A DNA stretch of 64,000 bases, taken from contig CACSIN010000026.1 in the NCBI GenBank assembly GCA_902705835.1, positions 128,154 through 192,153 on the forward strand, in the 5' to 3' direction. A program made the translations under genes and the position numbers. Below the pieces are notes generated by a model, which worked only from the letters and a program-made list of their open reading frames with translations, did not search any database and had not been told where the DNA came from. Below are positions 1 to 64,000 of the stretch, one piece after another. Numbering within the stretch: position 1 is the stretch's first letter; each line of letters opens with the position of its first letter. Source of the DNA: BD1-7 clade bacterium (GTDB lineage: Bacteria; Pseudomonadota; Gammaproteobacteria; Pseudomonadales; DT-91).

Positions 1-20
1 ATAATGCTAACGCCTCAGTC

Positions 21-1091
21 GTGCGTTCGTATAATTTATATGCCAAAGCCGGGCGATGGAATAAACCCCGATTAGCGTTTGAGTTCATTGCAAAAAGCTG
101 GCGAGCTGGACGTTGGCTGAGTCGATTGAACAGCGCGCGTAAGCATCAAAAATCACCTGATGCGCAATGGGTTGATGTTCGCCGTCAGCTTGTGTCTTAT
201 GTGGGATTTCAGCGGTGTACACAAGAGAATTTAGAGGCTTTACAGGCGCTTAAATTAAACAAAAAATCGGATGTGTTGGTTGTGATTGGTAATGGTCCCT
301 CTTTGAATAAAATGGATCTCAACGGCTTTGCCAATATTGATACGTTAGCGTCGAATAAATTCTATCTCATCTACGACAAACTCAATTGGCGGCCAACCTA
401 TTATACTGGGATGGACTGGCGAGTGATTCCTCAGATCGCTGATAACTTGCTTGAGAAGACAACCGAGTCTGCGTTTCTATGCCCGATGCGTTTTAGCGAT
501 ATCCTGCATCGCCACACTAATCTGTACCCCTTCCACGAGGCGTCGTTGTCACGCCATACGATGACAAAGAATTCGGTATCTTTCGAGGGTGGAATACCGT
601 CTCGGGGAACGGTAACAACGACTGCGATCATGCTGGGAATTGCTCTAGGCTATAAAGAAATTTATCTCGTTGGTTGTGATACCAGCTACTCGATCCCTCA
701 GACGGTGATACAAGAAGGTGCCGATCGTTTCGGCAATGGTGTTAAGCTGAATCTGACCAGCACTAAAGACGATGACCCGAATCACTTCGCCGGTAACTAT
801 TTTGGTAAGGGTGCTGTGTGGCACGACCCGAATGTACCTGAGATGATCCGCAGCTATTATCTTGTTCGTCGCGTTGCGAACCGCTGCGGTGTTACTATTT
901 ACAACTCAACCGTGGGTGGGAATCTCGAAGTATTTGATCGAATCGATCATCAACGTATACCGGGGTTTATTGAGGCACATGCCAACAATAATACATCTGA
1001 TGACGTCGCAGTAGCCCGTGATGTAACGGAAACCGTGGTACCTAACGACAGCGAACGTGACGTTACAACGGATGTGCTAGACAAGGCGTAG
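21..1091 (+). CDS. DUF115 / MAF-like putative glycosyltransferase, 5' end probably outside the window
   Basis: The protein has the marks of the DUF115 (6-hydroxymethylpterin pyrophosphokinase MptE-like / motility-associated factor) family: a nucleotide-site-like NGPSLN motif near residue 91, then LVGCD near residue 217 and a late VGGNLE motif. Such proteins often transfer sugars, including nonulosonic acids, in surface-glycan loci. The first start in view is a GTG at 21, but the frame is open to base 3 with no stop, so the gene may begin further left. The C-terminal 40 residues are Asp/Thr-rich and look disordered. A paralogue with the same motifs lies at 5815-6576 on the other strand. The family call is fairly sure; donor and acceptor are unknown. 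Confidence 0.72.
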   Translation: MRSYNLYAKAGRWNKPRLAFEFIAKSWRAGRWLSRLNSARKHQKSPDAQWVDVRRQLVSYVGFQRCTQENLEALQALKLNKKSDVLVVIGNGPSLNKMDLNGFANIDTLASNKFYLIYDKLNWRPTYYTGMDWRVIPQIADNLLEKTTESAFLCPMRFSDILHRHTNLYPFHEASLSRHTMTKNSVSFEGGIPSRGTVTTTAIMLGIALGYKEIYLVGCDTSYSIPQTVIQEGADRFGNGVKLNLTSTKDDDPNHFAGNYFGKGAVWHDPNVPEMIRSYYLVRRVANRCGVTIYNSTVGGNLEVFDRIDHQRIPGFIEAHANNNTSDDVAVARDVTETVVPNDSERDVTTDVLDKA

Positions 1092-1124
1092 TTTTGAACA
1101 TCCCTAGGTAATATTTATATATAT

Positions 1125-1143
1125 CGTGCACGGAATGTGCACG
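1125..1143. repeat. 7-bp inverted repeat, possible weak terminator
   Basis: CGTGCAC and GTGCACG flank a GGAAT loop just downstream of the DUF115-like gene. No T-run follows on either strand, so a role as an intrinsic terminator between the two convergent genes is only possible. Confidence 0.3.
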
Positions 1144-1215
1144 CTTGCTATACACAGCTTCATCGAGCTGTTGTTATTCGCCCCGATGAATGCTTCTTTA
1201 CGGACTGCCCCTCGG

Positions 1216-1713
1216 TTAACCACCCCAAGCAGACAGTAGCTTATCGAGTAGTTGGTTGAGTTGGGCCTTCTCGGTGGTGTCAAGTACCTGCATCGCGTCG
1301 TCTTCGATCGCGACAAGCTCTTCCACCACGGTTTCGATGCATTGTTTTCCAGTATCTGACAGCTGTACCAAGCAGCTACGTCCGTCGTCAGGGTTCGTTG
1401 GGCGATCAATGAGGTCTCGTCGTTGCAGGCGCTGTAAGACTTTGGTCGTACCTCCCGAACTTAACAGCAGGGCACCACAAAGGTCTGTAGGTGTTAACTG
1501 ATGTGGTGGGGGTTGTCGACGCAGTGCCGCCATCACTTCAAATTCTGCTGTTTGCAGTCCGTGCCGATCAAGGCTGCGTTCCAAGAGATCTATCAATAAA
1601 CCCTGTGTGCGATGCAAGCGAAGTACCGTCGCAATGCTATCTCCCAAGGAATCTGGCCAGTTTTGCAGCTTTTGATTGAGTAATTCGTTGACCGAAATAC
1701 GTTTATCGTCCAT
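1216..1713 (-). CDS. MarR-family transcriptional regulator
   Basis: This 165-residue protein has the MarR winged-helix layout: dimerisation helices at the N-terminus, a recognition-helix region (LTPTDLCGALLLSSGGTTKV, about 78-97), and a wing ending in DRPTNPDDGRS, the classic MarR D-x-R-S motif near residue 128. It is divergent from the efflux gene at 1840. The 126-bp gap between them holds two identical half-site palindromes, so it most likely represses itself and the pump until a ligand binds. The ligand cannot be read from the sequence. Confidence 0.9.
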   Translation of the reverse strand: MDDKRISVNELLNQKLQNWPDSLGDSIATVLRLHRTQGLLIDLLERSLDRHGLQTAEFEVMAALRRQPPPHQLTPTDLCGALLLSSGGTTKVLQRLQRRDLIDRPTNPDDGRSCLVQLSDTGKQCIETVVEELVAIEDDAMQVLDTTEKAQLNQLLDKLLSAWGG

Positions 1714-1740
1714 TTCGACACTCCTGTTCGTTGTTTGGTA

Positions 1741-1764
1741 TTTTATCTTGCCAGAAAGATAAAA
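1741..1764. promoter_or_regulatory. Probable MarR operator 1
   Basis: TTTTATCTT and AAGATAAAA form perfect 9-bp arms around a 6-bp spacer (gccaga). The site lies between the divergent MarR and MFS genes, and its TATCTT-N6-AAGATA core recurs 30 bp away. Size and symmetry fit a MarR dimer site. Confidence 0.75.
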
Positions 1765-1773
1765 TCTAATTAT

Positions 1774-1791
1774 TATCTTCCTAGAAAGATA
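1774..1791. promoter_or_regulatory. Probable MarR operator 2
   Basis: A second TATCTT-N6-AAGATA palindrome, with spacer cctaga, has its centre 30 bp (about three helical turns) from operator 1. This puts two dimers on the same DNA face. It is nearer the MFS start and probably covers that gene's promoter. Confidence 0.75.
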
Positions 1792-1839
1792 GTTTCCAAT
1801 AGGCGTTGGTCATGAATTTGATCGATGTAGTGGTGTTTT

Positions 1840-3036
1840 ATGTCCAATTTTCGTCTCGCGATGCTGTTGGCGGTCGTATTTGCGCTTTCCCCTCTGGCGA
1901 TCGACACGTATTTACCTGCCATCCCTATGATGGCTGAGAACCTCGGTGTTGCCAGCGGCGATATCGCTGTAACCATCAGTATATATATTTTGGGCCTGGC
2001 TCTCGGGCAATTTATTGGTGGGCCGTTATCTGACTCTCGCGGACGTGGTGGCGTCATGTTGCTTGGCCTTAGTGTGTTTGCACTGTCTAGTTTGGTGCTG
2101 GCAACCACGCATCATGTATGGGAATTATGGGCGGCGCGCTTTCTCCAATCTGTTGGTGGGGGGTTAGCCACCGTGGTGGTGCCAGCGATTGTGCGTGATC
2201 GTACGGAAGGGCGAGAGTCAGCAAAGTTAATGGCCTTGTTAGGGTTGATCATGATAGCCGCGCCAGCGCTTGCACCATCAATCGGTAGCTTGCTTTTGGT
2301 TGTGAGTGACTGGCGAAGTATCTTTGTGTTCCTGGCAATTTATGCGGCATTTGCGTTTGGCTTAATCGCATACTTTTTGCCGATTCGACAGCAATCAGAC
2401 AACGTAGCAGCATCAATGAAAACGCCGCTTATTACGCGCTACCGTTATGTACTCGGCCATCGAGTCGCGATGGGATATGTATTAGCTCAGGCGTTTGCCT
2501 TCAGTGTCATGATGATATTCCTAACGCATTCGTCATCGTTTTATCTGGAACAGTTTGGCGTCAGTGAAAAGGTTTTTTCGCTGCTGTTTGCCGGTAACAT
2601 TCTTACCATGGCGTTGATTAACCGTATTAATAGTGCGTTGTTGAGCCATTTTGATCCGCCAGTGTTGCTACGCTGGGCGCTCGGGCTTCAGGTGGGGGCG
2701 TGCGGGTTGTTGGTACTGGCGGCATATAATCACGCAAGCATATGGTTCTATGCGCCGGCTGTGATGTTGGTTATCGGTTCTCTTGGCGGTACTACGGCCA
2801 ATTCTTCGGCCAGTTGCCTGCACTATTTTCCGAACCATAGCGGTATTGCGTCGGCACTACTTGGAACCACACAATATTTATTGGCAGCGTTAATCAGTGG
2901 TGTCTCAACATTGTTTATGAATGGTACGCCGTGGCCCATGGTTGTTGGCATGGCCGTGTGTTCCGTTATTTCGTTGGTGGTGTTAGTCACCATGACTGAT
3001 GGTAATCGGCATCTGCCGGCTTTACCGGTGGCATAG
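1840..3036 (+). CDS. MFS drug efflux transporter, Bcr/CflA subfamily
   Basis: This 398-residue membrane protein has about 12 hydrophobic segments and the usual length for Bcr/CflA exporters. The first helix carries the family signature LAIDTYLPAIP (about 20-30), and the loop after TM2 has the MFS motif GPLSDSRGRG (about 61-70). It should pump small toxic molecules out across the inner membrane by proton antiport. Divergence from a MarR repressor, with two operators between, points to induction by a substrate or its mimic. The gene ends 27 bp from the convergent GT4 at 3064. Substrates are unknown; a link to the surrounding glycan genes is not implied. Confidence 0.9.
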   Translation: MSNFRLAMLLAVVFALSPLAIDTYLPAIPMMAENLGVASGDIAVTISIYILGLALGQFIGGPLSDSRGRGGVMLLGLSVFALSSLVLATTHHVWELWAARFLQSVGGGLATVVVPAIVRDRTEGRESAKLMALLGLIMIAAPALAPSIGSLLLVVSDWRSIFVFLAIYAAFAFGLIAYFLPIRQQSDNVAASMKTPLITRYRYVLGHRVAMGYVLAQAFAFSVMMIFLTHSSSFYLEQFGVSEKVFSLLFAGNILTMALINRINSALLSHFDPPVLLRWALGLQVGACGLLVLAAYNHASIWFYAPAVMLVIGSLGGTTANSSASCLHYFPNHSGIASALLGTTQYLLAALISGVSTLFMNGTPWPMVVGMAVCSVISLVVLVTMTDGNRHLPALPVA

Positions 3037-3063
3037 GCCTAGTTGCAATCGTGGCTAGGGGGC

Positions 3064-5007
3064 TCATGAAAGTAGGGAATGGTATACGTCTTTTGTTTCC
3101 GCGAAACAGCGTTCCCAAGAATAGCGCTGTGATAGCGCTATTGCTCCAATACGCAGTTTTTCTCGGTAGCTATGATCTGTTGTAATGTCATTGAGTATTG
3201 TTGTAATAGTTGAGGATACATTGAGCTCGTCATTCAGCATTAACTCCCACCCGTTGTAAACTTCGTTTAATGCTGTGTTGTTTAGCATGATAGACGGACA
3301 TCCCATTGCCATTGCTTCGAGCGGTGGGAGGCCGAAACCTTCAGCTTCAGACAGATAGAGCTGTGCAGTTGCACAGGTATATAACTGTGCGAGTTCTTCA
3401 TCTGAAGGGCTCTCGATATAGGTATAAGCCTTAATTTCACGCCGGGGTATAGTGTTTTTCACCGATTTCATTGCGGTATTTCGCTCGGATTTAGGGCCGA
3501 AAATCAGAATTTCTGCATCACCCTCGAATTGAGATAGCCAATGAAAGCTGGATTCAATCATTCTTTTGAATCCTTTTCTGGGGTCCGCTTGGTAGGGAAT
3601 AATAAGTAACTCAGGATCATCTTTTCGTCGATGTGTATTTGCCATCGCCGATGCCAACGGCTGGAAAGCATCGGAAACGCCCAGATAAGTAACTCTGGAT
3701 TTTAATCGTTCACAAACACCTGTGTGATTTTCGAAAGCACTTTTTGAAAAGTGTGAAACAAAGACTTTGTTGCAATCCGCATTTGATGCACATGAGGCTA
3801 TTTGTTGTGTTATTTCAGGCGGACGAATATAGACACGGGGCATTGTTAGGTGAAGGATATCGTGAATGGTGATTACTTTGATGCCATATCTGAGGTTCGT
3901 ATCCAAATAGTGAGGCTCAAATGGTGAGTGGTAAATATACGGTTTATGTGTATTTTCAGCATAGAAAAGTGCTGATTCTAAATCGTCAACAGCAAATTTT
4001 TTGACGCCGTTACGAAGGTTCGATTGATCCAACGAATCGAGATCTTCTACGCCAAGAATTACGTTGAACGATCGCGTAGCTAGCAGTCGGGTGGCGATTT
4101 CGTCGGTATATCTGCTAATACCAGAATGTGGTTTGTTGGCGTAAAAAAGGCGCGAAATATTTAGAATCACAAGTGTTCGATTATCGTCAGTACTAGATAT
4201 AACGGGTGAAGGTAGGCGCCTTATTTTTTTTATCCGGTGCTCAACCCTATAGTGGGCTATCGGGTGATGCATGCGCTGGTTTTGTGCCTTAATTGTATCG
4301 ACATTTCGGAGGATGTCGGTTGTTAACGAATTCACCGAATACAACGCCGTCGAATGCTGAGACGTCAGTGTTGTTTCGATGCGGGATGTATTGAGGTAAG
4401 CCTTTGTTGACATAAGTGATGGTGTAGGGGCAACTTCGTATATTGGGATGCCGTAATACTGGGCTGCATGAACGCATAGCGCTTGTATAGCATTCAGGTT
4501 GGTGTGCGCCACGATGGCGAGCGGGTGGCTCAAGCGCACAAAGTTGTCGATAAATTTGGCGGCGTAATCTAATGATGCATCGCTGTCGCTGTTGGCTTTT
4601 TCGTTCAGGCAATATAACCACGGTGGTAGCTGAATGTGTTCCAAAGCATCACAGCCGGAATGGCTTTGCGAATCGTCTTTTGGTTGTGATTCTTTTGCGA
4701 AGGGAATACCGACAAATTTACTGGGTCGTTGGAGGTTCTGCGCCGTGTCGTCGGGTTCTAGAGCGATAAGCGTGATGTCGCCGCTACTACTGAGCGTTTG
4801 ATCTAGTTCGCTAAAAAATTGATTTTCTGAGGAATCTGAGTTCAATAAACCTACGCCGATTACACATCTTTTCAGTGTGTCGGGTTTTGAGCGATTAAAC
4901 GCGACAAACCGATCCTTGATGGGTTGTTTGATCGAGACGGGAACAACGTTTTTAATCAGACGTAGCGGTGATTTATAGCCTTGTCGGAATACTGCATCGA
5001 GAATCAT
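3064..5007 (-). CDS. Two-part glycosyltransferase with C-terminal GT4 domain
   Basis: The last gene of the minus-strand glycan operon. An ATG at 5007 overlaps the TGA of the upstream GT2 (ATGA), giving 647 residues; a longer frame to 5115 would overlap that gene by 112 bp and is unlikely. The C-terminal ~350 residues are a GT4 (group 1) transferase: a SGISRYTDEIA entry motif, ADPRKGFKR, and the nucleotide-sugar E-x7-E region (AEGFGLPPLEAMAMGCPSI). The first ~270 residues match no domain I can name. A segment there (HAAQYYGIPIYEVAP) loosely recalls KpsS/KpsC-type capsule proteins, which is only a hint. It probably adds one or two sugars to the exported glycan. Confidence 0.82.
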   Translation of the reverse strand: MILDAVFRQGYKSPLRLIKNVVPVSIKQPIKDRFVAFNRSKPDTLKRCVIGVGLLNSDSSENQFFSELDQTLSSSGDITLIALEPDDTAQNLQRPSKFVGIPFAKESQPKDDSQSHSGCDALEHIQLPPWLYCLNEKANSDSDASLDYAAKFIDNFVRLSHPLAIVAHTNLNAIQALCVHAAQYYGIPIYEVAPTPSLMSTKAYLNTSRIETTLTSQHSTALYSVNSLTTDILRNVDTIKAQNQRMHHPIAHYRVEHRIKKIRRLPSPVISSTDDNRTLVILNISRLFYANKPHSGISRYTDEIATRLLATRSFNVILGVEDLDSLDQSNLRNGVKKFAVDDLESALFYAENTHKPYIYHSPFEPHYLDTNLRYGIKVITIHDILHLTMPRVYIRPPEITQQIASCASNADCNKVFVSHFSKSAFENHTGVCERLKSRVTYLGVSDAFQPLASAMANTHRRKDDPELLIIPYQADPRKGFKRMIESSFHWLSQFEGDAEILIFGPKSERNTAMKSVKNTIPRREIKAYTYIESPSDEELAQLYTCATAQLYLSEAEGFGLPPLEAMAMGCPSIMLNNTALNEVYNGWELMLNDELNVSSTITTILNDITTDHSYREKLRIGAIALSQRYSWERCFAETKDVYHSLLS

Positions 5008-5810
5008 GCCAAGCCGTCCACGAGTTTTTTGATCGCATACATGCCTGGGTATTGTGCAATGCGCTTTTTCATTATTTGCGTTTTTAGATAGATATACGAT
5101 TCGAGGCGTGAGCAAAGATGATGGTCGATGAGTGACTGGCGGTACTCTTCCAGACTTTTATTGAAATAAATGTCACTGACTCCACCAAGAGCCATCTCAG
5201 CAAGTACGTCATCGAGGAGGTAGAACGTTCGATTGTGGCAGATAGCCCTGTGAATCCATTCACTGTCCATGGCGAAGTGAAAGTCGTCATTATACCCACC
5301 GAGGTTTTCGTAAGCCCGTCGCCGAATAAATGTTGAAGGGTGAAAGAGATGCATCTTGAATTTCATCTTTTTCAGGTTTGGATAGCGAAGATAGGTATGT
5401 TGTTTGGTATCTGACACATACCGAATCGCGCCGCACACAAGATCTGCATCGTTGCGGCGCTGAAATGCGCGTTTTACGGTATCAGCTGTTGTTGGCATCC
5501 AACGGTCATCGCTGTTTAGTATGGCGACGATGTCGTTGCTACTGGCATTTATGCCACGATTAAATGCGTCTGCGATACCACTGTCAAAGCCCGATTCCCA
5601 ATACGCTATATAGTGAGAAAACCGCTGTATTTGTTCAAGGGTGCCGTCTGTAGATCCGCCGTCGATAACAATAATTTCGTCAGTTTCGGTGAGTTGGTGG
5701 AGAATACTGCCGATCGCGTTGGCAAAACCCTGCGCATTATTGAGAACGGGAATGATAATACTGAGGGAGCCGAGCGGGGTAGCTGTGTTGGCTGAGTCTG
5801 AAGAAGCCAT
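5004..5810 (-). CDS. GT2-family glycosyltransferase
   Basis: This 268-residue protein has the GT-A fold opening LSIIIPVLNN (about 16-25), a DGGSTDGT motif (50-57) and NSDDR (99-103), the acidic pair that binds the nucleotide-sugar metal. The aromatic SEWIH motif follows near residue 183. It has no membrane segment and should act at the inner face of the inner membrane. It starts 4 bp after the DUF115-like gene and overlaps the next gene by ATGA, so translation is coupled. Donor and acceptor cannot be told. Confidence 0.9.
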   Translation of the reverse strand: MASSDSANTATPLGSLSIIIPVLNNAQGFANAIGSILHQLTETDEIIVIDGGSTDGTLEQIQRFSHYIAYWESGFDSGIADAFNRGINASSNDIVAILNSDDRWMPTTADTVKRAFQRRNDADLVCGAIRYVSDTKQHTYLRYPNLKKMKFKMHLFHPSTFIRRRAYENLGGYNDDFHFAMDSEWIHRAICHNRTFYLLDDVLAEMALGGVSDIYFNKSLEEYRQSLIDHHLCSRLESYIYLKTQIMKKRIAQYPGMYAIKKLVDGLA

Positions 5811-5814
5811 ACGG

Positions 5815-6576
5815 TTAAGCCGCCAAAAAGTCAGTTAATCCAATACGCGGGAGGCATTCGAGCTTGCCGCCAATACTGGCGTTATAGAGACCTCTGCCAT
5901 TTTCGGAATAAGCTTTCAGTGCCATTAGGTATGAAATGTTACTGTTGTCTAAATCAGGGACCTGCCATGTCTGACCGTCTGAAAAGTAGGCGCTTGAAAA
6001 ATGGGCGCTGTCGTTACCGCTAAACTGCTGCTCTTCGTTAGGTTTACCTTGGGTATTGTTAAAATGATGGTCACACCCGACTAATGCGACATCTTGAAAA
6101 CCTAAATGGAAAGCGAGCTGCATCGCTACAAAGGTAACGGTGTAACCTTCGTAAACACTTAAACTGCAGTCAGTTGAGAAAATCGGATAATCGCTCATTT
6201 GTAAAAAAGTTGTATTTTTTTGTTTGGCGAAACTTCGTGATGCTCGATGACTCAGAAATAACGGTATATCAGTGGCGTTAAAAAACTCGTGGTTTTGGTG
6301 GATAACATGCGGGTTAACAGAAACGATTACACTGGGTCTGAACGTTGTTTGTTCGAACAGTAGATTGATTTTGTTCAAGCCAAGCGTGAAAACACCATCA
6401 AGTGCCGTTAGATCGATCTGATTCAAACTGGGGCCATTACAAAGGATGACGGCTTTCTCGCCGCGATGCTCATCTTTTATGTGTTGTAATACATGGCGCG
6501 ATTGCCAAGACCTCATCGTCATATCCCACATTAACCGCTTGTAGAGAAGGCTTGCTGACTTTCTGTATGGATTCAT
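5815..6576 (-). CDS. DUF115 / MAF-like protein, second copy
   Basis: The protein shares the key motifs of the first gene in the window: CNGPSLNQIDL, ALVGCDHHF and SIGGKLECLPRI. I place the start at the ATG at 6576 (253 residues); an ATG at 6618 is possible but would overlap the SDR gene by 25 bp, and neither has a clear ribosome site. DUF115 proteins are best known as flagellin Maf transferases and as sugar transferases in capsule or LPS loci. No flagellar gene is near, so a surface-glycan role is more likely. Its position beside a CMP-sugar synthetase-like gene suggests it could use that product. Confidence 0.72.
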   Translation of the reverse strand: MNPYRKSASLLYKRLMWDMTMRSWQSRHVLQHIKDEHRGEKAVILCNGPSLNQIDLTALDGVFTLGLNKINLLFEQTTFRPSVIVSVNPHVIHQNHEFFNATDIPLFLSHRASRSFAKQKNTTFLQMSDYPIFSTDCSLSVYEGYTVTFVAMQLAFHLGFQDVALVGCDHHFNNTQGKPNEEQQFSGNDSAHFSSAYFSDGQTWQVPDLDNSNISYLMALKAYSENGRGLYNASIGGKLECLPRIGLTDFLAA

Positions 6577-6593
6577 AAATTCGCCATCTAACC

Positions 6594-7340
6594 TTAAGCC
6601 GGGTCGTGCAGGCGACAACCAATGCCACCGTCTAAAGCGATCGATTCACCATTGAGAAACGGTGTTTTTGATTCTGCGAGGAAGTAGCAAAACTCGGCGA
6701 CTTCTTCCGGGTTGCCGATGGTACCGGTTGGATGGTGTTTCTTGAGAGATTCCAGCATTTCAAGATCGCCCCCAAACCCTTCGAGAAGCATTTCTGTTTT
6801 AATTGCCGCAGGTTCAATGCAGGTGACGCGCACGCGACCGGCCAAATCAACCGCCATGGCGCGTGTTAACCCGGCAAGGGCTGATTTTGACGTTGCATAA
6901 CTCACAAACGCGGGTTTGGTTTGGCGTGCATGAATACTGCCGATATTAATGACAACGCCTTTCGCGCCGGCGAGTTGGGGCAGCAGAGTACGTGTCAAAC
7001 ACAGCGGAACAACGACGTTACAATCAAAGCTGAGGTAGAAGTTTTCGAGATCGATTTGATCAAGCGGTTCGAGTATTTGCACCGCGGCGTTATTGATTAA
7101 ACATGTCAACGCTACGTCATGGTGATCTAGGTGCTGAGTTATTGTCTCGTAAAATCGCTGTAGTTCGAGAGGGTCTTTAGTTAACTTCACAAGGTCGTAT
7201 TGAATTTTCAGGTTTGCGTGATTGTTGGTGATTTCGTTTTTATCGATTCCGATGACAAAATATTCCTGTTGACTAAAGGTGCTCACAATCTCTGAGCCGA
7301 TACAACCTGCAGCACCTGTTACTACGACGGCTTTTTTCAT
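6594..7340 (-). CDS. Short-chain dehydrogenase/reductase, PtmA-like
   Basis: A classical SDR of 248 residues with the cofactor motif TGAAGCIG (8-15), NNAA (83-86), and catalytic Ser135, Tyr148 and Lys152 (SYATSK). The C-terminal SIALDGG is also typical. The ATG at 7340 overlaps the dehydrogenase stop by ATGA. SDRs beside a CMP-sugar synthetase recall ptmA/ptmB of the Campylobacter flagellin glycan locus, where PtmA acts in making the precursor of legionaminic acid. I infer oxidation or reduction of a sugar or its precursor; the substrate is not visible. Confidence 0.87.
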   Translation of the reverse strand: MKKAVVVTGAAGCIGSEIVSTFSQQEYFVIGIDKNEITNNHANLKIQYDLVKLTKDPLELQRFYETITQHLDHHDVALTCLINNAAVQILEPLDQIDLENFYLSFDCNVVVPLCLTRTLLPQLAGAKGVVINIGSIHARQTKPAFVSYATSKSALAGLTRAMAVDLAGRVRVTCIEPAAIKTEMLLEGFGGDLEMLESLKKHHPTGTIGNPEEVAEFCYFLAESKTPFLNGESIALDGGIGCRLHDPA

Positions 7341-8278
7341 GCGTGCTGAATCTCCAAGAGCTTTTGCAGCTTTGTGATGGCTTCAAGGTTTGTGGCTTGC
7401 ACTGCATCGACGGTATTCGAAGCATTATGCGAGCCCAATATGCAGTAGTTGTGGCTAATCAACTGCGAGCTGACTGGTAGAGGCTCTGTTTCGAATACAT
7501 CTAGAGCGGCACTGTGTATCTTGCCGGTTTTAAGGCCCTCGAGGAGGGCGCTTTCATCGATGAGAGGCCCGCGTGCGACATTCACGATTCGTACGCCGTT
7601 TTTGCACTGTGCAATTTCTGAATGAGAAAGCATGTGGCGGGTTTTATCGGTTAGCGCGCATGTGAAAATTAAGAAATCCAGCGATTCGATGTTTTCAGGC
7701 CAATTGCGCTGTTTTACACAATCCAGATTTGACGGTATTTCTTTAATAAAGGGGTCGTAGGTATAAACATCCATATCCGATGCAAGCAGGCGTTTTGCGG
7801 TGTTTTTGCCAATATCACCAAAGCCGACGACACCGACTTTTTTACCGGCAATGGAAATCCCTGTAGGTTTTACCCAGTTGCCTGAACGCACGTTTCTATC
7901 GATGAAGAAGGTGTTTCGTGCTAAACCAATGATATATCCGACGGCGATATCGGCGACTTCTTTACCAAACATATTGGGTGTGTAATCGAATTCGATGCCG
8001 AGCTCTTCGCAGGCCGCTCGATCGACGTTATCTGTACCAACGCCCCATTTAACGCAGGCTTTGAGTTGTGTGTTTTTGCCATAAGTGAGCACGTCGCGTG
8101 TTGCAGGATCATCGCCAATAATCCACCCACCGACATCCGTCAAATAACGTTTCAATTCTGTTTCGCTGAGTGTTTGAGACACTTCGGGGGTAACAGCCTC
8201 AAACCCCATTTTTTCAAAAATTGGGAGAAAGTGTTCTTTCTGCTGCAACATGGGAGGGCACGTCACTAGTACCTTCAT
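7337..8278 (-). CDS. D-isomer-specific 2-hydroxyacid dehydrogenase
   Basis: With the ATG at 8278 (313 residues), which overlaps the upstream stop by ATGA, the protein has the expected length. It shows the NAD site VGFGDIG, and the catalytic set Arg (NVARGPL, residue 236), Glu (DVFETEP) and His284 (GSHNAS). Relatives include phosphoglycerate and glyoxylate/hydroxypyruvate reductases. In a glycan operon it may supply or consume a 2-hydroxy/2-oxo acid used as a sugar precursor or substituent such as lactate or glycerate. That is inference from place only. A longer start at 8329 would overlap the previous gene by 55 bp. Confidence 0.9.
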   Translation of the reverse strand: MKVLVTCPPMLQQKEHFLPIFEKMGFEAVTPEVSQTLSETELKRYLTDVGGWIIGDDPATRDVLTYGKNTQLKACVKWGVGTDNVDRAACEELGIEFDYTPNMFGKEVADIAVGYIIGLARNTFFIDRNVRSGNWVKPTGISIAGKKVGVVGFGDIGKNTAKRLLASDMDVYTYDPFIKEIPSNLDCVKQRNWPENIESLDFLIFTCALTDKTRHMLSHSEIAQCKNGVRIVNVARGPLIDESALLEGLKTGKIHSAALDVFETEPLPVSSQLISHNYCILGSHNASNTVDAVQATNLEAITKLQKLLEIQHA

Positions 8279-8955
8279 ACATTTACCTCTAAGGAATCTG
8301 CTTGCGCGATGATTGCTGCCAGATCCCAATCTTGTGGTTCATCAATATCGACAGACTCGATAGCGCTTGTCGCGTGCATCATTGGATTTTTGCCGATTCG
8401 CGCCTTTGTTGTTTGAAATGCCTGTTTGGTAAAAATGTACAAACAGGAGTTTTCTTCGAACAAGGGAGCGAGATCTTGTGTGGGTATCAGATTATTAAGA
8501 TCGTGGTTAACGGGCGTTGCTTGAGCGTCGTAGAGCCGCGTTTGCAGTTTATTGACGGTAAACAAGCTATCTTTATCGGGTGAAGATTTCAGCGTATTGA
8601 GGGCAGTGTTGATGGTACTAACAGACAAAAATGGATTGGTAGTATGAGTCATGATATAGAGATCGGCATCGGTATGCGCGAGGTCGTTTTCGATAACACG
8701 ATTCATGCTTACCTCGTCGCCACATATTGATTTTTCGCGTTGGCGAACGATGAGTTTGTCAGATTTCGGCAAGCCTTCTCGACGGAGTTCTTCAATGGCG
8801 TCGGTGTTAATCACGACTTCGTCTATTTCAGGCATTGAGAGGAGTTTGTCGAGCATCCAGCGAAACAGAGGTTTGTTGCCGAGTTTTCGAAAATTCTTGC
8901 CTTTAACTCGTGTGCTGTTCGCCTTCAATGGCATTAACGCTATAACTTTTGTCAT
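8275..8955 (-). CDS. CMP-sugar synthetase-like cytidylyltransferase (NeuA/PtmB family)
   Basis: This 226-residue protein resembles acylneuraminate cytidylyltransferases. The N-terminal loop LMPLKANSTRVKGKN corresponds to the family's nucleotide-binding PARGGSKGxxxKN loop, and the end holds DIDEPQDW, like the family's D-x-P-x-D metal site. Family members join CMP to sialic, legionaminic or KDO-type acids. The start at 8955 has a good ribosome site (AGGAAG) and lies 53 bp inside the upstream GT2, an unusually long overlap. The Gly-rich loop is altered (KANSTR for the usual RGGSKG), so the substrate may be unusual. No nonulosonate synthase is in view. Confidence 0.85.
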   Translation of the reverse strand: MTKVIALMPLKANSTRVKGKNFRKLGNKPLFRWMLDKLLSMPEIDEVVINTDAIEELRREGLPKSDKLIVRQREKSICGDEVSMNRVIENDLAHTDADLYIMTHTTNPFLSVSTINTALNTLKSSPDKDSLFTVNKLQTRLYDAQATPVNHDLNNLIPTQDLAPLFEENSCLYIFTKQAFQTTKARIGKNPMMHATSAIESVDIDEPQDWDLAAIIAQADSLEVNV

Positions 8956-9865
8956 TACTTCCTGCGCTCTTATTGTTAATCGGACGGCTTGGATAAAAGT
9001 ATTTCTTTTTGCTCTCTTTTGAGATTGCGCGTATCAAGTGGTTACCTCTATACGAGCCCCAAAATTGATGGAGTCTAAACGCAAATATACCGCTGGTTTC
9101 GCGAAGCAGTTTCCGTTGCTGAGTTGCTGCGATTAGGTCACTCGTAACGGATGATAGAAAGCACCAGACAAAGTCACGGTGGGTCATATGGATTTCTGGA
9201 TGAATGTGGCGAAGAGCGATTGCCTCACGCTCATAACGGCGGCGGATTTGTTTCCAGCCTTCATTGTGAATGTGGTAAACCGGCGCATCTGCGCAGTAGC
9301 CAATTTTTTCGCCCGCTTCAAACAGGCGTTTGGCCGTGTGCATATCTTCAAGGCCGGTTAGATCTTCGTCGAAATGCGCACCTTCCCAGTTTGATCGGCG
9401 AATAGCGGCGTTGGCGTTGTTACAGAAAAACCCTGCTTGTGGTATCGCTGATTCGTTGGGGAAGTACTTTAAGAACACGCGGGATTCACTGAATTTTGTC
9501 GTGTCTCTACCGATTTGTTTTCCGTAGCTATAGCAGACATCGCTGTTTTTTATCGGTGTACACAGGGTGTTAATCCATTGGTCGTTCACAGGGACACAGT
9601 GACCACTGATAAAAACGAGAATATCGCCACGCGCTTGTTCACAGCCTATGTTCAGGCTGCGACCGAAGGAAAACTCATCTTTGGTGATATAAACCAGTTC
9701 TGCGCCATTTTCTCTCGCGATGTGGAGAGTTTGGTCTGTGGAGCCAGAGTCGACGACCACCGTTTCAATATCGAAGACGGACTTGTCTTGCTGATGGATT
9801 TTGTCGAATAACTCTCCAAGGTATTTTTCTTCATTCAATGTTCGGATTATGATGCTGACAAGCAT
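8903..9865 (-). CDS. GT2-family glycosyltransferase
   Basis: A 320-residue GT-A protein: LVSIIIRTLNEEKYL at the start, VVVDSGSTDQT (36-46), and a GLEDMHTAKR motif near residue 170, which fits the ED acceptor-site motif of many GT2 enzymes. Where most GT2 proteins have a DxD, this one reads SGHC (87-90), as in a subgroup of GT2 proteins with LSAHCxP-type motifs. The ATG at 9865 lies 19 bp inside the metallo-hydrolase gene, and its own 3' end overlaps the cytidylyltransferase by 53 bp. It belongs to the coupled glycan operon; the sugar is unknown. Confidence 0.87.
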   Translation of the reverse strand: MLVSIIIRTLNEEKYLGELFDKIHQQDKSVFDIETVVVDSGSTDQTLHIARENGAELVYITKDEFSFGRSLNIGCEQARGDILVFISGHCVPVNDQWINTLCTPIKNSDVCYSYGKQIGRDTTKFSESRVFLKYFPNESAIPQAGFFCNNANAAIRRSNWEGAHFDEDLTGLEDMHTAKRLFEAGEKIGYCADAPVYHIHNEGWKQIRRRYEREAIALRHIHPEIHMTHRDFVWCFLSSVTSDLIAATQQRKLLRETSGIFAFRLHQFWGSYRGNHLIRAISKESKKKYFYPSRPINNKSAGSNDKSYSVNAIEGEQHTS

Positions 9866-10665
9866 GTTTGGCTTCCTGCCTTTTGCGTATCAAGGTGAAT
9901 AGATTGTCCCGCTTCGATTACCGACAGTTCGAAAGACGGAGAGATCATGCGATAGAGAAGCGAAATTTCTTCGGGGTATACGCAGTTCGCGTCAAACATA
10001 TCCCAATGTGTTGGTATTAGGCGATCAATGCCAACGGCGTCGCATAGATAAAATGCTTCGCGTACGCTCATATTTCCCAGTATGCCGGAGGCATCACGCA
10101 TGAAGTTGCATTCATTGACCGGGATGAGCCCGATATCAATGGGGGCATGTGCTTTCAGATGATCGATGAGCGCCTGACAGAGACTGGTGTCACCCGCATG
10201 ATAGATTTTTCTACCCGCGACATTGAATAGGTAGCCGACCGTTGTCCAGAGCCCTTCAGCATTTTCACGGATGATTGGGTGTGCTGACGGCAAGATCGAC
10301 ACGTCAATATCGCCGAATAGGAAAAAGTTACGGGTAAGCTTTTTTAAATTCAAATTTTGATTTTGTGGAAATTTCTCTAGCCTGTTAATCACACTCGGTG
10401 GGCCGAATATCGGGACGTTCTCATTGAGGCTTGCGATTAAATGCAAGGTTTCAGGGTCGCAATGATCGAGGTGATTATGAGTTATAAAGACTGCATCGAC
10501 GGCGGTTGCCGTACTACTAATCGGAGGGATTGGAACTCGTCTGACTAAATCCTCTGATTCGGTTTCTGCGACGGCATTGCTTAGGTAGGGATCAACCATG
10601 ACGCGGCACTCAGGTGTGGTTATCACACAGCCGACTTGACCGAGAAATTGAATCTCTATAGGCAT
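9847..10665 (-). CDS. Metallo-beta-lactamase-fold hydrolase, UlaG-like
   Basis: The first gene of the eight-gene operon. This 272-residue protein has the zinc motif THNHLDHCD (62-70) and a second metal ligand in YHAGDTSLC, matching the UlaG / NAPE-PLD-like branch of the fold (GQVGCVI start and MVDPYLS near 23-29). Known relatives hydrolyse lactones or phosphodiesters. A member in a glycan operon is uncommon. It could open a sugar lactone or release a lipid or phosphate group from an intermediate. The start has AGGA 7 bp upstream and is clear. Confidence 0.85.
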   Translation of the reverse strand: MPIEIQFLGQVGCVITTPECRVMVDPYLSNAVAETESEDLVRRVPIPPISSTATAVDAVFITHNHLDHCDPETLHLIASLNENVPIFGPPSVINRLEKFPQNQNLNLKKLTRNFFLFGDIDVSILPSAHPIIRENAEGLWTTVGYLFNVAGRKIYHAGDTSLCQALIDHLKAHAPIDIGLIPVNECNFMRDASGILGNMSVREAFYLCDAVGIDRLIPTHWDMFDANCVYPEEISLLYRMISPSFELSVIEAGQSIHLDTQKAGSQTCLSAS

Positions 10666-10847
10666 GGTTACGTCCTATGCATAATCGTTGTTATTTTTCT
10701 ATCCGATTTATTTGCGGGTACGTTTTCTTCGCGTTTTCGAACCTTTTTGAAGGTAGTGCATAATCAAGAATGTGCTAGTTTTAAACCGCATGGCGCCAAC
10801 GCGAGCGTTCAATTCTGTGAGTGAGTTTTATTTTTCTAGGGATGTCG
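10666..10847. promoter_or_regulatory. Divergent control region between the glycan operon and the GT4 gene
   Basis: About 180 bp separate the minus-strand operon head from the plus-strand GT4. The region is AT-rich and should hold both promoters. I found no convincing -35/-10 pair or operator. Confidence 0.4.
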
Positions 10848-11954
10848 ATGGATCGGAAGATGTTACGTATTGGTGTCGATGCTCGGCCGCTTGCCGGGCC
10901 TGCCACAGGAATCTCACGTTACGTATCAGAACTTTTAAAAAGGTTGGTTCAGGCTAGCTCAAATGAGGTTTGTTGGTATCTCTATTCGGACGCGCCAATC
11001 GACTTTGATTGTGGCAAAGCATCCATTGTTATCCGTCATTTTTCGTCTAATCGATCTGGACGATTTTCGAATTTTTTCAGATATCAATATCATTTTCCAC
11101 GTTGGATTAGAAAAGACTCTCTTGATGTTTTTTGGGGTACTCGTCACCATCTGCCGTTACTTTTCCCATCTTCTGTAAGAAGTGTTTTGACGATTCATGA
11201 TCTCGTTTGGCGGCAGCTGCCAGCTTCGATGACTCGATTGGGGTTGTTGCAAGAAAGCATGTGTTTTCCCTCGTCAGTGAATAAAGCCGACAGTCTCGTC
11301 TGCGTGTCGGAGAATACAGCCAACGATCTTTTATCACTGAAGCCAGATACCGCAACTCCTCATGTCGTTTGTCCGGGGGTATCGACCAGCTTTTTTAGTG
11401 TGCAATCCCCAGCGAATGATCAACGGTATTTTTTGTGTACGGCGACACTTGAACCTAGAAAAAACTTGCTGCGGCTTTTGGAGGCATTCGCTTCTACGCG
11501 GCGCAGGGGGTGTGATTGGCGATTAGTTATTGTTGGTATGGAAGGGTGGGGCGATACTCATTATTCTCAAGCTACATCACGTTTAAACATTGAGTCATTT
11601 GTCGATTTTATGGGATTCGTTGATGATGCTGAATTATGTCGGTTATATGCTGGCGCATCAGCATTTGTGTTTCCGTCGCTCTACGAAGGGTTTGGTTTGC
11701 CCATCATCGAGGCAATGGCGGCAGGGGTGCCCGTGATTGCTTCGAATGTGGGATCAATGCCAGAGGTAGTTGGCCGCGCAGGGTACCTCGTTAACCCTTA
11801 TGACGTGAGTGACATTGCCGATGCCATGCTTAAGCTTGCCCGCGATGAAGCTCTACAACGTGAGTTGAAAAGTGCCGGACTCGTGCGAGCTAAGCAATTT
11901 TCATGGGATCATAGCGCGGCTGCGCTTCAGCGAATTTTGTTGACTGGCGAGTAA
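10848..11954 (+). CDS. GT4-family glycosyltransferase
   Basis: A group-1 glycosyltransferase of 368 residues from the ATG at 10848, chosen because AGGG sits 6 bp upstream; a GTG at 10821 and ATGs at 10842 and 10860 are alternatives. It opens with [19 protein letters not shown], has TLEPRKNL in mid-protein, and the C-terminal E-x7-E site [20 protein letters not shown]. The opening motif and overall form resemble mannosyl/rhamnosyl transferases of LPS and capsule. It is divergent from the glycan operon and convergent with the ABC exporter, and probably builds the same polymer. Confidence 0.92.
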
Positions 11955-11981
11955 TGCATTTGAATGGTTCAGGTAAGTAGT

Positions 11982-12731
11982 TCAGGCAAACTCTTTAGAT
12001 GCTAGCGCTCCAGTTGCTTTTGCCTGACTTTCATAGCGTTCTAAAATCTCTTTAGTTGCACCCGAATCCACAATTATTCCGTGCTCTATCCAAATCACCT
12101 TATTGCAAAACTTTTCAATGTCCTTAACGTTGTGAGAGACCATTATGACGGTAGTATCAGATGCAAACGTCTTTTCCATCGCGCTGCGACATTTTGCCCT
12201 GAATTGAGTATCGCCGACTGAAAGTACTTCGTCGATCATCAAGATTTCGGGTTTGAGGTAGAGGGAAACAGCAAAGCCGAGTCGGGCTCGCATTCCGGAT
12301 GAGTAAGTATGAATAGGTTGGTCAATAAAAGTTTCCAGTTCCGAAAAACGAATGATGTCGGGCATCAAGGCATCCATCTGCTGCTTGCACAACCCCATTA
12401 GCATGCCATTCATGGTTGCATTAGTGCGACCACTGAGGTTGGTGTCAAACCCTAGCTGTAGCGAGAGTAGTGCGGTCTTTTGCGTTTTAACCTGGATGTT
12501 GCCTGCGTCGGGTTTGAGTATGCCGGCGATAAGGCGAAGCAATGTACTTTTGCCCGCACCGTTCCTGCCGATGATTGCTACAGAATCCCCCTTTTGAATA
12601 TCAAAACTTATATTATCCAGGGCAGTAAAGATTGTTTTGGGACGAAAAAATGCCAGCCCGCTTTTGTAGCTGTAGCGAAGGTTTTGCGCTTTAACAATAG
12701 GGGGGCGAAGAGCTCTGTTTTCAGCATTCAT
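11982..12731 (-). CDS. Polysaccharide ABC exporter, ATP-binding subunit (KpsT/Wzt type)
   Basis: This 249-residue ATPase has Walker A GRNGAGKST (55-63), the signature YSSGM (143-147) followed by RARLGFA, Walker B ILMIDE (163-168) with the SVGD D-loop, and the switch His in MVSHN. It lacks the extra C-terminal carbohydrate-binding domain of some Wzt proteins, so it is the short KpsT/TagH form. It powers export of a finished lipid-linked glycan across the inner membrane. Its ATG overlaps the permease stop by ATGA, and the two form one transporter. Confidence 0.93.
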   Translation of the reverse strand: MNAENRALRPPIVKAQNLRYSYKSGLAFFRPKTIFTALDNISFDIQKGDSVAIIGRNGAGKSTLLRLIAGILKPDAGNIQVKTQKTALLSLQLGFDTNLSGRTNATMNGMLMGLCKQQMDALMPDIIRFSELETFIDQPIHTYSSGMRARLGFAVSLYLKPEILMIDEVLSVGDTQFRAKCRSAMEKTFASDTTVIMVSHNVKDIEKFCNKVIWIEHGIIVDSGATKEILERYESQAKATGALASKEFA

Positions 12732-13543
12732 CGTTGCAGGAGTACCCGAGGTATTTGAGCGTCATAACGTCGCATTAACAGTGTAGTCAGCGCAATTGCA
12801 GATATCGATAAAGCGGCAGTGATCATCAGGCTGAATAGGTCTGGTGCACTGTTAGTGAGAAAGATCTTCCTGAAGCTGTCAATGACGACCCACATCGGAT
12901 TTATGCCAAACCATTGCTGATAGTGCGGAGAAAGTGTTTCCACAGCATAGAATATGCCAGATAGAAACATCATGAGCCTTAACAGGTTAGGCAGAAGAAC
13001 CTGAAAATCCGGAACATATGTTGTGATAATTGCAGCGATATAGGAGCACGCGCTGATCAGCAATAGTTGTACTAGAAGTACGATAGGTAGGTAAAAATAT
13101 GCAACGCTGACCCCTTCAGTGGAAAATTGCATCAGCAACAGAAGCAATACGAAAGTAACCAGAAACTTGATCGTATTAATGAGAATGGTAACGCTCGGCA
13201 GGATAAGCTTCGGAAATCTGACCTGACAAACAAGATCTTTGTTTGCGTTAATCGACGCTGCAGATTGACTGACGGCATTTGCAAACCATTGCCAGGTGAC
13301 TAATCCGATGAGCAGAAATGCAACGTAGTTTTCTGTTCCGCGATTGAGAAGAAGCTTAAATACGACATAGTAGGTCGCCATGGATAGTAGCGGTTCAATG
13401 ACCCACCACATGAAGCTCAGATAAGTTTTAGTCGATTCTGATTTTAATGTGGCAATGGCCTTGAAGACGATAAGCTGGCGGTGTTCAGGTTGGAATAAAA
13501 GCAAGGCTGGATTCTCGATACCGATTCTTATTATGACGCCCAA
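12728..13543 (-). CDS. Polysaccharide ABC exporter, permease (KpsM/Wzm type)
   Basis: An ABC-2 permease of about 271 residues with six hydrophobic segments. It carries the family opening, in which a short cytosolic helix (about 25-45) leads into FMWWVIEPLLSM, and a late region with FLSGIFYAVE and NPMWVVIDSFR. The track start at 13543 is a TTG (TTGGGC), with no ATG nearby in frame; the true start may be this TTG or a CTG 6 bp upstream. It pairs with the ATPase at 12731. No outer-membrane exporter (Wza/KpsD) is in the window. Confidence 0.9.
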   Translation of the reverse strand: MGVIIRIGIENPALLLFQPEHRQLIVFKAIATLKSESTKTYLSFMWWVIEPLLSMATYYVVFKLLLNRGTENYVAFLLIGLVTWQWFANAVSQSAASINANKDLVCQVRFPKLILPSVTILINTIKFLVTFVLLLLLMQFSTEGVSVAYFYLPIVLLVQLLLISACSYIAAIITTYVPDFQVLLPNLLRLMMFLSGIFYAVETLSPHYQQWFGINPMWVVIDSFRKIFLTNSAPDLFSLMITAALSISAIALTTLLMRRYDAQIPRVLLQR

Positions 13544-13757
13544 ATGCAGAGGGAGGGCGCTGTTCCATTCTATCCGTCAATCTGGATTTCTAATCCCGTG
13601 TTTATGCAGTGATACTTGTGGGCTCTATGTGCCAATTGAGCCAACATATTCTGTCACAATCGGCCGCGCTGCATGCTTTGAAGCTAGCATATGTCGTGCT
13701 TTCTTCCAGTACAGTTCATCGAGTTTTGTTGAGTATCGATATTTAGGAGAGGTTAGC
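13544..13757. other. Intergenic stretch upstream of the exporter and the micro-ORF
   Basis: Together with the micro-ORF that follows, 340 bp separate the exporter and the orphan gene at 13884. No convincing promoter pair was seen. An ORF crossing it in frame with the micro-ORF lacks coding character and overlaps the permease antisense. Confidence 0.35.
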
Positions 13758-13823
13758 ATGGTTGATATGAATCAAGTTGATGCGGGTTTTCCTTCATGTA
13801 ATGAAACGGTTGATATGTATTGA
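13758..13823 (+). CDS. Possible 21-residue micro-peptide
   Basis: An ATG at 13758 has a strong ribosome site, AGGAGAGG, 6 bp upstream, and the frame runs 21 codons to a TGA. The peptide is acidic and holds one Cys; its C-terminus is ETVDMY. It lies 60 bp before an orphan 143-residue gene on the same strand. It could be a leader peptide, a small functional peptide or a chance ORF. It does not match PqqA or another precursor I know. The ribosome site is the only positive evidence. Confidence 0.35.
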   Translation: MVDMNQVDAGFPSCNETVDMY

Positions 13824-13883
13824 GGCTCTATAAGGTATCCGCGCTTGATTGGCAGGTGTGATTGCAGTGCAGGGAGCCTATGT

Positions 13884-14315
13884 ATGCGTATGAATTTAGG
13901 TTTAGAGGAAGTGCTAGGGATTGCGTCCGGATTCAGTTTTAGTGGGCTAATTGTTCAGTTGGTATATGTGACTGACGAAAACGGGAATAAACCGGCCGCG
14001 ATACTCAATGATTGGTCTTTGGGTTACGTTAGTGGTTTTGTTGACGCATCGATTCAGGCAGCGTCCATCCCAGACAATAGCTTCGTGGCTCAACGCTTGC
14101 TCTTGCGTGCTTTCAGTGTGTTATTTCCCAGTGTAAATAGTCAGTCGTTGTATCGGCGGCTTGTGCGATTGCAGGATGCGGGTAGTCGCGAGATCTATGC
14201 AGGAATGACGCGAGGAGGCGCAGATGTCAGTGCTTGGCTGACGCGCTCCATTGTACCTATGTCTTGGGTGGATTATATGTGCGCGCCCGATGTTTGTGAG
14301 TCGGCAATTGCTTAA
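13884..14315 (+). CDS. Orphan hypothetical protein, 143 residues
   Basis: I do not recognise this protein. The ATG at 13884 has AGGGAG 7 bp upstream and is preferred over the ATG-less extension to 13845. The product is soluble and mixed helical: a central ILNDWSLGYVSGFVDASIQ segment, a long Leu/Arg-rich stretch (FVAQRLLLRAF ... YRRLVRLQD) and a C-terminal tail with two Cys residues. The gene is convergent with the 77-residue gene, with 14 bp between stops, and lies near the degenerate decarboxylase-like gene. A shared function is only a guess. Confidence 0.6.
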   Translation: MRMNLGLEEVLGIASGFSFSGLIVQLVYVTDENGNKPAAILNDWSLGYVSGFVDASIQAASIPDNSFVAQRLLLRAFSVLFPSVNSQSLYRRLVRLQDAGSREIYAGMTRGGADVSAWLTRSIVPMSWVDYMCAPDVCESAIA

Positions 14316-14329
14316 AAAGTTGGCGACGT

Positions 14330-14563
14330 TTATTTCGCGTTTGAATCTACTGCAAGTGTCATGTAATTCTGAACTTCGTGGTCAATATGCGGCATGATGG
14401 CTTCGCCATGGCACTGAAATGCGGCTATGCACTGCACCAGCGAATGGTATTCGTGGCTCGCTTGGCCAATGTCGTGCGTGTTGTAACCTGGCATTTTGTA
14501 GCCGAGAGTTTCGTTTGCTGCTGATGCGGCTTCTGTCATTTGCTCTAAGTCTGTGGCTTCCAT
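14330..14563 (-). CDS. Small His/Cys-containing hypothetical protein, 77 residues
   Basis: The start has a strong ribosome site (GAGGAAAG, 3-4 bp from the ATG), so a real gene is likely. The product is acidic, helical and soluble. Its middle has a run of possible metal ligands: HDIGQASHEYH, then C-x5-C-H, then HIDH. I know no family. It is divergent from the PSD-like gene across 149 bp. It could be a metal-binding or regulatory small protein. Confidence 0.6.
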   Translation of the reverse strand: MEATDLEQMTEAASAANETLGYKMPGYNTHDIGQASHEYHSLVQCIAAFQCHGEAIMPHIDHEVQNYMTLAVDSNAK

Positions 14564-14665
14564 CGTCTTTCCTCTATATCCCAGTCATATAGTATTCTCC
14601 TAAGTTTAGCTCACATCCATCGCTTTGATCCGGAAACAAATACTTCATTTCTATCGAAGCCGCGC

Positions 14666-14678
14666 GTCAAAGTTTGAC
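14666..14678. promoter_or_regulatory. 13-bp palindrome in the divergent promoter region
   Basis: GTCAAA-G-TTTGAC is a perfect palindrome midway between the 77-residue gene and the PSD-like gene, 35 bp before the latter's ATG. It could be a regulator site controlling both. It also contains a TTGAC, so overlap with a -35 box is possible. Confidence 0.35.
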
Positions 14679-14712
14679 TATAGTGAGGCAGTAATACCAA
14701 GGAGTCAGGTTA

Positions 14713-16128
14713 ATGAATAAGGATATAAATGTTCTGACTGTCGAGTTGGCTGGCCAATCGTTGATGTCTGATGTGCCATTCAATATGCCATTCGATACGT
14801 CTCTTGATGCCACTCACAATATACATATTGATAGGCTCTCTCAACGACTCACTGCTGAGGTTTCCCAACGTTGGGCTGCATCCGTTGAGCTCACTACAGG
14901 TTCTGTATCGGTGGCCGCAGATTGGTATGGTCGCTGGTTGTCGCGCAGCAAAGCTGCGTTTATCCATGCCGATAAACCTCTACATCGAAGTGTTAGGGCA
15001 TTGCAATTTCTACTAGAAAAAGATCTTCACCTTGCCGAGCTGTTAGACAATATGCTGCGGCAAGGGAGTGCTTTGCAGCGTTCAGAGATGGAAGTCGAAC
15101 ACGCGGTTGTCGAAACCACAGACGAATGGCTACTTTGCTTGCATCACGCCGTAACCTCTGCGCCGAAGTTTGAATTGGAACGCGGTTTTGGCCTTGATCC
15201 ATTGTACGGCGTATTGGTGTTCATGCTGGCTACCGATGCAGCCGACGAATTTTTTAGTCATGAAGCAGTCAATCGCTGTTTTCTTCAGATGATGAATACC
15301 TGGTATGCATTTCTGAGTTCGCCTGCCTCGTTATCTACGCTGAATACCGGGCCTAACGGGTGGTTATGCCATGAATCCTGGGTGAGGAATCGGCTCGATC
15401 AATATGTAACAAGCAGAATGCTTACCGATGACCCCGTGCATTGGGGATTTTCGACGTATTTGTCCTTCCAGAATCGGCGTGTCATTCAAATCTGTCGCCC
15501 GCTGGATGGATATAGCGACACCCCTGAAGTGAATAGCATCGTCGTTTCTCCTTGTGATGGTCGTTTGTCGGAGGTTCTGCATTCTGTTAACAGAAAAACT
15601 CATGTGATGCTGCGTGATCAAAGCGCTTTATTGTCGACATTGGTGCCTGATGATGCTGAGTTTCACTCGGAGGGCGCTGATTTTTTCCGAATTAATCTTG
15701 GGGTGTTTGATCTGCATCGCTGGTTTGCGCCAGTTTCTGGAACGATCGTGAGTGTCGAAAAGATACCCGCTAACCGATGTGTTGCGCCGCTCTTGCAAAT
15801 AATGGCGTTAGATCCGGCTAAATCCAGCGTAAATACGATGGTGAGAATTCTAATAGAAACTAAGCATGCTGCAGGTAATAAGAAAGTCCTCGTGTTGGCT
15901 CTCGGCAGCGCATCATCAAGCTCGGTTTGTTCGTATGCAAAGGCAGGTCAGTGTGTCGAAAAGGGCGATGAAATAGGGTGGTTTAATGATGCCGGTGGAG
16001 TGATATGCCTTATATTTGAAGCGAATCTCATCGAGCGCTTTATTCACTCTTCTCCGCCTCAACAACTTTCTGTTTGCCAACAAACGCACCTTCGGGCGAA
16101 GGCCCAGATCGCTGTTGTCGATATTTGA
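14713..16128 (+). CDS. Phosphatidylserine decarboxylase-family protein, probable pseudoenzyme
   Basis: A 471-residue protein of the PSD superfamily with the extra N-terminal domain seen in PsiD-like decarboxylases (hallmark NTWYAFLSSPASL at 195-207, then GW). The C-terminal half follows PSD: SPCDG (279-283) keeps the catalytic Asp, and DLHRWFAP (333-340) keeps the first His but has Phe338 where E. coli PSD has His147. The self-cleaving LGST motif reads DAGG (426-429), so the Ser that becomes the pyruvoyl group is gone. It cannot mature in the known way. The ATG has AAGGAG 8 bp upstream. The gene is intact, so a non-catalytic role, such as lipid binding, is plausible. Confidence 0.82.
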   Translation: MNKDINVLTVELAGQSLMSDVPFNMPFDTSLDATHNIHIDRLSQRLTAEVSQRWAASVELTTGSVSVAADWYGRWLSRSKAAFIHADKPLHRSVRALQFLLEKDLHLAELLDNMLRQGSALQRSEMEVEHAVVETTDEWLLCLHHAVTSAPKFELERGFGLDPLYGVLVFMLATDAADEFFSHEAVNRCFLQMMNTWYAFLSSPASLSTLNTGPNGWLCHESWVRNRLDQYVTSRMLTDDPVHWGFSTYLSFQNRRVIQICRPLDGYSDTPEVNSIVVSPCDGRLSEVLHSVNRKTHVMLRDQSALLSTLVPDDAEFHSEGADFFRINLGVFDLHRWFAPVSGTIVSVEKIPANRCVAPLLQIMALDPAKSSVNTMVRILIETKHAAGNKKVLVLALGSASSSSVCSYAKAGQCVEKGDEIGWFNDAGGVICLIFEANLIERFIHSSPPQQLSVCQQTHLRAKAQIAVVDI

Positions 16129-16179
16129 TAGTCTGGTTTGCTCTAGTCGACTTTGCTAGCGGGGCCCAGGTGCAGCCCG

Positions 16180-17367
16180 TTAGCCGGATATTGCTCCTTC
16201 TTCGGTAAGTTTTCGAATCGCTTCTTCGGAATACCCTAAAGCTGACAACGTCGCGTGATTCTGCGTGCCTAGTGCGGTGCCCGCAATTAACGACGCTTGG
16301 CGGGTGTTGCCAAAGCGTATAGGACACGCGATCTGTTTGACAGTGTCGCCACTAGAAAGCTGAGCATCACAAATCATTTGTCGTTCAATAAAATGCGGAT
16401 GCGATGTTGCTTCTGCGAGATTCAGCACGGGAGAAACACAGGCGTCGGCTTGGCTGAACTTATCCTGCCAGTCGGCAAATGTTCGTTTTTTGATTTCGTT
16501 GGTGATATCGCTTTTTAACGTGTGCTGGGTATCGGTTGAGTAGTCAAAAAATCGTTCTAACCACTCAGGTTTGTCTATAACGCTACAGAACGCTTTACAG
16601 AATTTGGGTTCGAGACCACCGACTGCAAGCCAGCGGCCATCGGATGTTTCGTAGTAATCATAGAAAATCCCGCCATTCAGCTGTTCTGTTCCTAACCCTG
16701 GAACTTGTTCGTCCGCGAGATGACTCGCAGCGAAAATAGTATTCATTGAAAGTACCGCGTCCGTCATGCTGATATCGACATGTTGCCCGGTGCCTGACGT
16801 CTGGCGTTGGATAACAGCTGCCAAAATACCCATTACTGCATGATGGCTACCACCGGCGACATCGGCAATCTGTGTGCCGTTGAGTACTGGGCCTGTATTT
16901 TCTCGGCCACTGTAGCTGGCCAAACCGCCGAGAGATAAGTAGTTAATATCATGCCCGCCGGCTTGCGATAGCGGGCCTGATTGTCCGAAGCCCGTGATTG
17001 AACAATAGATAAGTTCAGGGTGTGCCTTGCTTAGCGTTGAATAATCCAGCCCCAGCCTAGCCATTACACCCGGGCGATATTGCTCAATAATAATGTCGTA
17101 CTCATCGAGTAATTTGATCACGATCGATGCGGCTTCAGGATGTTTCAAATTTAACGCCATCGATTTTTTATTACGGTTTATCGAGGCTTGCGCGGCGCTA
17201 ACTCCCTCTTCGATATAGGGGGGCATTAGTCTGAGGAAATCCGGCCGATCGGGGGCTTCGATACGTAAAACCTCAGCACCCATATCGGCTAAAAGCATAG
17301 TTGCATATGGGCCGGGAAGAAGCGGGGTGAAATCAAGGATTTTTAGTCCCTTTAATGGTGCAGCCAT
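16180..17367 (-). CDS. CaiB/BaiF family protein, alpha-methylacyl-CoA racemase-like
   Basis: This 395-residue protein starts GLKILDFTPLLPGPYATMLLADMGAEV, the family III CoA-transferase opening. The GGHDINYLSLGG region (138-149) matches the racemase (AMACR) active-site Asp segment, and QHVDISMTDAVL follows. AMACR flips the 2-methyl centre of branched acyl-CoAs so that beta-oxidation can go on. The next genes upstream on this strand are an acyl-CoA dehydrogenase, a FadJ-like enzyme and a thiolase, which fits. A 244-bp gap separates it from them, so it may have its own promoter. A CoA transferase with another acid is the alternative. Confidence 0.87.
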   Translation of the reverse strand: MAAPLKGLKILDFTPLLPGPYATMLLADMGAEVLRIEAPDRPDFLRLMPPYIEEGVSAAQASINRNKKSMALNLKHPEAASIVIKLLDEYDIIIEQYRPGVMARLGLDYSTLSKAHPELIYCSITGFGQSGPLSQAGGHDINYLSLGGLASYSGRENTGPVLNGTQIADVAGGSHHAVMGILAAVIQRQTSGTGQHVDISMTDAVLSMNTIFAASHLADEQVPGLGTEQLNGGIFYDYYETSDGRWLAVGGLEPKFCKAFCSVIDKPEWLERFFDYSTDTQHTLKSDITNEIKKRTFADWQDKFSQADACVSPVLNLAEATSHPHFIERQMICDAQLSSGDTVKQIACPIRFGNTRQASLIAGTALGTQNHATLSALGYSEEAIRKLTEEGAISG

Positions 17368-17611
17368 GGTAATTCCATATGTGATGTTATGCGTTTCAGT
17401 GTCTAAAAATCATATCTGAATTTTAATGATAACGGAGGTGTTGGTGAAAGGAATTACATCGATAGCGCTTAAGTTAAAGCGATTTAACGCTGGCACTGCG
17501 GTAATAGCGCCGGTTTGCTATCGGTTATGTGGGACGGCGCACTGGTAGTGGAAGTGAGCATGATCGCGAGAGTGTCGCCGTGTGTTATTTACGTGCTGGC
17601 GCTTAATCGGA

Positions 17612-18754
17612 TTAGCGAAGCACTGCGCGGCTGATAATGAGTTTCATCACTTCATTGGTGCCCGCATAGATTTTTTGCACCCGTGCGTCGGCGTACGCTC
17701 GGGCAACCGGGTATTCCCACATATAGCCCCAACCACCGTGAAGTTGGAGGCATTCGTCGATCACCTGACACTGGAGATCTGTCGACATCAATTTCGATTT
17801 CGCGGCCGTTGGTACGTCTAACTGCCCGTCGATGTGGAGTTCCAAACATTTGTCAATAAACACTCGGGCAACGGTCAAATCGGTGTCCATCTCGGCGATT
17901 TTGAACTGCGTATTTTGCATCGCAGCAATGGGCTTTCCGAAGGCTTTTCGGTCTTTCACATATTCGATAGTTTGGCGCAAAATTGACTCTGCCGAAGCGA
18001 TAGCGATGATTGCTACCGAAAGACGTTCTTGCGGTAATTCCTGCATCAAATAAATAAAACCCTGGCCCTCTTCGCCGAGCAGGTTTTCTTTCGGAACACG
18101 AACGTTGTCAAAAAACAATTCGGATGTGTCCTGTGCTTTCATGCCGATTTTTTCCAAGTTATTGCCTTTAGAAAAACCGAGAGAACCTGCTTCAACTAGC
18201 AATAAACTGATCCCTTTGGCGCCTTCTGCTGCATCGGTTTTGGCCACGACAATAACAAGATCTGCGTGTTGGCCGTTTGTGATGAAAGTCTTAGAACCAT
18301 TGAGAACGTAGTGGTCCCCATCGAGTATTGCTGTTGTTTTTATGCCTTGAAGGTCCGAGCCGGCACCAGGTTCCGTCATCGCAATTGCGGTAACAACTTC
18401 GCCACTGATACACTTCGGCAGGTACTTTTTCTTTTGCTCCTCATCGCCGTAGTTTAGTAGGTAGGGCACAGCGATATCGGAGTGCAGCCCCCAGCCAATA
18501 CCTGTTAGCCCCATGCTGGATATTTCTTCGTCAATGATCGCGTTGTAGCGGAAATCAACACCGACTCCGCCATAGGCTTCCGGTACGGTAGGGCATAGAA
18601 ACCCCTGTTCGCCGGCTTTGTTCCAGAGGCTTCTATCGACTTGGCCGTCTTTTTCCCATTGGGCGTGGTACGGTACGGCTTCGGCTTCAAGGAATTTTCG
18701 AACGGAATCACGGAACATTTCGAGGTCAGAATCGTAAATAGTTCGCTGGATCAT
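17612..18754 (-). CDS. Acyl-CoA dehydrogenase, LCAD/IVD-type active site
   Basis: A 380-residue FAD flavoprotein of the usual length and order, with AMTEPGAGSDLQGI and FITNGQ for flavin contacts, and DRKAFGKP and LQLHGGWGY later. At the site where MCAD-type enzymes carry the catalytic Glu (IYEGT) it reads IYAGT (about 364-368). The Glu of LPQERL is in the place used by long-chain and isovaleryl-CoA dehydrogenases. It should introduce the 2,3 double bond into a long or branched acyl-CoA. It begins 1 bp after the FadJ-like stop, so the two are cotranscribed. Confidence 0.92.
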   Translation of the reverse strand: MIQRTIYDSDLEMFRDSVRKFLEAEAVPYHAQWEKDGQVDRSLWNKAGEQGFLCPTVPEAYGGVGVDFRYNAIIDEEISSMGLTGIGWGLHSDIAVPYLLNYGDEEQKKKYLPKCISGEVVTAIAMTEPGAGSDLQGIKTTAILDGDHYVLNGSKTFITNGQHADLVIVVAKTDAAEGAKGISLLLVEAGSLGFSKGNNLEKIGMKAQDTSELFFDNVRVPKENLLGEEGQGFIYLMQELPQERLSVAIIAIASAESILRQTIEYVKDRKAFGKPIAAMQNTQFKIAEMDTDLTVARVFIDKCLELHIDGQLDVPTAAKSKLMSTDLQCQVIDECLQLHGGWGYMWEYPVARAYADARVQKIYAGTNEVMKLIISRAVLR

Positions 18755-18755
18755 C

Positions 18756-20903
18756 TTAGGGCTCCTTACTGAAGATATGAGTTGCGCTGCCAGAAATTAG
18801 CGAATCAGGCAGGGAGAACCTATCGCCATAACGTTCTGCCAGGTAATTGGCTCGTTGGTTAAATGCTTCAATGCCATATTGGCGGATAAACTGAAGTGCG
18901 CCGCCTGTCCAAGGCGGATATCCAATCCCGAAGATCGAACCAATGTTGGCGTCGCGCGTTGATGTCAGTACTCCCTCGTCATAACAATGAGCGGTTTCTA
19001 AGGCCATGATAAATAGGAGGCGATCTTTGATATCGTCAAGCGGTGTTGGTGTTGTTTCTGCCTTGGTGATTGACGTTAGACCTGGCCAAAGGTATTTTTT
19101 ATCTGATGCTGGGTAGTTGTAGAAACCCGCACCAGCGGCCTTTCCTGCACGCGATTTAGACAGCATTGCGTCGATAACAAGATCACCAGGGTGTGGGTTA
19201 TAGGTATTGCCCTCAGCCTCGAGATCGCTGATTTCCTGTTGTTTGATCTTGTTGAGAAGTGTTAGCGATACTTCATCAACAACCGCGAGTGGCCCCACCG
19301 GGAATCCCGCTAAGAATGCTGCGTTCTCAATGGTTGCTGCTGGGATGCCTTCGCCCAGCATGGCTGCACCTTCGAGGCAAAACATCCCGAAAACCCGCGA
19401 AGTAAAAAAGCCACGACTGTCGTTTACAACGATGGGTGTTTTGCCAATTTGCAGCACAAAATCGTAAGCAATCGCGAGCGTTTCATCGCTAGTGTTTTGA
19501 CCACAAATGATTTCAACCAGCGGCATTTTGTCTGCCGGTGAAAAGAAATGTAAACCGATAAATTTTTCCGGATTCAACGATGCCTGACTGAGCCCGGATA
19601 TCGGTAATGTCGATGTATTAGATGAAAAAATACCATGATCGCTCAGGTGGGGCTCTGCTTCTTGGGTGACTTGAGCTTTGAGCTGTCTGTCTTCGAATAC
19701 AGCTTCGATGATCAAGTCGCATTCTGCGAGATCACCAGCGTTATCGGTTGGGTGTATCGCGGAGAGCACAGTTTTTGCTTGTTCAGCTGTTAGGCGCCCG
19801 TTATCGATACGCTTTTGAAGCCGTTTCTCGCTATAGGCTTTGCCGTTTTTTGCGCTCTCGAGTGTCACGTCTTTCAAAACGACATCGATACCTATATCGG
19901 CACAGGCATACGCGATACCTGAACCCATCATACCTGCGCCAAGAATACCGATTTTTTGACGCGGCGATGATGCGGGAAGGTCAGGCCTTGATGCACCTGC
20001 TTTAATTTCATTGAGCTGGTACCAGAAAGTGTGAATCATGTTTTTCGCAACCTGATGGGTTGTCAGATTGACGAAGTAACGGGATTCGATGCGTAGCGCT
20101 GTATCAAAATCGACCTGAGCACCTTCGACCATGGCGCACAGAATATACTCGGGTGCAGGAAGGGTCCCTTTGGTTTGATTGCGCATCATCGCTGGTGCAA
20201 TGGGCAATAATTGCGCCATGGCGGGGTGATCCGGCTTTCCACCTGGAATACGGTATCCTTTTTCATCCCAAGGTTGGTGGCTTTCAGGGTTGTCTTTAAT
20301 CCAGCGAACGGCGTTTTTAAAGAGTGTTTCTTCGTCTGCCACGATATCGTGGATGATGCCCAATGTTTGCCCCTTGGCTGGGTCGAATTTTTTACCTTCC
20401 GTAAGGTAAGGCATGGCCTGCTGAAGACCGAGCAGGCGCACCATGCGAACGATACCGCCGCCGCCGGGAAGAAGCCCGAGGGTGACTTCGGGTAATCCCA
20501 GCGTCACATTATCATCGAGAGAAATCCGATGGTGGCACGATAGTGCGAGTTCTAGACCACCACCCAGTGCTGCGCCGTTGATACATGCAACAACGGGTTT
20601 TCCTCCTGTCTCAAGGCGGCGCATCGCATGTTTGAAAGACTCGACGGAATCGTAAAACATACCGGCGCTGTTGGTATCAACCTGATAGAGCATGTCGAGG
20701 TCACCACCTGCCATAAAGGTGGCTTTTGCCGACCGAATGATGACGCCGATGTGATCGGTCTGCTCGACTTCCTGGCAAACGTCGATGAGATCAGAGATAA
20801 AATCGGTGTTGAGTAAGTTTGCACTGCCTCTGGGGTTATCCAGAATCAGGTGAATAATATTGTCCGCGTCTTTTTCAATATGGATGGATCGATTGGTCAT
20901 CAT
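18756..20903 (-). CDS. fadJ: FadJ-like multifunctional enoyl-CoA hydratase / 3-hydroxyacyl-CoA dehydrogenase
   Basis: This 715-residue fusion has an N-terminal crotonase domain (about 1-200: oxyanion motif INGAALGGGLELALSCHH, then GLPEVTLGLLPGGGG) and a 3-hydroxyacyl-CoA dehydrogenase domain from about residue 315 (GILGAGMMGSGIAYA, SSNTSTLPIS, GLHFFSPADKM). It performs steps two and three of beta-oxidation. A GGAGG site lies 5 bp before the ATG at 20903. It sits between thiolase and acyl-CoA dehydrogenase in one operon. It resembles both FadB and FadJ; the lack of an adjacent fadA of FadBA type favours the FadJ name, but the symbol is tentative. Confidence 0.92.
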   Translation of the reverse strand: MMTNRSIHIEKDADNIIHLILDNPRGSANLLNTDFISDLIDVCQEVEQTDHIGVIIRSAKATFMAGGDLDMLYQVDTNSAGMFYDSVESFKHAMRRLETGGKPVVACINGAALGGGLELALSCHHRISLDDNVTLGLPEVTLGLLPGGGGIVRMVRLLGLQQAMPYLTEGKKFDPAKGQTLGIIHDIVADEETLFKNAVRWIKDNPESHQPWDEKGYRIPGGKPDHPAMAQLLPIAPAMMRNQTKGTLPAPEYILCAMVEGAQVDFDTALRIESRYFVNLTTHQVAKNMIHTFWYQLNEIKAGASRPDLPASSPRQKIGILGAGMMGSGIAYACADIGIDVVLKDVTLESAKNGKAYSEKRLQKRIDNGRLTAEQAKTVLSAIHPTDNAGDLAECDLIIEAVFEDRQLKAQVTQEAEPHLSDHGIFSSNTSTLPISGLSQASLNPEKFIGLHFFSPADKMPLVEIICGQNTSDETLAIAYDFVLQIGKTPIVVNDSRGFFTSRVFGMFCLEGAAMLGEGIPAATIENAAFLAGFPVGPLAVVDEVSLTLLNKIKQQEISDLEAEGNTYNPHPGDLVIDAMLSKSRAGKAAGAGFYNYPASDKKYLWPGLTSITKAETTPTPLDDIKDRLLFIMALETAHCYDEGVLTSTRDANIGSIFGIGYPPWTGGALQFIRQYGIEAFNQRANYLAERYGDRFSLPDSLISGSATHIFSKEP

Positions 20904-20924
20904 ATGAGCCTCCGTTTCAGCGAT

Positions 20925-22133
20925 TTAGACGCGTTCTATGATAGTGGCGATACCCATGCCGCCGCCGACACATAATGTGATCAGGCCACGTTTAAGGCTG
21001 CGCGCTTCGAGTTCGTCGACCATGGTGCCTAGCAACATTGCCCCTGTTGCCCCCAATGGATGTCCCATTGCGATTGCACCGCCATTGACGTTGACCTTTT
21101 CATGGGGAACCCCCATTTCTCGCATAAACCGAATAACAACGGCGGCAAATGCCTCATTGACCTCAAACAGATCAATATCGTCAACCGTTAACCCTGCGGC
21201 TTTCAGTGCTTTACGGGAAGCAGGCGCAGGCCCAGTGAGCATGATGGTGGGATCGGTTCCGACGACTGCTGTTGCTACGACACGGGCTCTGGGTATCAGG
21301 TTCAATGACTTTGCTGCTGCTTCAGAGCCGATAAGCACAGCGGCAGCACCGTCGACAATACCGGACGAATTACCTGCAGTGTGGATATGTTGTATGCGCT
21401 CAACGTGCGGATATTTTGTTCGAGCAACGCCGTCGAAGCCCATTTCACCAACGAGGGCGAAAGCTGCTGAAAGCTTGCCGAGGCTATCTAGGCTGGCGTC
21501 TGGCCGAATCAGTTCATCCTTGTCTAGAATCATTAGTCCGTTTCGATCAACGACTTTCACGATGCTGTTTTCGAATGCTCCGCGTTGCCAAGCGGCTGCC
21601 GCGCGTTTGTGGGATTCTACTGCGAAAGCATCAACGTCATGTTTGCTGAGGTCGTCCAGCGTGGCAATTAAATCGGCACCCACACCTTGCGGCATAAAAC
21701 CCGTTTGTAGGTTGGTTTCCGGATCCATTGCCCATGCGCCGCCATCAGAGCCCATGGCAACTCTCGACATTGATTCAACGCCGCCTGCGACGACGAGTTG
21801 CTCCCAGCCCGAACGCACTTTCATCGCGGCAAGGTTACAAGCTTCAAGCCCTGATGCGCAGAAGCGGTTAAGGGTAACGCCAGCAACGTTTTCACTCCAC
21901 CCAGCAGCGAGTGCTGCCGTTTTAGCGATATCCGCGCCTTGATCACCGATTGCTGAAACACAGCCCATAACAAGGTCATCAATGGCTTCTGTATCCAGAT
22001 TGTTGCGCTGTTCGAGAGATTTTAAAAGGTGGACAAGCAGGCTGACGGGTTTGACTTCATGCAGTTGGCCGGAACTCTTGCCCTTGCCTCGCGGTGTTCT
22101 GATAGCATCCAGAATATAGGCTTGCTCTGTCAT
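20925..22133 (-). CDS. Acetyl-CoA C-acyltransferase (3-ketoacyl-CoA thiolase)
   Basis: A 402-residue thiolase with the nucleophile Cys92 ([10 protein letters not shown]), the NEAFA motif near residue 330, the His of [15 protein letters not shown] and the second catalytic Cys of CVGGGMGIA. It cleaves 3-ketoacyl-CoA to acetyl-CoA (or propionyl-CoA from methyl-branched chains) and a shortened acyl-CoA. The start has GGAGG close upstream. It lies 21 bp before the FadJ-like gene, so the pair probably works as a degradation unit. The start of the next upstream gene, ParA-like, is 46 bp away on the same strand. Confidence 0.94.
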
Positions 22134-22179
22134 TCATGCCTCCATGGGAATATCGATGGGTGTTTGTCAATCCATTGAT

Positions 22180-22980
22180 CTATAACGTGGTGTTTTGACC
22201 GCATAGCTGATCAAAGGTTGTTGTATTGTTGCCTGCGGTTTCGTTGGGCTGTTTTTGGTTTTCGGATGTCCGGGATTCCGTAGAACGGAGTGCGGACGAA
22301 TCTGTTGGGGAAGGCAAGAGGGAGGATGTGGTATCGAGGGCGTGCAGCCAATCTAGTAGCGGCAGCAATCCTGGTTTTTCATGGGCAAATCGAAACTTTG
22401 TTAATTCACATACGCCAAGCCCGGATGCGGCAGCCTGTATGTAGTTCTGACTGTCTCTTAACGTGCCGACAAATGGGATCTCAAGTCGATTCAGGAATAT
22501 TTCGAGCGTTTGGTAAATTCGAGTGTTTTTTCGCACCCGGTTGGCAACGACGGCAATATTGGTGGAAGAGCGCGGTAATCGGCCGATGAGGAACAGGTCG
22601 CGCAGAAAGTGTGCAGCGGCATGAATATCAATCGCCGATGGTAAAACCGGGATTAAAATCGCATCGGCTTCCTTTAACGGGGGCTGAAACCGCATCAGAT
22701 CAATCCCGGCGGGAGTGTCTGTTAGCAGAACTTGTGTGCCAGCTTCGGGCTTCAGGTAAAAGCTACGCGTCATGCCATAAGGCTCTTTGAAAGCTTCAAT
22801 CGCTTGTACCGGATTAACCTGGGGTGGACGCTTTGACGCCCAGAATGAAGACGAACCTTGAGAATCGTGATCGAGAATGGCTGTTTTACATCCTTGGGAT
22901 GCATACCAAGCGGCGAGGTTTGTTGTCAGAGTCGATTTTCCGACACCGCCTTTGCTATTCACTATGGCAATTTTGAACAT
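22180..22980 (-). CDS. ParA-like ATPase without ParB partner
   Basis: This 266-residue protein has the deviant Walker A KGGVGKST (10-17), the A' region LDHDSQGSSSFW and a TDTPAGID Walker B-type motif. Family members position DNA or protein cargo. No ParB-like gene or parS-like repeat is near. It heads the beta-oxidation cluster, 46 bp before the thiolase, and may be cotranscribed with it. The C-terminal ~45 residues are Ser/Thr/Asn-rich and probably disordered. Orphan ParA proteins sometimes place membrane complexes or granules; which cargo here is unknown. Confidence 0.87.
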   Translation of the reverse strand: MFKIAIVNSKGGVGKSTLTTNLAAWYASQGCKTAILDHDSQGSSSFWASKRPPQVNPVQAIEAFKEPYGMTRSFYLKPEAGTQVLLTDTPAGIDLMRFQPPLKEADAILIPVLPSAIDIHAAAHFLRDLFLIGRLPRSSTNIAVVANRVRKNTRIYQTLEIFLNRLEIPFVGTLRDSQNYIQAAASGLGVCELTKFRFAHEKPGLLPLLDWLHALDTTSSLLPSPTDSSALRSTESRTSENQKQPNETAGNNTTTFDQLCGQNTTL

Positions 22981-23325
22981 GTCATATCCAAAAAATCGAG
23001 GGTCTGATGCCGGAGTGTAGACACTATCAACGGGGTTTGCCGGAATTTCCCAGGGTTCGACAACACGTTGTAAGGGGGACTATCGCCGCGGCCTGTTGAG
23101 TTGGTTCACTGTTAAATGTAGCGCGGTAGGGGCTTATTTAATTCTTGTGAACTGCTACCCACTTCTACCGTTCGTCGGGGAACGGCTTGTGGGTTTCGCG
23201 CGTCTCAACTCATGCAAGCCACATATTTTGAGCGGTTAACGATGGTTCAAGGTTGCTGGACTATAATACCCCTGAACGAATAATTAGTGTGGTGAGCATC
23301 GTTTTAACGCGTAAAGGATATCTTT
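22981..23325. other. Divergent intergenic region with hairpin and putative -10 element
   Basis: These 345 bp lie between the ParA-like gene and an orphan protein. They hold the double inverted repeat at 23157-23194 and a perfect TATAAT at 23262-23267, 59 bp before the orphan's ATG. No good -35 is spaced correctly. Confidence 0.4.
23157..23194. repeat. Two-tier inverted repeat
   Basis: Outer arms ACCCAC/GTGGGT and inner arms CCGTTC/GAACGG are nested around a 6-bp centre. An RNA copy would form a stem with an asymmetric internal loop. It has no T-run, so it is probably a regulatory or structured RNA element rather than a terminator. Confidence 0.4.
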
Positions 23326-23931
23326 ATGGAGCTTGCCGTTTTCAAAAACGCTGGATACCGCGTGGTATATGAATCTGACGATGTGTTGGTATATCGTCAT
23401 AGCAGTGGTTTTCAGAAAAATACCTTTGCTGCCCGCCAAGCGCTTTTAATTGCCGTCGCGTCCCGAACAGAAGGGTTTCGCTATGTGTTCCGTCGCAAAG
23501 CATCGGACCCGCGCATTGTGTCGCTTGGCAATCACGCTTACGCTAGTGAATTGCATCCTTCCTGGCTTAATAACATGACGGTGGCCTCAGCAGCCGATCT
23601 GAATGTGAAACCGAGCAAGGATTCAACTGAGCAATTAGCTGACGAGTATATCGACAACGCTTTTCTGTGGGGAATTGATCCGCAGGTATGGAGTTCACGA
23701 GAAGCCGGAGATTTTGTCGATTGCTTAACCGGTTCCGAAGATATCGTCCTAATTAAACCCGACAGAGATAAACATATCTGTGTGAGCGATGTCATGGAGT
23801 CGATTCGTAAAGATAATTATTACAATCGGATATCCTGTTTGTTTTTGAAAGGCCGCTCCCATTCATCGAGTATTTTCGCACCTGTGTTCAATAAGGTCGG
23901 AGCAGTTGTTCAACACTTCACACATCATTAA
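23326..23931 (+). CDS. Orphan hypothetical protein, 201 residues
   Basis: I do not recognise this protein. The ATG has AAAGGA 7-8 bp upstream and is clear. It is soluble with no signal peptide. The N-terminal third (YRVVYESDDVLVYRH) looks like a beta-rich domain; the C-terminal third (EDIVLIKPDRDKHICVSDVM) could be an alpha/beta unit. It stands alone with its own TATAAT-containing upstream region. A hairpin follows it, before the EamA gene. Confidence 0.6.
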   Translation: MELAVFKNAGYRVVYESDDVLVYRHSSGFQKNTFAARQALLIAVASRTEGFRYVFRRKASDPRIVSLGNHAYASELHPSWLNNMTVASAADLNVKPSKDSTEQLADEYIDNAFLWGIDPQVWSSREAGDFVDCLTGSEDIVLIKPDRDKHICVSDVMESIRKDNYYNRISCLFLKGRSHSSSIFAPVFNKVGAVVQHFTHH

Positions 23932-23980
23932 CTGATGCCTATTTAGACCAGCACTTGAGGTTTTCACGGTAACCCGCATA

Positions 23981-24003
23981 ATTCGCCGCTTTTTTCGGCG
24001 AAT
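23981..24003. terminator. 8-bp hairpin with T-rich loop
   Basis: ATTCGCCG and CGGCGAAT surround a CTTTTTT loop. The T-run is in the loop and not after the stem, so termination would be weak. The hairpin ends 12 bp before the GTG of the EamA gene and may affect access to that ribosome site instead. Confidence 0.4.
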
Positions 24004-24015
24004 GTGTGGTGAGTA

Positions 24016-24984
24016 GTGTCCAGTGAAACCCTAGAGGGCAGTCGCCCAATCTTTGACCGTGTAGCAGGGTTGGATGGGTATTTGCTCGCTGCAATCGGTG
24101 CTACGTTGTTTTCCGCGAAAGGGATCTTAATCAAGCTGGCCTACCAATATGGCGTAGAGCCCGTTGTTCTTATGACGTTACGCATGTTGTTTGGATTGCC
24201 TGTCTATCTCTTTGTTTTGTGGCACCAGCTACGAAAGTTCTCGGCAGTTAACACCCCGGTTTCACGATGGCTTTGTGTTATCGCTTTGGGCGTCTGCGGT
24301 TACTATCTTGCGTCTTGGCTTGATCTTTTGGGTTTGCTCTACGTGCCAGCGAGTATCGAACGTATCATTATTTATACCTATCCGATGTTGGTGGTGTTAA
24401 TGAATTCCCTGATTCACCGCCGAATTCCGAGTGTGCCTGTTATTGCAGGTGTGGTGATCGTCTATTGTGGGTTACTGATGTTGTTCGTTCCCGCAATGAA
24501 CGGGGCCACTGATATCGGTGGGGTGCACCTTGCTGGAGACATGATTTTTGGTGGCATGTTGATCTTTGGCAGTGCTGTTGCATTTGCGCTTTTTTTCGTC
24601 GGTAGTGAGCGCTTGATGTTGCATATCCCTAGTCAACTTTTTACGGCAGTCGCAATGCTTTCTGCCAATGTGGTTATTGCGACACACTTTATTGCTGTGT
24701 CTGAATGGCAAGCACTGGTTTCTCAGGCAAACGCCGTTTATGGGTATGCGTTTTTAATTGCCATTTTCGCGACAGTTTTGCCGACGTTCCTAATCGCGGC
24801 AGGTATTAAGCGAATCGGGGCATCCAGAGGAGCCATCATTGGCGGAATCAGTCCTTCGTTTACCCTGATATTGGGCGTGATCTTTCTTCAAGAAAGCATG
24901 AATATGCTGCAATTCCTTGGTTATTTGGTTGTTATGCTCGGTGTAATGTCTGTGGGGTGGCTTCAACGACGCTCAGGCTCATAA
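24016..24984 (+). CDS. EamA-family (DMT) transporter
   Basis: A 322-residue inner-membrane protein with about ten hydrophobic segments arranged as two EamA repeats. The first repeat has GATLFSAKGILIKLAY near 30-45; the second ends LGVIFLQESMNMLQFLGYLVVMLGV, a common EamA ending. Relatives move amino acids, nucleosides or other metabolites. The start is a GTG at 24016 with GGTGAG close upstream. The direction and substrate cannot be told from sequence. Confidence 0.87.
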   Translation: MSSETLEGSRPIFDRVAGLDGYLLAAIGATLFSAKGILIKLAYQYGVEPVVLMTLRMLFGLPVYLFVLWHQLRKFSAVNTPVSRWLCVIALGVCGYYLASWLDLLGLLYVPASIERIIIYTYPMLVVLMNSLIHRRIPSVPVIAGVVIVYCGLLMLFVPAMNGATDIGGVHLAGDMIFGGMLIFGSAVAFALFFVGSERLMLHIPSQLFTAVAMLSANVVIATHFIAVSEWQALVSQANAVYGYAFLIAIFATVLPTFLIAAGIKRIGASRGAIIGGISPSFTLILGVIFLQESMNMLQFLGYLVVMLGVMSVGWLQRRSGS

Positions 24985-25306
24985 TTGAGCGGGATTGGAT
25001 GTCACGTTTTTATATCTTTTTTGTATTTTAGCCAAAGACGGGTTCCAATATTTCATTAGTGCAATATTATCTATCGAGTGCTCGGCGCGCTTGTATTGAT
25101 TTCACATTGATTTGCAATGCAAGGTCAATACGCATTGGGTGCCTGTAACTCAGCTATAATTATTGAATAATAAGAACGAATCACATGGAAGCGTGTACGT
25201 AGAAGATAGAGAATCTAAGCCAAATCAGAGCTTAGGGTCGTATGAGTGTTATGTGCTTAACGATCTCGTCATCTCTACGTTTACGAAAACTACAAGGAGA
25301 GTAGCT
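24985..25306. promoter_or_regulatory. Long leader of the SpoIIAA-like gene
   Basis: The 322-bp gap holds a TATAAT at 25155-25160. If used, it would give an untranslated leader of about 140 nt. No -35 box with correct spacing is clear. An in-frame extension to 25163 exists, but the ribosome site favours the later start. Confidence 0.35.
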
Positions 25307-25741
25307 ATGCTGAACACTGTCGTCAGTACCGAACATTCTGTTGTATTTCTTGAACCCGAAACGGTTGTTGATAAAAAGGAATTTAAGGCCGCGGCGAAAG
25401 CTGTTAATGCCCATGTTGGCGAGGGACACGCGGTTGCATGCCTGATGATCCACGTCGAGAAATTTGAGCCTTGGGACGATTTTGGCAAACTTGTCGAAGA
25501 ATTTTCGCTGAAAGACAATATGCATGAGTGGATTACCAATATTGCATTGGTGACCGATAATGCGACGGGTGATTGTTCAACCCACCTTCAAACACATTTT
25601 AAGAACGCTAAAATTCAAATCTACAGCTATTGCGAATACGATAAGGCTGAAGCGTGGTTACATGATGGCGCTAACGGTTTGTTCGATGCGGAATCAGACG
25701 CTGCCAATTCAGATATGGAAATAGAAATGCAGGCTGATTGA
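25307..25741 (+). CDS. SpoIIAA-like (STAS-related) protein
   Basis: The start at 25307 has AGGAG 7 bp upstream, giving 144 residues; a longer frame to 25163 lacks such a site. The sequence has the SpoIIAA-like (DUF3478-type) outline: an early beta-strand pair, then WITNIALVTDN and a YSYCEYDKAEAWLHDG ending, matching the family's late F-x-x-x-E-x-x-A-x-x-WL motif. The fold binds nucleotides or lipids in some relatives, but the family's job in proteobacteria is unclear. A 20-residue acidic tail follows. The lipase gene lies 163 bp downstream. Confidence 0.75.
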   Translation: MLNTVVSTEHSVVFLEPETVVDKKEFKAAAKAVNAHVGEGHAVACLMIHVEKFEPWDDFGKLVEEFSLKDNMHEWITNIALVTDNATGDCSTHLQTHFKNAKIQIYSYCEYDKAEAWLHDGANGLFDAESDAANSDMEIEMQAD

Positions 25742-25904
25742 TCTTTTCTTTAACACCGCGAAATGCTGCAAGGCGAGGCACTGCAAGCTTTTGAGTGTCT
25801 CGTTACTGCTGGCGCGGCTTAAATAATCTGTTTTTTAGACTAGCCCCTCTAATTTCTCTTAAGTATTATGCCCAGCGTGCTTAACTAACAAAGGAGTTGT
25901 ACGC

Positions 25905-27038
25905 ATGAGCATGCTCAAGAACTTTCAGATGATCCCGTCCGCCCTTGGCGCTGCGGCATTAAATGTATCACGCAGTATCATGTCGACGCTGCCAGAAAAC
26001 CCTTCAGCTTGTCCTCCGATTATCTTCATGCATGGCTTTGCCGGTTTTAACGAAATCGATGTGTTCGGCATTAAATTGCTTGAATACTGGAACGGCATCC
26101 CTGAATTGCTCAATCAAATGGGTTATCAGGCATTCACACCGCAAGTTACACCATTCAATTCGCCTCAAGTGCGTGCGGAACAGTGGAAGATTCAAATTGA
26201 AGCCATTCGCAAAAAGCTCAATGTCGATAGAGTTATGCTTGTTGCGCATAGCCAAGGCGCCATTGATGCGCGTCTGCTTGTTTGTCCGAATACTGAATAT
26301 GTATCGACTAGCCTTGGCCCGTTGAATGGTAAGGGTTATGGCGAACACGTCAGTAAAGTTGTGACAGTCGGTGGCCCTCACTTCGGTAATGTCACCGTTG
26401 ACCTGGTTGATAAAGACCCGAAAGCCGAAAAAATTCTGAACGATATTTTTGGTTTAGCGGATTTGATCGCACGTGGTATTACCGGCAAAAAACAGGATGC
26501 AACTGCAGCGATTGGTGCATTGGGCCAGAAGTTTATGCTGGAAGAATTCAACCCATATTGTGTGGATGATCCAAACGTTGAATACTTCTGCATGGCGGGT
26601 AATCCTAAGACAGAAAAACTCGTTAGCCCGATCCTTAAAGATTCTTTCCAGGAGCTTTATGAGATTCCCCAGTCAGACGGTGGCGGTGCTAACGACGGTT
26701 TTGTGACGGTGCCTAGTGCGTTGTTTGGTAATAGCTATCGCGGCGCGCCTGCTGACTATGCTATTCCCGATGGCGCTGAGGCGAACAGTAATTGGACGGT
26801 TTTGGGTACAGTAATGGCTGACCATGTTGTTGAAGTCGGCTTGCCACTGGATTTCCCACCGAACAAATATTACGACCATTTGGCCTGTTTTGGCGGATTG
26901 GCGCAATTGCTTGATCCGTTTTATATGGCAGAAATGCAGTTAAAGGATAACGGACAGTGGGTGCGTGAAGCGATGCAGGATGTGCAACACGGTAAGCCTG
27001 CGCCAAAAGCGCGTGCAAAAGCCAAAGCTGAAGCATAG
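25905..27038 (+). CDS. Alpha/beta-hydrolase lipase, family I-like
   Basis: A 377-residue lipase. It has the oxyanion segment FMHGFAGF (41-48), the nucleophile elbow AHSQG with Ser116, a likely catalytic Asp264 (GANDGFV) and His307 (MADHVVEVG), as in Pseudomonas family I lipases. The first Gly of GxSxG is Ala, which is tolerated in that family. I see no clear signal peptide and no lif chaperone gene. It may therefore act in the cytoplasm or leave by another route. The C-terminus is Lys/Ala-rich (KARAKAKAEA). AAAGGAG sits about 9 bp before the ATG. Confidence 0.87.
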   Translation: MSMLKNFQMIPSALGAAALNVSRSIMSTLPENPSACPPIIFMHGFAGFNEIDVFGIKLLEYWNGIPELLNQMGYQAFTPQVTPFNSPQVRAEQWKIQIEAIRKKLNVDRVMLVAHSQGAIDARLLVCPNTEYVSTSLGPLNGKGYGEHVSKVVTVGGPHFGNVTVDLVDKDPKAEKILNDIFGLADLIARGITGKKQDATAAIGALGQKFMLEEFNPYCVDDPNVEYFCMAGNPKTEKLVSPILKDSFQELYEIPQSDGGGANDGFVTVPSALFGNSYRGAPADYAIPDGAEANSNWTVLGTVMADHVVEVGLPLDFPPNKYYDHLACFGGLAQLLDPFYMAEMQLKDNGQWVREAMQDVQHGKPAPKARAKAKAEA

Positions 27039-27117
27039 GGGTTGAAGGCGTTTCTGTGTTAAAAAACTGACGGTTTTTAGCATCTTTGTTTTTTAACGTA
27101 GGAATCCTGATAATCAA

Positions 27118-27155
27118 GTACAAAAAAGCCAGAGACTTCTCTGGCTTTTTTGTAC
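27118..27155. terminator. Bidirectional rho-independent terminator
   Basis: A perfect 17-bp stem surrounds an ACTT loop. It contains GCCAGAG/CTCTGGC flanked by A6 and T6, so both strands end in a T-run. It lies between the convergent lipase and SDR genes and should stop both transcripts. Confidence 0.93.
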
Positions 27156-27188
27156 GCGGCGCGATCGCTAGATTAACACGTTTATTAA

Positions 27189-27956
27189 TTAGGCATCGTC
27201 TGCTGCATCGGTGTTTTTGACAACGTTTAGTGGCCCCCACGCTTGGCTTGTAGGCATAACCTCTAGATTGTTAACATTCAGGTGTGGTGGCACATTCGCC
27301 AGCCAGAAAATCATATCAGCAATGTCTTCAGCAACAATGGGTTGTGCATCGGTATACAAACCATCCGCTTTTTGTTTATCGCCATGCATTCGAACGATTG
27401 AAAATTCGGTTTCGGCCAATCCAGGTTCGATTGTGCTGACACGCACACCCGTGCCGGCTAGATCTGCGCGCAATGCCTTGCTGAATTGGTGAACAAAAGC
27501 TTTAGTTCCACAGTAAACGTTGCCTCCTGGGTAAGGCCAGTTACCGGCGATAGATCCGACGTTGATAATGGAGCCTGAATTCTGTTTCACCATGATTGGC
27601 AGTATTTTGTGTGTTAGCGTGACCAAGCCAGTAATATTGGTGTTGATCATCGTGTGCCAATCAGTGAGGTCAGCTTCTTGAGCTGGGCTTGTACCCAACG
27701 CCAAGCCTGCGTTGTTGACCAATATGTCGATAGTCGACCATTCTGTTGGTAGTCCATTAACAAATGCGTCAATAGCACTCGTATCCATCATATCCAACGC
27801 TTCTACATGGCAGGGTGTATCGAGAGTTTCTGCCAATACCTTCAACCGATCTAAACGGCGGGCAACCAAAATTAATCGATAACCATGACGGGCAAAAATA
27901 CGTGCGGTAGCTTCTCCGAATCCGGATGATGCGCCTGTGATTAATGCGGTCTTCAT
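27189..27956 (-). CDS. ydfG: YdfG-type NADP-dependent 3-hydroxy acid dehydrogenase (SDR)
   Basis: A 255-residue classical SDR with TGASSGFG (7-14), the Arg-rich NADP-selecting stretch VARRLDRL, NNAG, Ser of NVGSIAG, and YCGTK as the Tyr/Lys pair. The late EPGLAETEFS and NNLEVMPTSQAWGP are typical of YdfG, which oxidises L-allo-threonine, L-serine and 3-hydroxyacids and reduces malonic semialdehyde. It ends just beside the bidirectional terminator. The gene name rests on family resemblance only. Confidence 0.88.
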   Translation of the reverse strand: MKTALITGASSGFGEATARIFARHGYRLILVARRLDRLKVLAETLDTPCHVEALDMMDTSAIDAFVNGLPTEWSTIDILVNNAGLALGTSPAQEADLTDWHTMINTNITGLVTLTHKILPIMVKQNSGSIINVGSIAGNWPYPGGNVYCGTKAFVHQFSKALRADLAGTGVRVSTIEPGLAETEFSIVRMHGDKQKADGLYTDAQPIVAEDIADMIFWLANVPPHLNVNNLEVMPTSQAWGPLNVVKNTDAADDA

Positions 27957-28047
27957 ACAAACTCACTTACATTGGCAGGAAAGAAACATAGTGTGTGACT
28001 GACTGGGCGAGCACAGATTACCGTGTCGCTTATACGAAGGCGATAAC

Positions 28048-30435
28048 TTAAAGCACCTTAAACCAACGTTCAAGCTGATAACCGTCTCCATCGATTAAAA
28101 TTAACTTGTGCCAACCAATACGAACGTCGATTGCCAGCTCATGGACGTGGCGAGTTTTACCGATATAAGTGCGATCAAGGTGCCAAAATAGCGTTTTATT
28201 CGCACGATTATGACGTGCTTTAACGATCAACTGAGCGCGTGCTCCATCGAGTTTAACCGGAAGAGCGATATTCGCTCCCTCAGTTGGATACTCAATTTCC
28301 ATCGGGGCTTTATCAGCCATGGCAGCCGGATTAAGGTTGCAATCTGATCGCATCGCCGGAGGCGGTGAAATATTGGTAGCGGTTTGCTGGTAATAGAAGT
28401 TTGCGATCGGGGGTAGCTGAAACACGCTGTGACGAGTCATGTTGAACGGAGATTCGCAATGACCGTGAACCTGCATGCCATTTTCATCAACATGAACCTC
28501 GAAATGCCACGGCGACTGGCTTTTGAAATCAGCGCCTATTGGCCCCCAGGTTTCTGCAGTTTTGCATCCTGCGTTGGCAAGATAGCCGTCAGTCTCACAA
28601 ACACGGTAAGATTTTAACGCGAAGGTTGGTTGAGGTGGCAACGCTGCTGCTGGCAGCGCCCGAAACACATCCAGCAGAGCCGGCGCAGCGGTGCGTGTTC
28701 CACTCAGTTGAATCCCTTCGCTACCGTTAGCATTGCCGGCCCAGATACCAACGGTGTAATCGTTGTTGCTGCCAATGGCCCAAGCATCGCGTAGTCCGTA
28801 GCTGGTGCCGGTTTTCCAGGCTATGGATGGGCTACTTGAAAATGCTCGCCAGTGGCGTTGAGTATCCGGGCGGTTTAGTTCGGCCATGGTTTGTAGTGTT
28901 AGCCACGCGGCTCCTTGGCGAATAACAAATTGAGATTCAGGCTTTGTAGTAAGGGATGTTTCCCGCCGGTTTGGTTTTTTCTCGCCGGTTTCTTTCAATA
29001 CAGAACCTGCTGACTGCCGACCCGCGGCGCTCTCGAGTAGGCGACTATAAACGCGTGTTATTTCAAGTAGCGTAACTTCCGCGCCGCCAAGAATTAGTGA
29101 AAGACCATAGTCGTCGGCACGGCGGAAGAGGGTGGTTAACCCCATGGATTCGAGATCTTGCTTGAATGCTTCAACCCCGTATTTTTGAAGCATACGCACA
29201 CTGGGGACATTCAACGATTGGCGTAAGGTTTCAGCAGCACTGACCGCACCACGATAGTGGTGATCATAATTTTCTGGCTGGTAGCCGCGATAGTTGGTCG
29301 GGATATCCAAGATCAATGACGGCGGTAAGATATCACCTTGTTGTAGCATCAAAGCGTATAAAAAGGGTTTAAATAAGCTACCTGATGAACGCGGGCTGTT
29401 TGCGATATCCACGTATTTTGCATGATGCCGCAAAGCTGACGCGGCTTGGTTACCAACGTAAGCAACAACCGATTGTGTTGTGTTATCGATGACCACTGCT
29501 GCAATATTGCTCGCGCCATCGTCCGCTATACGTCGTATGTGAGATGCAGTGATAGTGGTGAGCTGTTGTTGTAAATCTGCTCTTAATGTTGAACGGTGTT
29601 CATGGATCTCAGGATTACGCTGTTGCAGTTGAGTAAACCAATGTGGTGCGGCATTCGGCATCGGTGCTGGTGCATTAGGCAGTGGTTCAAGCAAGGCGAG
29701 TTTCAATGTTTCGTGATCAAATACTTGCTGTTTTGAGAGTCGTTTGAGCAGATTGTCGCGTCGGTCTTTGAGTCGATCACGATTTTTTCCCAAGCGCAGG
29801 TCACTGGGATTTTTGGGGAGTACTGCAAGTAACGCTGCTTGAGCCCAACTGATATCGGCAACCGGTACGGAAAAATAGCGCCATGTTGCCGAAGCAATAC
29901 CCACAGTATTACCGCCAAATGGCGCTAAATTTGCGTATATCTGAAGGATTTCTGGTTTGTTGAATGTTGTTTCAAGTTTTAACGCCAGTGCGGCTTCACG
30001 AACTTTATTCGGGAGGTTTCTTCGATGTTGAGGATTGAGCAAGCGTGCGAGTTGCATCGTTAAGGTGCTGGCACCTGAAACCACTCCATCATGCTGCCAA
30101 TTACTGACGCCAGCTCGAATGATCGCAATTGGATCAACGCCTGGGTGCCAATAAAAACGGCGATCTTCAAACGCTAATAACGCCCTGATGTATTTATCGG
30201 GCAGTGCGTCGGCATGATGCAATCGCCATTGTCCATCGCTGGCGACCCGTGCGCCTAACAGCTTGCCATCGATATCCAGCATCACGGGGCTGACGGGAGG
30301 CTGAAGTCGACGATGGGGTATCGGTTGTAGCGCGATACAAACAATGACAACAATCGTGGCCAACAAACCGCTCAATAACCATGTAATTGGGCGGTTAGAA
30401 AGCCCTCGCAGTGCTGGAAAACGCCATTCTTTCAT
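28048..30435 (-). CDS. pbpC: Penicillin-binding protein 1C
   Basis: A 795-residue inner-membrane protein. One TM helix (about 18-38) precedes a GT51 transglycosylase domain (FEDRRFYWHPG at 89-99, then SGASTLTMQLARLL). A transpeptidase domain follows with SGSLFKPF (SxxK), SLN and KTGT motifs, then the C-terminal domain found in PBP1C proteins. It polymerises glycan strands; transpeptidase activity in E. coli PBP1C is doubtful, though all motifs are here. It is 56 bp after yfhM, the usual partnership. Confidence 0.95.
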   Translation of the reverse strand: MKEWRFPALRGLSNRPITWLLSGLLATIVVIVCIALQPIPHRRLQPPVSPVMLDIDGKLLGARVASDGQWRLHHADALPDKYIRALLAFEDRRFYWHPGVDPIAIIRAGVSNWQHDGVVSGASTLTMQLARLLNPQHRRNLPNKVREAALALKLETTFNKPEILQIYANLAPFGGNTVGIASATWRYFSVPVADISWAQAALLAVLPKNPSDLRLGKNRDRLKDRRDNLLKRLSKQQVFDHETLKLALLEPLPNAPAPMPNAAPHWFTQLQQRNPEIHEHRSTLRADLQQQLTTITASHIRRIADDGASNIAAVVIDNTTQSVVAYVGNQAASALRHHAKYVDIANSPRSSGSLFKPFLYALMLQQGDILPPSLILDIPTNYRGYQPENYDHHYRGAVSAAETLRQSLNVPSVRMLQKYGVEAFKQDLESMGLTTLFRRADDYGLSLILGGAEVTLLEITRVYSRLLESAAGRQSAGSVLKETGEKKPNRRETSLTTKPESQFVIRQGAAWLTLQTMAELNRPDTQRHWRAFSSSPSIAWKTGTSYGLRDAWAIGSNNDYTVGIWAGNANGSEGIQLSGTRTAAPALLDVFRALPAAALPPQPTFALKSYRVCETDGYLANAGCKTAETWGPIGADFKSQSPWHFEVHVDENGMQVHGHCESPFNMTRHSVFQLPPIANFYYQQTATNISPPPAMRSDCNLNPAAMADKAPMEIEYPTEGANIALPVKLDGARAQLIVKARHNRANKTLFWHLDRTYIGKTRHVHELAIDVRIGWHKLILIDGDGYQLERWFKVL

Positions 30436-30491
30436 GGATCAACAGCCAGAACCGTATTGATCAACAGCCGCTAACTTGAGTGAACGCTGTA

Positions 30492-33400
30492 TCATTGGAC
30501 ATCGGTTGATGTTGACGATTGCTGAGGCGTTTTCCTGCTAATGTTTCTAGAGTTATCAGCAACGGTTTCATCAATCACCTCAACCCATTGGCCCTTGGTG
30601 GCAGCCTTGATGTTGTCGTCATACATGGCACTTACTTGCCAGGTTGGTAGATAGAACCGGCCTTTAAACGATGCGTTAATGTTGAACCTCAACGTGATAG
30701 AACGACGAATAATGCGGCGGTCCGAGCGATTGTTAAGCAGGGAAAAATAGCTTAATACTCGGTCATCACGAATATCTTGGTAAGTCACGCCATCAGGCAT
30801 CTTGCTTTGATCGAGTCGGGAGTCGCTGATCTGCCAGCCACTTGGCATAACGGTAGTGAGGGCCAGGTCATTGTAATCCAGCGTGTTGTTTGTAGCCGTA
30901 ACGGTGACGGTCGCGACGATATCGGCACCTTGTTGAAGACGGCTAACGTCGATTGAGTTGCCATTGCTGTCTGCAAAGGTAGCCTCGAGTTTTAGATTGT
31001 CACTAATAGCTTTTTCGTTGCCGTTTGCCGGTACGCCCTGGTTTGTTAGGCTAACAAAAATCGGTGTCGTGCCGTCATTGCGGAATTCAACATTTAACTG
31101 ACCTGGTTGGCTAATGCCAATGCGTGCGAACGCACCACTGAGCGCCGTTGTTTGCCATTGGCCATCATTAATCCGGTAGCTAACTGGTGTGTTTGCCTTG
31201 CCAAGATCCTCGGCAATTTCACCCAATGCAATCAATGCAAATGCGCGTGATTGAGTGGAGTACCAGCGTTCTGGTTGCATGGCTTCTGCCATTTTCTGCG
31301 CGGATGTGAGTGCGGCGGTATGGTCGTCAGCAGCTTGCTGGGCAATGACGGTGATTGCCTGATTACGCAGAGGTGAGCCGTAGGTATAGGATGCTTTCTC
31401 AGTAAAGCGACGCGGTAATTGAGCTTGCTTAATTAATGCCTTCGCTGTGTCTTTGACTCCAGCTGTCGCGTAGGCGGCACCGAGCAGAGCTTGCGCGTAG
31501 CCCGGCGCTTTATCGGCAGATTGCTCCATTTTTGCCTTTAAACGGTTCATTGCTGCGAAATCAGGCTCACCGGCCAAAGCCAGTGCGTATAGCGTGTAAG
31601 CATCGGTAGCAAAATAGTAAGTACGGCTGCCCGCGCCACTGGCAATATCTCGTTGATTCGAAAGCCAACTAGCAAGCATTGCCTGAGGTACCACAAACCC
31701 CATTTTTCGTGCCTCAATTAAGAAGTGGCCCGCATAGGTGTTAGCCCATGGATTGTAGCTGTTGCCCCAAGGCCAATAATCAAACGAGCCATCGGTATTT
31801 TGAAAACGCTGAAGCTTTTCGATGGCCGCACGTACATTTTCGCTGATCTCGCTTTTTTGCACATCCGAAAGCGGTGTTAAACGTCTTAAATAAAGCTGTG
31901 GAAAGGCCTTCGACGTGGTTTGCTCAATACAACCGTGAGGGTAACCAATCAAATAAGTTAGTTGTTCCGTCAAATCAATATTCGGCAGTTGTGAAAATCC
32001 AATCTGGGAGATATTGGTACCAGCGATACCGATCGGCTTGAGTTGTAAGGCCGTGGTTTGTTTAGCTTCCAGCCATTGGGATTGCACCTGAGTTTGTGGT
32101 TGGTTGGCGCTGCGTACGTCGATAAAGACGGTATCCGATGCGGTTTCTTGGCCGGCGCCGATGCCCGTTGTTGCTTTTACATCAAACCGAGCCTGACCGA
32201 CATGATCTGCAACTTGATAGCGTAACTCTGCGATTTTATCACCGGGTTCATTGAAGGTTATTTCGGCATTGGCAGTAACGGGTTTCAACAAGTTATTGGT
32301 TTCGCTGGTGATGTTAACACGGCGTACTTTTTCATCGTTTGCGAATACGGTAACCGGTACGTTGAGCGACTCTTGTGGGCCAAGTACACGTGGTAAGGTG
32401 GTTAATAAGGTGAGTGGCTGACTCACTGTGACAGACTGGCTGGCAGAACCATAGGCCGCCTGTTGTACTTCACCGTCGATTTTTAAGTTGTCGTGAGCTG
32501 CAACAACCATGATGCGAACGGCGCCCATATAGTTAGGGATGTCGATTTCATGGCTTGCCGTAGCGCCTGTCTCGAGTTCAAAAGGCCCGATAAAACGGAC
32601 AACGGGCGGAAATCTGCGTCGATGGCTTTGAGCTTCTTCATCTTCGCCACTGTCACTGCCGCCGATTTGAATGGCTGGATAGAAGCGTCCTTGAACGGCG
32701 CTAGACACCCACTGGTAAAGGTCCCAGGTTAAAACGCCAAGTTTCTCGCGGCTAAAGAAAGTGCCATGAGGATTCGGCGTTTGATAGTTGGTGATGCCGA
32801 GCAAACCTTCATCCACAACGGCGAGTGTATATGCCATGCGACGATGACTTTTTTCGCCGATCTGCACCCGCAGAGTTTGGTTCGGGCGTACCGACTCTGG
32901 CGCTGTGATCTCCGGTTGTAAAAGGGCAAGCGGATCTTCTACGAGCAATGGCACGATTCCGTACATACGCACGGGGCGATCGTTTTGCTTATCGTCTAAC
33001 GCTTGGATTAAGGTCAAATGTGCATAAACATTGGGGGCCATGTCAGCGGTGAGGGCGACATCAATATGATTCGTGCTATCAGGTGTTACCCACTGCTGAT
33101 CAATAATGCGACTGGCAGTTTCGAGAGTGAGTAACCAGCGATATTGAGTTTTTGATATATCGTTAGGCGCCTCTTTCGGTGAAGTCGTTGCTGGTGCGAT
33201 TTCTGGTACCTTGATACGTGCAGTCTCGCCGGCCACCCAGGTGGATTTTTCAGTGGTTAGCGTCAGGAATTCGGCGCCATTTTCATTGGCAGCGTTGGAG
33301 CTCCAACCAATATAGGCGATTTTTCCGCTGCAATGGCCGGAAGCATTATCACAGACACGTATGAGGTAACGTCCCCAGCCGAAATCAGCGCCACGTAGTT

Positions 33401-36305
33401 GCCAGTCTGCATGACCATCGTTGTTGGTTGAGAGCTTTTTATTGGCCATTACCTGGCTATGGCGGCCACTGATATAGCGGCTTAAATCGTTATCGGCAGA
33501 ATCCCACCACCATGACCACCCAAGTTTGTACACAGTAAGGTCAAGGTTTTTACCGGAAGTCGGCTCGCCTGACGGAGTGAGTGTGACAAAATCAACCTTA
33601 AGAGTATCGTCGCGGCCAATCGCGCCGCCCCAGCCTGAGCCTTGAGGCACATTGATGCCCACCCAGTTGTCATAGGGTAGGTAATTGACGGTTTGATATT
33701 GTGTCGAGAACGCACCGCTATTCTCGAAAACGCGTGTTGTAAACGTCAAAGCCAGTGCGCCTGGCGCATTGTTGCTTAGGTTCGGGAGCTGAGCGGTGGC
33801 ATCACCTTTGGCATCGAGTTTGCCGTTGAATATCTCTTGTGGCCGGGTTTTCAATGAACGTGCCGGGTCATCAAACAAATATTGGGAAAACCCGGTAAAA
33901 CGAGTTTTCGTCGCATTCGCTACCAATTTGATATCGGCTTTGAGGTTCTTTGCCGTCGCGCCGTTGAGCCAGCTTGCACTGAGCGATACGTCTGTGGGTC
34001 GTTTGCTGACAATGATTGGCGTTTCGGAGAATTCCAACGCTATCTTCAGCCGATTAGGCACGATAGTTTCGACTGGAATGACCTTCGAGAAATAGTTGCC
34101 GCCATAACGAATGACTGCTCGCCAGTTGCCTGTTGGCGCGGATTCAGCGGTTTTTAACGTAAACGCATAGATACCGCCGACGGGGCGGGCTTGTGTTTGC
34201 TGGGCAACTTTAGTGCCTTTTGGATCGAAGAAATCGACTGTCAGAGGGTGTGAAGGATCGAAGCGACCGGATTTATCTTCAACGATAAAATTCAGGTGAA
34301 TAGCATCGCCAGGACGCCATACACCGCGTTCTGCATAGAAAAATCCCTTGATGGTGCCGCTAACGGCCTTACCGCTGACATCAAAATTATTGGTCGAAAG
34401 CGCGTCGTTGCGATTAACCCTTAAAAAGCCGAGCGTTTTGCCGCTCTCCACGATCATGTATGCGGGTGGCTGTGACGGTGTGATGTTGGCAAAGCCTTCT
34501 GCATTAGTTTGTGTTTCGCCGATTTGTTGATTCTGATTGTCGTATAAAATCACCGATGCCTTATCGATGGGGTCACTGGTTTTCAGGTTGGTAACCGCGA
34601 TACGCATGCTGTGATCAGCGGCCATTTTGGCAATGATGCCGAGATCTGACGGTAGGAAATAACGCACGGATTTTGCGAGACCATCGTTGTTGGCTTGATA
34701 GTATGCGTTTTTGCAGGGGTCTCGGCGATCGCTCCAATTGTAGTAACCCTGAGATTCATAGTATTTGCTAACCCAGCTTGGTTGATTGCCGTTATCGGTT
34801 TGCCAATCCGGTGTTGGCAGAGTATCGGATACCGGGGCTGCATCACTGTTACACGTTAATGTGGTATTGCCGGCGTCAATACTCAGTTGCAGAGCGATCA
34901 CGTCGTTATTGCCGTCCTTGCCTAAGTCCACTAGCTCGAGCTGAAAGGTTTTCCATTGGTCGTTGGCAGGTTCCGGCAAACTATACGTTTTACGCCAAAG
35001 GGTGACTGTGTTGTTATTGTCGAGATAGCTACGATCAATGCTGTTATAACGCAAAAAATCACCGAGGTTGTTACGTGGCAATTTGTACGCAGTAATCTGC
35101 ACGGAATCGACATTAACGGCCTTAATCGGAATACGATTGCTGCCCGATGGCAGAATGTAGGTGTTATCAGCGAATTTAACACCCGGCAGGTGGGTTAGGA
35201 ATGTCAGTGTTTTTTCAACATTGTCACTTAATCGTTTATTGTTTGCTGCCTTGATGCCGGATTCCAGTGTGAGTGTGACATCGCCCGACAGTGCTTTGGT
35301 GGGATAAACCTTCAGTTCGTTTCCGTTGATGCGCGTGCGCTGCGGCTCTTTGCCGTTAATGCTAACAAGGCCATTCAGTGACTGATTTGCCAACGGTTGG
35401 GAAAAACGAACAACAATCTCTTGTTTGCCTTCTTGACGGGCAACAATCGAAAGCACATCGAATGCCATTTTTGCCGGAATCAGGATAGTGGTGGCTCCCT
35501 GTTTATCGACATTCAGCACTTTGCCGTTCCAACTGAGTAGTACGTTGGTCTCCTTGCTACCTTGCTTGATACCTTTGATAGTAAAGGCCCATTTGAGTGG
35601 GGAGGTTTGCTCAAAATTGATAGTTACGGGTTGTTTATCGATGCGGGCATTCAAGACTTTACGAATAGTTTCTTTTGCCACAGCATCATTTAATTCAAGG
35701 GTTCCGTTGATTTCCGCTTGGCCATTGTTGTCGATGGTGACACCGGCGGTCTGCACACTGAAATCTTGCCGGTAGGGCTCAATGGTAAACGTCATTGGGG
35801 TCAGTGACGGATCGACGCCGGCAAGGCTTGAAGGCTCTAGTTGCAAGGTATATTGCGTTGCCGGCTTTAGTGGTTGGTGAAATTGTATTTGCAGCTGATT
35901 GTCGGCGCTGAAATAAACATCTGCCACGGCTTTTGGCGTTATCGATAATGCGCCATCAATCGGTTGATTGAGAGAATTTTCGCCACGTAAATTTTGTGAA
36001 AAACCAATATTAACGGGCCCCACGGCGCTGACCCAGCGGGCAGGTGGTTTGTCGATCACCTGATCCCAAGCAGTGAGCGTGGGTGCTTCCGTTGCTGGGC
36101 TGATGATCGCCGATGATGGCGCATTCTGTGCAGGTGTTGCCGCATGCTCGTCTGATGGCGAATGTGCATTGTCGACTCGGCTGCTGCTGTTGCCGGCTTG
36201 ATCGGAACAAGCAACTGCCATGCTGAGCATTGCTAACACGGTCAAGATGCGAATGGGGTGGCCGGAGGTTTTGGTCGTTTTCAACAGAGGTTCCATGTTC
36301 AACAT
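30492..36305 (-). CDS. yfhM: Bacterial alpha-2-macroglobulin lipoprotein
   Basis: A giant periplasmic protein of about 1937 residues. The start at 36305 has AAGGA 4 bp upstream; 36323 and 36296 are alternatives. The signal ends in SMAVAC, a lipobox, so it is anchored to a membrane. MG domains fill the N-terminal half; the thioester motif GCIEQ is intact (Cys about 1459), followed by the alpha/alpha TED domain with GSFDYWPWG. It traps invading proteases, and PBP1C downstream is thought to repair the wall. This is the thioester (YfhM/ECAM) type and not the short YfaS-like form without it. Confidence 0.94.
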   Translation of the reverse strand: MLNMEPLLKTTKTSGHPIRILTVLAMLSMAVACSDQAGNSSSRVDNAHSPSDEHAATPAQNAPSSAIISPATEAPTLTAWDQVIDKPPARWVSAVGPVNIGFSQNLRGENSLNQPIDGALSITPKAVADVYFSADNQLQIQFHQPLKPATQYTLQLEPSSLAGVDPSLTPMTFTIEPYRQDFSVQTAGVTIDNNGQAEINGTLELNDAVAKETIRKVLNARIDKQPVTINFEQTSPLKWAFTIKGIKQGSKETNVLLSWNGKVLNVDKQGATTILIPAKMAFDVLSIVARQEGKQEIVVRFSQPLANQSLNGLVSINGKEPQRTRINGNELKVYPTKALSGDVTLTLESGIKAANNKRLSDNVEKTLTFLTHLPGVKFADNTYILPSGSNRIPIKAVNVDSVQITAYKLPRNNLGDFLRYNSIDRSYLDNNNTVTLWRKTYSLPEPANDQWKTFQLELVDLGKDGNNDVIALQLSIDAGNTTLTCNSDAAPVSDTLPTPDWQTDNGNQPSWVSKYYESQGYYNWSDRRDPCKNAYYQANNDGLAKSVRYFLPSDLGIIAKMAADHSMRIAVTNLKTSDPIDKASVILYDNQNQQIGETQTNAEGFANITPSQPPAYMIVESGKTLGFLRVNRNDALSTNNFDVSGKAVSGTIKGFFYAERGVWRPGDAIHLNFIVEDKSGRFDPSHPLTVDFFDPKGTKVAQQTQARPVGGIYAFTLKTAESAPTGNWRAVIRYGGNYFSKVIPVETIVPNRLKIALEFSETPIIVSKRPTDVSLSASWLNGATAKNLKADIKLVANATKTRFTGFSQYLFDDPARSLKTRPQEIFNGKLDAKGDATAQLPNLSNNAPGALALTFTTRVFENSGAFSTQYQTVNYLPYDNWVGINVPQGSGWGGAIGRDDTLKVDFVTLTPSGEPTSGKNLDLTVYKLGWSWWWDSADNDLSRYISGRHSQVMANKKLSTNNDGHADWQLRGADFGWGRYLIRVCDNASGHCSGKIAYIGWSSNAANENGAEFLTLTTEKSTWVAGETARIKVPEIAPATTSPKEAPNDISKTQYRWLLTLETASRIIDQQWVTPDSTNHIDVALTADMAPNVYAHLTLIQALDDKQNDRPVRMYGIVPLLVEDPLALLQPEITAPESVRPNQTLRVQIGEKSHRRMAYTLAVVDEGLLGITNYQTPNPHGTFFSREKLGVLTWDLYQWVSSAVQGRFYPAIQIGGSDSGEDEEAQSHRRRFPPVVRFIGPFELETGATASHEIDIPNYMGAVRIMVVAAHDNLKIDGEVQQAAYGSASQSVTVSQPLTLLTTLPRVLGPQESLNVPVTVFANDEKVRRVNITSETNNLLKPVTANAEITFNEPGDKIAELRYQVADHVGQARFDVKATTGIGAGQETASDTVFIDVRSANQPQTQVQSQWLEAKQTTALQLKPIGIAGTNISQIGFSQLPNIDLTEQLTYLIGYPHGCIEQTTSKAFPQLYLRRLTPLSDVQKSEISENVRAAIEKLQRFQNTDGSFDYWPWGNSYNPWANTYAGHFLIEARKMGFVVPQAMLASWLSNQRDIASGAGSRTYYFATDAYTLYALALAGEPDFAAMNRLKAKMEQSADKAPGYAQALLGAAYATAGVKDTAKALIKQAQLPRRFTEKASYTYGSPLRNQAITVIAQQAADDHTAALTSAQKMAEAMQPERWYSTQSRAFALIALGEIAEDLGKANTPVSYRINDGQWQTTALSGAFARIGISQPGQLNVEFRNDGTTPIFVSLTNQGVPANGNEKAISDNLKLEATFADSNGNSIDVSRLQQGADIVATVTVTATNNTLDYNDLALTTVMPSGWQISDSRLDQSKMPDGVTYQDIRDDRVLSYFSLLNNRSDRRIIRRSITLRFNINASFKGRFYLPTWQVSAMYDDNIKAATKGQWVEVIDETVADNSRNISRKTPQQSSTSTDVQ

Positions 36306-36528
36306 AATGTCCTTGAATCGCATTGGCTTATCGTTGTCGCTGAATATCGGTCAATTCGTTATACGCCAGTGATTGATGATGAAACATCAACGCATCGATA
36401 TCCGGCTATTGTAGCGGAGAAGACAAAAAGGGTATGTGCGTTTTTCGCATTTAGTGCAGTGCATCGCAGAGGATCTTGCACCGGTGTAGGCACCGATATA
36501 GATCGAGGATGCCTTGCTAATAGCCGCG

Positions 36529-37014
36529 TTAGATAGAGAGTTGCCGAAGTTGTGTTGATGGCGAGGACATTTGCCAATGGTGATCGAAAATTTCGACCTG
36601 GTTAATGGTATTTACCGCATCAGTCAGAGAAGATAATGCAGTCGTCTTGCTATCAACCGGTGCTAGCATCAAACCGCGGCGATCAATTAAGATCATTGAG
36701 TCGCGTTCGATATCTGGCTCATCGTAATAGGTACGAAACTGAATTTTATCGTTAAGTCGTCGGGATAATTCGAGTATTCGATGGCCGCGGCTGAGGATTC
36801 TCCCCGGATCGTCGACCATGATGTGAACCGCTGCAGCGCGTGAACTGCGCGCAAATGTTGATAGGCAGTCGGCGAATTCGCGGGTATCAAATAACTCCGG
36901 GTCCAGTGCTCCCGAGCGTATCCGAATGGTTCGGGTTGCTTGGCCAACAAGCTCAACCAGTTTTTCGATACGTTGTTCGGGGGTCTCCAGGCTGACTGTG
37001 CTTTCTAGGCGCAT
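36529..37014 (-). CDS. Hypothetical protein, PLD-like half fold (DUF7931-like)
   Basis: This 161-residue soluble protein starts ETPEQRIEKLVELVGQATRTIRI, followed by SGALDPELFDTREFADCLS and VHIMVDDPGRILSRGHRILELSRRL. That pattern resembles the strands and helices of half a phospholipase-D-like domain, but the HKD motif is absent, so catalysis is unlikely. I believe it belongs to a family often placed next to a GNAT gene in pseudomonads, named DUF7931 from memory. Here the GNAT gene is 168 bp upstream on the same strand. Confidence 0.6.
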   Translation of the reverse strand: MRLESTVSLETPEQRIEKLVELVGQATRTIRIRSGALDPELFDTREFADCLSTFARSSRAAAVHIMVDDPGRILSRGHRILELSRRLNDKIQFRTYYDEPDIERDSMILIDRRGLMLAPVDSKTTALSSLTDAVNTINQVEIFDHHWQMSSPSTQLRQLSI

Positions 37015-37182
37015 TGAATAGATCCGACGTTTACAAAGTGTTTACTAAACCTAACGTTTTTGTCGATTTTCGGCAATATATGAGGCAATGATTGGTATAA
37101 ATTATTGGGGACGTGCACGACACCATAAGCGATCCCTTATGGAAAGACCATCTGAAGAGCGAGGGCACATGGCGGAAAAACG

Positions 37183-37647
37183 TTAAACTGCGGCAACAGG
37201 CTCTAGCCGCATTTGCATAGGAATATGCGGAATATCTGTGCCATCTTCAATAAACTCGTCACCGCATTGGCTGAAGCCTGTATTCTCATACAACTTGCGA
37301 ACATAGGTCTGTGCGTCCAGCTCGAGGCGGGTAAGTGATTGAGCACTGGCGTAGGCAATGACGTCGGTCATCAATAGTGATGCCAAGCCGGCTCCGCGAA
37401 ATGCATCCAAAACCGCCATACGCCCAATTCGACCGATGTCATGATCAATTTTCAGGCGTGCGCAGCCTGCCGGTGTATCATCAACGAAGACAATAAAGTG
37501 AGTTGCTGATGCGTCGAATTCGTCCCACTCCAGATCCGGGTGGATGTTTTGCTCTTCAACAAAAACAGCCGTCCGAATCTTGTGCAGCACCTCACTGTGG
37601 ATTTGCCAGTTGGTGTGAATCACTTTGATGGCGGGGGTGATTGTCAT
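37183..37647 (-). CDS. GNAT-family N-acetyltransferase
   Basis: With the ATG at 37647 (GAGG 7 bp upstream) the protein has 154 residues, the normal GNAT length. A frame to 37698 would overlap roxA. It has FVEEQNIHPDLEWDEFD (about 28-44), a motif of ElaA-like acetyltransferases, the acetyl-CoA loop region IGRMAVLDAFRGAGLASLLM, and a late LDAQTYVRKLYENTGF. The substrate is unknown. It follows roxA by 26 bp and is probably cotranscribed. Confidence 0.9.
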   Translation of the reverse strand: MTITPAIKVIHTNWQIHSEVLHKIRTAVFVEEQNIHPDLEWDEFDASATHFIVFVDDTPAGCARLKIDHDIGRIGRMAVLDAFRGAGLASLLMTDVIAYASAQSLTRLELDAQTYVRKLYENTGFSQCGDEFIEDGTDIPHIPMQMRLEPVAAV

Positions 37648-37673
37648 CAGCAGCCTCAAGCTCGTTCGAAAGA

Positions 37674-38804
37674 TCAGTCGCCGAAGTCGGCGTCGCAAGA
37701 TAGGTAAAAACCAAGATCAAATAATTCTTCAACAATAGCTGTTTGATCGTCGTTCAGGCCATCGAGTTCAACATAGTGGCTATCGGCTATTGCTTGAATG
37801 AATTCTAGGTGGTTTAGCGTGATTTCACTGCAATAACCGTTGGCAAAAACCATCAGGTTGTCGTCTTTCACATAATAGGCCATCCGGCTTTCCGGATTTT
37901 TGCGCAGTACCTGAGTCATTTCGTCATCGGCTTCGAGATCGCCATATTTGGTTTGTGTCATCAAACCGGCAAAGCTCTCGGCGATACGTTGATCATCCAA
38001 TAGCTGTTCGGCAACAACTTGTTTAATGCGGTTGATTGTTGCTTGTGTAATTTCGGTAGGGTGTCCGTCTTCAGCTTGCACGCCGAGATCATTGTCTTGG
38101 TAGCGAATACTACCGGGCAGGCGGCTGGCAACGTCGTCACACAAATTAGCGATAAGTTCTTCGAGGCTGGGTGCGCGAAATCCGATACTAATGGTGATGC
38201 AGTCGTCGGTTTCTGCGAGGCCCCAATGGGCTTTCCCCGGAGGCACGTACAGCACGTCGCCCGGCTCCAGAACAAATTCGTTTTCAGTCTCGAAGGATTC
38301 AAGAATCTGTACGTCCGGATTATCGGCTAGCGAGGTATTGTCGTCGCAGTGTTGGCCAAGCTTCCATCGGCGTTTGCCTTGCGCTTGTAGCAGGAATACA
38401 TCGTATTGATCAAAATGCGGGCCGACGCCTCCGCCTGTGGGTGCGAAGCTGATCATAATGTCGTCGAGGCGCCAATCCGGGATAAAACGAAACAACGATT
38501 TCAGTTCTTCGATTTCTTCGACGTAGTGATCAACGGCCTGAACCAATAACGTCCATTGTTTGCCTTCAAGTTGCTGGTAATCTTTGGCCTCGAATGGGCC
38601 GTGCAAGACATCATATTCGCCATCATCGTTAAGAAAAATAATGCGCGATTCAATAAATTCTTCGAGAGCCAAGCCGGCGAGTTCATCGGATGAAATAGGT
38701 GAGGAAAAATCAGCGATGGCTTCATTCAATAGTAATGGCTGTTTTTGCCAGTGCTCTTTGAGAAATGAAGTCTCGTCGAAATTGTTTAAGCAAAAACCAG
38801 TCAT
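37674..38804 (-). CDS. roxA: Ribosomal protein uL16 3-hydroxylase (JmjC cupin)
   Basis: A 376-residue 2-oxoglutarate/Fe(II) oxygenase of the YcfD/RoxA family, which hydroxylates an Arg of ribosomal protein L16. Iron ligands are visible: His130 and Asp132 (GPHFDQYDVF) and His193 (KAHWGLAE). The N-terminal KQPLLL is the JmjC opening, and a winged-helix C-terminal region follows. In E. coli, roxA lies close to purB, as here (276 bp apart). The match to the family is strong across its length. Confidence 0.94.
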   Translation of the reverse strand: MTGFCLNNFDETSFLKEHWQKQPLLLNEAIADFSSPISSDELAGLALEEFIESRIIFLNDDGEYDVLHGPFEAKDYQQLEGKQWTLLVQAVDHYVEEIEELKSLFRFIPDWRLDDIMISFAPTGGGVGPHFDQYDVFLLQAQGKRRWKLGQHCDDNTSLADNPDVQILESFETENEFVLEPGDVLYVPPGKAHWGLAETDDCITISIGFRAPSLEELIANLCDDVASRLPGSIRYQDNDLGVQAEDGHPTEITQATINRIKQVVAEQLLDDQRIAESFAGLMTQTKYGDLEADDEMTQVLRKNPESRMAYYVKDDNLMVFANGYCSEITLNHLEFIQAIADSHYVELDGLNDDQTAIVEELFDLGFYLSCDADFGD

Positions 38805-39011
38805 GAGCGTACTCCAGCCATTTTCAGTGATGACAACCGTCTCGTAATGACATCATTAAAAAACAATTGTGCTTGGAAATTTTGCGTCAAAACGCGCCTG
38901 AAAATGCGCTTTCTCGATGCTTTAGGGGCGTAAACCACCCCAGTAATTCCGTTGTCGAAGCGTTTGGCGCTCCAGTTTGGAACTACAGCATAGCAGCACC
39001 TGACGGGGTTT

Positions 39012-39037
39012 CCCTGATGACGATCAAGTCATCAGGG
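39012..39037. repeat. 10-bp perfect inverted repeat downstream of purB
   Basis: CCCTGATGAC and GTCATCAGGG flank a GATCAA loop 44 bp past the purB stop. No T-run follows on the purB strand, so it may be a factor-assisted terminator or a protective 3' stem. Confidence 0.5.
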
Positions 39038-39080
39038 ATTAACAACTTAACCGTGTCGTAACACGATCAGGTTGGCCGTA

Positions 39081-40469
<1,389 letters not shown>

Positions 40470-40588
40470 TCAGTTCAATAGCGTAAGTAATTTCAGTGAC
40501 ACTTGCGGGCACTGTTTATCTTGGATTCTGTATGCAGTGCATACGCAATCATGTTTGGTCAGGTTCATGTGCCCTTGCTTGCGGCCAT

Positions 40589-41260
40589 TTAATCCTGAGG
40601 GTCATCATGGTGGCGATAGGGAGAGGTTTCATTCAACAATTCTGTGCTGACTACTTGAATCTCGCCCCGGCCAAGTACCAACTGCCATTTGGATCCACCG
40701 AGTTGGTGCCAAAGCATGGCAGAACGGAACGCCGCAAAAAGCAGGGTGCGGATTTTATCACTGACTGCAGAGTTGGTTAAGTGCTGCATGTTGCCGGTAA
40801 CCTGGATACGGAATTTCATTTTGCTGAGGGTATCCTGGTATAAGCCGGATAAGCTCTTGGTGATGTCACCGGTGTCGTCGGTAAAATGTACTTTTTTGTA
40901 GTGCATATGTTCTAGGCGAGAACGAACGACTTGCATCATTTCTTTGTTTTTACGGGCTTGCCGGTAGAGGGCAATGATGCTCAGTACGTATTTTGCTAGG
41001 TCATTAAAATTGTTCGGATTATTTTTGCCGCTGATTTCTGCCAGTTGTTCGAGGCCAACTTGCACATTAACCAGGTGGCCGCCATATACATCCAGCGTTG
41101 ATGCCGGATTGAGAGCAAACAAACTCTCTAGGCTGGCTAGGTACGCGCCTTCGTCGCACTTGCCTTCGTTTGCCAGATCAATGACCAATTTGCAGGCTTG
41201 AAAAATGCCGGCAAGTGCCAGCGTACGATCTTGGGTACGTTGTTCTCTTTGCTCGCTCAA
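40589..41260 (-). CDS. hflD: High frequency lysogenization protein HflD
   Basis: A 223-residue helical protein with the HflD outline: an N-terminal LALAGIFQACKLV, then ASLESLFALNP and YVLSIIALYRQ, and a late IRTLLFAAFRSAMLWHQLGG. It is peripheral to the inner membrane; in E. coli it binds the lambda CII protein, and its cellular job is less clear. It starts 3 bp after mnmA and lies before purB, the same order as in E. coli. Confidence 0.95.
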   Translation of the reverse strand: MSEQREQRTQDRTLALAGIFQACKLVIDLANEGKCDEGAYLASLESLFALNPASTLDVYGGHLVNVQVGLEQLAEISGKNNPNNFNDLAKYVLSIIALYRQARKNKEMMQVVRSRLEHMHYKKVHFTDDTGDITKSLSGLYQDTLSKMKFRIQVTGNMQHLTNSAVSDKIRTLLFAAFRSAMLWHQLGGSKWQLVLGRGEIQVVSTELLNETSPYRHHDDPQD

Positions 41261-41263
41261 GGA

Positions 41264-42406
41264 TTATCCTGCCGCTTGTTCTTGGGGGAGGGTGTTGGTA
41301 CCTGCGTGTCGGTCGAAGCGCTTTTCGATCACACCACCGCCAAGACAAATATCGCCGTCATAAAACACAACAGATTGCCCAGGCGTTACCGCTCGTTGCG
41401 GTTGATCGAATTGAACAATCCAGCCGTTGTTGTCAGCATCCGCGATAAGCTCGCAGGCTTGATCCGCCTGTCGATAGCGAGTTTTGGCCATTAGCTGTTT
41501 GTTGTGCGGTGGTTGCCCGGCTACCCAATCGACGTTACGGATGCTGAGCGCATTCGTAAACAGCTGAGGATGCTGGTTGCCTTGGCCAACGACAAGCTGA
41601 TTATTAACAAGGTCTTTGTCGACGACATACCAAGGCTCTTCGGAATGATTTTGCAAGCCACCGATGCCTAAACCCTGACGTTGCCCGAGGGTATGGAACA
41701 TCAAACCACTGTGGCGACCGATGACTTCACCTTCACTGCTGACGATATCGCCGGGCTGGGCAGGGATGTACTGTTCGAGAAAATCTTTAAAACGACGTTC
41801 GCCGATAAAACAGATGCCGGTGCTGTCTTTTTTGTCCGCAGTAATTAGATCATTTTCTTCCGCGATACGGCGCACTTCCGGTTTTTCAATTTCGCCGACC
41901 GGGAATAGGGTCTTGGCGATCTGTTCGCCTGCAACGGCGTGCAGGAAGTAACTCTGATCTTTGTTGCCGTCCAGCCCTTTGAGAAGCTCGGCTAAGCCGT
42001 TATCGGTGTCGCGCTTACGCACGTAGTGACCGGTTGCGATGTAATCTGCACCGAGGTGAACTGCATATTCCAGAAACGCTTTAAATTTGATTTCTTTGTT
42101 ACACAGGATATCCGGATTCGGTGTTCTACCAGCTTTATATTCGGTTAAAAAGTGTTCAAAGACGTTATCCCAGTATTCGGCGGCAAAATTCGCGGTATGC
42201 AGTTTAATACCGATTTTATCCGCAACGGCTTGTGCATCAGCAAGATCATCTTTCGCGGTGCAGTATTCAGTACCGTCGTCTTCATCCCAGTTTTTCATGA
42301 AGAGACCTTCAACCTGGTATCCCTGTTGTTTCAATAGCAGGGCAGATACAGAAGAATCGACGCCGCCGGACATGCCGACAACAACAGTTTTGGTTGCATT
42401 ACTCAT
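41264..42406 (-). CDS. mnmA: tRNA-uridine 2-sulfurtransferase
   Basis: The enzyme thiolates U34 of tRNA Lys, Glu and Gln. It has the PP-loop GMSGGVDSS and the two cysteines of catalysis in DILCNKEI and [12 protein letters not shown]. With the ATG at 42406 these are Cys102 and Cys199, exactly the E. coli positions, which favours this start over 42412. The protein has 380 residues. The start lies 8 bp inside nudJ. Confidence 0.96.
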
Positions 42407-42842
42407 GGTCATTAATCAAGGTTAGGGGGTAGCGGTTGCCCGCTAAGTAATCGTCAATGTTCTTTAAAACCAGTGGACTGCGAAGTTTATCTGGTTGCGC
42501 TTTAAGCTCATCATACGTTAACCAAACAGCCCGTTGAATACCGTCATCGAGTGTGGCGTTTGGGTCGTGGCTGACAGTATCTGCGATGTATGCATGGCGA
42601 TAATAAATGGTGCCATCGGGTGCGGTATATCGGTACACGCCCAGTACGTGGGTGAGTTCGACCGTCCAGCCGGATTCTTCCTGTGTTTCGCGGATTGCGG
42701 CCTGCTCCAGTGTTTCACCGGGTTCAAGATGCCCGGCAGGTTGGTTAAATACCAACTTACCGTTTTTCTCTTCTTCAACGAGTAAAAATTTATCATCTTT
42801 GCAGATGATGGATGCAACGGTGATATGTGGAGGCCAACTCAT
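42399..42842 (-). CDS. nudJ: Nudix phosphatase NudJ
   Basis: This 147-residue protein has a complete Nudix box at 37-59 ([13 protein letters not shown] ... RETQEESGW), preceded by a FNQPAGHLE approach that is typical of NudJ. E. coli NudJ removes phosphate from HMP-PP and nucleoside tri- and diphosphates. The gene overlaps mnmA as in other gammaproteobacteria. In E. coli, rluE comes next; here it is 5.2 kb away. Confidence 0.94.
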
Positions 42843-43025
42843 AGATAGACTCTTTTCGCAATCGGCGAATTATACGGCTCGCAAGCGTTTGACGCAATTT
42901 TGGTGATTAAAGTTAGTGCTTTAATGGGCGCTGTTGGCAGGGTATTTGGTGTGAAAAAGTACTTTGCTGCTTCCAGACGATCGGTTTACGTGTGTATGGC
43001 GCAACCTTGTGAGCGCGACTATTTT

Positions 43026-43064
43026 TAAAACACTCTGATGTTTTAGCGATTCAGACGACTCTGA
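43026..43064. promoter_or_regulatory. Two adjacent inverted repeats upstream of the flippase
   Basis: TAAAACA-N6-TGTTTTA (43026-43045) and TCAGA-N4-TCTGA (43051-43064) lie 55-93 bp before the flippase ATG. Either may be a regulator site. No promoter pair is clear. Confidence 0.35.
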
Positions 43065-43118
43065 CTATCACTTTTTTCGCGGTTCTTCACGGCAGTAGCC
43101 GCTGCGAGATTTACACTT

Positions 43119-44438
43119 ATGGATGGACGCCAACTCACCAGCAAGGCCCGCTTTCTCTTGTTTTTGGCTGTAAGCGGTTTCTTCATCGCCGTCTTTTTCA
43201 ATATGTATCTGGCCAATCAACTGCATGATCATGACTACGGTGATTTCAAAGTTGCCGAAGCGTTTTTTAATCTCGGCGCCATGATTGCAATGTTAGGTGG
43301 GGGTGGTGCTGCGATTCGATTTTTAGGCAAGCCAATGGCGGAAGGGAAGTCCGATGTCATCTGGGAATTCGTACGGACCTTTACACTCTTGATTTTGCTT
43401 TGCTCGGGCTTCTTGGCATTGTTGATTTGGTTAGCCAGCATAATGCATTGGCATTTTATGGAAGCAGAACTACACCCATTGATGGTGATGGCCTTCAGTA
43501 TTCCGTTTGGTGCGCTGACACTGCTGCTATCAGGCGTTTTGCAAACAGCCAAACGATCCGACCTGGCCTATTTGCCCTGGATGTTATTGTTTCCGACACT
43601 GCAGTTTGGTTTTTGTGTATTCCTAAAGGAATACCTTAACGCCCTGACAGAATTTACCGCTGTACTAGCGACCATGGCGGCAGCATTGGGTGTCGCTGTG
43701 CTGCAGGTGTATTTTGTATTCCGTCTGCGCTTGGTGCGAATGCAGCGTGCACCGCATTCGCGGCAGACGCGGGTTTGGTTGGTAGTTGCGCTGCCCATGA
43801 TGTTTATATCTGCATTGCAGATTGCGATCAGTCAGATCGATATCTACATGCTCGAAATCTTGGGTAACGAGGCGCAAGTTGGGCATTTTGCCGCAGCGGT
43901 AACGACAGTCAATTTTTATTACTTACTGAAAATGGCTGTGGCTCGTGCCTGTATCCCTTATATGTTGGAGGCATGGAGCCTTGGGCGTGAGGCGACAGTT
44001 TTTTTGAATCGTCGCGGTTTTCAGCAGTTATTTAGTTTTTCTACTGTGTTGGCCGTGATTTGTATTGTTATGGGCGAAGAAATCCTATCCCTCTACGGCG
44101 ATGGGCATGACGCAGCGTTTTCAGCCTTGATGATTCTACTGGTTGGCTATGTGCCATTCACCGTATTAGGTATGTCAGCTGATTGGCTGAAATATGTTGG
44201 TCATGAACGATTCGTGATGGTGTCGTTAGCGTTGTGTATCTTGACGAATGTTTGTTTGAATACCGTTCTTATTCCGGCGTTTGGCATGAATGGTGCTGCA
44301 CTGGCGACGGCGATCAGTATGGTGGGTTACACGATTGTACTGACGTTGAAACAGCGGCAGATACTGGGGATATACCCGTGGAGCGAATCGATGCCCGTGG
44401 CAATTACGCGTTGGTTGCCGTTGCAGCGTCGTAGTTAG
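43119..44438 (+). CDS. Polysaccharide/lipid flippase, MATE/PST-like
   Basis: A 439-residue inner-membrane protein with about 12 hydrophobic helices and the oligosaccharide flippase (Wzx/PST) pattern. It opens SKARFLLFLAVSGFFIAVFFNMYLA. An LGGGGAAIRFLG motif near residue 60 matches flippases, and FGMNGAALATAISM near the end is the family's C-terminal signature. It should turn a lipid-linked glycan across the membrane. It is not near the ABC-exporter glycan locus and lies in a segment that interrupts the nudJ-rluE order. The substrate is not visible. Confidence 0.85.
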   Translation: MDGRQLTSKARFLLFLAVSGFFIAVFFNMYLANQLHDHDYGDFKVAEAFFNLGAMIAMLGGGGAAIRFLGKPMAEGKSDVIWEFVRTFTLLILLCSGFLALLIWLASIMHWHFMEAELHPLMVMAFSIPFGALTLLLSGVLQTAKRSDLAYLPWMLLFPTLQFGFCVFLKEYLNALTEFTAVLATMAAALGVAVLQVYFVFRLRLVRMQRAPHSRQTRVWLVVALPMMFISALQIAISQIDIYMLEILGNEAQVGHFAAAVTTVNFYYLLKMAVARACIPYMLEAWSLGREATVFLNRRGFQQLFSFSTVLAVICIVMGEEILSLYGDGHDAAFSALMILLVGYVPFTVLGMSADWLKYVGHERFVMVSLALCILTNVCLNTVLIPAFGMNGAALATAISMVGYTIVLTLKQRQILGIYPWSESMPVAITRWLPLQRRS

Positions 44439-44445
44439 CCCGGCT

Positions 44446-44994
44446 TTATCTGTAGAGCTTGCTGACGTAAACCGCTGACGGGGTTTCTAACAGCTCATGA
44501 GGCTTGTGATTGTTAAAGGGTGAGGTGATAAAGGGAAATACACTCGAGAATTTGCCATAAAAGATACCGTTTGAAATTTTCTCACCCGTTAGAACATCGT
44601 AGGTGGTCACCATGATCTTGACGCGGTCGGGGCTGGTCGACCACTCGAAGATTCGATTTTCCCAATTAACTACCTCCGGTACCACAAGATAGCGGTAGTG
44701 TTTTCCTGAAAGGTACTCCATACATCCTGTAGATTCACAATTGGCCGCAATATCAACGCGCGAGCTAAATTGCAGAAACGCTTTGCGTAGCATCTCTGCG
44801 GTCACCAAACCGGAATCTTGGTATACAAGATCTTTAAACTGGCCGTCGGCTGGAATGGTAATCAGAACGCCGTGATTCCGCACAAGTGGCGATGATGGAG
44901 CCTGTGTATCAGCGTATTTATAAATAGTGGAAGAGCAGCCTGATAACATCAGCAGGGCTATAACAGTAATGAGCTTGTTGGATAGTGTTTGCAT
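44446..44994 (-). CDS. Small lipoprotein, DUF4823-like
   Basis: This 182-residue protein has a signal with the lipobox LSGC (Cys20) and a Ser at +2, which favours outer-membrane sorting. The mature part begins SSTIYKYA and contains ADGQFKDLVYQDSG and a C-x-x-x-x-C pair (CESTGC), then HYRYLVVPEVVNWENR. I think this is the DUF4823 family, whose function is unknown. The gene is convergent with the flippase, with only 7 bp between stops. Confidence 0.75.
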   Translation of the reverse strand: MQTLSNKLITVIALLMLSGCSSTIYKYADTQAPSSPLVRNHGVLITIPADGQFKDLVYQDSGLVTAEMLRKAFLQFSSRVDIAANCESTGCMEYLSGKHYRYLVVPEVVNWENRIFEWSTSPDRVKIMVTTYDVLTGEKISNGIFYGKFSSVFPFITSPFNNHKPHELLETPSAVYVSKLYR

Positions 44995-45018
44995 CGTAGG
45001 GGTCTTGAAAAAGGCGTT

Positions 45019-45684
45019 TTAGCGATTAACGCTCGTGTTTTTAGGTGTCAGTAATATTACTGAGGCAATGTGTTCTTTCAGATCATTAATGCGCTGTTGC
45101 GCTGGGTAATTTTGATCATTCACCCAGCTCATGATGATGCCAACCAACGCGTTTACCGTTAGATCTGCAATCATATGTGGATCCAGATGGTCTTGAGTGT
45201 CATCGTTAGCTAGGCACGCTTCAAAAAAAACCAATGCTGCTTTGTGAAATGATTGAAGTAGGGCGGTATTGGCAGAAATACGTAATGTAAGATTCTGGAT
45301 CAACTGAATAAACACTTGAATACTTTCGCCCTGATACAACTCCATTGGTTTTCCAACGCTGCCAAACGCGGCATCTAATCGATCTGCCGTACCTTCGAAT
45401 GACTGGGTCGCATCGCTGAACGAATCAATCGTGCCAGCGTACAGCACTGAATGACTTACTTCATCAAGTAATGCTTCTTTACTGGAGAAATAACTGTAGA
45501 GCGTGCGGCGAGCTACCTGTGCCTGATCGCAAATATCCTTGATGGTGATCTCTTGGAAGTGTTTCTGCCCCATCATTTGCAGGCAAGATTCAATAATACG
45601 CTGGCGGATTTCAGCCTTACGTTCCTCACGGCGAGAACCTTTGTCCGGTTTTGACTCAGAAGTGGCAGTGTGTTGTGTGTTCAT
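45019..45684 (-). CDS. TetR-family transcriptional regulator
   Basis: The ATG at 45684 gives a 221-residue TetR protein. An N-terminal charged stretch leads into the helix-turn-helix ITIKDICDQAQVARRTLYSYFSSKEALLDEV, a textbook TetR DNA-binding domain. The C-terminal part is helical and variable and should bind a ligand. It is divergent from the aldehyde dehydrogenase gene and probably represses it. A longer frame to 45726 is possible. Confidence 0.92.
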   Translation of the reverse strand: MNTQHTATSESKPDKGSRREERKAEIRQRIIESCLQMMGQKHFQEITIKDICDQAQVARRTLYSYFSSKEALLDEVSHSVLYAGTIDSFSDATQSFEGTADRLDAAFGSVGKPMELYQGESIQVFIQLIQNLTLRISANTALLQSFHKAALVFFEACLANDDTQDHLDPHMIADLTVNALVGIIMSWVNDQNYPAQQRINDLKEHIASVILLTPKNTSVNR

Positions 45685-45755
45685 GGCAGAGCATTGTAAA
45701 GAGACGGGCGGTATGCGCAACGGCAAACCATGAATGATTTTTAAGAAAAAATAGT

Positions 45756-45806
45756 AGACTCATGGTCTCCTTTTGCATTAGTTTAAATGTAGACCCAAAG
45801 TATACT
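45756..45806 (+). promoter_or_regulatory. Putative promoter/operator of the aldehyde dehydrogenase gene
   Basis: A TATACT at 45801-45806 with TTAGTT 17 bp upstream could serve as -10/-35. The nearby AGAC-N5-GTCT (45756-45768) and a second TAGAC form possible TetR half-sites. All three are weak individually. Confidence 0.35.
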
Positions 45807-45835
45807 TTTATCATATTCAGGAGTCAGCGTTTACC

Positions 45836-47377
45836 ATGGCTATCGTTACTCAGCATACCGCAGAAGGCAGCACGCAATCTGTTCTTCGATTGCACAACCC
45901 GGCCGATCAAAGTTTTTTGTATGAATTACCTGTCGCTACGCCCGCAGATGTAGAGCAAGCCGTCGCTAAAGCGCGTGAGGCCCAAAAAAACTGGGGTGCT
46001 TTGACCGTTGATAACCGTGTTAGCTATTTACTGCGTTTGCGTGATGTCATCATGGAAAGCCGTGATGAGATTGTGCAAACCGTTATTGGCGAAACCGGCA
46101 AGCCGCTGCAAGATGCGTTTGTCTTTGAAGTGCTGGCCGTGTGCGACTTTATTACGTTCTACACCAAACAAGCCCGAAAGTTACTCAAAACCAAGCGCCG
46201 TAAGGTGCCTGGACTTTTGAAATTCACCAAAAAAGTTGAGGTTGTCTACAAGCCTTTAGGTGTTGTGGGTGTGATCTCGCCTTGGAACGGCCCATTTGTA
46301 CTTACAGCAAATCCGGTTATACAGGCGCTTCTCGCCGGTAATACCGTTGTAGCAAAAGGCTCTGAAATTACGCCACGTTCTGCGGGTATTTTGCAGGATT
46401 TATGTGAGCGTGCCGGGTTTCCTGAAGGCGTTTGTCAGGTGCTTGTTGGCGACGGTATGACTGGGGCGGCACTAACGTCTGCTGATGTCGACAAAATTTG
46501 TTTCACCGGATCAGTGGCGACCGGTAAAAAGGTGGCAACCAATTGCATCGAAAAGCTGATTCCGTATACCTTGGAGCTCGGCGGTAAAGACGCCATGATC
46601 GTATGTGCAGACGCAGATCTTGATGATGCTGCACACGGCGCGGTATGGGGTAGTTGTGTCAATACAGGGCATTATTGTTGCGGAACTGAGCGTATCTATG
46701 TTGAAGCTGCCATCTACGATGCGTTTGTAAGCAAATGTGTTGCGTTGGCTAAATCCCTGAATCAGGGGCAGAAGCATGGTTTCAAAGAAGATCTTGGCGC
46801 AGTATTTTGGGATCGCCAGATGACCATTATCGAATCTCACGTGGCTGATGCGATTGAGCGCGGCGCCGTTGCCAATACAGGGGGGCAACGTTTGTCTGAC
46901 CGTGATGGGTTGTACTTCCCCGCAACAGTGATGACCAATGTCGATGAATCCAGTGATCTGATCCAGAAAGAAACCTTCGGGCCGATTTTGCCAATCATTA
47001 AAGTGGCAAATATCGAAGAGGCAATCGCTAAGGCTAACGATTCCTGTTATGGCTTGCACGGCAACGTATGGACCAAAGATATCCAGAAGGGCCGCAACAT
47101 TGCTGCACGTATGGAAACCGGTTCGGTATCGGTTAATGACATCAGTATGATATTTGGTGTACCTTCTGCACCGTTTGGTGGGGTTAAGGAATCCGGATTT
47201 GGTCATAGTGGTGGTGATGAGGGATTGCGATCTTTCTGTCATGCTCAGCCGATTCTTTTTGGGCGTTACGGTGGTCATGATGTTGGTTATCCGTATGATG
47301 AAAAAAGCTATAAACGCCTTAACAAGGTGCTCGATTTCACTTATAAAAACCCCGTGGGTAAATTTTTCTTCGGTTGA
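45836..47377 (+). CDS. Aldehyde dehydrogenase family protein
   Basis: A 513-residue NAD(P)-dependent dehydrogenase. It has the cofactor motifs ISPWNGPF (148-155) and FTGSVATG (223-230), the general base Glu248 (LELGGKD) and the nucleophile Cys281 (NTGHYCCG). The sequence has AKGSE (173-177) where many ALDHs read KPSE, so cofactor preference may differ. The C-terminal GGVKESGFG is typical. It oxidises an aldehyde to an acid. It is divergent from a TetR gene and followed by an SRPBCC gene, so it may be induced by its substrate. Confidence 0.93.
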   Translation: MAIVTQHTAEGSTQSVLRLHNPADQSFLYELPVATPADVEQAVAKAREAQKNWGALTVDNRVSYLLRLRDVIMESRDEIVQTVIGETGKPLQDAFVFEVLAVCDFITFYTKQARKLLKTKRRKVPGLLKFTKKVEVVYKPLGVVGVISPWNGPFVLTANPVIQALLAGNTVVAKGSEITPRSAGILQDLCERAGFPEGVCQVLVGDGMTGAALTSADVDKICFTGSVATGKKVATNCIEKLIPYTLELGGKDAMIVCADADLDDAAHGAVWGSCVNTGHYCCGTERIYVEAAIYDAFVSKCVALAKSLNQGQKHGFKEDLGAVFWDRQMTIIESHVADAIERGAVANTGGQRLSDRDGLYFPATVMTNVDESSDLIQKETFGPILPIIKVANIEEAIAKANDSCYGLHGNVWTKDIQKGRNIAARMETGSVSVNDISMIFGVPSAPFGGVKESGFGHSGGDEGLRSFCHAQPILFGRYGGHDVGYPYDEKSYKRLNKVLDFTYKNPVGKFFFG

Positions 47378-47437
47378 TGCTGCCGTTTCAGATGCCCGGA
47401 ATGTGAATTTTGGGCCACGAGTTTCAGGAAAGTAATA

Positions 47438-47929
47438 ATGCACAAGTGTATAGAAGTGGATATGTCGTACTTTGAGACGGCAAAGAATCGTTATCAGGCA
47501 GTCGTTGAAGTGGATGCAACGCCAGAGCAGGTATTCGCCTGTTTTGAGGATGCTGAGGCATGGCCTAAGTGGGCGCCACCAATTACTAATGTTGAATGGA
47601 CGTCTCCAAAACCTTTCGGGCTGGGCACTACTCGTACCGTTTCAATGATTGCAGGTCTTGTGGGTGATGAGGTGTTTATTGACTGGGATTACCCGAAGCG
47701 CATGGCATTTTGTTTCACCCACAGCTCTCAAAGCTTGGTAGAAAGCTTTGGCGAAGACTATGTAGTTACTCCGTTGCCGAACGGTAAAACCCAAGTTGTT
47801 TGGACAATGGCGATGACGGCGAAAGGGTTTGGTAACGTCACAATGACATTGTTTGGGCCGTTTATGCGTATGGGTAACCAATGGATGTTTAATCGCTTCA
47901 AGAAACATGTTGAAGCAAATTATACCTGA
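47438..47929 (+). CDS. SRPBCC-family (START-like) protein
   Basis: This 163-residue protein has the helix-grip outline of polyketide-cyclase/dehydrase-like proteins: VVEVDATPEQVFACFEDAEAWPKWAP at the start, then a FGLGTTRTVSM strand and a long C-terminal helix. Such proteins bind hydrophobic small molecules in a central cavity. The start at 47438 has AGGAAA upstream; an ATG at 47462 also fits. It follows the ALDH by 60 bp on the same strand and may handle the same substrate. Confidence 0.82.
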   Translation: MHKCIEVDMSYFETAKNRYQAVVEVDATPEQVFACFEDAEAWPKWAPPITNVEWTSPKPFGLGTTRTVSMIAGLVGDEVFIDWDYPKRMAFCFTHSSQSLVESFGEDYVVTPLPNGKTQVVWTMAMTAKGFGNVTMTLFGPFMRMGNQWMFNRFKKHVEANYT

Positions 47930-47983
47930 TTAATAGATCTTCGTTTGAAGGGTGGTGACTGAGATTGTTGCCACCAGCTTTGA

Positions 47984-48002
47984 TGATCACGTGATGTGAT
48001 CA
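47984..48002. repeat. 7-bp inverted repeat between convergent genes
   Basis: TGATCAC and GTGATCA flank GTGAT, between the SRPBCC and rluE stops. It has no T-run and could at best be a weak terminator. Confidence 0.3.
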
Positions 48003-48014
48003 GTAGATTCGCGG

Positions 48015-48734
48015 CTACTTGCGGCTGCGTTGCCCTTTTTTCGGCTGTGCCTTTTTGGTGTGGCGAGAGCGGGGCGGACTTTTCTGTTTCTTCTTACTCG
48101 CCGTTTCTTCATTCTTTCGATCAGCGCCTGGGACACCTCGACCTTGCTGCGGTTTCTTGGTTTTTGCTTTGGGCGCCGACTCTTTTGGTACTGTAACCGT
48201 CTTCAGTTTATATTCACCGGGAGCAATGTCGCCAATATGCCAATCACCGATAGCGGCTCGGATTAGGCGTAGTGTGGGGAACCCCACAGCGGCGGTCATG
48301 CGTCTTACCTGACGATTACGCCCTTCAGAAATCGTTAACTCCACCCAGCTGGTCGGAATCGCTTTGCGTTCACGAATTGGCGGGTTTCTTGGCCATACAG
48401 CTGGCTCATCGATACGCGCTGCTTTGGCAGGGCGAGTTTTTCCATCTTTCAGAATAAGGCCTCTACGTAGCTCATTCAGCGCATCATCACTGATTTCACC
48501 TTCAACCTGTGCCCAGTAGGTTTTTTCCAGTTTGTGTTTCGGGTCGCTGATTGTATGTTGCAAGCGGCCGTCATTAGTGAGTACCAGTAGGCCTTCAGAA
48601 TCGTAGTCGAGACGGCCTGCCGGGTGAAAACCCGGATGACTGGGTAAATAGGTTTTCAGCGTATCGCGGCCATTGTCGTCGGTAAACTGGCTGAGCACAT
48701 TGAAAGGTTTGTTCAGAAGTATCAGGTTGGCCAT
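48015..48734 (-). CDS. rluE: 23S rRNA pseudouridine synthase RluE
   Basis: A 239-residue RsuA-family synthase with the catalytic Asp43 in [13 protein letters not shown] and the late [10 protein letters not shown] motif. It has no S4 domain, as expected for RluE, which modifies U2457 of 23S rRNA. The last ~45 residues are a Lys/Arg/Pro-rich tail that is longer than in E. coli and probably binds RNA. It lies 9 bp after polB and may share its transcript. Confidence 0.93.
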
Positions 48735-48743
48735 AGGGGAGGG

Positions 48744-51134
48744 CTAAAAGAGGCTAAGTTGGTCAGTTGTGATTGTATCAAAGTCTAGGCCGAGAATGGG
48801 AAGAATGGCGTCGGCTACGGGCTTTAGTTGCTTCTCTAAGTAGTGAGTGTAATCAAGATCAGCTTCTGTGTAGTCGACGGTCTGCGGGCCGTTGAGAGTC
48901 ATAACATAGCTGACCAGCGTCTTCTGGTCGTATTGATACGGGCGGTCGAGGCTTTGGTTTTTTTCATCAGCTATTAATGCTGCTCGAACGTGTGGAGGGA
49001 TGCTTTTAGTGTACTCGAGAGCGGGGCGTCGCAAACGTTTATGGTAAACGAGCTTTTCATCGTTGGCGCCTGCGAGTGTGTATTTCACGCATGATACGAT
49101 TAATGGCACTGGGTCTTGCTCAAGAAAGATTGTTTCATAGAGCTCGGCCTGAAACTCACGCGCTAGCTGTGTCCAGTCGGTGCGTGCGTTTTCTAGGCCT
49201 TTGAAAATCATTTGATGGCCACCGTCGGAATTGACAATAAGCCCTGCATAGCGTTTTTTACTGCCTTGTTCTGAATTGCGGATGGTGGGCATAAAAAAGC
49301 GGTGGTAGTGCGACTCAAACTCGATTTCCAGATAGCTTTCGAGATTTTTTTCGTTTTTCAGAAGTCGGTGCCATCGTTCGTTAATGATGTTTTGTAACTG
49401 CGTCCCAATGTTAGCGATATCCTGCTCATTTGTAGCTGCGTCGCCAACCCAAACAAAAGTTGAATCAGTGTCGCCATAGATGACTTGGTAGCCTTCTTGC
49501 TCAATCCATTGGCGGGTTGTTTGCATGATCTCGTGGCCGCGAAGCGTGATTGAGCTGGATAAGCGGCGATCGTAGAACCGGCAGCCACCGGAGCCGAGGA
49601 CGCCATAAAAGGAGCTCATGAAAATTTTGATGGCTTGCGAACGTTCTTTATCGCCATCTTTTTTGGCTTGATCGCGTTCCTCCCCTAAGCGCTCAACGAG
49701 TGAGGGAAGATAATGTTTGTCTCTTGAGAACATCGCGCCGTTGAAGCCTTCGATGGCGTTTCCGGGGTGTTTTAGGCCTTCGATCAAACCCATTGGGTCG
49801 ACTTTGAAGGTGCGAATGATCGATGGATACAGGCTCTTGTAATCCAGTACCAATACATGATCATACAGCCCGGGGCGCGAATCCATCACATAGCCGCCAG
49901 GGCTTGCCAGTCCGCCGTTGGTAGGTAGATTGGGTGATACATAGCCAGCACGATGCAATAGTGGCAAATACAAATTCGTAAATGCGGCGACAGAGCCTCC
50001 TTGTTTGTCGAGCGGTAGGCCGGTGAGTTGGTAGCGGAACATCAGGAAATCAAGTATCCGTGTTTTCCGAAATATCTTGTCGACAAGAATGCAATCCTGC
50101 AGATTGTACTCTGACAGTTTTACCTTGTTGTGGTGAAAGTCATGCACAATTTCCGCTAATCGGTCATGCGGGTTTTCGATTTTTTTGCCGATGCCCAAAA
50201 GTTCTCTGGCAACGTTTTCTAGTGAAAAACTCTGGAAATGATAGGTTTCTGATTTGAGTGCATGTATGCCGTCGATAACTTTGCGCCCGGCAATGTCGAT
50301 AAAACCTTGTCTGCTGTCGTTGCGGCTATCTCGCCACTGCGCCGGAGAGCCATCGCGGCCAATATCCAAGGGTAAATCGTAGAGTGTTGCTCGTTGGATC
50401 AATAGCCTGAAATCGAAATTGATGACGTTCCAGCCGATGATAAGATCTGGGTCGTCGGCATTAATGGCTTCACACAGCGTTTGTAATAGGTTCGATTCGT
50501 CGTCGACCCAGTGAATCCACTCGGGGCCTGACTCTGGCTCGCCAATCATGATGACCTGACGATACTCATCAGGTGCTTCTTCGCTTTGAGCACGGTATAA
50601 GCCGACAGAAAATAATTCGCCTTTGGTGCTGCATTCAATATCCAGACTAAGCCACGACATCTGCGGGCGTTTATCTGCAGGGCGTGTCTTTGCGTGTTCG
50701 ATAACTTCCCATGGATGATTGGATGTGGATGGAACCTCTCCAGTGAATGCGAGGCTGCCGCAAATAAAGCGTTCCATTAGGTATCGATCTTGGGTTTGAA
50801 TATCATCTTCGAAGCGTTCAATGTGAATTGCAGCTAAACACTTTCGAGCTTCAAAAAAATCCGACAATGTAGTGGTATAACAGCAGACGACGTCTTGTTG
50901 CTGAAACGTTTTTAGGGCGACTGGACGGAATTCAACGTTGTTGGCCAATCCTCTCAGTGCGAGCCGAGTGCGCAAGAGATCGGTAGCGCGAACAAAAAAG
51001 CACGGACGTTGATCATCAATGATCAATTTGACAGGGCCGTCATCGGTTTTTACCCAAATTTCCATCCGCATAGAATCTTGATGATCACGACACCAGGCGG
51101 TAAGGATAAATCCTTCTGTAACGGGGTAGCTCAT
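48744..51134 (-). CDS. polB: DNA polymerase II
   Basis: A family B polymerase of 796 residues from the ATG at 51134, where homology begins (SYPVTEGF); a frame to 51254 adds 40 residues without family likeness. The 3'-5' exonuclease has LSLDIECSTKG (Exo I). The polymerase has DYKSLYPSII (motif A), the YGVLG segment (motif B) and YGDTDS (motif C), all intact. It works in translesion bypass and replication restart and is SOS-controlled in E. coli; no clear LexA box was found here. Confidence 0.96.
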   Translation of the reverse strand: MSYPVTEGFILTAWCRDHQDSMRMEIWVKTDDGPVKLIIDDQRPCFFVRATDLLRTRLALRGLANNVEFRPVALKTFQQQDVVCCYTTTLSDFFEARKCLAAIHIERFEDDIQTQDRYLMERFICGSLAFTGEVPSTSNHPWEVIEHAKTRPADKRPQMSWLSLDIECSTKGELFSVGLYRAQSEEAPDEYRQVIMIGEPESGPEWIHWVDDESNLLQTLCEAINADDPDLIIGWNVINFDFRLLIQRATLYDLPLDIGRDGSPAQWRDSRNDSRQGFIDIAGRKVIDGIHALKSETYHFQSFSLENVARELLGIGKKIENPHDRLAEIVHDFHHNKVKLSEYNLQDCILVDKIFRKTRILDFLMFRYQLTGLPLDKQGGSVAAFTNLYLPLLHRAGYVSPNLPTNGGLASPGGYVMDSRPGLYDHVLVLDYKSLYPSIIRTFKVDPMGLIEGLKHPGNAIEGFNGAMFSRDKHYLPSLVERLGEERDQAKKDGDKERSQAIKIFMSSFYGVLGSGGCRFYDRRLSSSITLRGHEIMQTTRQWIEQEGYQVIYGDTDSTFVWVGDAATNEQDIANIGTQLQNIINERWHRLLKNEKNLESYLEIEFESHYHRFFMPTIRNSEQGSKKRYAGLIVNSDGGHQMIFKGLENARTDWTQLAREFQAELYETIFLEQDPVPLIVSCVKYTLAGANDEKLVYHKRLRRPALEYTKSIPPHVRAALIADEKNQSLDRPYQYDQKTLVSYVMTLNGPQTVDYTEADLDYTHYLEKQLKPVADAILPILGLDFDTITTDQLSLF

Positions 51135-51392
51135 GGTGTGATGTTCGTATGGCTTGATTGACGGTCCAGCAGAAACTGGGTGGTAAGGCTTGGCAACGTT
51201 CGCGAGGCTACTTACAGATGTACGATAAGGCAATAATCGTCGATTATAGAGCAACAGGGTGCATGGCCGAAGGATAAAAACGGTAAATCGAACGAGTAGT
51301 TGTTGCGATGATGGCGTTGCGATAGCGATCTATCAGAGATCGAGAGGAGGGGGAAATGCGTACGGAGAAGTACGAAGTTGGATTCGGCGCAT

Positions 51393-51418
51393 AAAAAAGG
51401 CCGCATACTAGCGGCCTT
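51393..51418 (-). terminator. Rho-independent terminator of the DUF1329 gene
   Basis: On the minus strand, AAGGCCGC and GCGGCCTT form the stem around TAGTAT, followed by a T-run (T6). It lies 25 bp past the DUF1329 gene stop. Confidence 0.9.
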
Positions 51419-51442
51419 GTATCCTGCAAGACGAAGTGGGTC

Positions 51443-53365
51443 TTAGCGAGTACCCAGCTTCCGAAGGTTAGCAGGAGAATAATAACGTTCGCCCTTAGGT
51501 TGCCCCATCAGGTTTGAAGGCGATGTTTCGTTGATCATGCGCAAGCTGATGTATCCGCCAGATTGCAGGTCATGAAACATCTGTGCGCGAGCAACGTAAC
51601 CTTTAACAGCGAAGTCATAAACGGTATTCAAAACACCGACACGCCATAGGTCGCCACGACCGTCATAGCTCTCGAGCAATGTGATGTGCCAGCTATCTTC
51701 GTCGATATAGAAACGACGTTTTGCGTATACGTGACGCGCATCGGCTTTCAGATTTGCTTCAACAACCCAGACGCGGTGAAGTTCATAGCGCATGAATTCA
51801 GGGTTTGCGTGCCCGCTTTCCAGCAATGTTTCGTAGTCGACATCTGGCGAATCAAACTTGTAAGTATGGTACGGGATGTAAACCTCTTTGCGGCCCAGCA
51901 AGCTCCATTCGTAGCGATCCATGGCGCCGTTGAAACCTAATGAGTCATCGATTGTTACCAATCCACCTGGGCCATCGGGTGTGTCATGGCCAACGGTGGG
52001 GGCGCGTCTTACGCGGCGTGAACCAGGAACATAAACCCAAGCTTTACGATCGTGTGTAACTTGATCCAAAGCTTCATGAACAACGGTCATTTGGCCTTTT
52101 TGACGCTCAGGCTTTTCTAATGTGATATGCACGAGACCGGCATTAATACCAATTTCTTCATCCACTTTACCCACCGGGTTGCTGGGCGACGAGAATGGGA
52201 ATTCGGTGGTATAAACCTGACGGCGCTCCTGCTTGTTGCCGTTCAGGTATACGGCGATATCGTCGAGTACACCCATAATGGTTGCTTGTGGGTGGGCAAC
52301 GCGAGCATTCCACAAAACTTCAGCACCATTTTCTGGCGTCGGGAAGGGAATGCCGCCGGTGTAGTTGCGCAATCCATCGACACCATTAACCAACTTGGTG
52401 TTTTCGTTATTAAAGGCGGTGCGTTTTTCCCATAGTGAGTTGTAGCGTCCATCGCGGTGAGATGGGTATACGTGAATATAAAAGCTATCAGGGTATTTTT
52501 TGAAGAGTTCGATCTGACCTTCACTCAAACGGTTTTTATGTTCGTTCAGATTGTCCGAATGGATAGTGAGCAACGGCTCTTCGTTGCCGTACGGGTCAGG
52601 GCGAATATCACCGCTCTGTGTGTACGCGAGACCGGCAGGGACGCCTTGCATAGAGCCTGTCCATGCCGGGATCGAGCCATCGGCATTGCCGCTCGCATCT
52701 GCGCCGAGGGGGGTGAGGCCGTTTTGTCCGAGCTTTTTACCGTTGTAGTCAATAGCAGGCATGTAATCGCTGCTTGCTGCTGCACTCGCTGCAGCAGCGG
52801 CGGCCGCTAATTTAGCTTGTTCGGCAGCTCTACGCGCCTTTTCAGCTTTTTCGGCCTGAACGGCGATGCGAGCCTGCTCTGCTTTTTGCGCTTCTGCGGC
52901 AATACGTGCATCTTCTACGGCTGTTGCTTCGGCAGCGATGCGTGCCTGCTCGGCAGCTTGGGCTTCGTTTGCCAAGCGTGCTTGTTCTTGGGCCTCGGCA
53001 GCTTCAGATTCGGCAGCAATACGTGCCTGTTCTTCCGCTTCAGCCGCTTTGGCTTCAGCAGTGCGTCTTGCTTCTACAACTGCAGCAGCTTCTGCGGCCA
53101 AGTGCGCTTCTTCCGCAGCCTTGGCTTTGGCGGCTTCAGCTTTAACAGCCTTGGCGCTTTCGAGGGAGTCTTGGTTGGCTGCTTCCGCTGCAGCTACGTC
53201 GCTGGGTTCCTGCTTTGAGACGCTTTCTGATATTGATTCGGCGGGTTTCTCGGTCTGACGAGCCGCGTTGTTATCCGTAGGTACCGTCGGTTCAACATCG
53301 ACGGATTTACAGCTAACAATTGCGAATGTACAAATCAGAGGGCACAGGAATCTTGTTATTGACAT
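51443..53365 (-). CDS. DUF1329 lipoprotein with N-terminal Ala/Glu-rich coiled coil
   Basis: A 640-residue protein. The signal ends in FAIVSC (Cys19), a lipobox followed by Lys at +2. Residues about 50-200 are an unbroken Ala/Glu/Arg/Lys-rich helix of ARIAAEA-type repeats, followed by an Ala run. From about residue 205 the rest is a full DUF1329 domain (DYMPAIDYNGKKLGQNGLTP start). DUF1329 is a LolB/LolA-like barrel fold whose role is unknown; genes of this family are often near lipid-degradation genes. Free DUF1329 proteins usually lack this TolA-like arm. The arm may span the periplasm. Confidence 0.88.
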   Translation of the reverse strand: MSITRFLCPLICTFAIVSCKSVDVEPTVPTDNNAARQTEKPAESISESVSKQEPSDVAAAEAANQDSLESAKAVKAEAAKAKAAEEAHLAAEAAAVVEARRTAEAKAAEAEEQARIAAESEAAEAQEQARLANEAQAAEQARIAAEATAVEDARIAAEAQKAEQARIAVQAEKAEKARRAAEQAKLAAAAAAASAAASSDYMPAIDYNGKKLGQNGLTPLGADASGNADGSIPAWTGSMQGVPAGLAYTQSGDIRPDPYGNEEPLLTIHSDNLNEHKNRLSEGQIELFKKYPDSFYIHVYPSHRDGRYNSLWEKRTAFNNENTKLVNGVDGLRNYTGGIPFPTPENGAEVLWNARVAHPQATIMGVLDDIAVYLNGNKQERRQVYTTEFPFSSPSNPVGKVDEEIGINAGLVHITLEKPERQKGQMTVVHEALDQVTHDRKAWVYVPGSRRVRRAPTVGHDTPDGPGGLVTIDDSLGFNGAMDRYEWSLLGRKEVYIPYHTYKFDSPDVDYETLLESGHANPEFMRYELHRVWVVEANLKADARHVYAKRRFYIDEDSWHITLLESYDGRGDLWRVGVLNTVYDFAVKGYVARAQMFHDLQSGGYISLRMINETSPSNLMGQPKGERYYSPANLRKLGTR

Positions 53366-53549
53366 AATGGCTTCCTTAGCTTCTTTTTCTTATTTTAATG
53401 ATCAATTTAACACATCTAATGTGATATAGAAGCTATTCAGACAAATCGGGTATTAAAATCCGCTTTTTCTATAGTACAAGCGTATTAGTTACGTAGTGCG
53501 ATCGATGTGGGCGGATATCGGGTTGTTCGATTCTTGGTACAGGAAGTAA

Positions 53550-53587
53550 AAATTACCGGACTGCAGTGGCTATTTGCCCGGTAATTT
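53550..53587 (-). terminator. Possible terminator of the FKBP gene
   Basis: AAATTACCGG and CCGGTAATTT are perfect 10-bp arms with an 18-nt loop, 24 bp past the FKBP stop. On the minus strand the stem is followed by a short T-run. The large loop makes it weaker than a typical terminator. Confidence 0.55.
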
Positions 53588-53611
53588 CTCCAGCAATCGA
53601 CGACTGCTGAA

Positions 53612-54238
53612 TTACACGATATCGATAAGATGTACTTCAAAAACCAATACTGCGCCACCAGGGATTGATGGTGGGGCACCTGCGTCGCCATAAGCCAGTT
53701 CAGGTGGCAATACCAAGCGCCATTTTGAGCCTGTTGGCATCATTTGAAGGGCTTCTGTCCAGCCAGCAATAACTTGAGTTACGCCGAATGTTGCTGGTTC
53801 GCCGCGTTCTACAGAGCTGTCGAACACTTGGCCATCCATGAAGGTGCCGTGATAATGCACTTTTACAGTGTTATCAGTAGTTGGTTTTTCGCCGTCGCCT
53901 TCTTCAAGAATTTCGTATTGAATTCCTGATTCTGTCAGTTGAACGCCTTCACGCTTAGCATTTTCTTCAAGGAAGCTCTGGCCTAGTTCACTCATTTTTT
54001 TAGCGTCGGTCTCGGCTTTTTCTTGCAGAACACGCTGAATGTTGGCGTAGGCTTCGTTCAAGTCGGATTCACTGATTTGAACCGCGTTTTCCTCGAGAAT
54101 ATCAGCAATACCCTGGGCAACAGTTGCGGCTTCAAGGCCGTCAAATTTGTTGCGAAGAAGCTGTTGACCAAATTGCAGACCAAATCCGTAGGAGACTTTC
54201 TGCTCATCGGTTTCGAGTGTGATTGTGTTCTCAGGCAT
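53612..54238 (-). CDS. fklB: FKBP-type peptidyl-prolyl isomerase (FklB-like)
   Basis: A 208-residue protein. The N-terminal half is the helical FKBP_N dimerisation domain (KVSYGFGLQFGQQLL), followed by a complete FKBP domain with YHGTFMDGQVFDSS, QVIAGWTEAL and PPELAYGDAGAPPSIPGGAVLVFEV. No signal peptide is present, so it is the cytoplasmic FklB form, not periplasmic FkpA/Mip. It speeds proline isomerisation in folding proteins. It ends 246 bp from the DUF1329 start and has its own terminator-like hairpin. Confidence 0.94.
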   Translation of the reverse strand: MPENTITLETDEQKVSYGFGLQFGQQLLRNKFDGLEAATVAQGIADILEENAVQISESDLNEAYANIQRVLQEKAETDAKKMSELGQSFLEENAKREGVQLTESGIQYEILEEGDGEKPTTDNTVKVHYHGTFMDGQVFDSSVERGEPATFGVTQVIAGWTEALQMMPTGSKWRLVLPPELAYGDAGAPPSIPGGAVLVFEVHLIDIV

Positions 54239-54386
54239 TGTCGTTGTTCTCTTTTAATATCTAATCGTTTATAAAAGGCCGCCGATTATAGCAAACTGGA
54301 TTAAATGTGCAGTAGTTATCGGGGCCGGGTTGGATTGTGTCACATCCTGATAAATCACCACAATAATACGGTTGATGTTGGTGTGA

Positions 54387-55070
54387 TTATGCGGTCTCTA
54401 GCCAAATTTTATGGCCGTTGTCTTTTAGCCATTGTCGGTGGGTCTCATAGCTGTTGCAGTAGCGACCTACGAGTTGCCAAAATGCGCTGGAGTGATTCAT
54501 ATGCGTCAGGTGGCAAAGCTCGTGGATGATCAGATAATCAATGACCTCTGCCGGTGCCATGATAATTAGCCAGTTGAATTGCAGTCGTCCTTCGCTGGTG
54601 CAATGGCCCCATTTGCTTCGTGTTTTGCGAAAGCGAATGTCTTTTATGCGATGTTGTTGTCCAAGTTCTTCCGCGAGTTCGTCAACTCTCGCCGTTATAT
54701 ATAATTCCGCTTCAGACTTCAGCCATTGTTGAAGTTGTTTGGCTGCTGAGTCAGGTCGATGTGTTTGAATTAATAGATGGTCGTCTTTCTCGACGATGCG
54801 TTTTGGCCCAGGGTAGATTAATAATCGGCGGGGGCGTCCGAAAAAAAGAAGCTCCTGTTCGTGTATCACTTGCGGTGCTTCGGATTTTTTTTGTGTTTGC
54901 TCAATGATCTTGCTGTGTATCCACTGCGACTTATCGGATACGAATGCGTCAATATCTGCACGTGGCAGGCGCATTGGTGCACGGACCTCCACCGCGGCGT
55001 CGCGGACATAGATGCCGAGTGTTTTGCGCTTTGAGCGCTTTAATGTGTAGGGAGTTACGGCTTTGTTCAC
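54387..55070 (-). CDS. YgjP/WLM-type metalloprotease (DUF45)
   Basis: This 227-residue protein has the zinc motif HELCHLTHMNHS (183-194) and the upstream TRSKWGHCTSEGRL that is characteristic of the YgjP family (UTP-pyrophosphatase-associated DUF45). The fold is like WSS1/SprT proteases. The cellular substrate is unknown. The N-terminal KRSKRKTLGIYV is the family's usual opening. It is convergent with nothing close; the downstream gap to the FKBP gene is about 150 bp. Confidence 0.9.
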   Translation of the reverse strand: MNKAVTPYTLKRSKRKTLGIYVRDAAVEVRAPMRLPRADIDAFVSDKSQWIHSKIIEQTQKKSEAPQVIHEQELLFFGRPRRLLIYPGPKRIVEKDDHLLIQTHRPDSAAKQLQQWLKSEAELYITARVDELAEELGQQHRIKDIRFRKTRSKWGHCTSEGRLQFNWLIIMAPAEVIDYLIIHELCHLTHMNHSSAFWQLVGRYCNSYETHRQWLKDNGHKIWLETA

Positions 55071-55213
55071 GTTGCTTTCATGAGTCGTGACTGATATTTT
55101 CTGGCGATCATAAGTGCACCTTGCACAAATGAAAAGCGTTAACCTTTGATGGTCGTCGGCTCACGCTTGCCGGTGGTCGTCTAATGTCCATGTTGTTGGG
55201 TGGAAGTACAAAT

Positions 55214-55678
55214 ATGCAAATACAAGAGCCGCAAAAAAATACCGAGCTACCAGACAATCAAACGGATCTTGATGCGGGAGGTGAGTCGCTCGTTTTTGGT
55301 GAGGGAGATGGGTCGTTTCAAGCTGCTGGTGGTGAAGCTGGGCTGCAAGATTTGGTTGCAGATTTTTATCGTATTATGGGAGAGCGCCCCGACGCGCGCA
55401 GAGTCCATGGCATGCATAGCGATGCAGAGGAAGTATCTGTTGATAAGCTGGCTCGGTTTTTGTCAGGGTGGTTGGGTGGTCCAAAGCGTTATCGTGAAAA
55501 ATACGGCAAGATACATATCCCGCAAGCGCATCGTCATCTCGATATCGGTGTTGAAGAGCGTGACGCTTGGCTCAATTGCATGAAAGAGGCGATTGATCTG
55601 CAGCCCTATACGCCGGAATTTAAAACGTATCTGATTGCTCAGTTGCGCGTACCTGCGGAACGCAGCAGAACGCGTTGA
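55214..55678 (+). CDS. Group II truncated haemoglobin
   Basis: The start at 55214 has GGAAG 7 bp upstream and gives 154 residues; a frame to 55184 is possible. The globin part begins near residue 30 and follows group II closely: FYRIMGERPDARRVHGMH, then KLARFLSGWLGGP, KYGKIHIPQAHRHLDIG with the proximal-His segment, and ERDAWLNCM. The N-terminal ~30 residues are polar and extra. Such globins bind oxygen or NO and may detoxify NO or peroxide. The gene is divergent from the YgjP-type gene and convergent with pabB. Confidence 0.92.
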   Translation: MQIQEPQKNTELPDNQTDLDAGGESLVFGEGDGSFQAAGGEAGLQDLVADFYRIMGERPDARRVHGMHSDAEEVSVDKLARFLSGWLGGPKRYREKYGKIHIPQAHRHLDIGVEERDAWLNCMKEAIDLQPYTPEFKTYLIAQLRVPAERSRTR

Positions 55679-55706
55679 GTGCTGCAACGTTGCAATCAAT
55701 TATGGA

Positions 55707-57200
55707 TTAATCGTTCTCAGTCTGTGTTGGGCTTAGATTGTCTGGCGTTATCGCATCGAGCAAGCGACCGATCTTATTCGAACATTCCTGATATTCATCT
55801 TCAACCTCTGAGTCTTTGACGATGCCTCCGCCGGCCCAGGCGGAGATCGTTCCGTCATGGCAAAGTAACGTGCGGATAGCGATGCTTGAATCAAATTCAC
55901 CGTTATCACTGGCGTAAAAAATGGAGCCGCAATAGATTTCACGCTGGTGGGGTTCGAGTTCCTGAATAATCTGGCAAGCACGGATTTTTGGCGCGCCGGT
56001 GATTGAGCCGCCAGGGAATGCATCAAAGAATACATCCCAGATTGTTGAAGAGGTTTGAATCTCGCCAGTGATGGTGCTGACTAGGTGGTGAACGTTGGCA
56101 AAGCTTTGGGCATCACACAAGCGTGTTACTTTCACGCTGTTGGGTGTGCAGTGGTGGCTCATGTCATTTCTGAGTAGATCGACGATCATGATGTTTTCGG
56201 CTCGATTTTTTGCCGAGTTCAACAAATTATGCCGCGATACGGCGTCTGCCTCTGGATCCTTGTGGCGTGCGCTGGTGCCCTTGATGGGTTCGGTGGCCAA
56301 GCGCTTTCCTGACGCTTGAATAAAACGCTCCGGCGAGATGCTGAGGATGTGCGAATCATTGCCGGCATTTAAAAAGCTCATAAAGCCTGATGGTACAGAT
56401 TCGCGCAATTCGCGATACGCCTGAATAGGTTCTCCTATAAAAGAGGCCTGATAGCGCATGGCGTAATTGACTTGATAACAATCGCCAGCAACTAGATAGG
56501 ATTGAATGCGGTCGAAATCCTCAAGATATTTATCAGCAGTGGTGTCGCTCGCGAACTCGGAAGTGAGCGTAAATGTTGTGGCTGATGTTGGTGTGGGAAC
56601 GGCTGTATTCAGAGTTTTGCCGAGTATGTCGTCTATTTGATCGAAGGTATCTTGAGCAATATCGTTTTTGTACACCCACAGCGCAGTGCGTTTTTGGTGG
56701 TCAATGATAATGGCCCATTGATAGTAGCCCGCAAAAAACAGTGGCAGAGCATCGTCTTGTTGTGCACTCGGTAAGCTGCCGCTTTTTGCCTCAAGGCGAT
56801 AGCCAAGTTCATAAGTGGCATAGCCAATCCACCCAGCTGTAAAGGGTAGGGTTGCGACGATTTCGTCGGCAGGCTGGCACATTGCTGTTTCGGCAAGCCG
56901 CTTCTTAAGTGCATCGATTGATTCAATACTGAGGCTTTGGCCGGATTTGTCAGTCTCTCTGATATGGGTGGATGTTATTTCGACATAGCGTTCGGGTAGG
57001 GCTGACAAAATATCATATCGGCCTTTGTTGGCATCCCTATCACCTGAATCCAGCAAGACAGCGTGCGGCATAAGTTGAAAGTGCCGGAATAGATCGAGGG
57101 TACATGAGGGGTATTCGAGAGAGTGAAATTTCACGTTGTAGTAAGCAAAGCCAGATAGAAAGAAGGAGGTTAACGCTGTGCGTGCCCGATTATAAGGCAT
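55707..57200 (-). CDS. pabB: Aminodeoxychorismate synthase component I
   Basis: A 497-residue chorismate-binding enzyme. PIKGTSARHKD carries the Lys that marks PabB and distinguishes it from TrpE (PIAGT). Other motifs are GGSITGAPKIRACQIIQELE and AWAGGGIV. It makes 4-amino-4-deoxychorismate for folate with PabA supplying ammonia; no pabA is in the window. The start is unsure: ATG at 57200 has no clear ribosome site, and a GTG at 57134 is where family likeness begins. Confidence 0.94.
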   Translation of the reverse strand: MPYNRARTALTSFFLSGFAYYNVKFHSLEYPSCTLDLFRHFQLMPHAVLLDSGDRDANKGRYDILSALPERYVEITSTHIRETDKSGQSLSIESIDALKKRLAETAMCQPADEIVATLPFTAGWIGYATYELGYRLEAKSGSLPSAQQDDALPLFFAGYYQWAIIIDHQKRTALWVYKNDIAQDTFDQIDDILGKTLNTAVPTPTSATTFTLTSEFASDTTADKYLEDFDRIQSYLVAGDCYQVNYAMRYQASFIGEPIQAYRELRESVPSGFMSFLNAGNDSHILSISPERFIQASGKRLATEPIKGTSARHKDPEADAVSRHNLLNSAKNRAENIMIVDLLRNDMSHHCTPNSVKVTRLCDAQSFANVHHLVSTITGEIQTSSTIWDVFFDAFPGGSITGAPKIRACQIIQELEPHQREIYCGSIFYASDNGEFDSSIAIRTLLCHDGTISAWAGGGIVKDSEVEDEYQECSNKIGRLLDAITPDNLSPTQTEND

Positions 57201-57569
57201 TTTTGAGCGCTTGGTTATAGCATTTCGTTGAAAGTTTTCGTCGATATTGCCAGTCGCTCTCTGTAAAATGGTTGCTGATTTTCGTATTGAAGCGAAATTG
57301 CCGTTTTAAAGCCTGTTGATGTTGTATGGCTGTTTTAAGTCAGCTATTCACGCCTGAAACTCGCGGTGTATTCAAAGAATATGCATTAGATATAGGGGTG
57401 GTACTGGATTATTCGATCATCCCGTGACCCTTATTGTCATTGACTTTTGCTGCCTAAGTCTTTAGTTTTACCGCGTTTTTGAAATAGGGCAAAAGGTGCG
57501 CCAGGCCGAATTCGAGCAACGGATAAACACTGCCCTGAATACATAAAGAACCCATCTGGACATTGATCA
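57201..57569. promoter_or_regulatory. Control region of the acyl-CoA carboxylase operon
   Basis: The 369-bp gap separates divergent pabB and the carboxylase. It has a TTGACT at 57440-57445 with only a poor -10 downstream (TAGTTT). A 12-bp perfect palindrome at its right end overlaps the start codon. No other element was seen. Confidence 0.4.
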
Positions 57570-57572
57570 ATG
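57561..57572. promoter_or_regulatory. 12-bp palindrome over the carboxylase start codon
   Basis: CATTGATCAATG is perfectly symmetrical and its last three bases are the ATG of the carboxylase. It could be a repressor site that blocks elongation, or chance. Confidence 0.25.
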
Positions 57573-59300
57573 AGTAAAGCAAAAGTAATTCCTTCTCTTG
57601 AAAACCCCTTCAAAGAGAGTCAAGAAGTTGAATTTGCCGTTCCTGGTCAAGTCAGCTACGAGCCAGGTCTCTATGAAGCGACCCTTAAAAAAGGCTATGA
57701 CTTGCAGCAACGTCCATTCAACGCAGCTACTGAGAAGAACGTTCAGCGTCAGCACTTGAAAAAGCGTATGACCATTTGGGAACGTATTCATGTTCTTGCT
57801 GATGAGGGTGTTGAGCCAACAGTTCTTTTTCAGAACTGGGGTCCAAACCTTGACGGTGCCTCTCTGGTAACTGCTATCGTACAAATCAAAGGCCGTGACG
57901 TTGCACTTTACGGTCACGACTTCACCGTTCGCGCTGGTTCTATGGACGCAACTAACGGTCAAAAGCTGGCGAATCTGTTTGAATTGGCAGGCAAGCGTAA
58001 AATCCCTGTTGTAGGTCTAAACGATTCTGCCGGTGCGTACATTCCTGCCGGTGTTGGTGGTCTTGACGGCTATGCTAAAGCATTTACCGCACTACGTAAG
58101 ATCAATGGCATCGTTCCAAGCATCATGTGTATGTTTGGTTTTAATGCTGGTGGTGGTTCTTACTTGCCGCGTCAGGGTTCTTTCCTTATTCAGCCTAAAG
58201 AGACTTTCTTCGGTCTGACCGGTCCAGGTGTTGTTAAAACCGTACTGGGTGAAGACGTAACTCCAGAAGAGTTGGGTGGCCCAAGCGTTCATAGCCGCAC
58301 CGGTGTAACCGATTTTGTTGTTGAAGATGAAGTTGCTGCGCTGCAGAAAGTGATTGAATTGCTGGATTACCTGCCAGACAACTTCGGTCAAAATGCTCCG
58401 TTCCGTGAATCTTCAGATGCTGGCGCACGTGAGACTTGGGATATCGATATCCTGATGAAGAAAGCATTGAACTCACCAACCGCTTTCAATACACCGTTTG
58501 ACGTATCTATCATGATCCAGCAGCTGTGTGATCACGGTGATTACCTAGAATTCCAACCGGATCGTGCGCGTAACACCATTTGTGCATGGGGCCGTTTAAA
58601 TGGTCATGTTGTTGGTTTTGTTGCTAACAACTCTGCTGAAGGTTCTGGTCAGTTGGATATCGAAGCCGCATACAAAAATGCGCGTTTTATTCGCTTCTGT
58701 AATATCTACAACATTCCAATGATCTTCATGGAAGACACCACAGGCTTTAAACCGGGCACCGAGCAAGAGCATGGCGGTATCGTGCAGGCTGGTCGTGCAA
58801 TGCTTGATGCAATCATCGACTTGCGCACGCCGCGTTTGCTGGTGACTATCCGTAACGCATTCGGTGGTGCTTATGCGTCATACAACAACTACCCAACAGG
58901 TGCAGATTTTGTTTGTGCGTTGCCAACCACACGTTGTGCGGTAATGGGCCCTGCAGGTGTTGAATACGTCTTTAAAGACGAAGTTCGTGCGATCCGCGGT
59001 TCTGTAGCGAAGCGTGTCGGCATTCTGACCGCTGAAAAAATCGCTGAAGGCATGTCGGATGAAGATGCAAAAGCACAGGCTGATGCTGAAATCGCCGAAT
59101 GGCAAAAGCAGGAAGAAGCGCTTCTGGCACAAAAATACGAAGAGAAGCTGATGAATGCGGACGAAGCTTTGAGCTTGGGTTCAATTTCACAAATCGTTAT
59201 GCCGCAAGATCTGCGTAAAGTACTGTCGCAGCAGGTGGATTTCCACATGCGTCATTACGAAGCTGAGCCATTGACGACAACCCAGCGCGAATTCCACTAA
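57570..59300 (+). CDS. Acyl-CoA carboxylase, carboxyltransferase subunit
   Basis: A 576-residue carboxyltransferase of the propionyl-/acetyl-CoA carboxylase beta type. The first half-site has DSAGAYIPAG and FGFNAGGGSYLP; the second has EDTTGFKPGTEQEHGG, NAFGGAYASYNN and VMGPAGVEYVFK. These are the two crotonase-like halves that hold acyl-CoA and biotin. It moves carboxyl from biotin to an acyl-CoA. The next gene, 33 bp downstream, is the biotin carboxylase/carrier subunit. The acyl chain (acetyl, propionyl or longer) cannot be told. Confidence 0.92.
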   Translation: MSKAKVIPSLENPFKESQEVEFAVPGQVSYEPGLYEATLKKGYDLQQRPFNAATEKNVQRQHLKKRMTIWERIHVLADEGVEPTVLFQNWGPNLDGASLVTAIVQIKGRDVALYGHDFTVRAGSMDATNGQKLANLFELAGKRKIPVVGLNDSAGAYIPAGVGGLDGYAKAFTALRKINGIVPSIMCMFGFNAGGGSYLPRQGSFLIQPKETFFGLTGPGVVKTVLGEDVTPEELGGPSVHSRTGVTDFVVEDEVAALQKVIELLDYLPDNFGQNAPFRESSDAGARETWDIDILMKKALNSPTAFNTPFDVSIMIQQLCDHGDYLEFQPDRARNTICAWGRLNGHVVGFVANNSAEGSGQLDIEAAYKNARFIRFCNIYNIPMIFMEDTTGFKPGTEQEHGGIVQAGRAMLDAIIDLRTPRLLVTIRNAFGGAYASYNNYPTGADFVCALPTTRCAVMGPAGVEYVFKDEVRAIRGSVAKRVGILTAEKIAEGMSDEDAKAQADAEIAEWQKQEEALLAQKYEEKLMNADEALSLGSISQIVMPQDLRKVLSQQVDFHMRHYEAEPLTTTQREFH

Positions 59301-59333
59301 TCGAGCAGTTTTTAGGAAGAGGTTAAACACAAA

Positions 59334-62177
59334 GTGTCTAGCAACGATAATTATTTGAACAATCCGTTGATTCACGCGGACCGCAAATTGGCTGCTCATT
59401 CTTCAGAGTGGGTTCGCAGCTTCTCTTGTAAAAATGTACTGAAGCCGTTGATCATCTGCCGTGGCCCGATTCGTAAAGAGGCTATGGATGTTTTTGATGA
59501 GATGGGTGTTGATGGTTACGGCATCTTATTGTCAGAAAAAGACTCTATCACTTACACCAACGCACTGGCGCCTGAGCTTCGCTCACTGACTAATGACTCA
59601 CGCGTTCACCGTGTACCTGATTACACCGGTGCTACCAAAGAAGAGCGTGCACAACGTATTCAGCAGATTGTTAACATCTCAAAGGCAAATGGTTATAACG
59701 CGATATTCGCAGGTTATGGCTTTATGTCTGAAGATGCTGAAATGGTTGAAGGCATGGAGAACGCTGACTTGAACTTTATCGGCCCTGGGTCATTTACTCA
59801 GCGTTCGGCGGGTATGAAAGATCAAGCTAAGCGTACTGCATTGGAAACCGGCGTATCAGTAACTCCGGGTGTTAATAACGCGACCAGCATTGCCTTGTTT
59901 AATAAGTACGGCAAAGACGGTCTTGAGCAGTGTGCAAAAGACAACAATCTTGACGTTGATTTTGCAGCTTGCAAAGACGACGAAGAGAAGGCATTAGCAT
60001 TACTGGCAGCATCTTACAAAGCGGGTATCGACATCATTGTAGCGGCTGACATTGGTTTGGCACTGCAAGGTGAAGCCAAGCGTATGTTGGCAGAAAAACC
60101 TAACAATCGCTTCCGTCTGAAAGCTATCGCCGGTGGTGGTGGTAAAGGTCAGCGTATTCTGCAGTCTGCTAATTCTTTTGAGGGCGCGACCCTTGAAGAG
60201 AAAATCGAAGCAGCGTCAGCAAATGTTCCTGATTTGGTATTGGAATGTTTGATCGAACTGAAAACAAACGGTGTTGGCGACAACAAAAACGTGCTGATCG
60301 AAATGAACATCGATACCACACGTCACCAGGAAATCCAGGTGGTTGGTAACGGCGAATGGTGCATGACGATGGGTGGCCGCGATTGTTCTTTGCAGATGCA
60401 CGAGCAGAAATTGCTTGAAGTATCTGTAACCAAAGAAGAATTGGCAGAAGCCAAAGCCACAGCTGAAGCGGCAGGTAAAGCTAAAGAAGCTGAGCAGTTG
60501 CAAAAAGATATCGAAATCCTAGCGAAAATGGAGCATGAAGGCTCGGTATTCGGTAAGGCAGTAAAACTGGATTCCGTTGGTACGTTTGAGTGTATTGTTG
60601 ACGGTGAAGCGCATTACTTCATGGAAATGAACACCCGTATCCAGGTTGAGCATCGTGTAACTGAACTTTGCTACGGTCTGCGTTTTACCAACCCAGAAGA
60701 CGAAAACGACTATTTTGAAGTTGAATCTCTGGTAGAAACCATGGCATTGATCGCTGCACATGGTACTCGCTTGCCTGAGCCAACCCGTTTTTTGCGTAAC
60801 AAGTCTTCTGTAGAAGCACGTTTGAATGCAACTAACCAAGCGTTGCAGCCGCACGCTGGTGGCATCATCAAGAAGTGGTCTGATCCGGTTGACGGCGAAA
60901 TCCGTGATGACCAAGGGATCAGCATGCACAACCCGGATACTGACATGTTTATGCAGTATCGTCTGGCTGGTGCTTATGATTCAAACATCGCGCTGTTGTT
61001 GACTGTTGGTGGCGATCGTTTGAACACCTACGAAAACATGGCTGAAACCATTCGTAAAACCGTGCTGAGCGGATCTGATCTGCAGACAAACCTGCAGTTC
61101 CATTATGGTTTGGTTAACTGGTTTATTGGTAACAACATCAATGCACGCCCGACTACGCGTTTCATCGTTCCTTACTTGACTGCAGTGGGTGAGTTGAAAG
61201 CACAAGTGAATCAGGTTGAGCTGAATTATGCCTTTAATAGCATGCAAAAAGCGGCTGTAAAAGCGGCGGGTGAAAATGCAGCGAAGGCAACTGCAGCGGC
61301 ATTTGAACGTAAGCGTAGCCTGTTGCTTCGCCCAATCGAAGAGCTGTTTGCTGAACCACACATTTTGGCTGGTTGGTTAAGCCTGCATAAAGACCACTTC
61401 CATATGACTGCAGATGGTCACTATGAGTGGACGGAAAACCCATTGAAAGTTGTGGCAGATACCTACCATTACTTGGATATGGAATTCAACGAAAATGCAC
61501 CAGCTGCTTATGTTATCTGGAAGCACGACGATGAAATCCTGCAAGAAGCACTGGCGTTCTACGCACAGCTTGAATCGATGCTCGATACTTGTGATTACGA
61601 AGAGCTGGTTAAACTGATTGACGGTGACGCACCGAAAGGCTTTGACGCTGATCGCTGGGTTGATGTGCAGGCTGCACATGCGGGCTATCAACTAGGTTGT
61701 GATGTTTACGATGTGTTGTTGTATATCGCAAGCAAAACCGGTTTTTATGATCTGATCGTAAACGAAGATCTAACAATCGATATCCCTGATCGTCTGATGG
61801 ATGTTGAATTACAAGAAGCGATGGCAAAAGTACTGGTGCCACCGCCGGTAGCAAGCTCTGATGAAATCGTTGCTGTTTCGGGCGGTATGTTCTATCCACG
61901 TGAAACCCCTGAGCATGACATCTATGTTTCTGAAGGTACGCACTTCAATGAAGGTGACCCGCTGTACATTGTTGAAGTTATGAAAATGTTCAACAAAGTG
62001 TATGCGACGTTCTCGGGCACCATTGACAAAGTATTGGTTGAAAATGATGGTGAAATCATCAAGAAAGGCCAGACATTGTTCAAGATCACTCCTGATGAGG
62101 TGATTGAGATTGAAACACCTGAGCAGGTTGTTACGCGTCAGCGTGCATACACTGATCTGTTCTTGAAAACCTTGTAA
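59334..62177 (+). CDS. Acyl-CoA carboxylase, biotin carboxylase plus biotin carrier subunit
   Basis: A 947-residue protein that starts at a GTG (59334). The biotin carboxylase part has the ATP-grasp glycine loop KAIAGGGGKGQRI (about 263-275), then EMNTRIQVEHRVTE near 429, then the C-terminal carboxylase domain to about 600. An Ala/Glu/Lys-rich segment of ~40 residues sits inside the ATP-grasp region. A ~270-residue helical stretch follows, and the end is a biotinyl domain with EVMKM (Lys884). Usual PCC/MCC alpha subunits have about 650-670 residues, so this form is much longer. Confidence 0.88.
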   Translation: MSSNDNYLNNPLIHADRKLAAHSSEWVRSFSCKNVLKPLIICRGPIRKEAMDVFDEMGVDGYGILLSEKDSITYTNALAPELRSLTNDSRVHRVPDYTGATKEERAQRIQQIVNISKANGYNAIFAGYGFMSEDAEMVEGMENADLNFIGPGSFTQRSAGMKDQAKRTALETGVSVTPGVNNATSIALFNKYGKDGLEQCAKDNNLDVDFAACKDDEEKALALLAASYKAGIDIIVAADIGLALQGEAKRMLAEKPNNRFRLKAIAGGGGKGQRILQSANSFEGATLEEKIEAASANVPDLVLECLIELKTNGVGDNKNVLIEMNIDTTRHQEIQVVGNGEWCMTMGGRDCSLQMHEQKLLEVSVTKEELAEAKATAEAAGKAKEAEQLQKDIEILAKMEHEGSVFGKAVKLDSVGTFECIVDGEAHYFMEMNTRIQVEHRVTELCYGLRFTNPEDENDYFEVESLVETMALIAAHGTRLPEPTRFLRNKSSVEARLNATNQALQPHAGGIIKKWSDPVDGEIRDDQGISMHNPDTDMFMQYRLAGAYDSNIALLLTVGGDRLNTYENMAETIRKTVLSGSDLQTNLQFHYGLVNWFIGNNINARPTTRFIVPYLTAVGELKAQVNQVELNYAFNSMQKAAVKAAGENAAKATAAAFERKRSLLLRPIEELFAEPHILAGWLSLHKDHFHMTADGHYEWTENPLKVVADTYHYLDMEFNENAPAAYVIWKHDDEILQEALAFYAQLESMLDTCDYEELVKLIDGDAPKGFDADRWVDVQAAHAGYQLGCDVYDVLLYIASKTGFYDLIVNEDLTIDIPDRLMDVELQEAMAKVLVPPPVASSDEIVAVSGGMFYPRETPEHDIYVSEGTHFNEGDPLYIVEVMKMFNKVYATFSGTIDKVLVENDGEIIKKGQTLFKITPDEVIEIETPEQVVTRQRAYTDLFLKTL

Positions 62178-62214
62178 ACATTTGGCGTTGGCAACAACGC
62201 TGAACTGATACGTT

Positions 62215-62241
62215 AAAAGCCGGCTTTATGCCGGCTTTTTT
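62215..62241 (+). terminator. Rho-independent terminator of the carboxylase operon
   Basis: GCCGGC-TTTAT-GCCGGC with flanking A4 and T6 forms a strong stem and T-run 37 bp past the stop. The A-run lets it also act on the opposite strand for the kinase gene's transcript. Confidence 0.92.
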
Positions 62242-62295
62242 GTGGGTGCAGTTTTGTCGGAATTCAGATTTTGGCGTCGGGTTCGTTTGATTTAG

Positions 62296-63294
62296 TCAGC
62301 CCGGCAGAATGTGTTCGGTGATGAAATGGATAAAGAACGCGAGATTAATGCCGAGAGCGGTAAGTAGCAGGTATCTGAGTTTGCCGAGTCGCTGCCACTG
62401 AAACGCAAAAGATTTACGGTTTTGATTGTCCGGTGCAACACGCATAAATACTCTGCTGAGATCTTCCAAGTCGTCCGTTACAGAGAGCATTATTTGACGA
62501 AAGAAAGGCGCTAGGTCGGCAGCGTTTTGTGGTCGTTCCTCGGGCCTTTTGCTCAGCAATTGGTCGATAGTCATGCAGAGCTCAGGGGGAAGGTGTGGTG
62601 CAATATCTGCTAATTTTTTGGGTTTTCCATTGATAATTTCATCCATGGCGGCGCGTTTCGAGCGACGGATGACAAAAGGATATTCACCCGATAGCAACTG
62701 AAATGCGATGATGCCAAAAGAAAACAAGTCGCTGCGGTAATCCAGAGGCAGCTGCTGGGCTTGTTCCGGTGATAGAGACATTGCGCTGCCGCGGGTAGCG
62801 TTGTTTGTGTTGATGTCTTGTTCTTTGCCTCCGCCACCAAAGTCCGTAATTTTTATTCGGTGAGCTTTGTCGACAAGGATATTTTGGGTTTTTAAATCGA
62901 GATGAACGATGCCTTTAGCGTGCGCTTCTGCTAGGCCTGCTGCGACCTGTGAGAGAATATCTAGACGCCGTTTGAGTGTGAGTAATTTTTCGCTAGTGTA
63001 TTGCTGGAGTGTGCAGCCGTTAATGTATTCCATGACGACAGCAATTTGCTCATTCTCTGTCTCAACAATTTCAAACACCTGCACAATGTTGGGATGGTTG
63101 AGTTGAGCCAGAAGCATAGCCTCATGTTTAATCATGGCCTGATCATCTGTGCTGCTGGTATGCAGGAGTTTTATGGCAACGTTTCGCGACAAACGAGAAT
63201 CTTCGGCGAGAAACACGCTGCCCATACCACCGGAGCCGATTTTCCGTAGAATTCTGAAATGGTCGAGTGCGCTACCCGTATAGTACTCTGTCAT
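62296..63294 (-). CDS. Hanks-type serine/threonine protein kinase, membrane-anchored
   Basis: A 332-residue kinase. The P-loop GSGGMGSVFLAED (20-32), Lys42 (VAIKLL), catalytic Asp133 in HLDLKTQN and DFG (151-153) are all present. The HRD Arg is replaced by Leu, so it is likely a non-RD kinase not needing loop phosphorylation. The DFG is followed by GGGK, and GSAMSLSPEQ fills the APE position. A C-terminal hydrophobic helix (about 308-327) anchors it to the inner membrane. The next gene encodes an FHA-type protein, a likely reader of its phosphothreonine marks. Confidence 0.9.
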   Translation of the reverse strand: MTEYYTGSALDHFRILRKIGSGGMGSVFLAEDSRLSRNVAIKLLHTSSTDDQAMIKHEAMLLAQLNHPNIVQVFEIVETENEQIAVVMEYINGCTLQQYTSEKLLTLKRRLDILSQVAAGLAEAHAKGIVHLDLKTQNILVDKAHRIKITDFGGGGKEQDINTNNATRGSAMSLSPEQAQQLPLDYRSDLFSFGIIAFQLLSGEYPFVIRRSKRAAMDEIINGKPKKLADIAPHLPPELCMTIDQLLSKRPEERPQNAADLAPFFRQIMLSVTDDLEDLSRVFMRVAPDNQNRKSFAFQWQRLGKLRYLLLTALGINLAFFIHFITEHILPG

Positions 63295-63319
63295 GCGTCC
63301 ATGCCTAGGTGTTAGATCG

Positions 63320-64000
63320 TTACGCAGGAGCTGCGTCGAAGGTGCTAATCATTTGCGAGCTTTTGTATATGTTAAAGCTAATATTCCCAATACGTATATA
63401 GCCACGGCGTCTTTCAAGTAGCTGGTTAACGCCAATGGTAAAGGGTAAGCACTCGCCGATCTGTTTACGTGAACGAAATATCAGAATATTCAGGTGCGCG
63501 GCATCGATGCCCAAATCCCTTGCCAAGTTTTCTTTGTCGATCCAGCCAACATCGGAATCTTCGTATCCTTTGTTTAAAGCATCAAACTTCTGGCGTGCAA
63601 GGTGCAGTAATAAATAGTGGTGGCTTCTCTCACCTAAGTCTATTGTACGTTTTTCACTGACGAGTTTAAGCGATGTGGTTTCTTCATCTTGGCTTAGGTG
63701 AAACTCGAAAATGAACTGTTGAAGTTGGTCTAGATCGAAAAACAGCTCTTCGGTTTGGTTAAGCATGGGGGGAGTATGAAGCTGCCAGATGTGTCGATGC
63801 TCACCCAAACCCATTGATATTTGTTGGCCGTGTTCGATCTCTTGTCGCTTGCCGGTGTCGCAATCTTCGAGTATCCAAGCGCCAATATCATTGTCGAGAA
63901 ATAGTATTTTTTTGGGTTGTTGCTCGTCTGGCAGTACGTTGTAGGGTTCCAGACGTATTTCTTGAGTATTTAGCGATTTATTTAAATCGTTAGATTGATT
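63320..64000 (-). CDS. FHA-type protein with C-terminal helical/winged-helix region, cut by the window edge
   Basis: The frame remains open from the stop at 63320 to the last base, so the gene starts beyond 64000; an ATG at 63814 is internal. The visible part begins with a region like FHA (ILFLDNDIGAWILEDCDTGKR, then HGQQISMGLGEHRHIWQL), followed by TTSLKLVSEKRTIDLGERSHHYLLLHLAR and NLARDLGIDAAHLNILIFRSRKQI. That second part matches the winged-helix-like ending of a gammaproteobacterial FHA protein group. It lies 25 bp before the kinase and is probably cotranscribed. It should bind phosphothreonine on proteins the kinase marks. Confidence 0.78.
   Translation of the reverse strand, partial: NQSNDLNKSLNTQEIRLEPYNVLPDEQQPKKILFLDNDIGAWILEDCDTGKRQEIEHGQQISMGLGEHRHIWQLHTPPMLNQTEELFFDLDQLQQFIFEFHLSQDEETTSLKLVSEKRTIDLGERSHHYLLLHLARQKFDALNKGYEDSDVGWIDKENLARDLGIDAAHLNILIFRSRKQIGECLPFTIGVNQLLERRRGYIRIGNISFNIYKSSQMISTFDAAPA

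What the first reader, a model, noticed from the sequence alone, without database searches (positions are those of the whole stretch)
13758..16128. Island of orphan genes around the PSD pseudoenzyme
A 21-codon ORF with AGGAGAGG, an orphan 143-residue protein, a 77-residue His/Cys protein and the PSD-like protein lie together between a glycan locus and a lipid-degradation locus. None has a known function except by the degenerate PSD fold. Such a compact set of small genes beside a lost-function lipid enzyme could be an undescribed small system.
Basis: inference. Interest (0 to 1): 0.55.

Follow-up and report, generated by a model that had tools for sequence, protein, structure and literature searches.

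The report
Dead decarboxylase beside two orphan genes
A bacterium keeps a protein that looks like an amino-acid decarboxylase but has lost the residue needed to make its cofactor, next to two small genes seen only in its closest relative; nothing shows that these genes work together as one system.

Summary
The stretch holds three probable genes, not four. The 21-codon ORF is not maintained as described: in the sister genome (BD1-7 clade isolate SB11_3) its ATG is TTG, AGGAGAGG is altered and a base is missing just upstream; its few changes show no constraint. The 143-residue gene is real and tightly constrained (dN/dS 0.026). The 77-residue gene is probably real (5 of 5 changes at third codon positions). 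The 471-residue protein is a divergent but kept pseudoenzyme (dN/dS 0.29). It has the PSDC/PsiD make-up (PF12588+PF02666), and its solved relatives are L-tryptophan decarboxylases, so "lost lipid enzyme" is probably wrong. The self-cleaving Ser is Gly (NDAGG) in 2 of 2 copies here; 27 of 27 readable homologues keep Gly-Ser. The small proteins were found only in this genome and its sister, which are collinear, so "travelling together" is untestable. The genes run +, -, +, so not one operon. The proposed small system has no positive support. Best reading: a stand-alone PsiD-like pseudoenzyme, perhaps ligand-binding, beside two lineage-specific orphans.

The parts
13758..13823 (+). 21-codon ORF (MVDMNQVDAGFPSCNETVDMY); rejected as a maintained gene
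   Evidence: In the sister genome the start is TTG, AGGAGAGG is altered and one base is missing just upstream; 1 synonymous and 4 non-synonymous changes, dN/dS about 1.0.
13884..14315 (+). 143-aa orphan protein (P0001), real gene, function unknown; GGGAG ends 7 bases before the ATG
   Evidence: 21 synonymous and 2 non-synonymous changes, dN/dS 0.026, P=2e-11; no family in Pfam, NCBIfam or PADLOC, one weak PHROG match at E=0.07.
14330..14563 (-). 77-aa His/Cys protein (P0002), probable gene, convergent with the 143-aa gene and divergent from the PSD-like gene
   Evidence: 5 of 5 substitutions at third codon positions, dN/dS 0.18 (P=0.07); start codon and GAGGA kept in the sister; all 6 His and 2 Cys kept.
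14713..16128 (+). 471-aa PsiD-like (PSDC) pseudoenzyme (P0003); D282, D333 and H335 kept, the Ser column is G429, motif FNDAGGV
   Evidence: PF12588+PF02666; Ser lost in 2 of 2 copies here and kept in 27 of 27 readable homologues; dN/dS 0.29, P=1e-4.

Best explanation
The 471-aa protein descends from the PSDC/PsiD-like branch of the phosphatidylserine-decarboxylase superfamily, whose solved members are L-tryptophan decarboxylases that cut themselves to make a cofactor. In the ancestor of two BD1-7-clade genomes it lost the self-cleaving serine (now Gly429) and other family motifs, so it should stay one uncut chain and cannot decarboxylate by the pyruvoyl route (inferred from sequence). It is still under purifying selection, so it does something else. 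Most likely it is a stand-alone ligand-binding or regulatory protein that kept the old pocket (inferred). No live PF12588 paralogue that it could activate was found in the genome. The 143-aa gene and the 77-aa gene are separate lineage-specific genes on alternating strands; the 21-codon ORF is chance.
For: PF12588+PF02666. The three solved chains matched at E up to 10 are L-tryptophan decarboxylases or a PsiD-like protein (best E=3.3e-11). Gly-Ser kept in 20 of 20 other homologues and in 7 of 7 further PSD-sized homologues readable, against 0 of 2 copies here. Two of the nine annotated plasmid neighbourhoods opened have the family member directly behind a basic amino acid/polyamine antiporter gene, in line with amino-acid decarboxylation. 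The genome has a separate PSD with LGST and a single PF12588 match. dN/dS 0.29 with P=1e-4. The pair has the longest branch in the tree, 7.5 changes per column.
Against: dN/dS rests on one pair of close genomes, so slow decay cannot be fully excluded; 0.29 was the highest of the ORFs tested apart from the 21-codon ORF. The protein keeps SPxDG as in canonical PSDs, where 17 of the 20 homologues have CE[AST] instead, and its branch is very long, so its exact place in the family is unsure. The other seven annotated plasmid neighbourhoods show no such antiporter. Uncut state and ligand binding are inferred only. The protein was not folded here, and models of the two small proteins were too poor to use.
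Confidence: 0.62

Rival explanations
1. A decaying gene: the PSD-like protein is on its way to becoming a pseudogene and has no function.
For: Highest dN/dS (0.29) of the genes compared apart from the 21-codon ORF, indels between the two copies, longest branch in the tree.
Against: The frame is intact in both genomes and non-synonymous changes are depleted (20 non-synonymous on 1070 sites against 21 synonymous on 331 sites, P=1e-4); the AGGAG box is kept.
Confidence: 0.15
2. Still an enzyme: it cleaves itself at a moved site, for example LGSASSSS (from residue 397), or uses another chemistry.
For: Asp282, Asp333 and His335 in the columns of the cleavage machinery are kept, and an LGS tripeptide occurs at 397-399.
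Against: LGSASSSS aligns with the family's strand motif (V/I/L)G(M).xVS, not with the cleavage loop; several other family motifs are altered too.
Confidence: 0.06
3. One small system made of the pseudoenzyme and the two small proteins.
For: All three are kept side by side in both genomes in which either small protein was found.
Against: The two genomes are collinear over the 19.4 kb compared, so this is one observation; strands alternate; no small-protein relatives in the held flanks of 21 other loci of the enzyme family.
Confidence: 0.07
4. The 143-aa protein is a divergent UPF0149 (YecA/YgfB-like) protein.
For: Weak match to a UPF0149 protein in G190 (E=0.0018); P0001 ranked above 999 shuffles of itself against a 5-member profile.
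Against: That profile held the protein picked by this very match; without it P0001 scores 3.2 bits, rank 5, below three shuffles and one unrelated ORF; no PF03695 hit at E up to 10.
Confidence: 0.03

Closest known systems
PsiD-type L-tryptophan decarboxylases (8zia, 8x4q; PF12588 N-terminal domain)
   Same: Same two-domain make-up; the active-site His kept.
   Different: Self-cleaving Ser replaced by Gly; motifs such as CPLNA, SW..FFTR and GM.EVSS degraded; SPCDG where the PsiD-like relatives have CE[AS]; 17-28% identity to the homologues aligned.
Canonical phosphatidylserine decarboxylase (E. coli PSD, LGST motif)
   Same: PF02666 domain; SPxDG and DxHR motifs.
   Different: No LGST; extra PF12588 domain; weak match to the family models (44.2 bits against a cut-off of 371 for the best NCBIfam model); the genome has a separate LGST-type PSD.
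Catalytically dead pyruvoyl-enzyme paralogues that activate a live partner (trypanosome AdoMetDC prozyme, recalled)
   Same: A kept pyruvoyl-enzyme fold without the self-cleaving residue.
   Different: No live PF12588 partner found in this genome; no partner known.

Membership tests
PSDC/PsiD-like decarboxylase (by descent) | PF12588 followed by PF02666 above the curated cut-offs | tested here: met
   82.2 bits (cut-off 23.4) and 78.3 bits (cut-off 22)
PSDC/PsiD-like decarboxylase (as an enzyme) | Gly-Ser self-cleavage site that gives the pyruvoyl group | tested here: not met
   AGGV in 2 of 2 copies here; GGS in 20 of 20 other homologues
PSDC/PsiD-like decarboxylase (by descent) | CE[AST] motif in place of SPxDG, seen in 17 of 20 homologues | tested here: not met
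   SPCDG in the window protein, as in canonical PSDs
Canonical phosphatidylserine decarboxylase | LGST motif | tested here: not met
   NDAGG instead; 7 of 7 readable PSD-sized homologues have [LM]GST (an eighth, L012, is masked there)
Canonical phosphatidylserine decarboxylase | Asp and His of the cleavage triad (D90/D142, H144 of E. coli) | tested here: met
   D282, D333 and H335 in the aligned columns (mapping to E. coli numbers inferred; residues from passages of PMC7952604)
Canonical phosphatidylserine decarboxylase | NCBIfam equivalog cut-off | tested here: not met
   Best 44.2 bits against a cut-off of 371
UPF0149 (for the 143-aa protein) | PF03695 match | tested here: not met
   No match; profile without the seed gives 3.2 bits, rank 5 of 1204 rows
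Pyruvoyl prozyme-type activator | A live paralogue to activate in the same genome | tested here: not met
   One PF12588 match in G000; two PF02666 matches, the other being the LGST-type PSD
Pyruvoyl prozyme-type activator | Physical binding to and activation of the partner | not testable with these tools
   Needs protein work

The most novel reading that the evidence does not exclude
A PsiD-like decarboxylase was turned into a sensor or binding protein for an amino acid or amine and works with the highly constrained 143-aa orphan (and perhaps the His/Cys 77-aa protein) as a new lineage-specific module.
Probability: 0.05. Interest if true: 0.5.

Novelty: new variant of a known kind. Interest (0 to 1): 0.22.

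Why it matters
A kept, catalytically dead member of the pyruvoyl PSDC/PsiD branch would be a clean case for asking what a self-cleaving enzyme does after losing its cofactor. The listings of four searches of the held papers showed no title or abstract that describes one (narrow term sets, two of them without any result). The two orphans matter only as lineage-specific genes, the 143-aa one well supported.

Tried and rejected
The 21-codon ORF as a small gene or peptide precursor: rejected by the sister genome. The 124-codon frame 13449-13823 that contains it: not kept, since a 1-base gap falls inside it.

The viral-contig match to the 143-aa protein (L013): a YVTDENGN coincidence in an unrelated-looking frame. 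The five weak phylum-level matches to it (16.6-20.1 bits): the frames printed look unrelated to each other. One is UPF0149, one reads like ribonuclease III (recalled motif), and I did not identify the other three. The UPF0149 link fell when the seed was left out.

AlphaFold models of the 143-aa (pLDDT 36.8) and 77-aa (pLDDT 49.8) proteins are too poor, so no fold search was run. Sequence searches of solved structures gave only weak matches for either (E 0.09 and 1.7 at best). tblastn of the 143-aa protein against plasmids and phages gave no match at E up to 0.1. Scans of viral contigs, which find close relatives only, gave none for the 77-aa or PSD-like protein. The 77-aa protein was not searched in plasmids or phages, and the PSD-like protein not in phages. 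LGSASSSS as a moved cleavage site: rejected by alignment. Searches for a paper on this genome gave nothing specific (listings only).

Full report
What is there. The window lies in a 5.06-Mb genome (G000). Its nearest useful relative, G004, appears to be BD1-7 clade bacterium isolate SB11_3: contig G004:C61 has the length of CACSIO010000061.1, and the 143-aa protein is identical in both. Window and G004 align in one piece over 19.4 kb at 95.3% identity, which allows a test of each reading frame.

The 21-codon ORF. The AGGAGAGG box and the ATG change in the sister: the start is TTG, the box is altered, and one base is missing just upstream. Its changes are 1 synonymous and 4 non-synonymous (dN/dS about 1.0; P=0.68). 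Five changes are few, and the sister frame stays open, so a weak TTG start cannot be excluded. I read it as a chance or unmaintained ORF.

The 143-aa gene (13884-14315, +). 21 synonymous against 2 non-synonymous changes, 20 of 23 at third codon positions, dN/dS 0.026, P=2e-11 against neutrality. It is real and tightly constrained. No Pfam, NCBIfam or PADLOC family matches, and PHROGs gives one weak match (E=0.07). It was found in 2 of 145 relatives, the own genome and G004. In a draw of 398 genomes across the phylum the own genome matched, and five further genomes gave weak hits of 16.6-20.1 bits. The one scan of named genomes confirmed SB11_3 only, from 203 pattern matches; that scan finds close relatives only and may leave out the window's own genome.

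The 77-aa gene (14330-14563, -). Five changes, all at third codon positions, 3 synonymous and 2 non-synonymous, dN/dS 0.18 (P=0.07 by the synonymous/non-synonymous count alone). All six His and both Cys are kept. Found in 2 of 145 relatives, own and G004, and in 1 of 398 across the phylum, the own genome. It lies on the opposite strand between the other two genes, so the three cannot be one simple operon.

The PSD-like gene (14713-16128, +). PF12588 plus PF02666 gives it the PSDC/PsiD make-up. The three solved chains that match are two L-tryptophan decarboxylase sequences and one PsiD-like protein. Relatives are sparse in what was searched: PF12588 in 5 of 293 genomes of the order and 5 of 398 of the phylum, the own genome counted in each, and tblastn matches in 22 plasmid records. 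I opened 11 of those 22; nine carry gene annotation. In two of the nine, Enterobacter and Photobacterium, the gene directly follows a basic amino acid/polyamine antiporter gene; in the other seven it does not. This hints at amino-acid decarboxylation rather than lipid synthesis. PMC12603985 (passages seen) states that PsiD belongs to the PLP-independent PSD family and makes its cofactor by self-cleavage.

Loss of the catalytic serine. In E. coli PSD, self-cleavage occurs at LGST and uses D90/D142, H144 and S254 (PMC7952604, passages seen). In the window protein the Ser column is Gly429 (FNDAGGV); D282, D333 and H335 are kept. 22 loci were examined. One (L054, a short frame) gave no match to the protein. 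Of the other 21, the sister copy lacks the Ser as well, and 20 of 20 others keep GGS (two of the 20 come from one genome, G585). In one search, 7 of 7 further PSD-sized homologues keep [LM]GST, while an eighth, L012, was masked. The genome's own second PF02666 protein has KLGST. Other family motifs are degraded as well (CPLNA, SW..FFTR, GM.EVSS). Against a close tie to PsiD, the protein keeps SPCDG, where 17 of the 20 homologues have CE[AST]. The pair sits on the longest branch of the tree, 7.5 changes per column (placement unsure). The gene is still constrained: dN/dS 0.29, P=1e-4. That is looser than the five flanking genes tested (0.02-0.16).

One system? All three genes occur together in both genomes in which either small protein was found, but those genomes are collinear, so this is one observation. 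In the held flanks (about 0.8 to 8.6 kb a side) of the other 21 loci, neither small protein was found; the best chance hit had E=0.038. GC shows no sharp break, ARAGORN found no tRNA in the window, and promoter-like and terminator-like sites are no more frequent than in shuffles. Three other genomes of the genus and one of the family have only distant relatives of the neighbouring CoA-transferase (32-42% identity), so an empty site could not be defined.

Mechanism. I read the 471-aa protein as an uncut, pyruvoyl-less pseudoenzyme that most likely binds a small ligand in the old pocket. Loss of the Ser and constraint are shown; uncut state, loss of activity and ligand binding are inferred. An activator role like that of the trypanosome prozyme (recalled) lacks a live partner here. 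The two small genes are read as separate lineage-specific genes of unknown function; models of both were too poor to use.

Print. Searches of the held papers for a PSD pseudoenzyme with a pyruvoyl link (no paper), for PsiD with PSD and bacteria (3 papers), for PSD with LGST or amino-acid decarboxylase (15 papers) and for PsiD structures (no paper) listed no title or abstract that describes such a pseudoenzyme; this covers the open-licence library and these terms only.

Noticed in passing
window 1-19451 against G004 (L018): Divergence between the two sister genomes is mosaic in 500-base steps, from 0% (500-1000) to 17.4% (17500-18000), which suggests past recombination.
   Followed up: partly
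13884-14315 against 12728-13543 and 14330-16128: The 143-aa gene has dS 0.23 while its neighbours on both sides have 0.06-0.09.
   Followed up: no
L061 (Enterobacter cancerogenus pUPC1) and L065 (Photobacterium damselae pPDD_KC-Dl-1): Intact PsiD-like decarboxylase genes lie directly after a basic amino acid/polyamine antiporter gene on plasmids, possibly a pyruvoyl decarboxylase-antiporter acid-resistance pair.
   Followed up: partly
L024 and L025: Two same-order genomes carry longer PSDC proteins (496 and 513 aa) with GGSS/GGST and CETTP in place of the SPxDG motif; the L024 protein starts with a lipoprotein-like leader (read by eye).
   Followed up: no
window 30492-36323, -: A 1943-codon ORF, not examined.
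   Followed up: no

What the first reader, a model, noticed from the sequence alone, without database searches (positions are those of the whole stretch)
14713..16128. PSD-superfamily protein lacking the pyruvoyl-forming Ser and a catalytic His
The protein has the PsiD-like N-terminal domain and most PSD core motifs, yet LGST reads DAGG (426-429) and the second His of the YHRxH motif is Phe338. By gapless alignment to E. coli PSD, Ser254 and His147 are gone while Asp282 and His335 remain. It cannot self-cleave or decarboxylate by the known mechanism. The frame is intact at 471 codons with a good ribosome site, which argues for selection on another role, such as lipid or amine binding.
Basis: partly seen in the sequence, partly recalled or inferred. 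Interest (0 to 1): 0.72.

Follow-up and report, generated by a model that had tools for sequence, protein, structure and literature searches.

The report
Catalytically dead PsiD-like pyruvoyl decarboxylase relative
Two closely related marine bacteria keep an intact gene for a relative of amino-acid and phospholipid decarboxylases whose enzyme core has been dismantled, so the protein has probably been kept for some job other than the usual chemistry; what that job is remains unknown.

Summary
Window 14713-16128 (+) encodes an intact 471-aa protein with the PSDC (PF12588) and PS_Dcarbxylase (PF02666) domains. The residue that becomes the pyruvoyl cofactor is Gly429; it is Ser in 60 of 60 other homologues aligned. 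E. coli Ser254Ala never self-cleaves, so this protein almost certainly stays uncleaved and cannot use pyruvoyl chemistry. The main catalytic His (335) remains. The erosion is broader: 5 of 18 positions invariant across the sample are broken (F253Q, K301R, G322A, R376M, S429G), and 13 of 35 PSDC-invariant ones. One 96%-identical syntenic orthologue (BD1-7 clade SB11_3) shares all the lesions. Between the two copies dN/dS is 0.29, with no stops and only in-frame indels: constrained, but less than its neighbours. The genome has one ordinary Psd and no active PSDC, so a same-subfamily prozyme-like partner is absent. No wider Ser-less subfamily was found in about 1,750 genomes. It is a very divergent pseudoenzyme of unknown role, a new variant of a known kind.

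The parts
14713..16128 (+). PSDC-family pseudo-decarboxylase, 471 aa
14986..15378 (+). N-terminal PSDC domain (PF12588), residues 92-222
15526..16035 (+). PS_Dcarbxylase domain (PF02666), residues 272-441
15556..15558 (+). Asp282 (= E. coli Asp90; Glu in nearly all PSDC members), retained acidic
15715..15717 (+). His335 (= E. coli His144, main catalytic His), retained
15724..15726 (+). Phe338 (= E. coli His147), changed but variable in the family
15469..15471 (+). Gln253 in place of invariant Phe
15613..15615 (+). Arg301 in place of invariant Lys
15676..15678 (+). Ala322 in place of invariant Gly
15838..15840 (+). Met376 in place of invariant Arg
15988..15999 (+). DAGG (426-429) in place of xGGS; Gly429 replaces the pyruvoyl-forming Ser

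Best explanation
A catalytically dead pseudoenzyme derived from a PSDC-type (PsiD-like) pyruvoyl decarboxylase. Shown by sequence: the pyruvoyl Ser and other superfamily-invariant core residues are gone, while the family signature and the frame are kept. Follows from E. coli mutagenesis: the chain is not cleaved and has no cofactor. Inferred: the intact single-chain fold is kept for a non-catalytic role, most likely binding a small amine, amino acid or lipid head group in the remodelled pocket, or binding another protein. A same-subfamily enzyme partner is unlikely because the genome has none.
For: Ser is invariant in 60/60 relatives and Gly here. Five of 18 superfamily-invariant positions are broken; in leave-one-out the worst intact relative breaks 2 of 20 and the divergent L014 breaks 1 of 19. 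Thirteen of 35 PSDC-invariant positions are broken. Very long branch (5.3 changes per column against a median end branch of 0.3). The orthologue shares the lesions at 96% identity in the same gene order. dN/dS 0.286, p = 9e-5 for dN<dS; neutral simulation expects 3.3 stops at this divergence, P(no stop) 0.04, and the observed N/S ratio was never reached in 5,000 runs. Indels are in-frame, 12 nt and 3 nt. E. coli S254A is uncleaved.
Against: Only two copies, from one genus, about 4.5% apart in DNA around the locus. dN/dS is higher than in the neighbours pooled (20:21 against 163:446 non-synonymous:synonymous, p = 0.004) and in the C-terminal domain alone not clearly below 1 (p = 0.06). No conserved operon partner. 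No usable structure model (pLDDT 29). No binding evidence.
Confidence: 0.72

Rival explanations
1. A decaying gene: the decarboxylase lost its function recently and the frame has not yet been broken.
For: Highest dN/dS of 15 compared genes, significantly above neighbours pooled; C-terminal domain dN/dS about 0.4 with p = 0.06; 2 of 5 genus genomes have it.
Against: Whole-gene dN/dS well below 1 (p = 9e-5); no stops where neutral drift expects 3.3; indels all in frame; the many core changes imply a long time since loss of catalysis without frame loss.
Confidence: 0.15
2. A prozyme-like regulator: the dead protein pairs with and activates a live decarboxylase, as trypanosome AdoMetDC prozyme does.
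For: Direct precedent among pyruvoyl enzymes: prozyme also lacks processing and other active-site residues (PMC5201418).
Against: No second PSDC gene in either genome; the only relative in the window's genome is the ordinary Psd, matched at E 0.02 by this protein. No adjacent decarboxylase gene.
Confidence: 0.06
3. An enzyme of a different, pyruvoyl-independent chemistry that uses His335, Asp282 and a remodelled pocket.
For: His335, Arg336 and Asp282 are retained although the Ser is lost; conserved positions such as Tyr305, Tyr334 and Arg376 changed while the frame stayed intact.
Against: No new conserved cluster of catalytic residues can be defined from two near-identical sequences; elevated dN/dS.
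Confidence: 0.07

Closest known systems
Bacterial PSDC-family decarboxylases ('phosphatidylserine decarboxylase family protein', PF12588+PF02666), e.g. Burkholderia stagnalis WP_059880491.1
   Same: Same two-domain architecture, alignable over about 350 residues at 27-32% identity
   Different: Those keep GGST, Lys, Arg and Tyr at the core positions and mostly His at 338; this one has lost them
Fungal PsiD L-tryptophan decarboxylase (8X4Q, 8ZIA) and the PsiD-like protein 9JER
   Same: PSDC domain plus PSD core; 9JER also lacks the second His (YHCWNAP)
   Different: Their chains run up to the Gly-Gly(-Ser) of the cleavage site; here the Ser is Gly
Classical bacterial Psd (E. coli PSD; L002 in this genome)
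   Same: PSD core, HR motif, catalytic His and Asp positions
   Different: No PSDC domain in Psd; Psd has LGST and YHRVH; very distant (E 0.02)
Trypanosoma AdoMetDC prozyme
   Same: Dead, unprocessed relative of a pyruvoyl decarboxylase
   Different: A different decarboxylase family; prozyme has a live partner in the same cell, none of this subfamily here

Membership tests
PSDC / PsiD-like family (PF12588 + PF02666) | Both domains above the curated cut-off, in order | tested here: met
   82.2 and 78.3 bits against cut-offs 23.4 and 22
PSDC / PsiD-like family (PF12588 + PF02666) | Groups with PSDC rather than classical Psd in a tree | tested here: met
   Falls with the PSDC rows, support 95/92; exact place unsure because of a long branch
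Functional pyruvoyl decarboxylase | Ser at the Gly-Ser cleavage site | tested here: not met
   Gly429; Ser in 60/60 others
Functional pyruvoyl decarboxylase | Main catalytic His (E. coli His144) | tested here: met
   His335
Functional pyruvoyl decarboxylase | Other superfamily-invariant core residues (Phe253, Lys301, Gly322, Arg376) | tested here: not met
   Q, R, A and M here
Functional pyruvoyl decarboxylase | Self-cleavage into two chains with a pyruvoyl group | not testable with these tools
   Predicted absent from E. coli S254A
Prozyme-type regulatory pseudoenzyme | Live paralogue of the same subfamily in the same genome | tested here: not met
   Only an ordinary Psd in the genome
Prozyme-type regulatory pseudoenzyme | Physical complex that activates the partner | not testable with these tools
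   No interaction data available

The most novel reading that the evidence does not exclude
The first non-catalytic lineage within the PSD/PSDC decarboxylases: an orphan pseudoenzyme, with no live subfamily partner, that has become a ligand-binding or protein-binding module after dismantling its self-processing site.
Probability: 0.4. Interest if true: 0.6.

Novelty: new variant of a known kind. Interest (0 to 1): 0.42.

Why it matters
Among pyruvoyl enzymes, the pseudoenzyme found here in the literature (trypanosome prozyme) works by pairing with a live paralogue. An orphan in a bacterium without such a partner would suggest that this fold can be kept for binding alone. It also warns that automatic annotation as 'phosphatidylserine decarboxylase family protein' would assign this gene an activity it almost certainly cannot have.

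Tried and rejected
Viral collections and phage records hold no relative. PF12588 is rare outside Burkholderiaceae: 5/392 in the order, 2/369 in the class sample, 5/399 in the phylum sample, counting the window's own genome, and every other copy read at the site has the Ser. Sequencing error or misalignment rejected. An alternative cofactor residue next to the site was considered: residues 427-431 (AGGVI) hold no Ser, Thr or Cys, and Cys432 is common in intact relatives, so it is not a replacement. The upstream 156-aa ORF was considered as a partner; it has no family match and occurs in the same two genomes, so co-occurrence is uninformative. A first pass of the invariant-column count was contaminated by copies of the query itself and was redone. 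Papers on a PSD pseudoenzyme: none in the held library.

Full report
What is there. The ORF at 14713-16128 (+) has 471 codons, an ATG and a GGAG about 10 nt upstream. Its protein carries PF12588 PSDC (92-222) and PF02666 PS_Dcarbxylase (272-441), each far over its cut-off. The closest solved relatives are PsiD L-tryptophan decarboxylase (8X4Q, 8ZIA) and a PsiD-like protein (9JER), then E. coli PSD. So it belongs by descent to the PSDC group and not to the classical Psd group; the tree agrees (95/92), although the branch to this protein and its orthologue is extremely long (5.3 against a median end branch of 0.3) and its exact sister is unsure.

The missing residues. In 60 distinct homologues collected from genomes and plasmids, the position of Gly429 is Ser in all 60 and His335 is His in all 60. 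A profile-profile alignment made separately gives the same correspondence. In E. coli, Ser254Ala abolishes self-cleavage completely, His144 is the main activator of Ser254, and His147Ala or Asn still cleaves almost completely (PMC7952604). His335 corresponds to His144 and Phe338 to His147. In other PSDs the triad His has been assigned to the His147 position (Plasmodium knowlesi) or the His144 position (yeast), as that paper notes. In the sample, position 338 is His in 56, Asn in 3 and Trp in 1 of the intact relatives, and the solved 9JER protein has Asn there. No Ser, Thr or Cys lies at 427-431 to act instead.

Erosion is wider than reported. Of 18 columns invariant in all 60 relatives, classical Psd included, this protein breaks five: F253Q, K301R, G322A, R376M, S429G. 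In a leave-one-out control the worst intact relative breaks 2 of 20, and the divergent L014 breaks 1 of 19. Within 53 PSDC members it breaks 13 of 35. It keeps 13 of the 18, largely glycines, prolines and hydrophobic residues plus His335, Arg255 and Arg262. Intact PSDC proteins from different phyla are more alike (Burkholderia against Lactobacillus 38%) than this protein is to any of them (27% or less over the whole length).

Is it kept by selection? The gene has one orthologue, in BD1-7 clade isolate SB11_3 (Spongiibacteraceae), 96% identical in protein, in the same gene order. Both carry every lesion. dN is 0.0189, dS 0.0663, ratio 0.286; dN<dS with p = 9e-5. A neutral simulation at this dS expects 3.3 stop codons; none is present (P = 0.04), and the N/S ratio seen was never reached in 5,000 runs. 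The two indels are 12 and 3 nt. Against this, its ratio is the highest of the 15 genes compared and significantly above the neighbours pooled (p = 0.004), and the C-terminal domain alone is only marginally below neutrality (p = 0.06). The fair reading is real but relaxed constraint. Three of the five genus genomes searched lack it, though one of those is only 84% complete.

Surroundings. On the left is an O-antigen or polysaccharide block with Wzm/Wzt-like ABC genes on the minus strand (11982-13543; named from the sequence, not tested). Next come an unassigned 156-aa ORF (13845-14315, +) and a 77-aa ORF (14330-14563, -). On the right is a minus-strand fatty-acid or CoA block: CoA-transferase (PF02515), then an acyl-CoA dehydrogenase, FadB-like protein and thiolase named from the sequence (16180-22133). 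No decarboxylase, antiporter or amine gene was recognised next to it. This contrasts with intact PSDC genes on Enterobacter and Photobacterium plasmids, which lie directly beside a basic amino acid/polyamine antiporter and so plausibly make amines. The genome holds one ordinary Psd with an intact GST motif (L002) and no second PSDC.

How it most likely works. Shown: the residue identities and their conservation. From established work: no Ser means no cleavage and no pyruvoyl. Inferred: the protein is a single uncleaved chain whose retained fold binds a ligand or a protein. I cannot choose between these. A prozyme-like role with a same-subfamily enzyme is disfavoured because no such enzyme is in the genome; with Psd it remains possible but unlikely. 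Decay in progress is the main rival.

Limits. The structure prediction failed for lack of permitted relatives (pLDDT 29). The genome searches used 1,750 genome slots, some genomes more than once, with heavy sampling of this order, the Burkholderiaceae and one other gammaproteobacterial order. The paper search covers open-licence papers only, so 'not reported' is weak.

Noticed in passing
window 13845-14315 (+): 156-aa ORF with no Pfam or NCBIfam match, 98% identical and strongly constrained (dN/dS 0.038) in the orthologous region; found only in the same two genomes among 38 searched.
   Followed up: partly
window 14330-14563 (-): 77-aa ORF conserved in the orthologous contig, no Pfam match.
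   Followed up: partly
window 7337-23931 against L015: Synonymous divergence varies about tenfold between adjacent genes (0.04 in the FadB-like gene, 0.41 in the acyl-CoA dehydrogenase), suggesting recombination mosaicism.
   Followed up: no
L026:4190-6990 and L028:1795-4657: Intact PSDC genes on Enterobacter and Photobacterium damselae plasmids lie directly downstream of a basic amino acid/polyamine antiporter: a likely PLP-independent decarboxylase-antiporter pair.
   Followed up: partly
L014 (FHRWWVP) and L024/L028/L029 (YHRWNSP): The second His of the motif is naturally Trp or Asn in PSDC proteins with an intact GGS site, so it is not required family-wide.
   Followed up: yes
window 21-1091 (+) and 5815-6618 (-): Two MptE-like (PF01973) matches in or near a polysaccharide gene block; the first is below the Pfam cut-off.
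   Followed up: no
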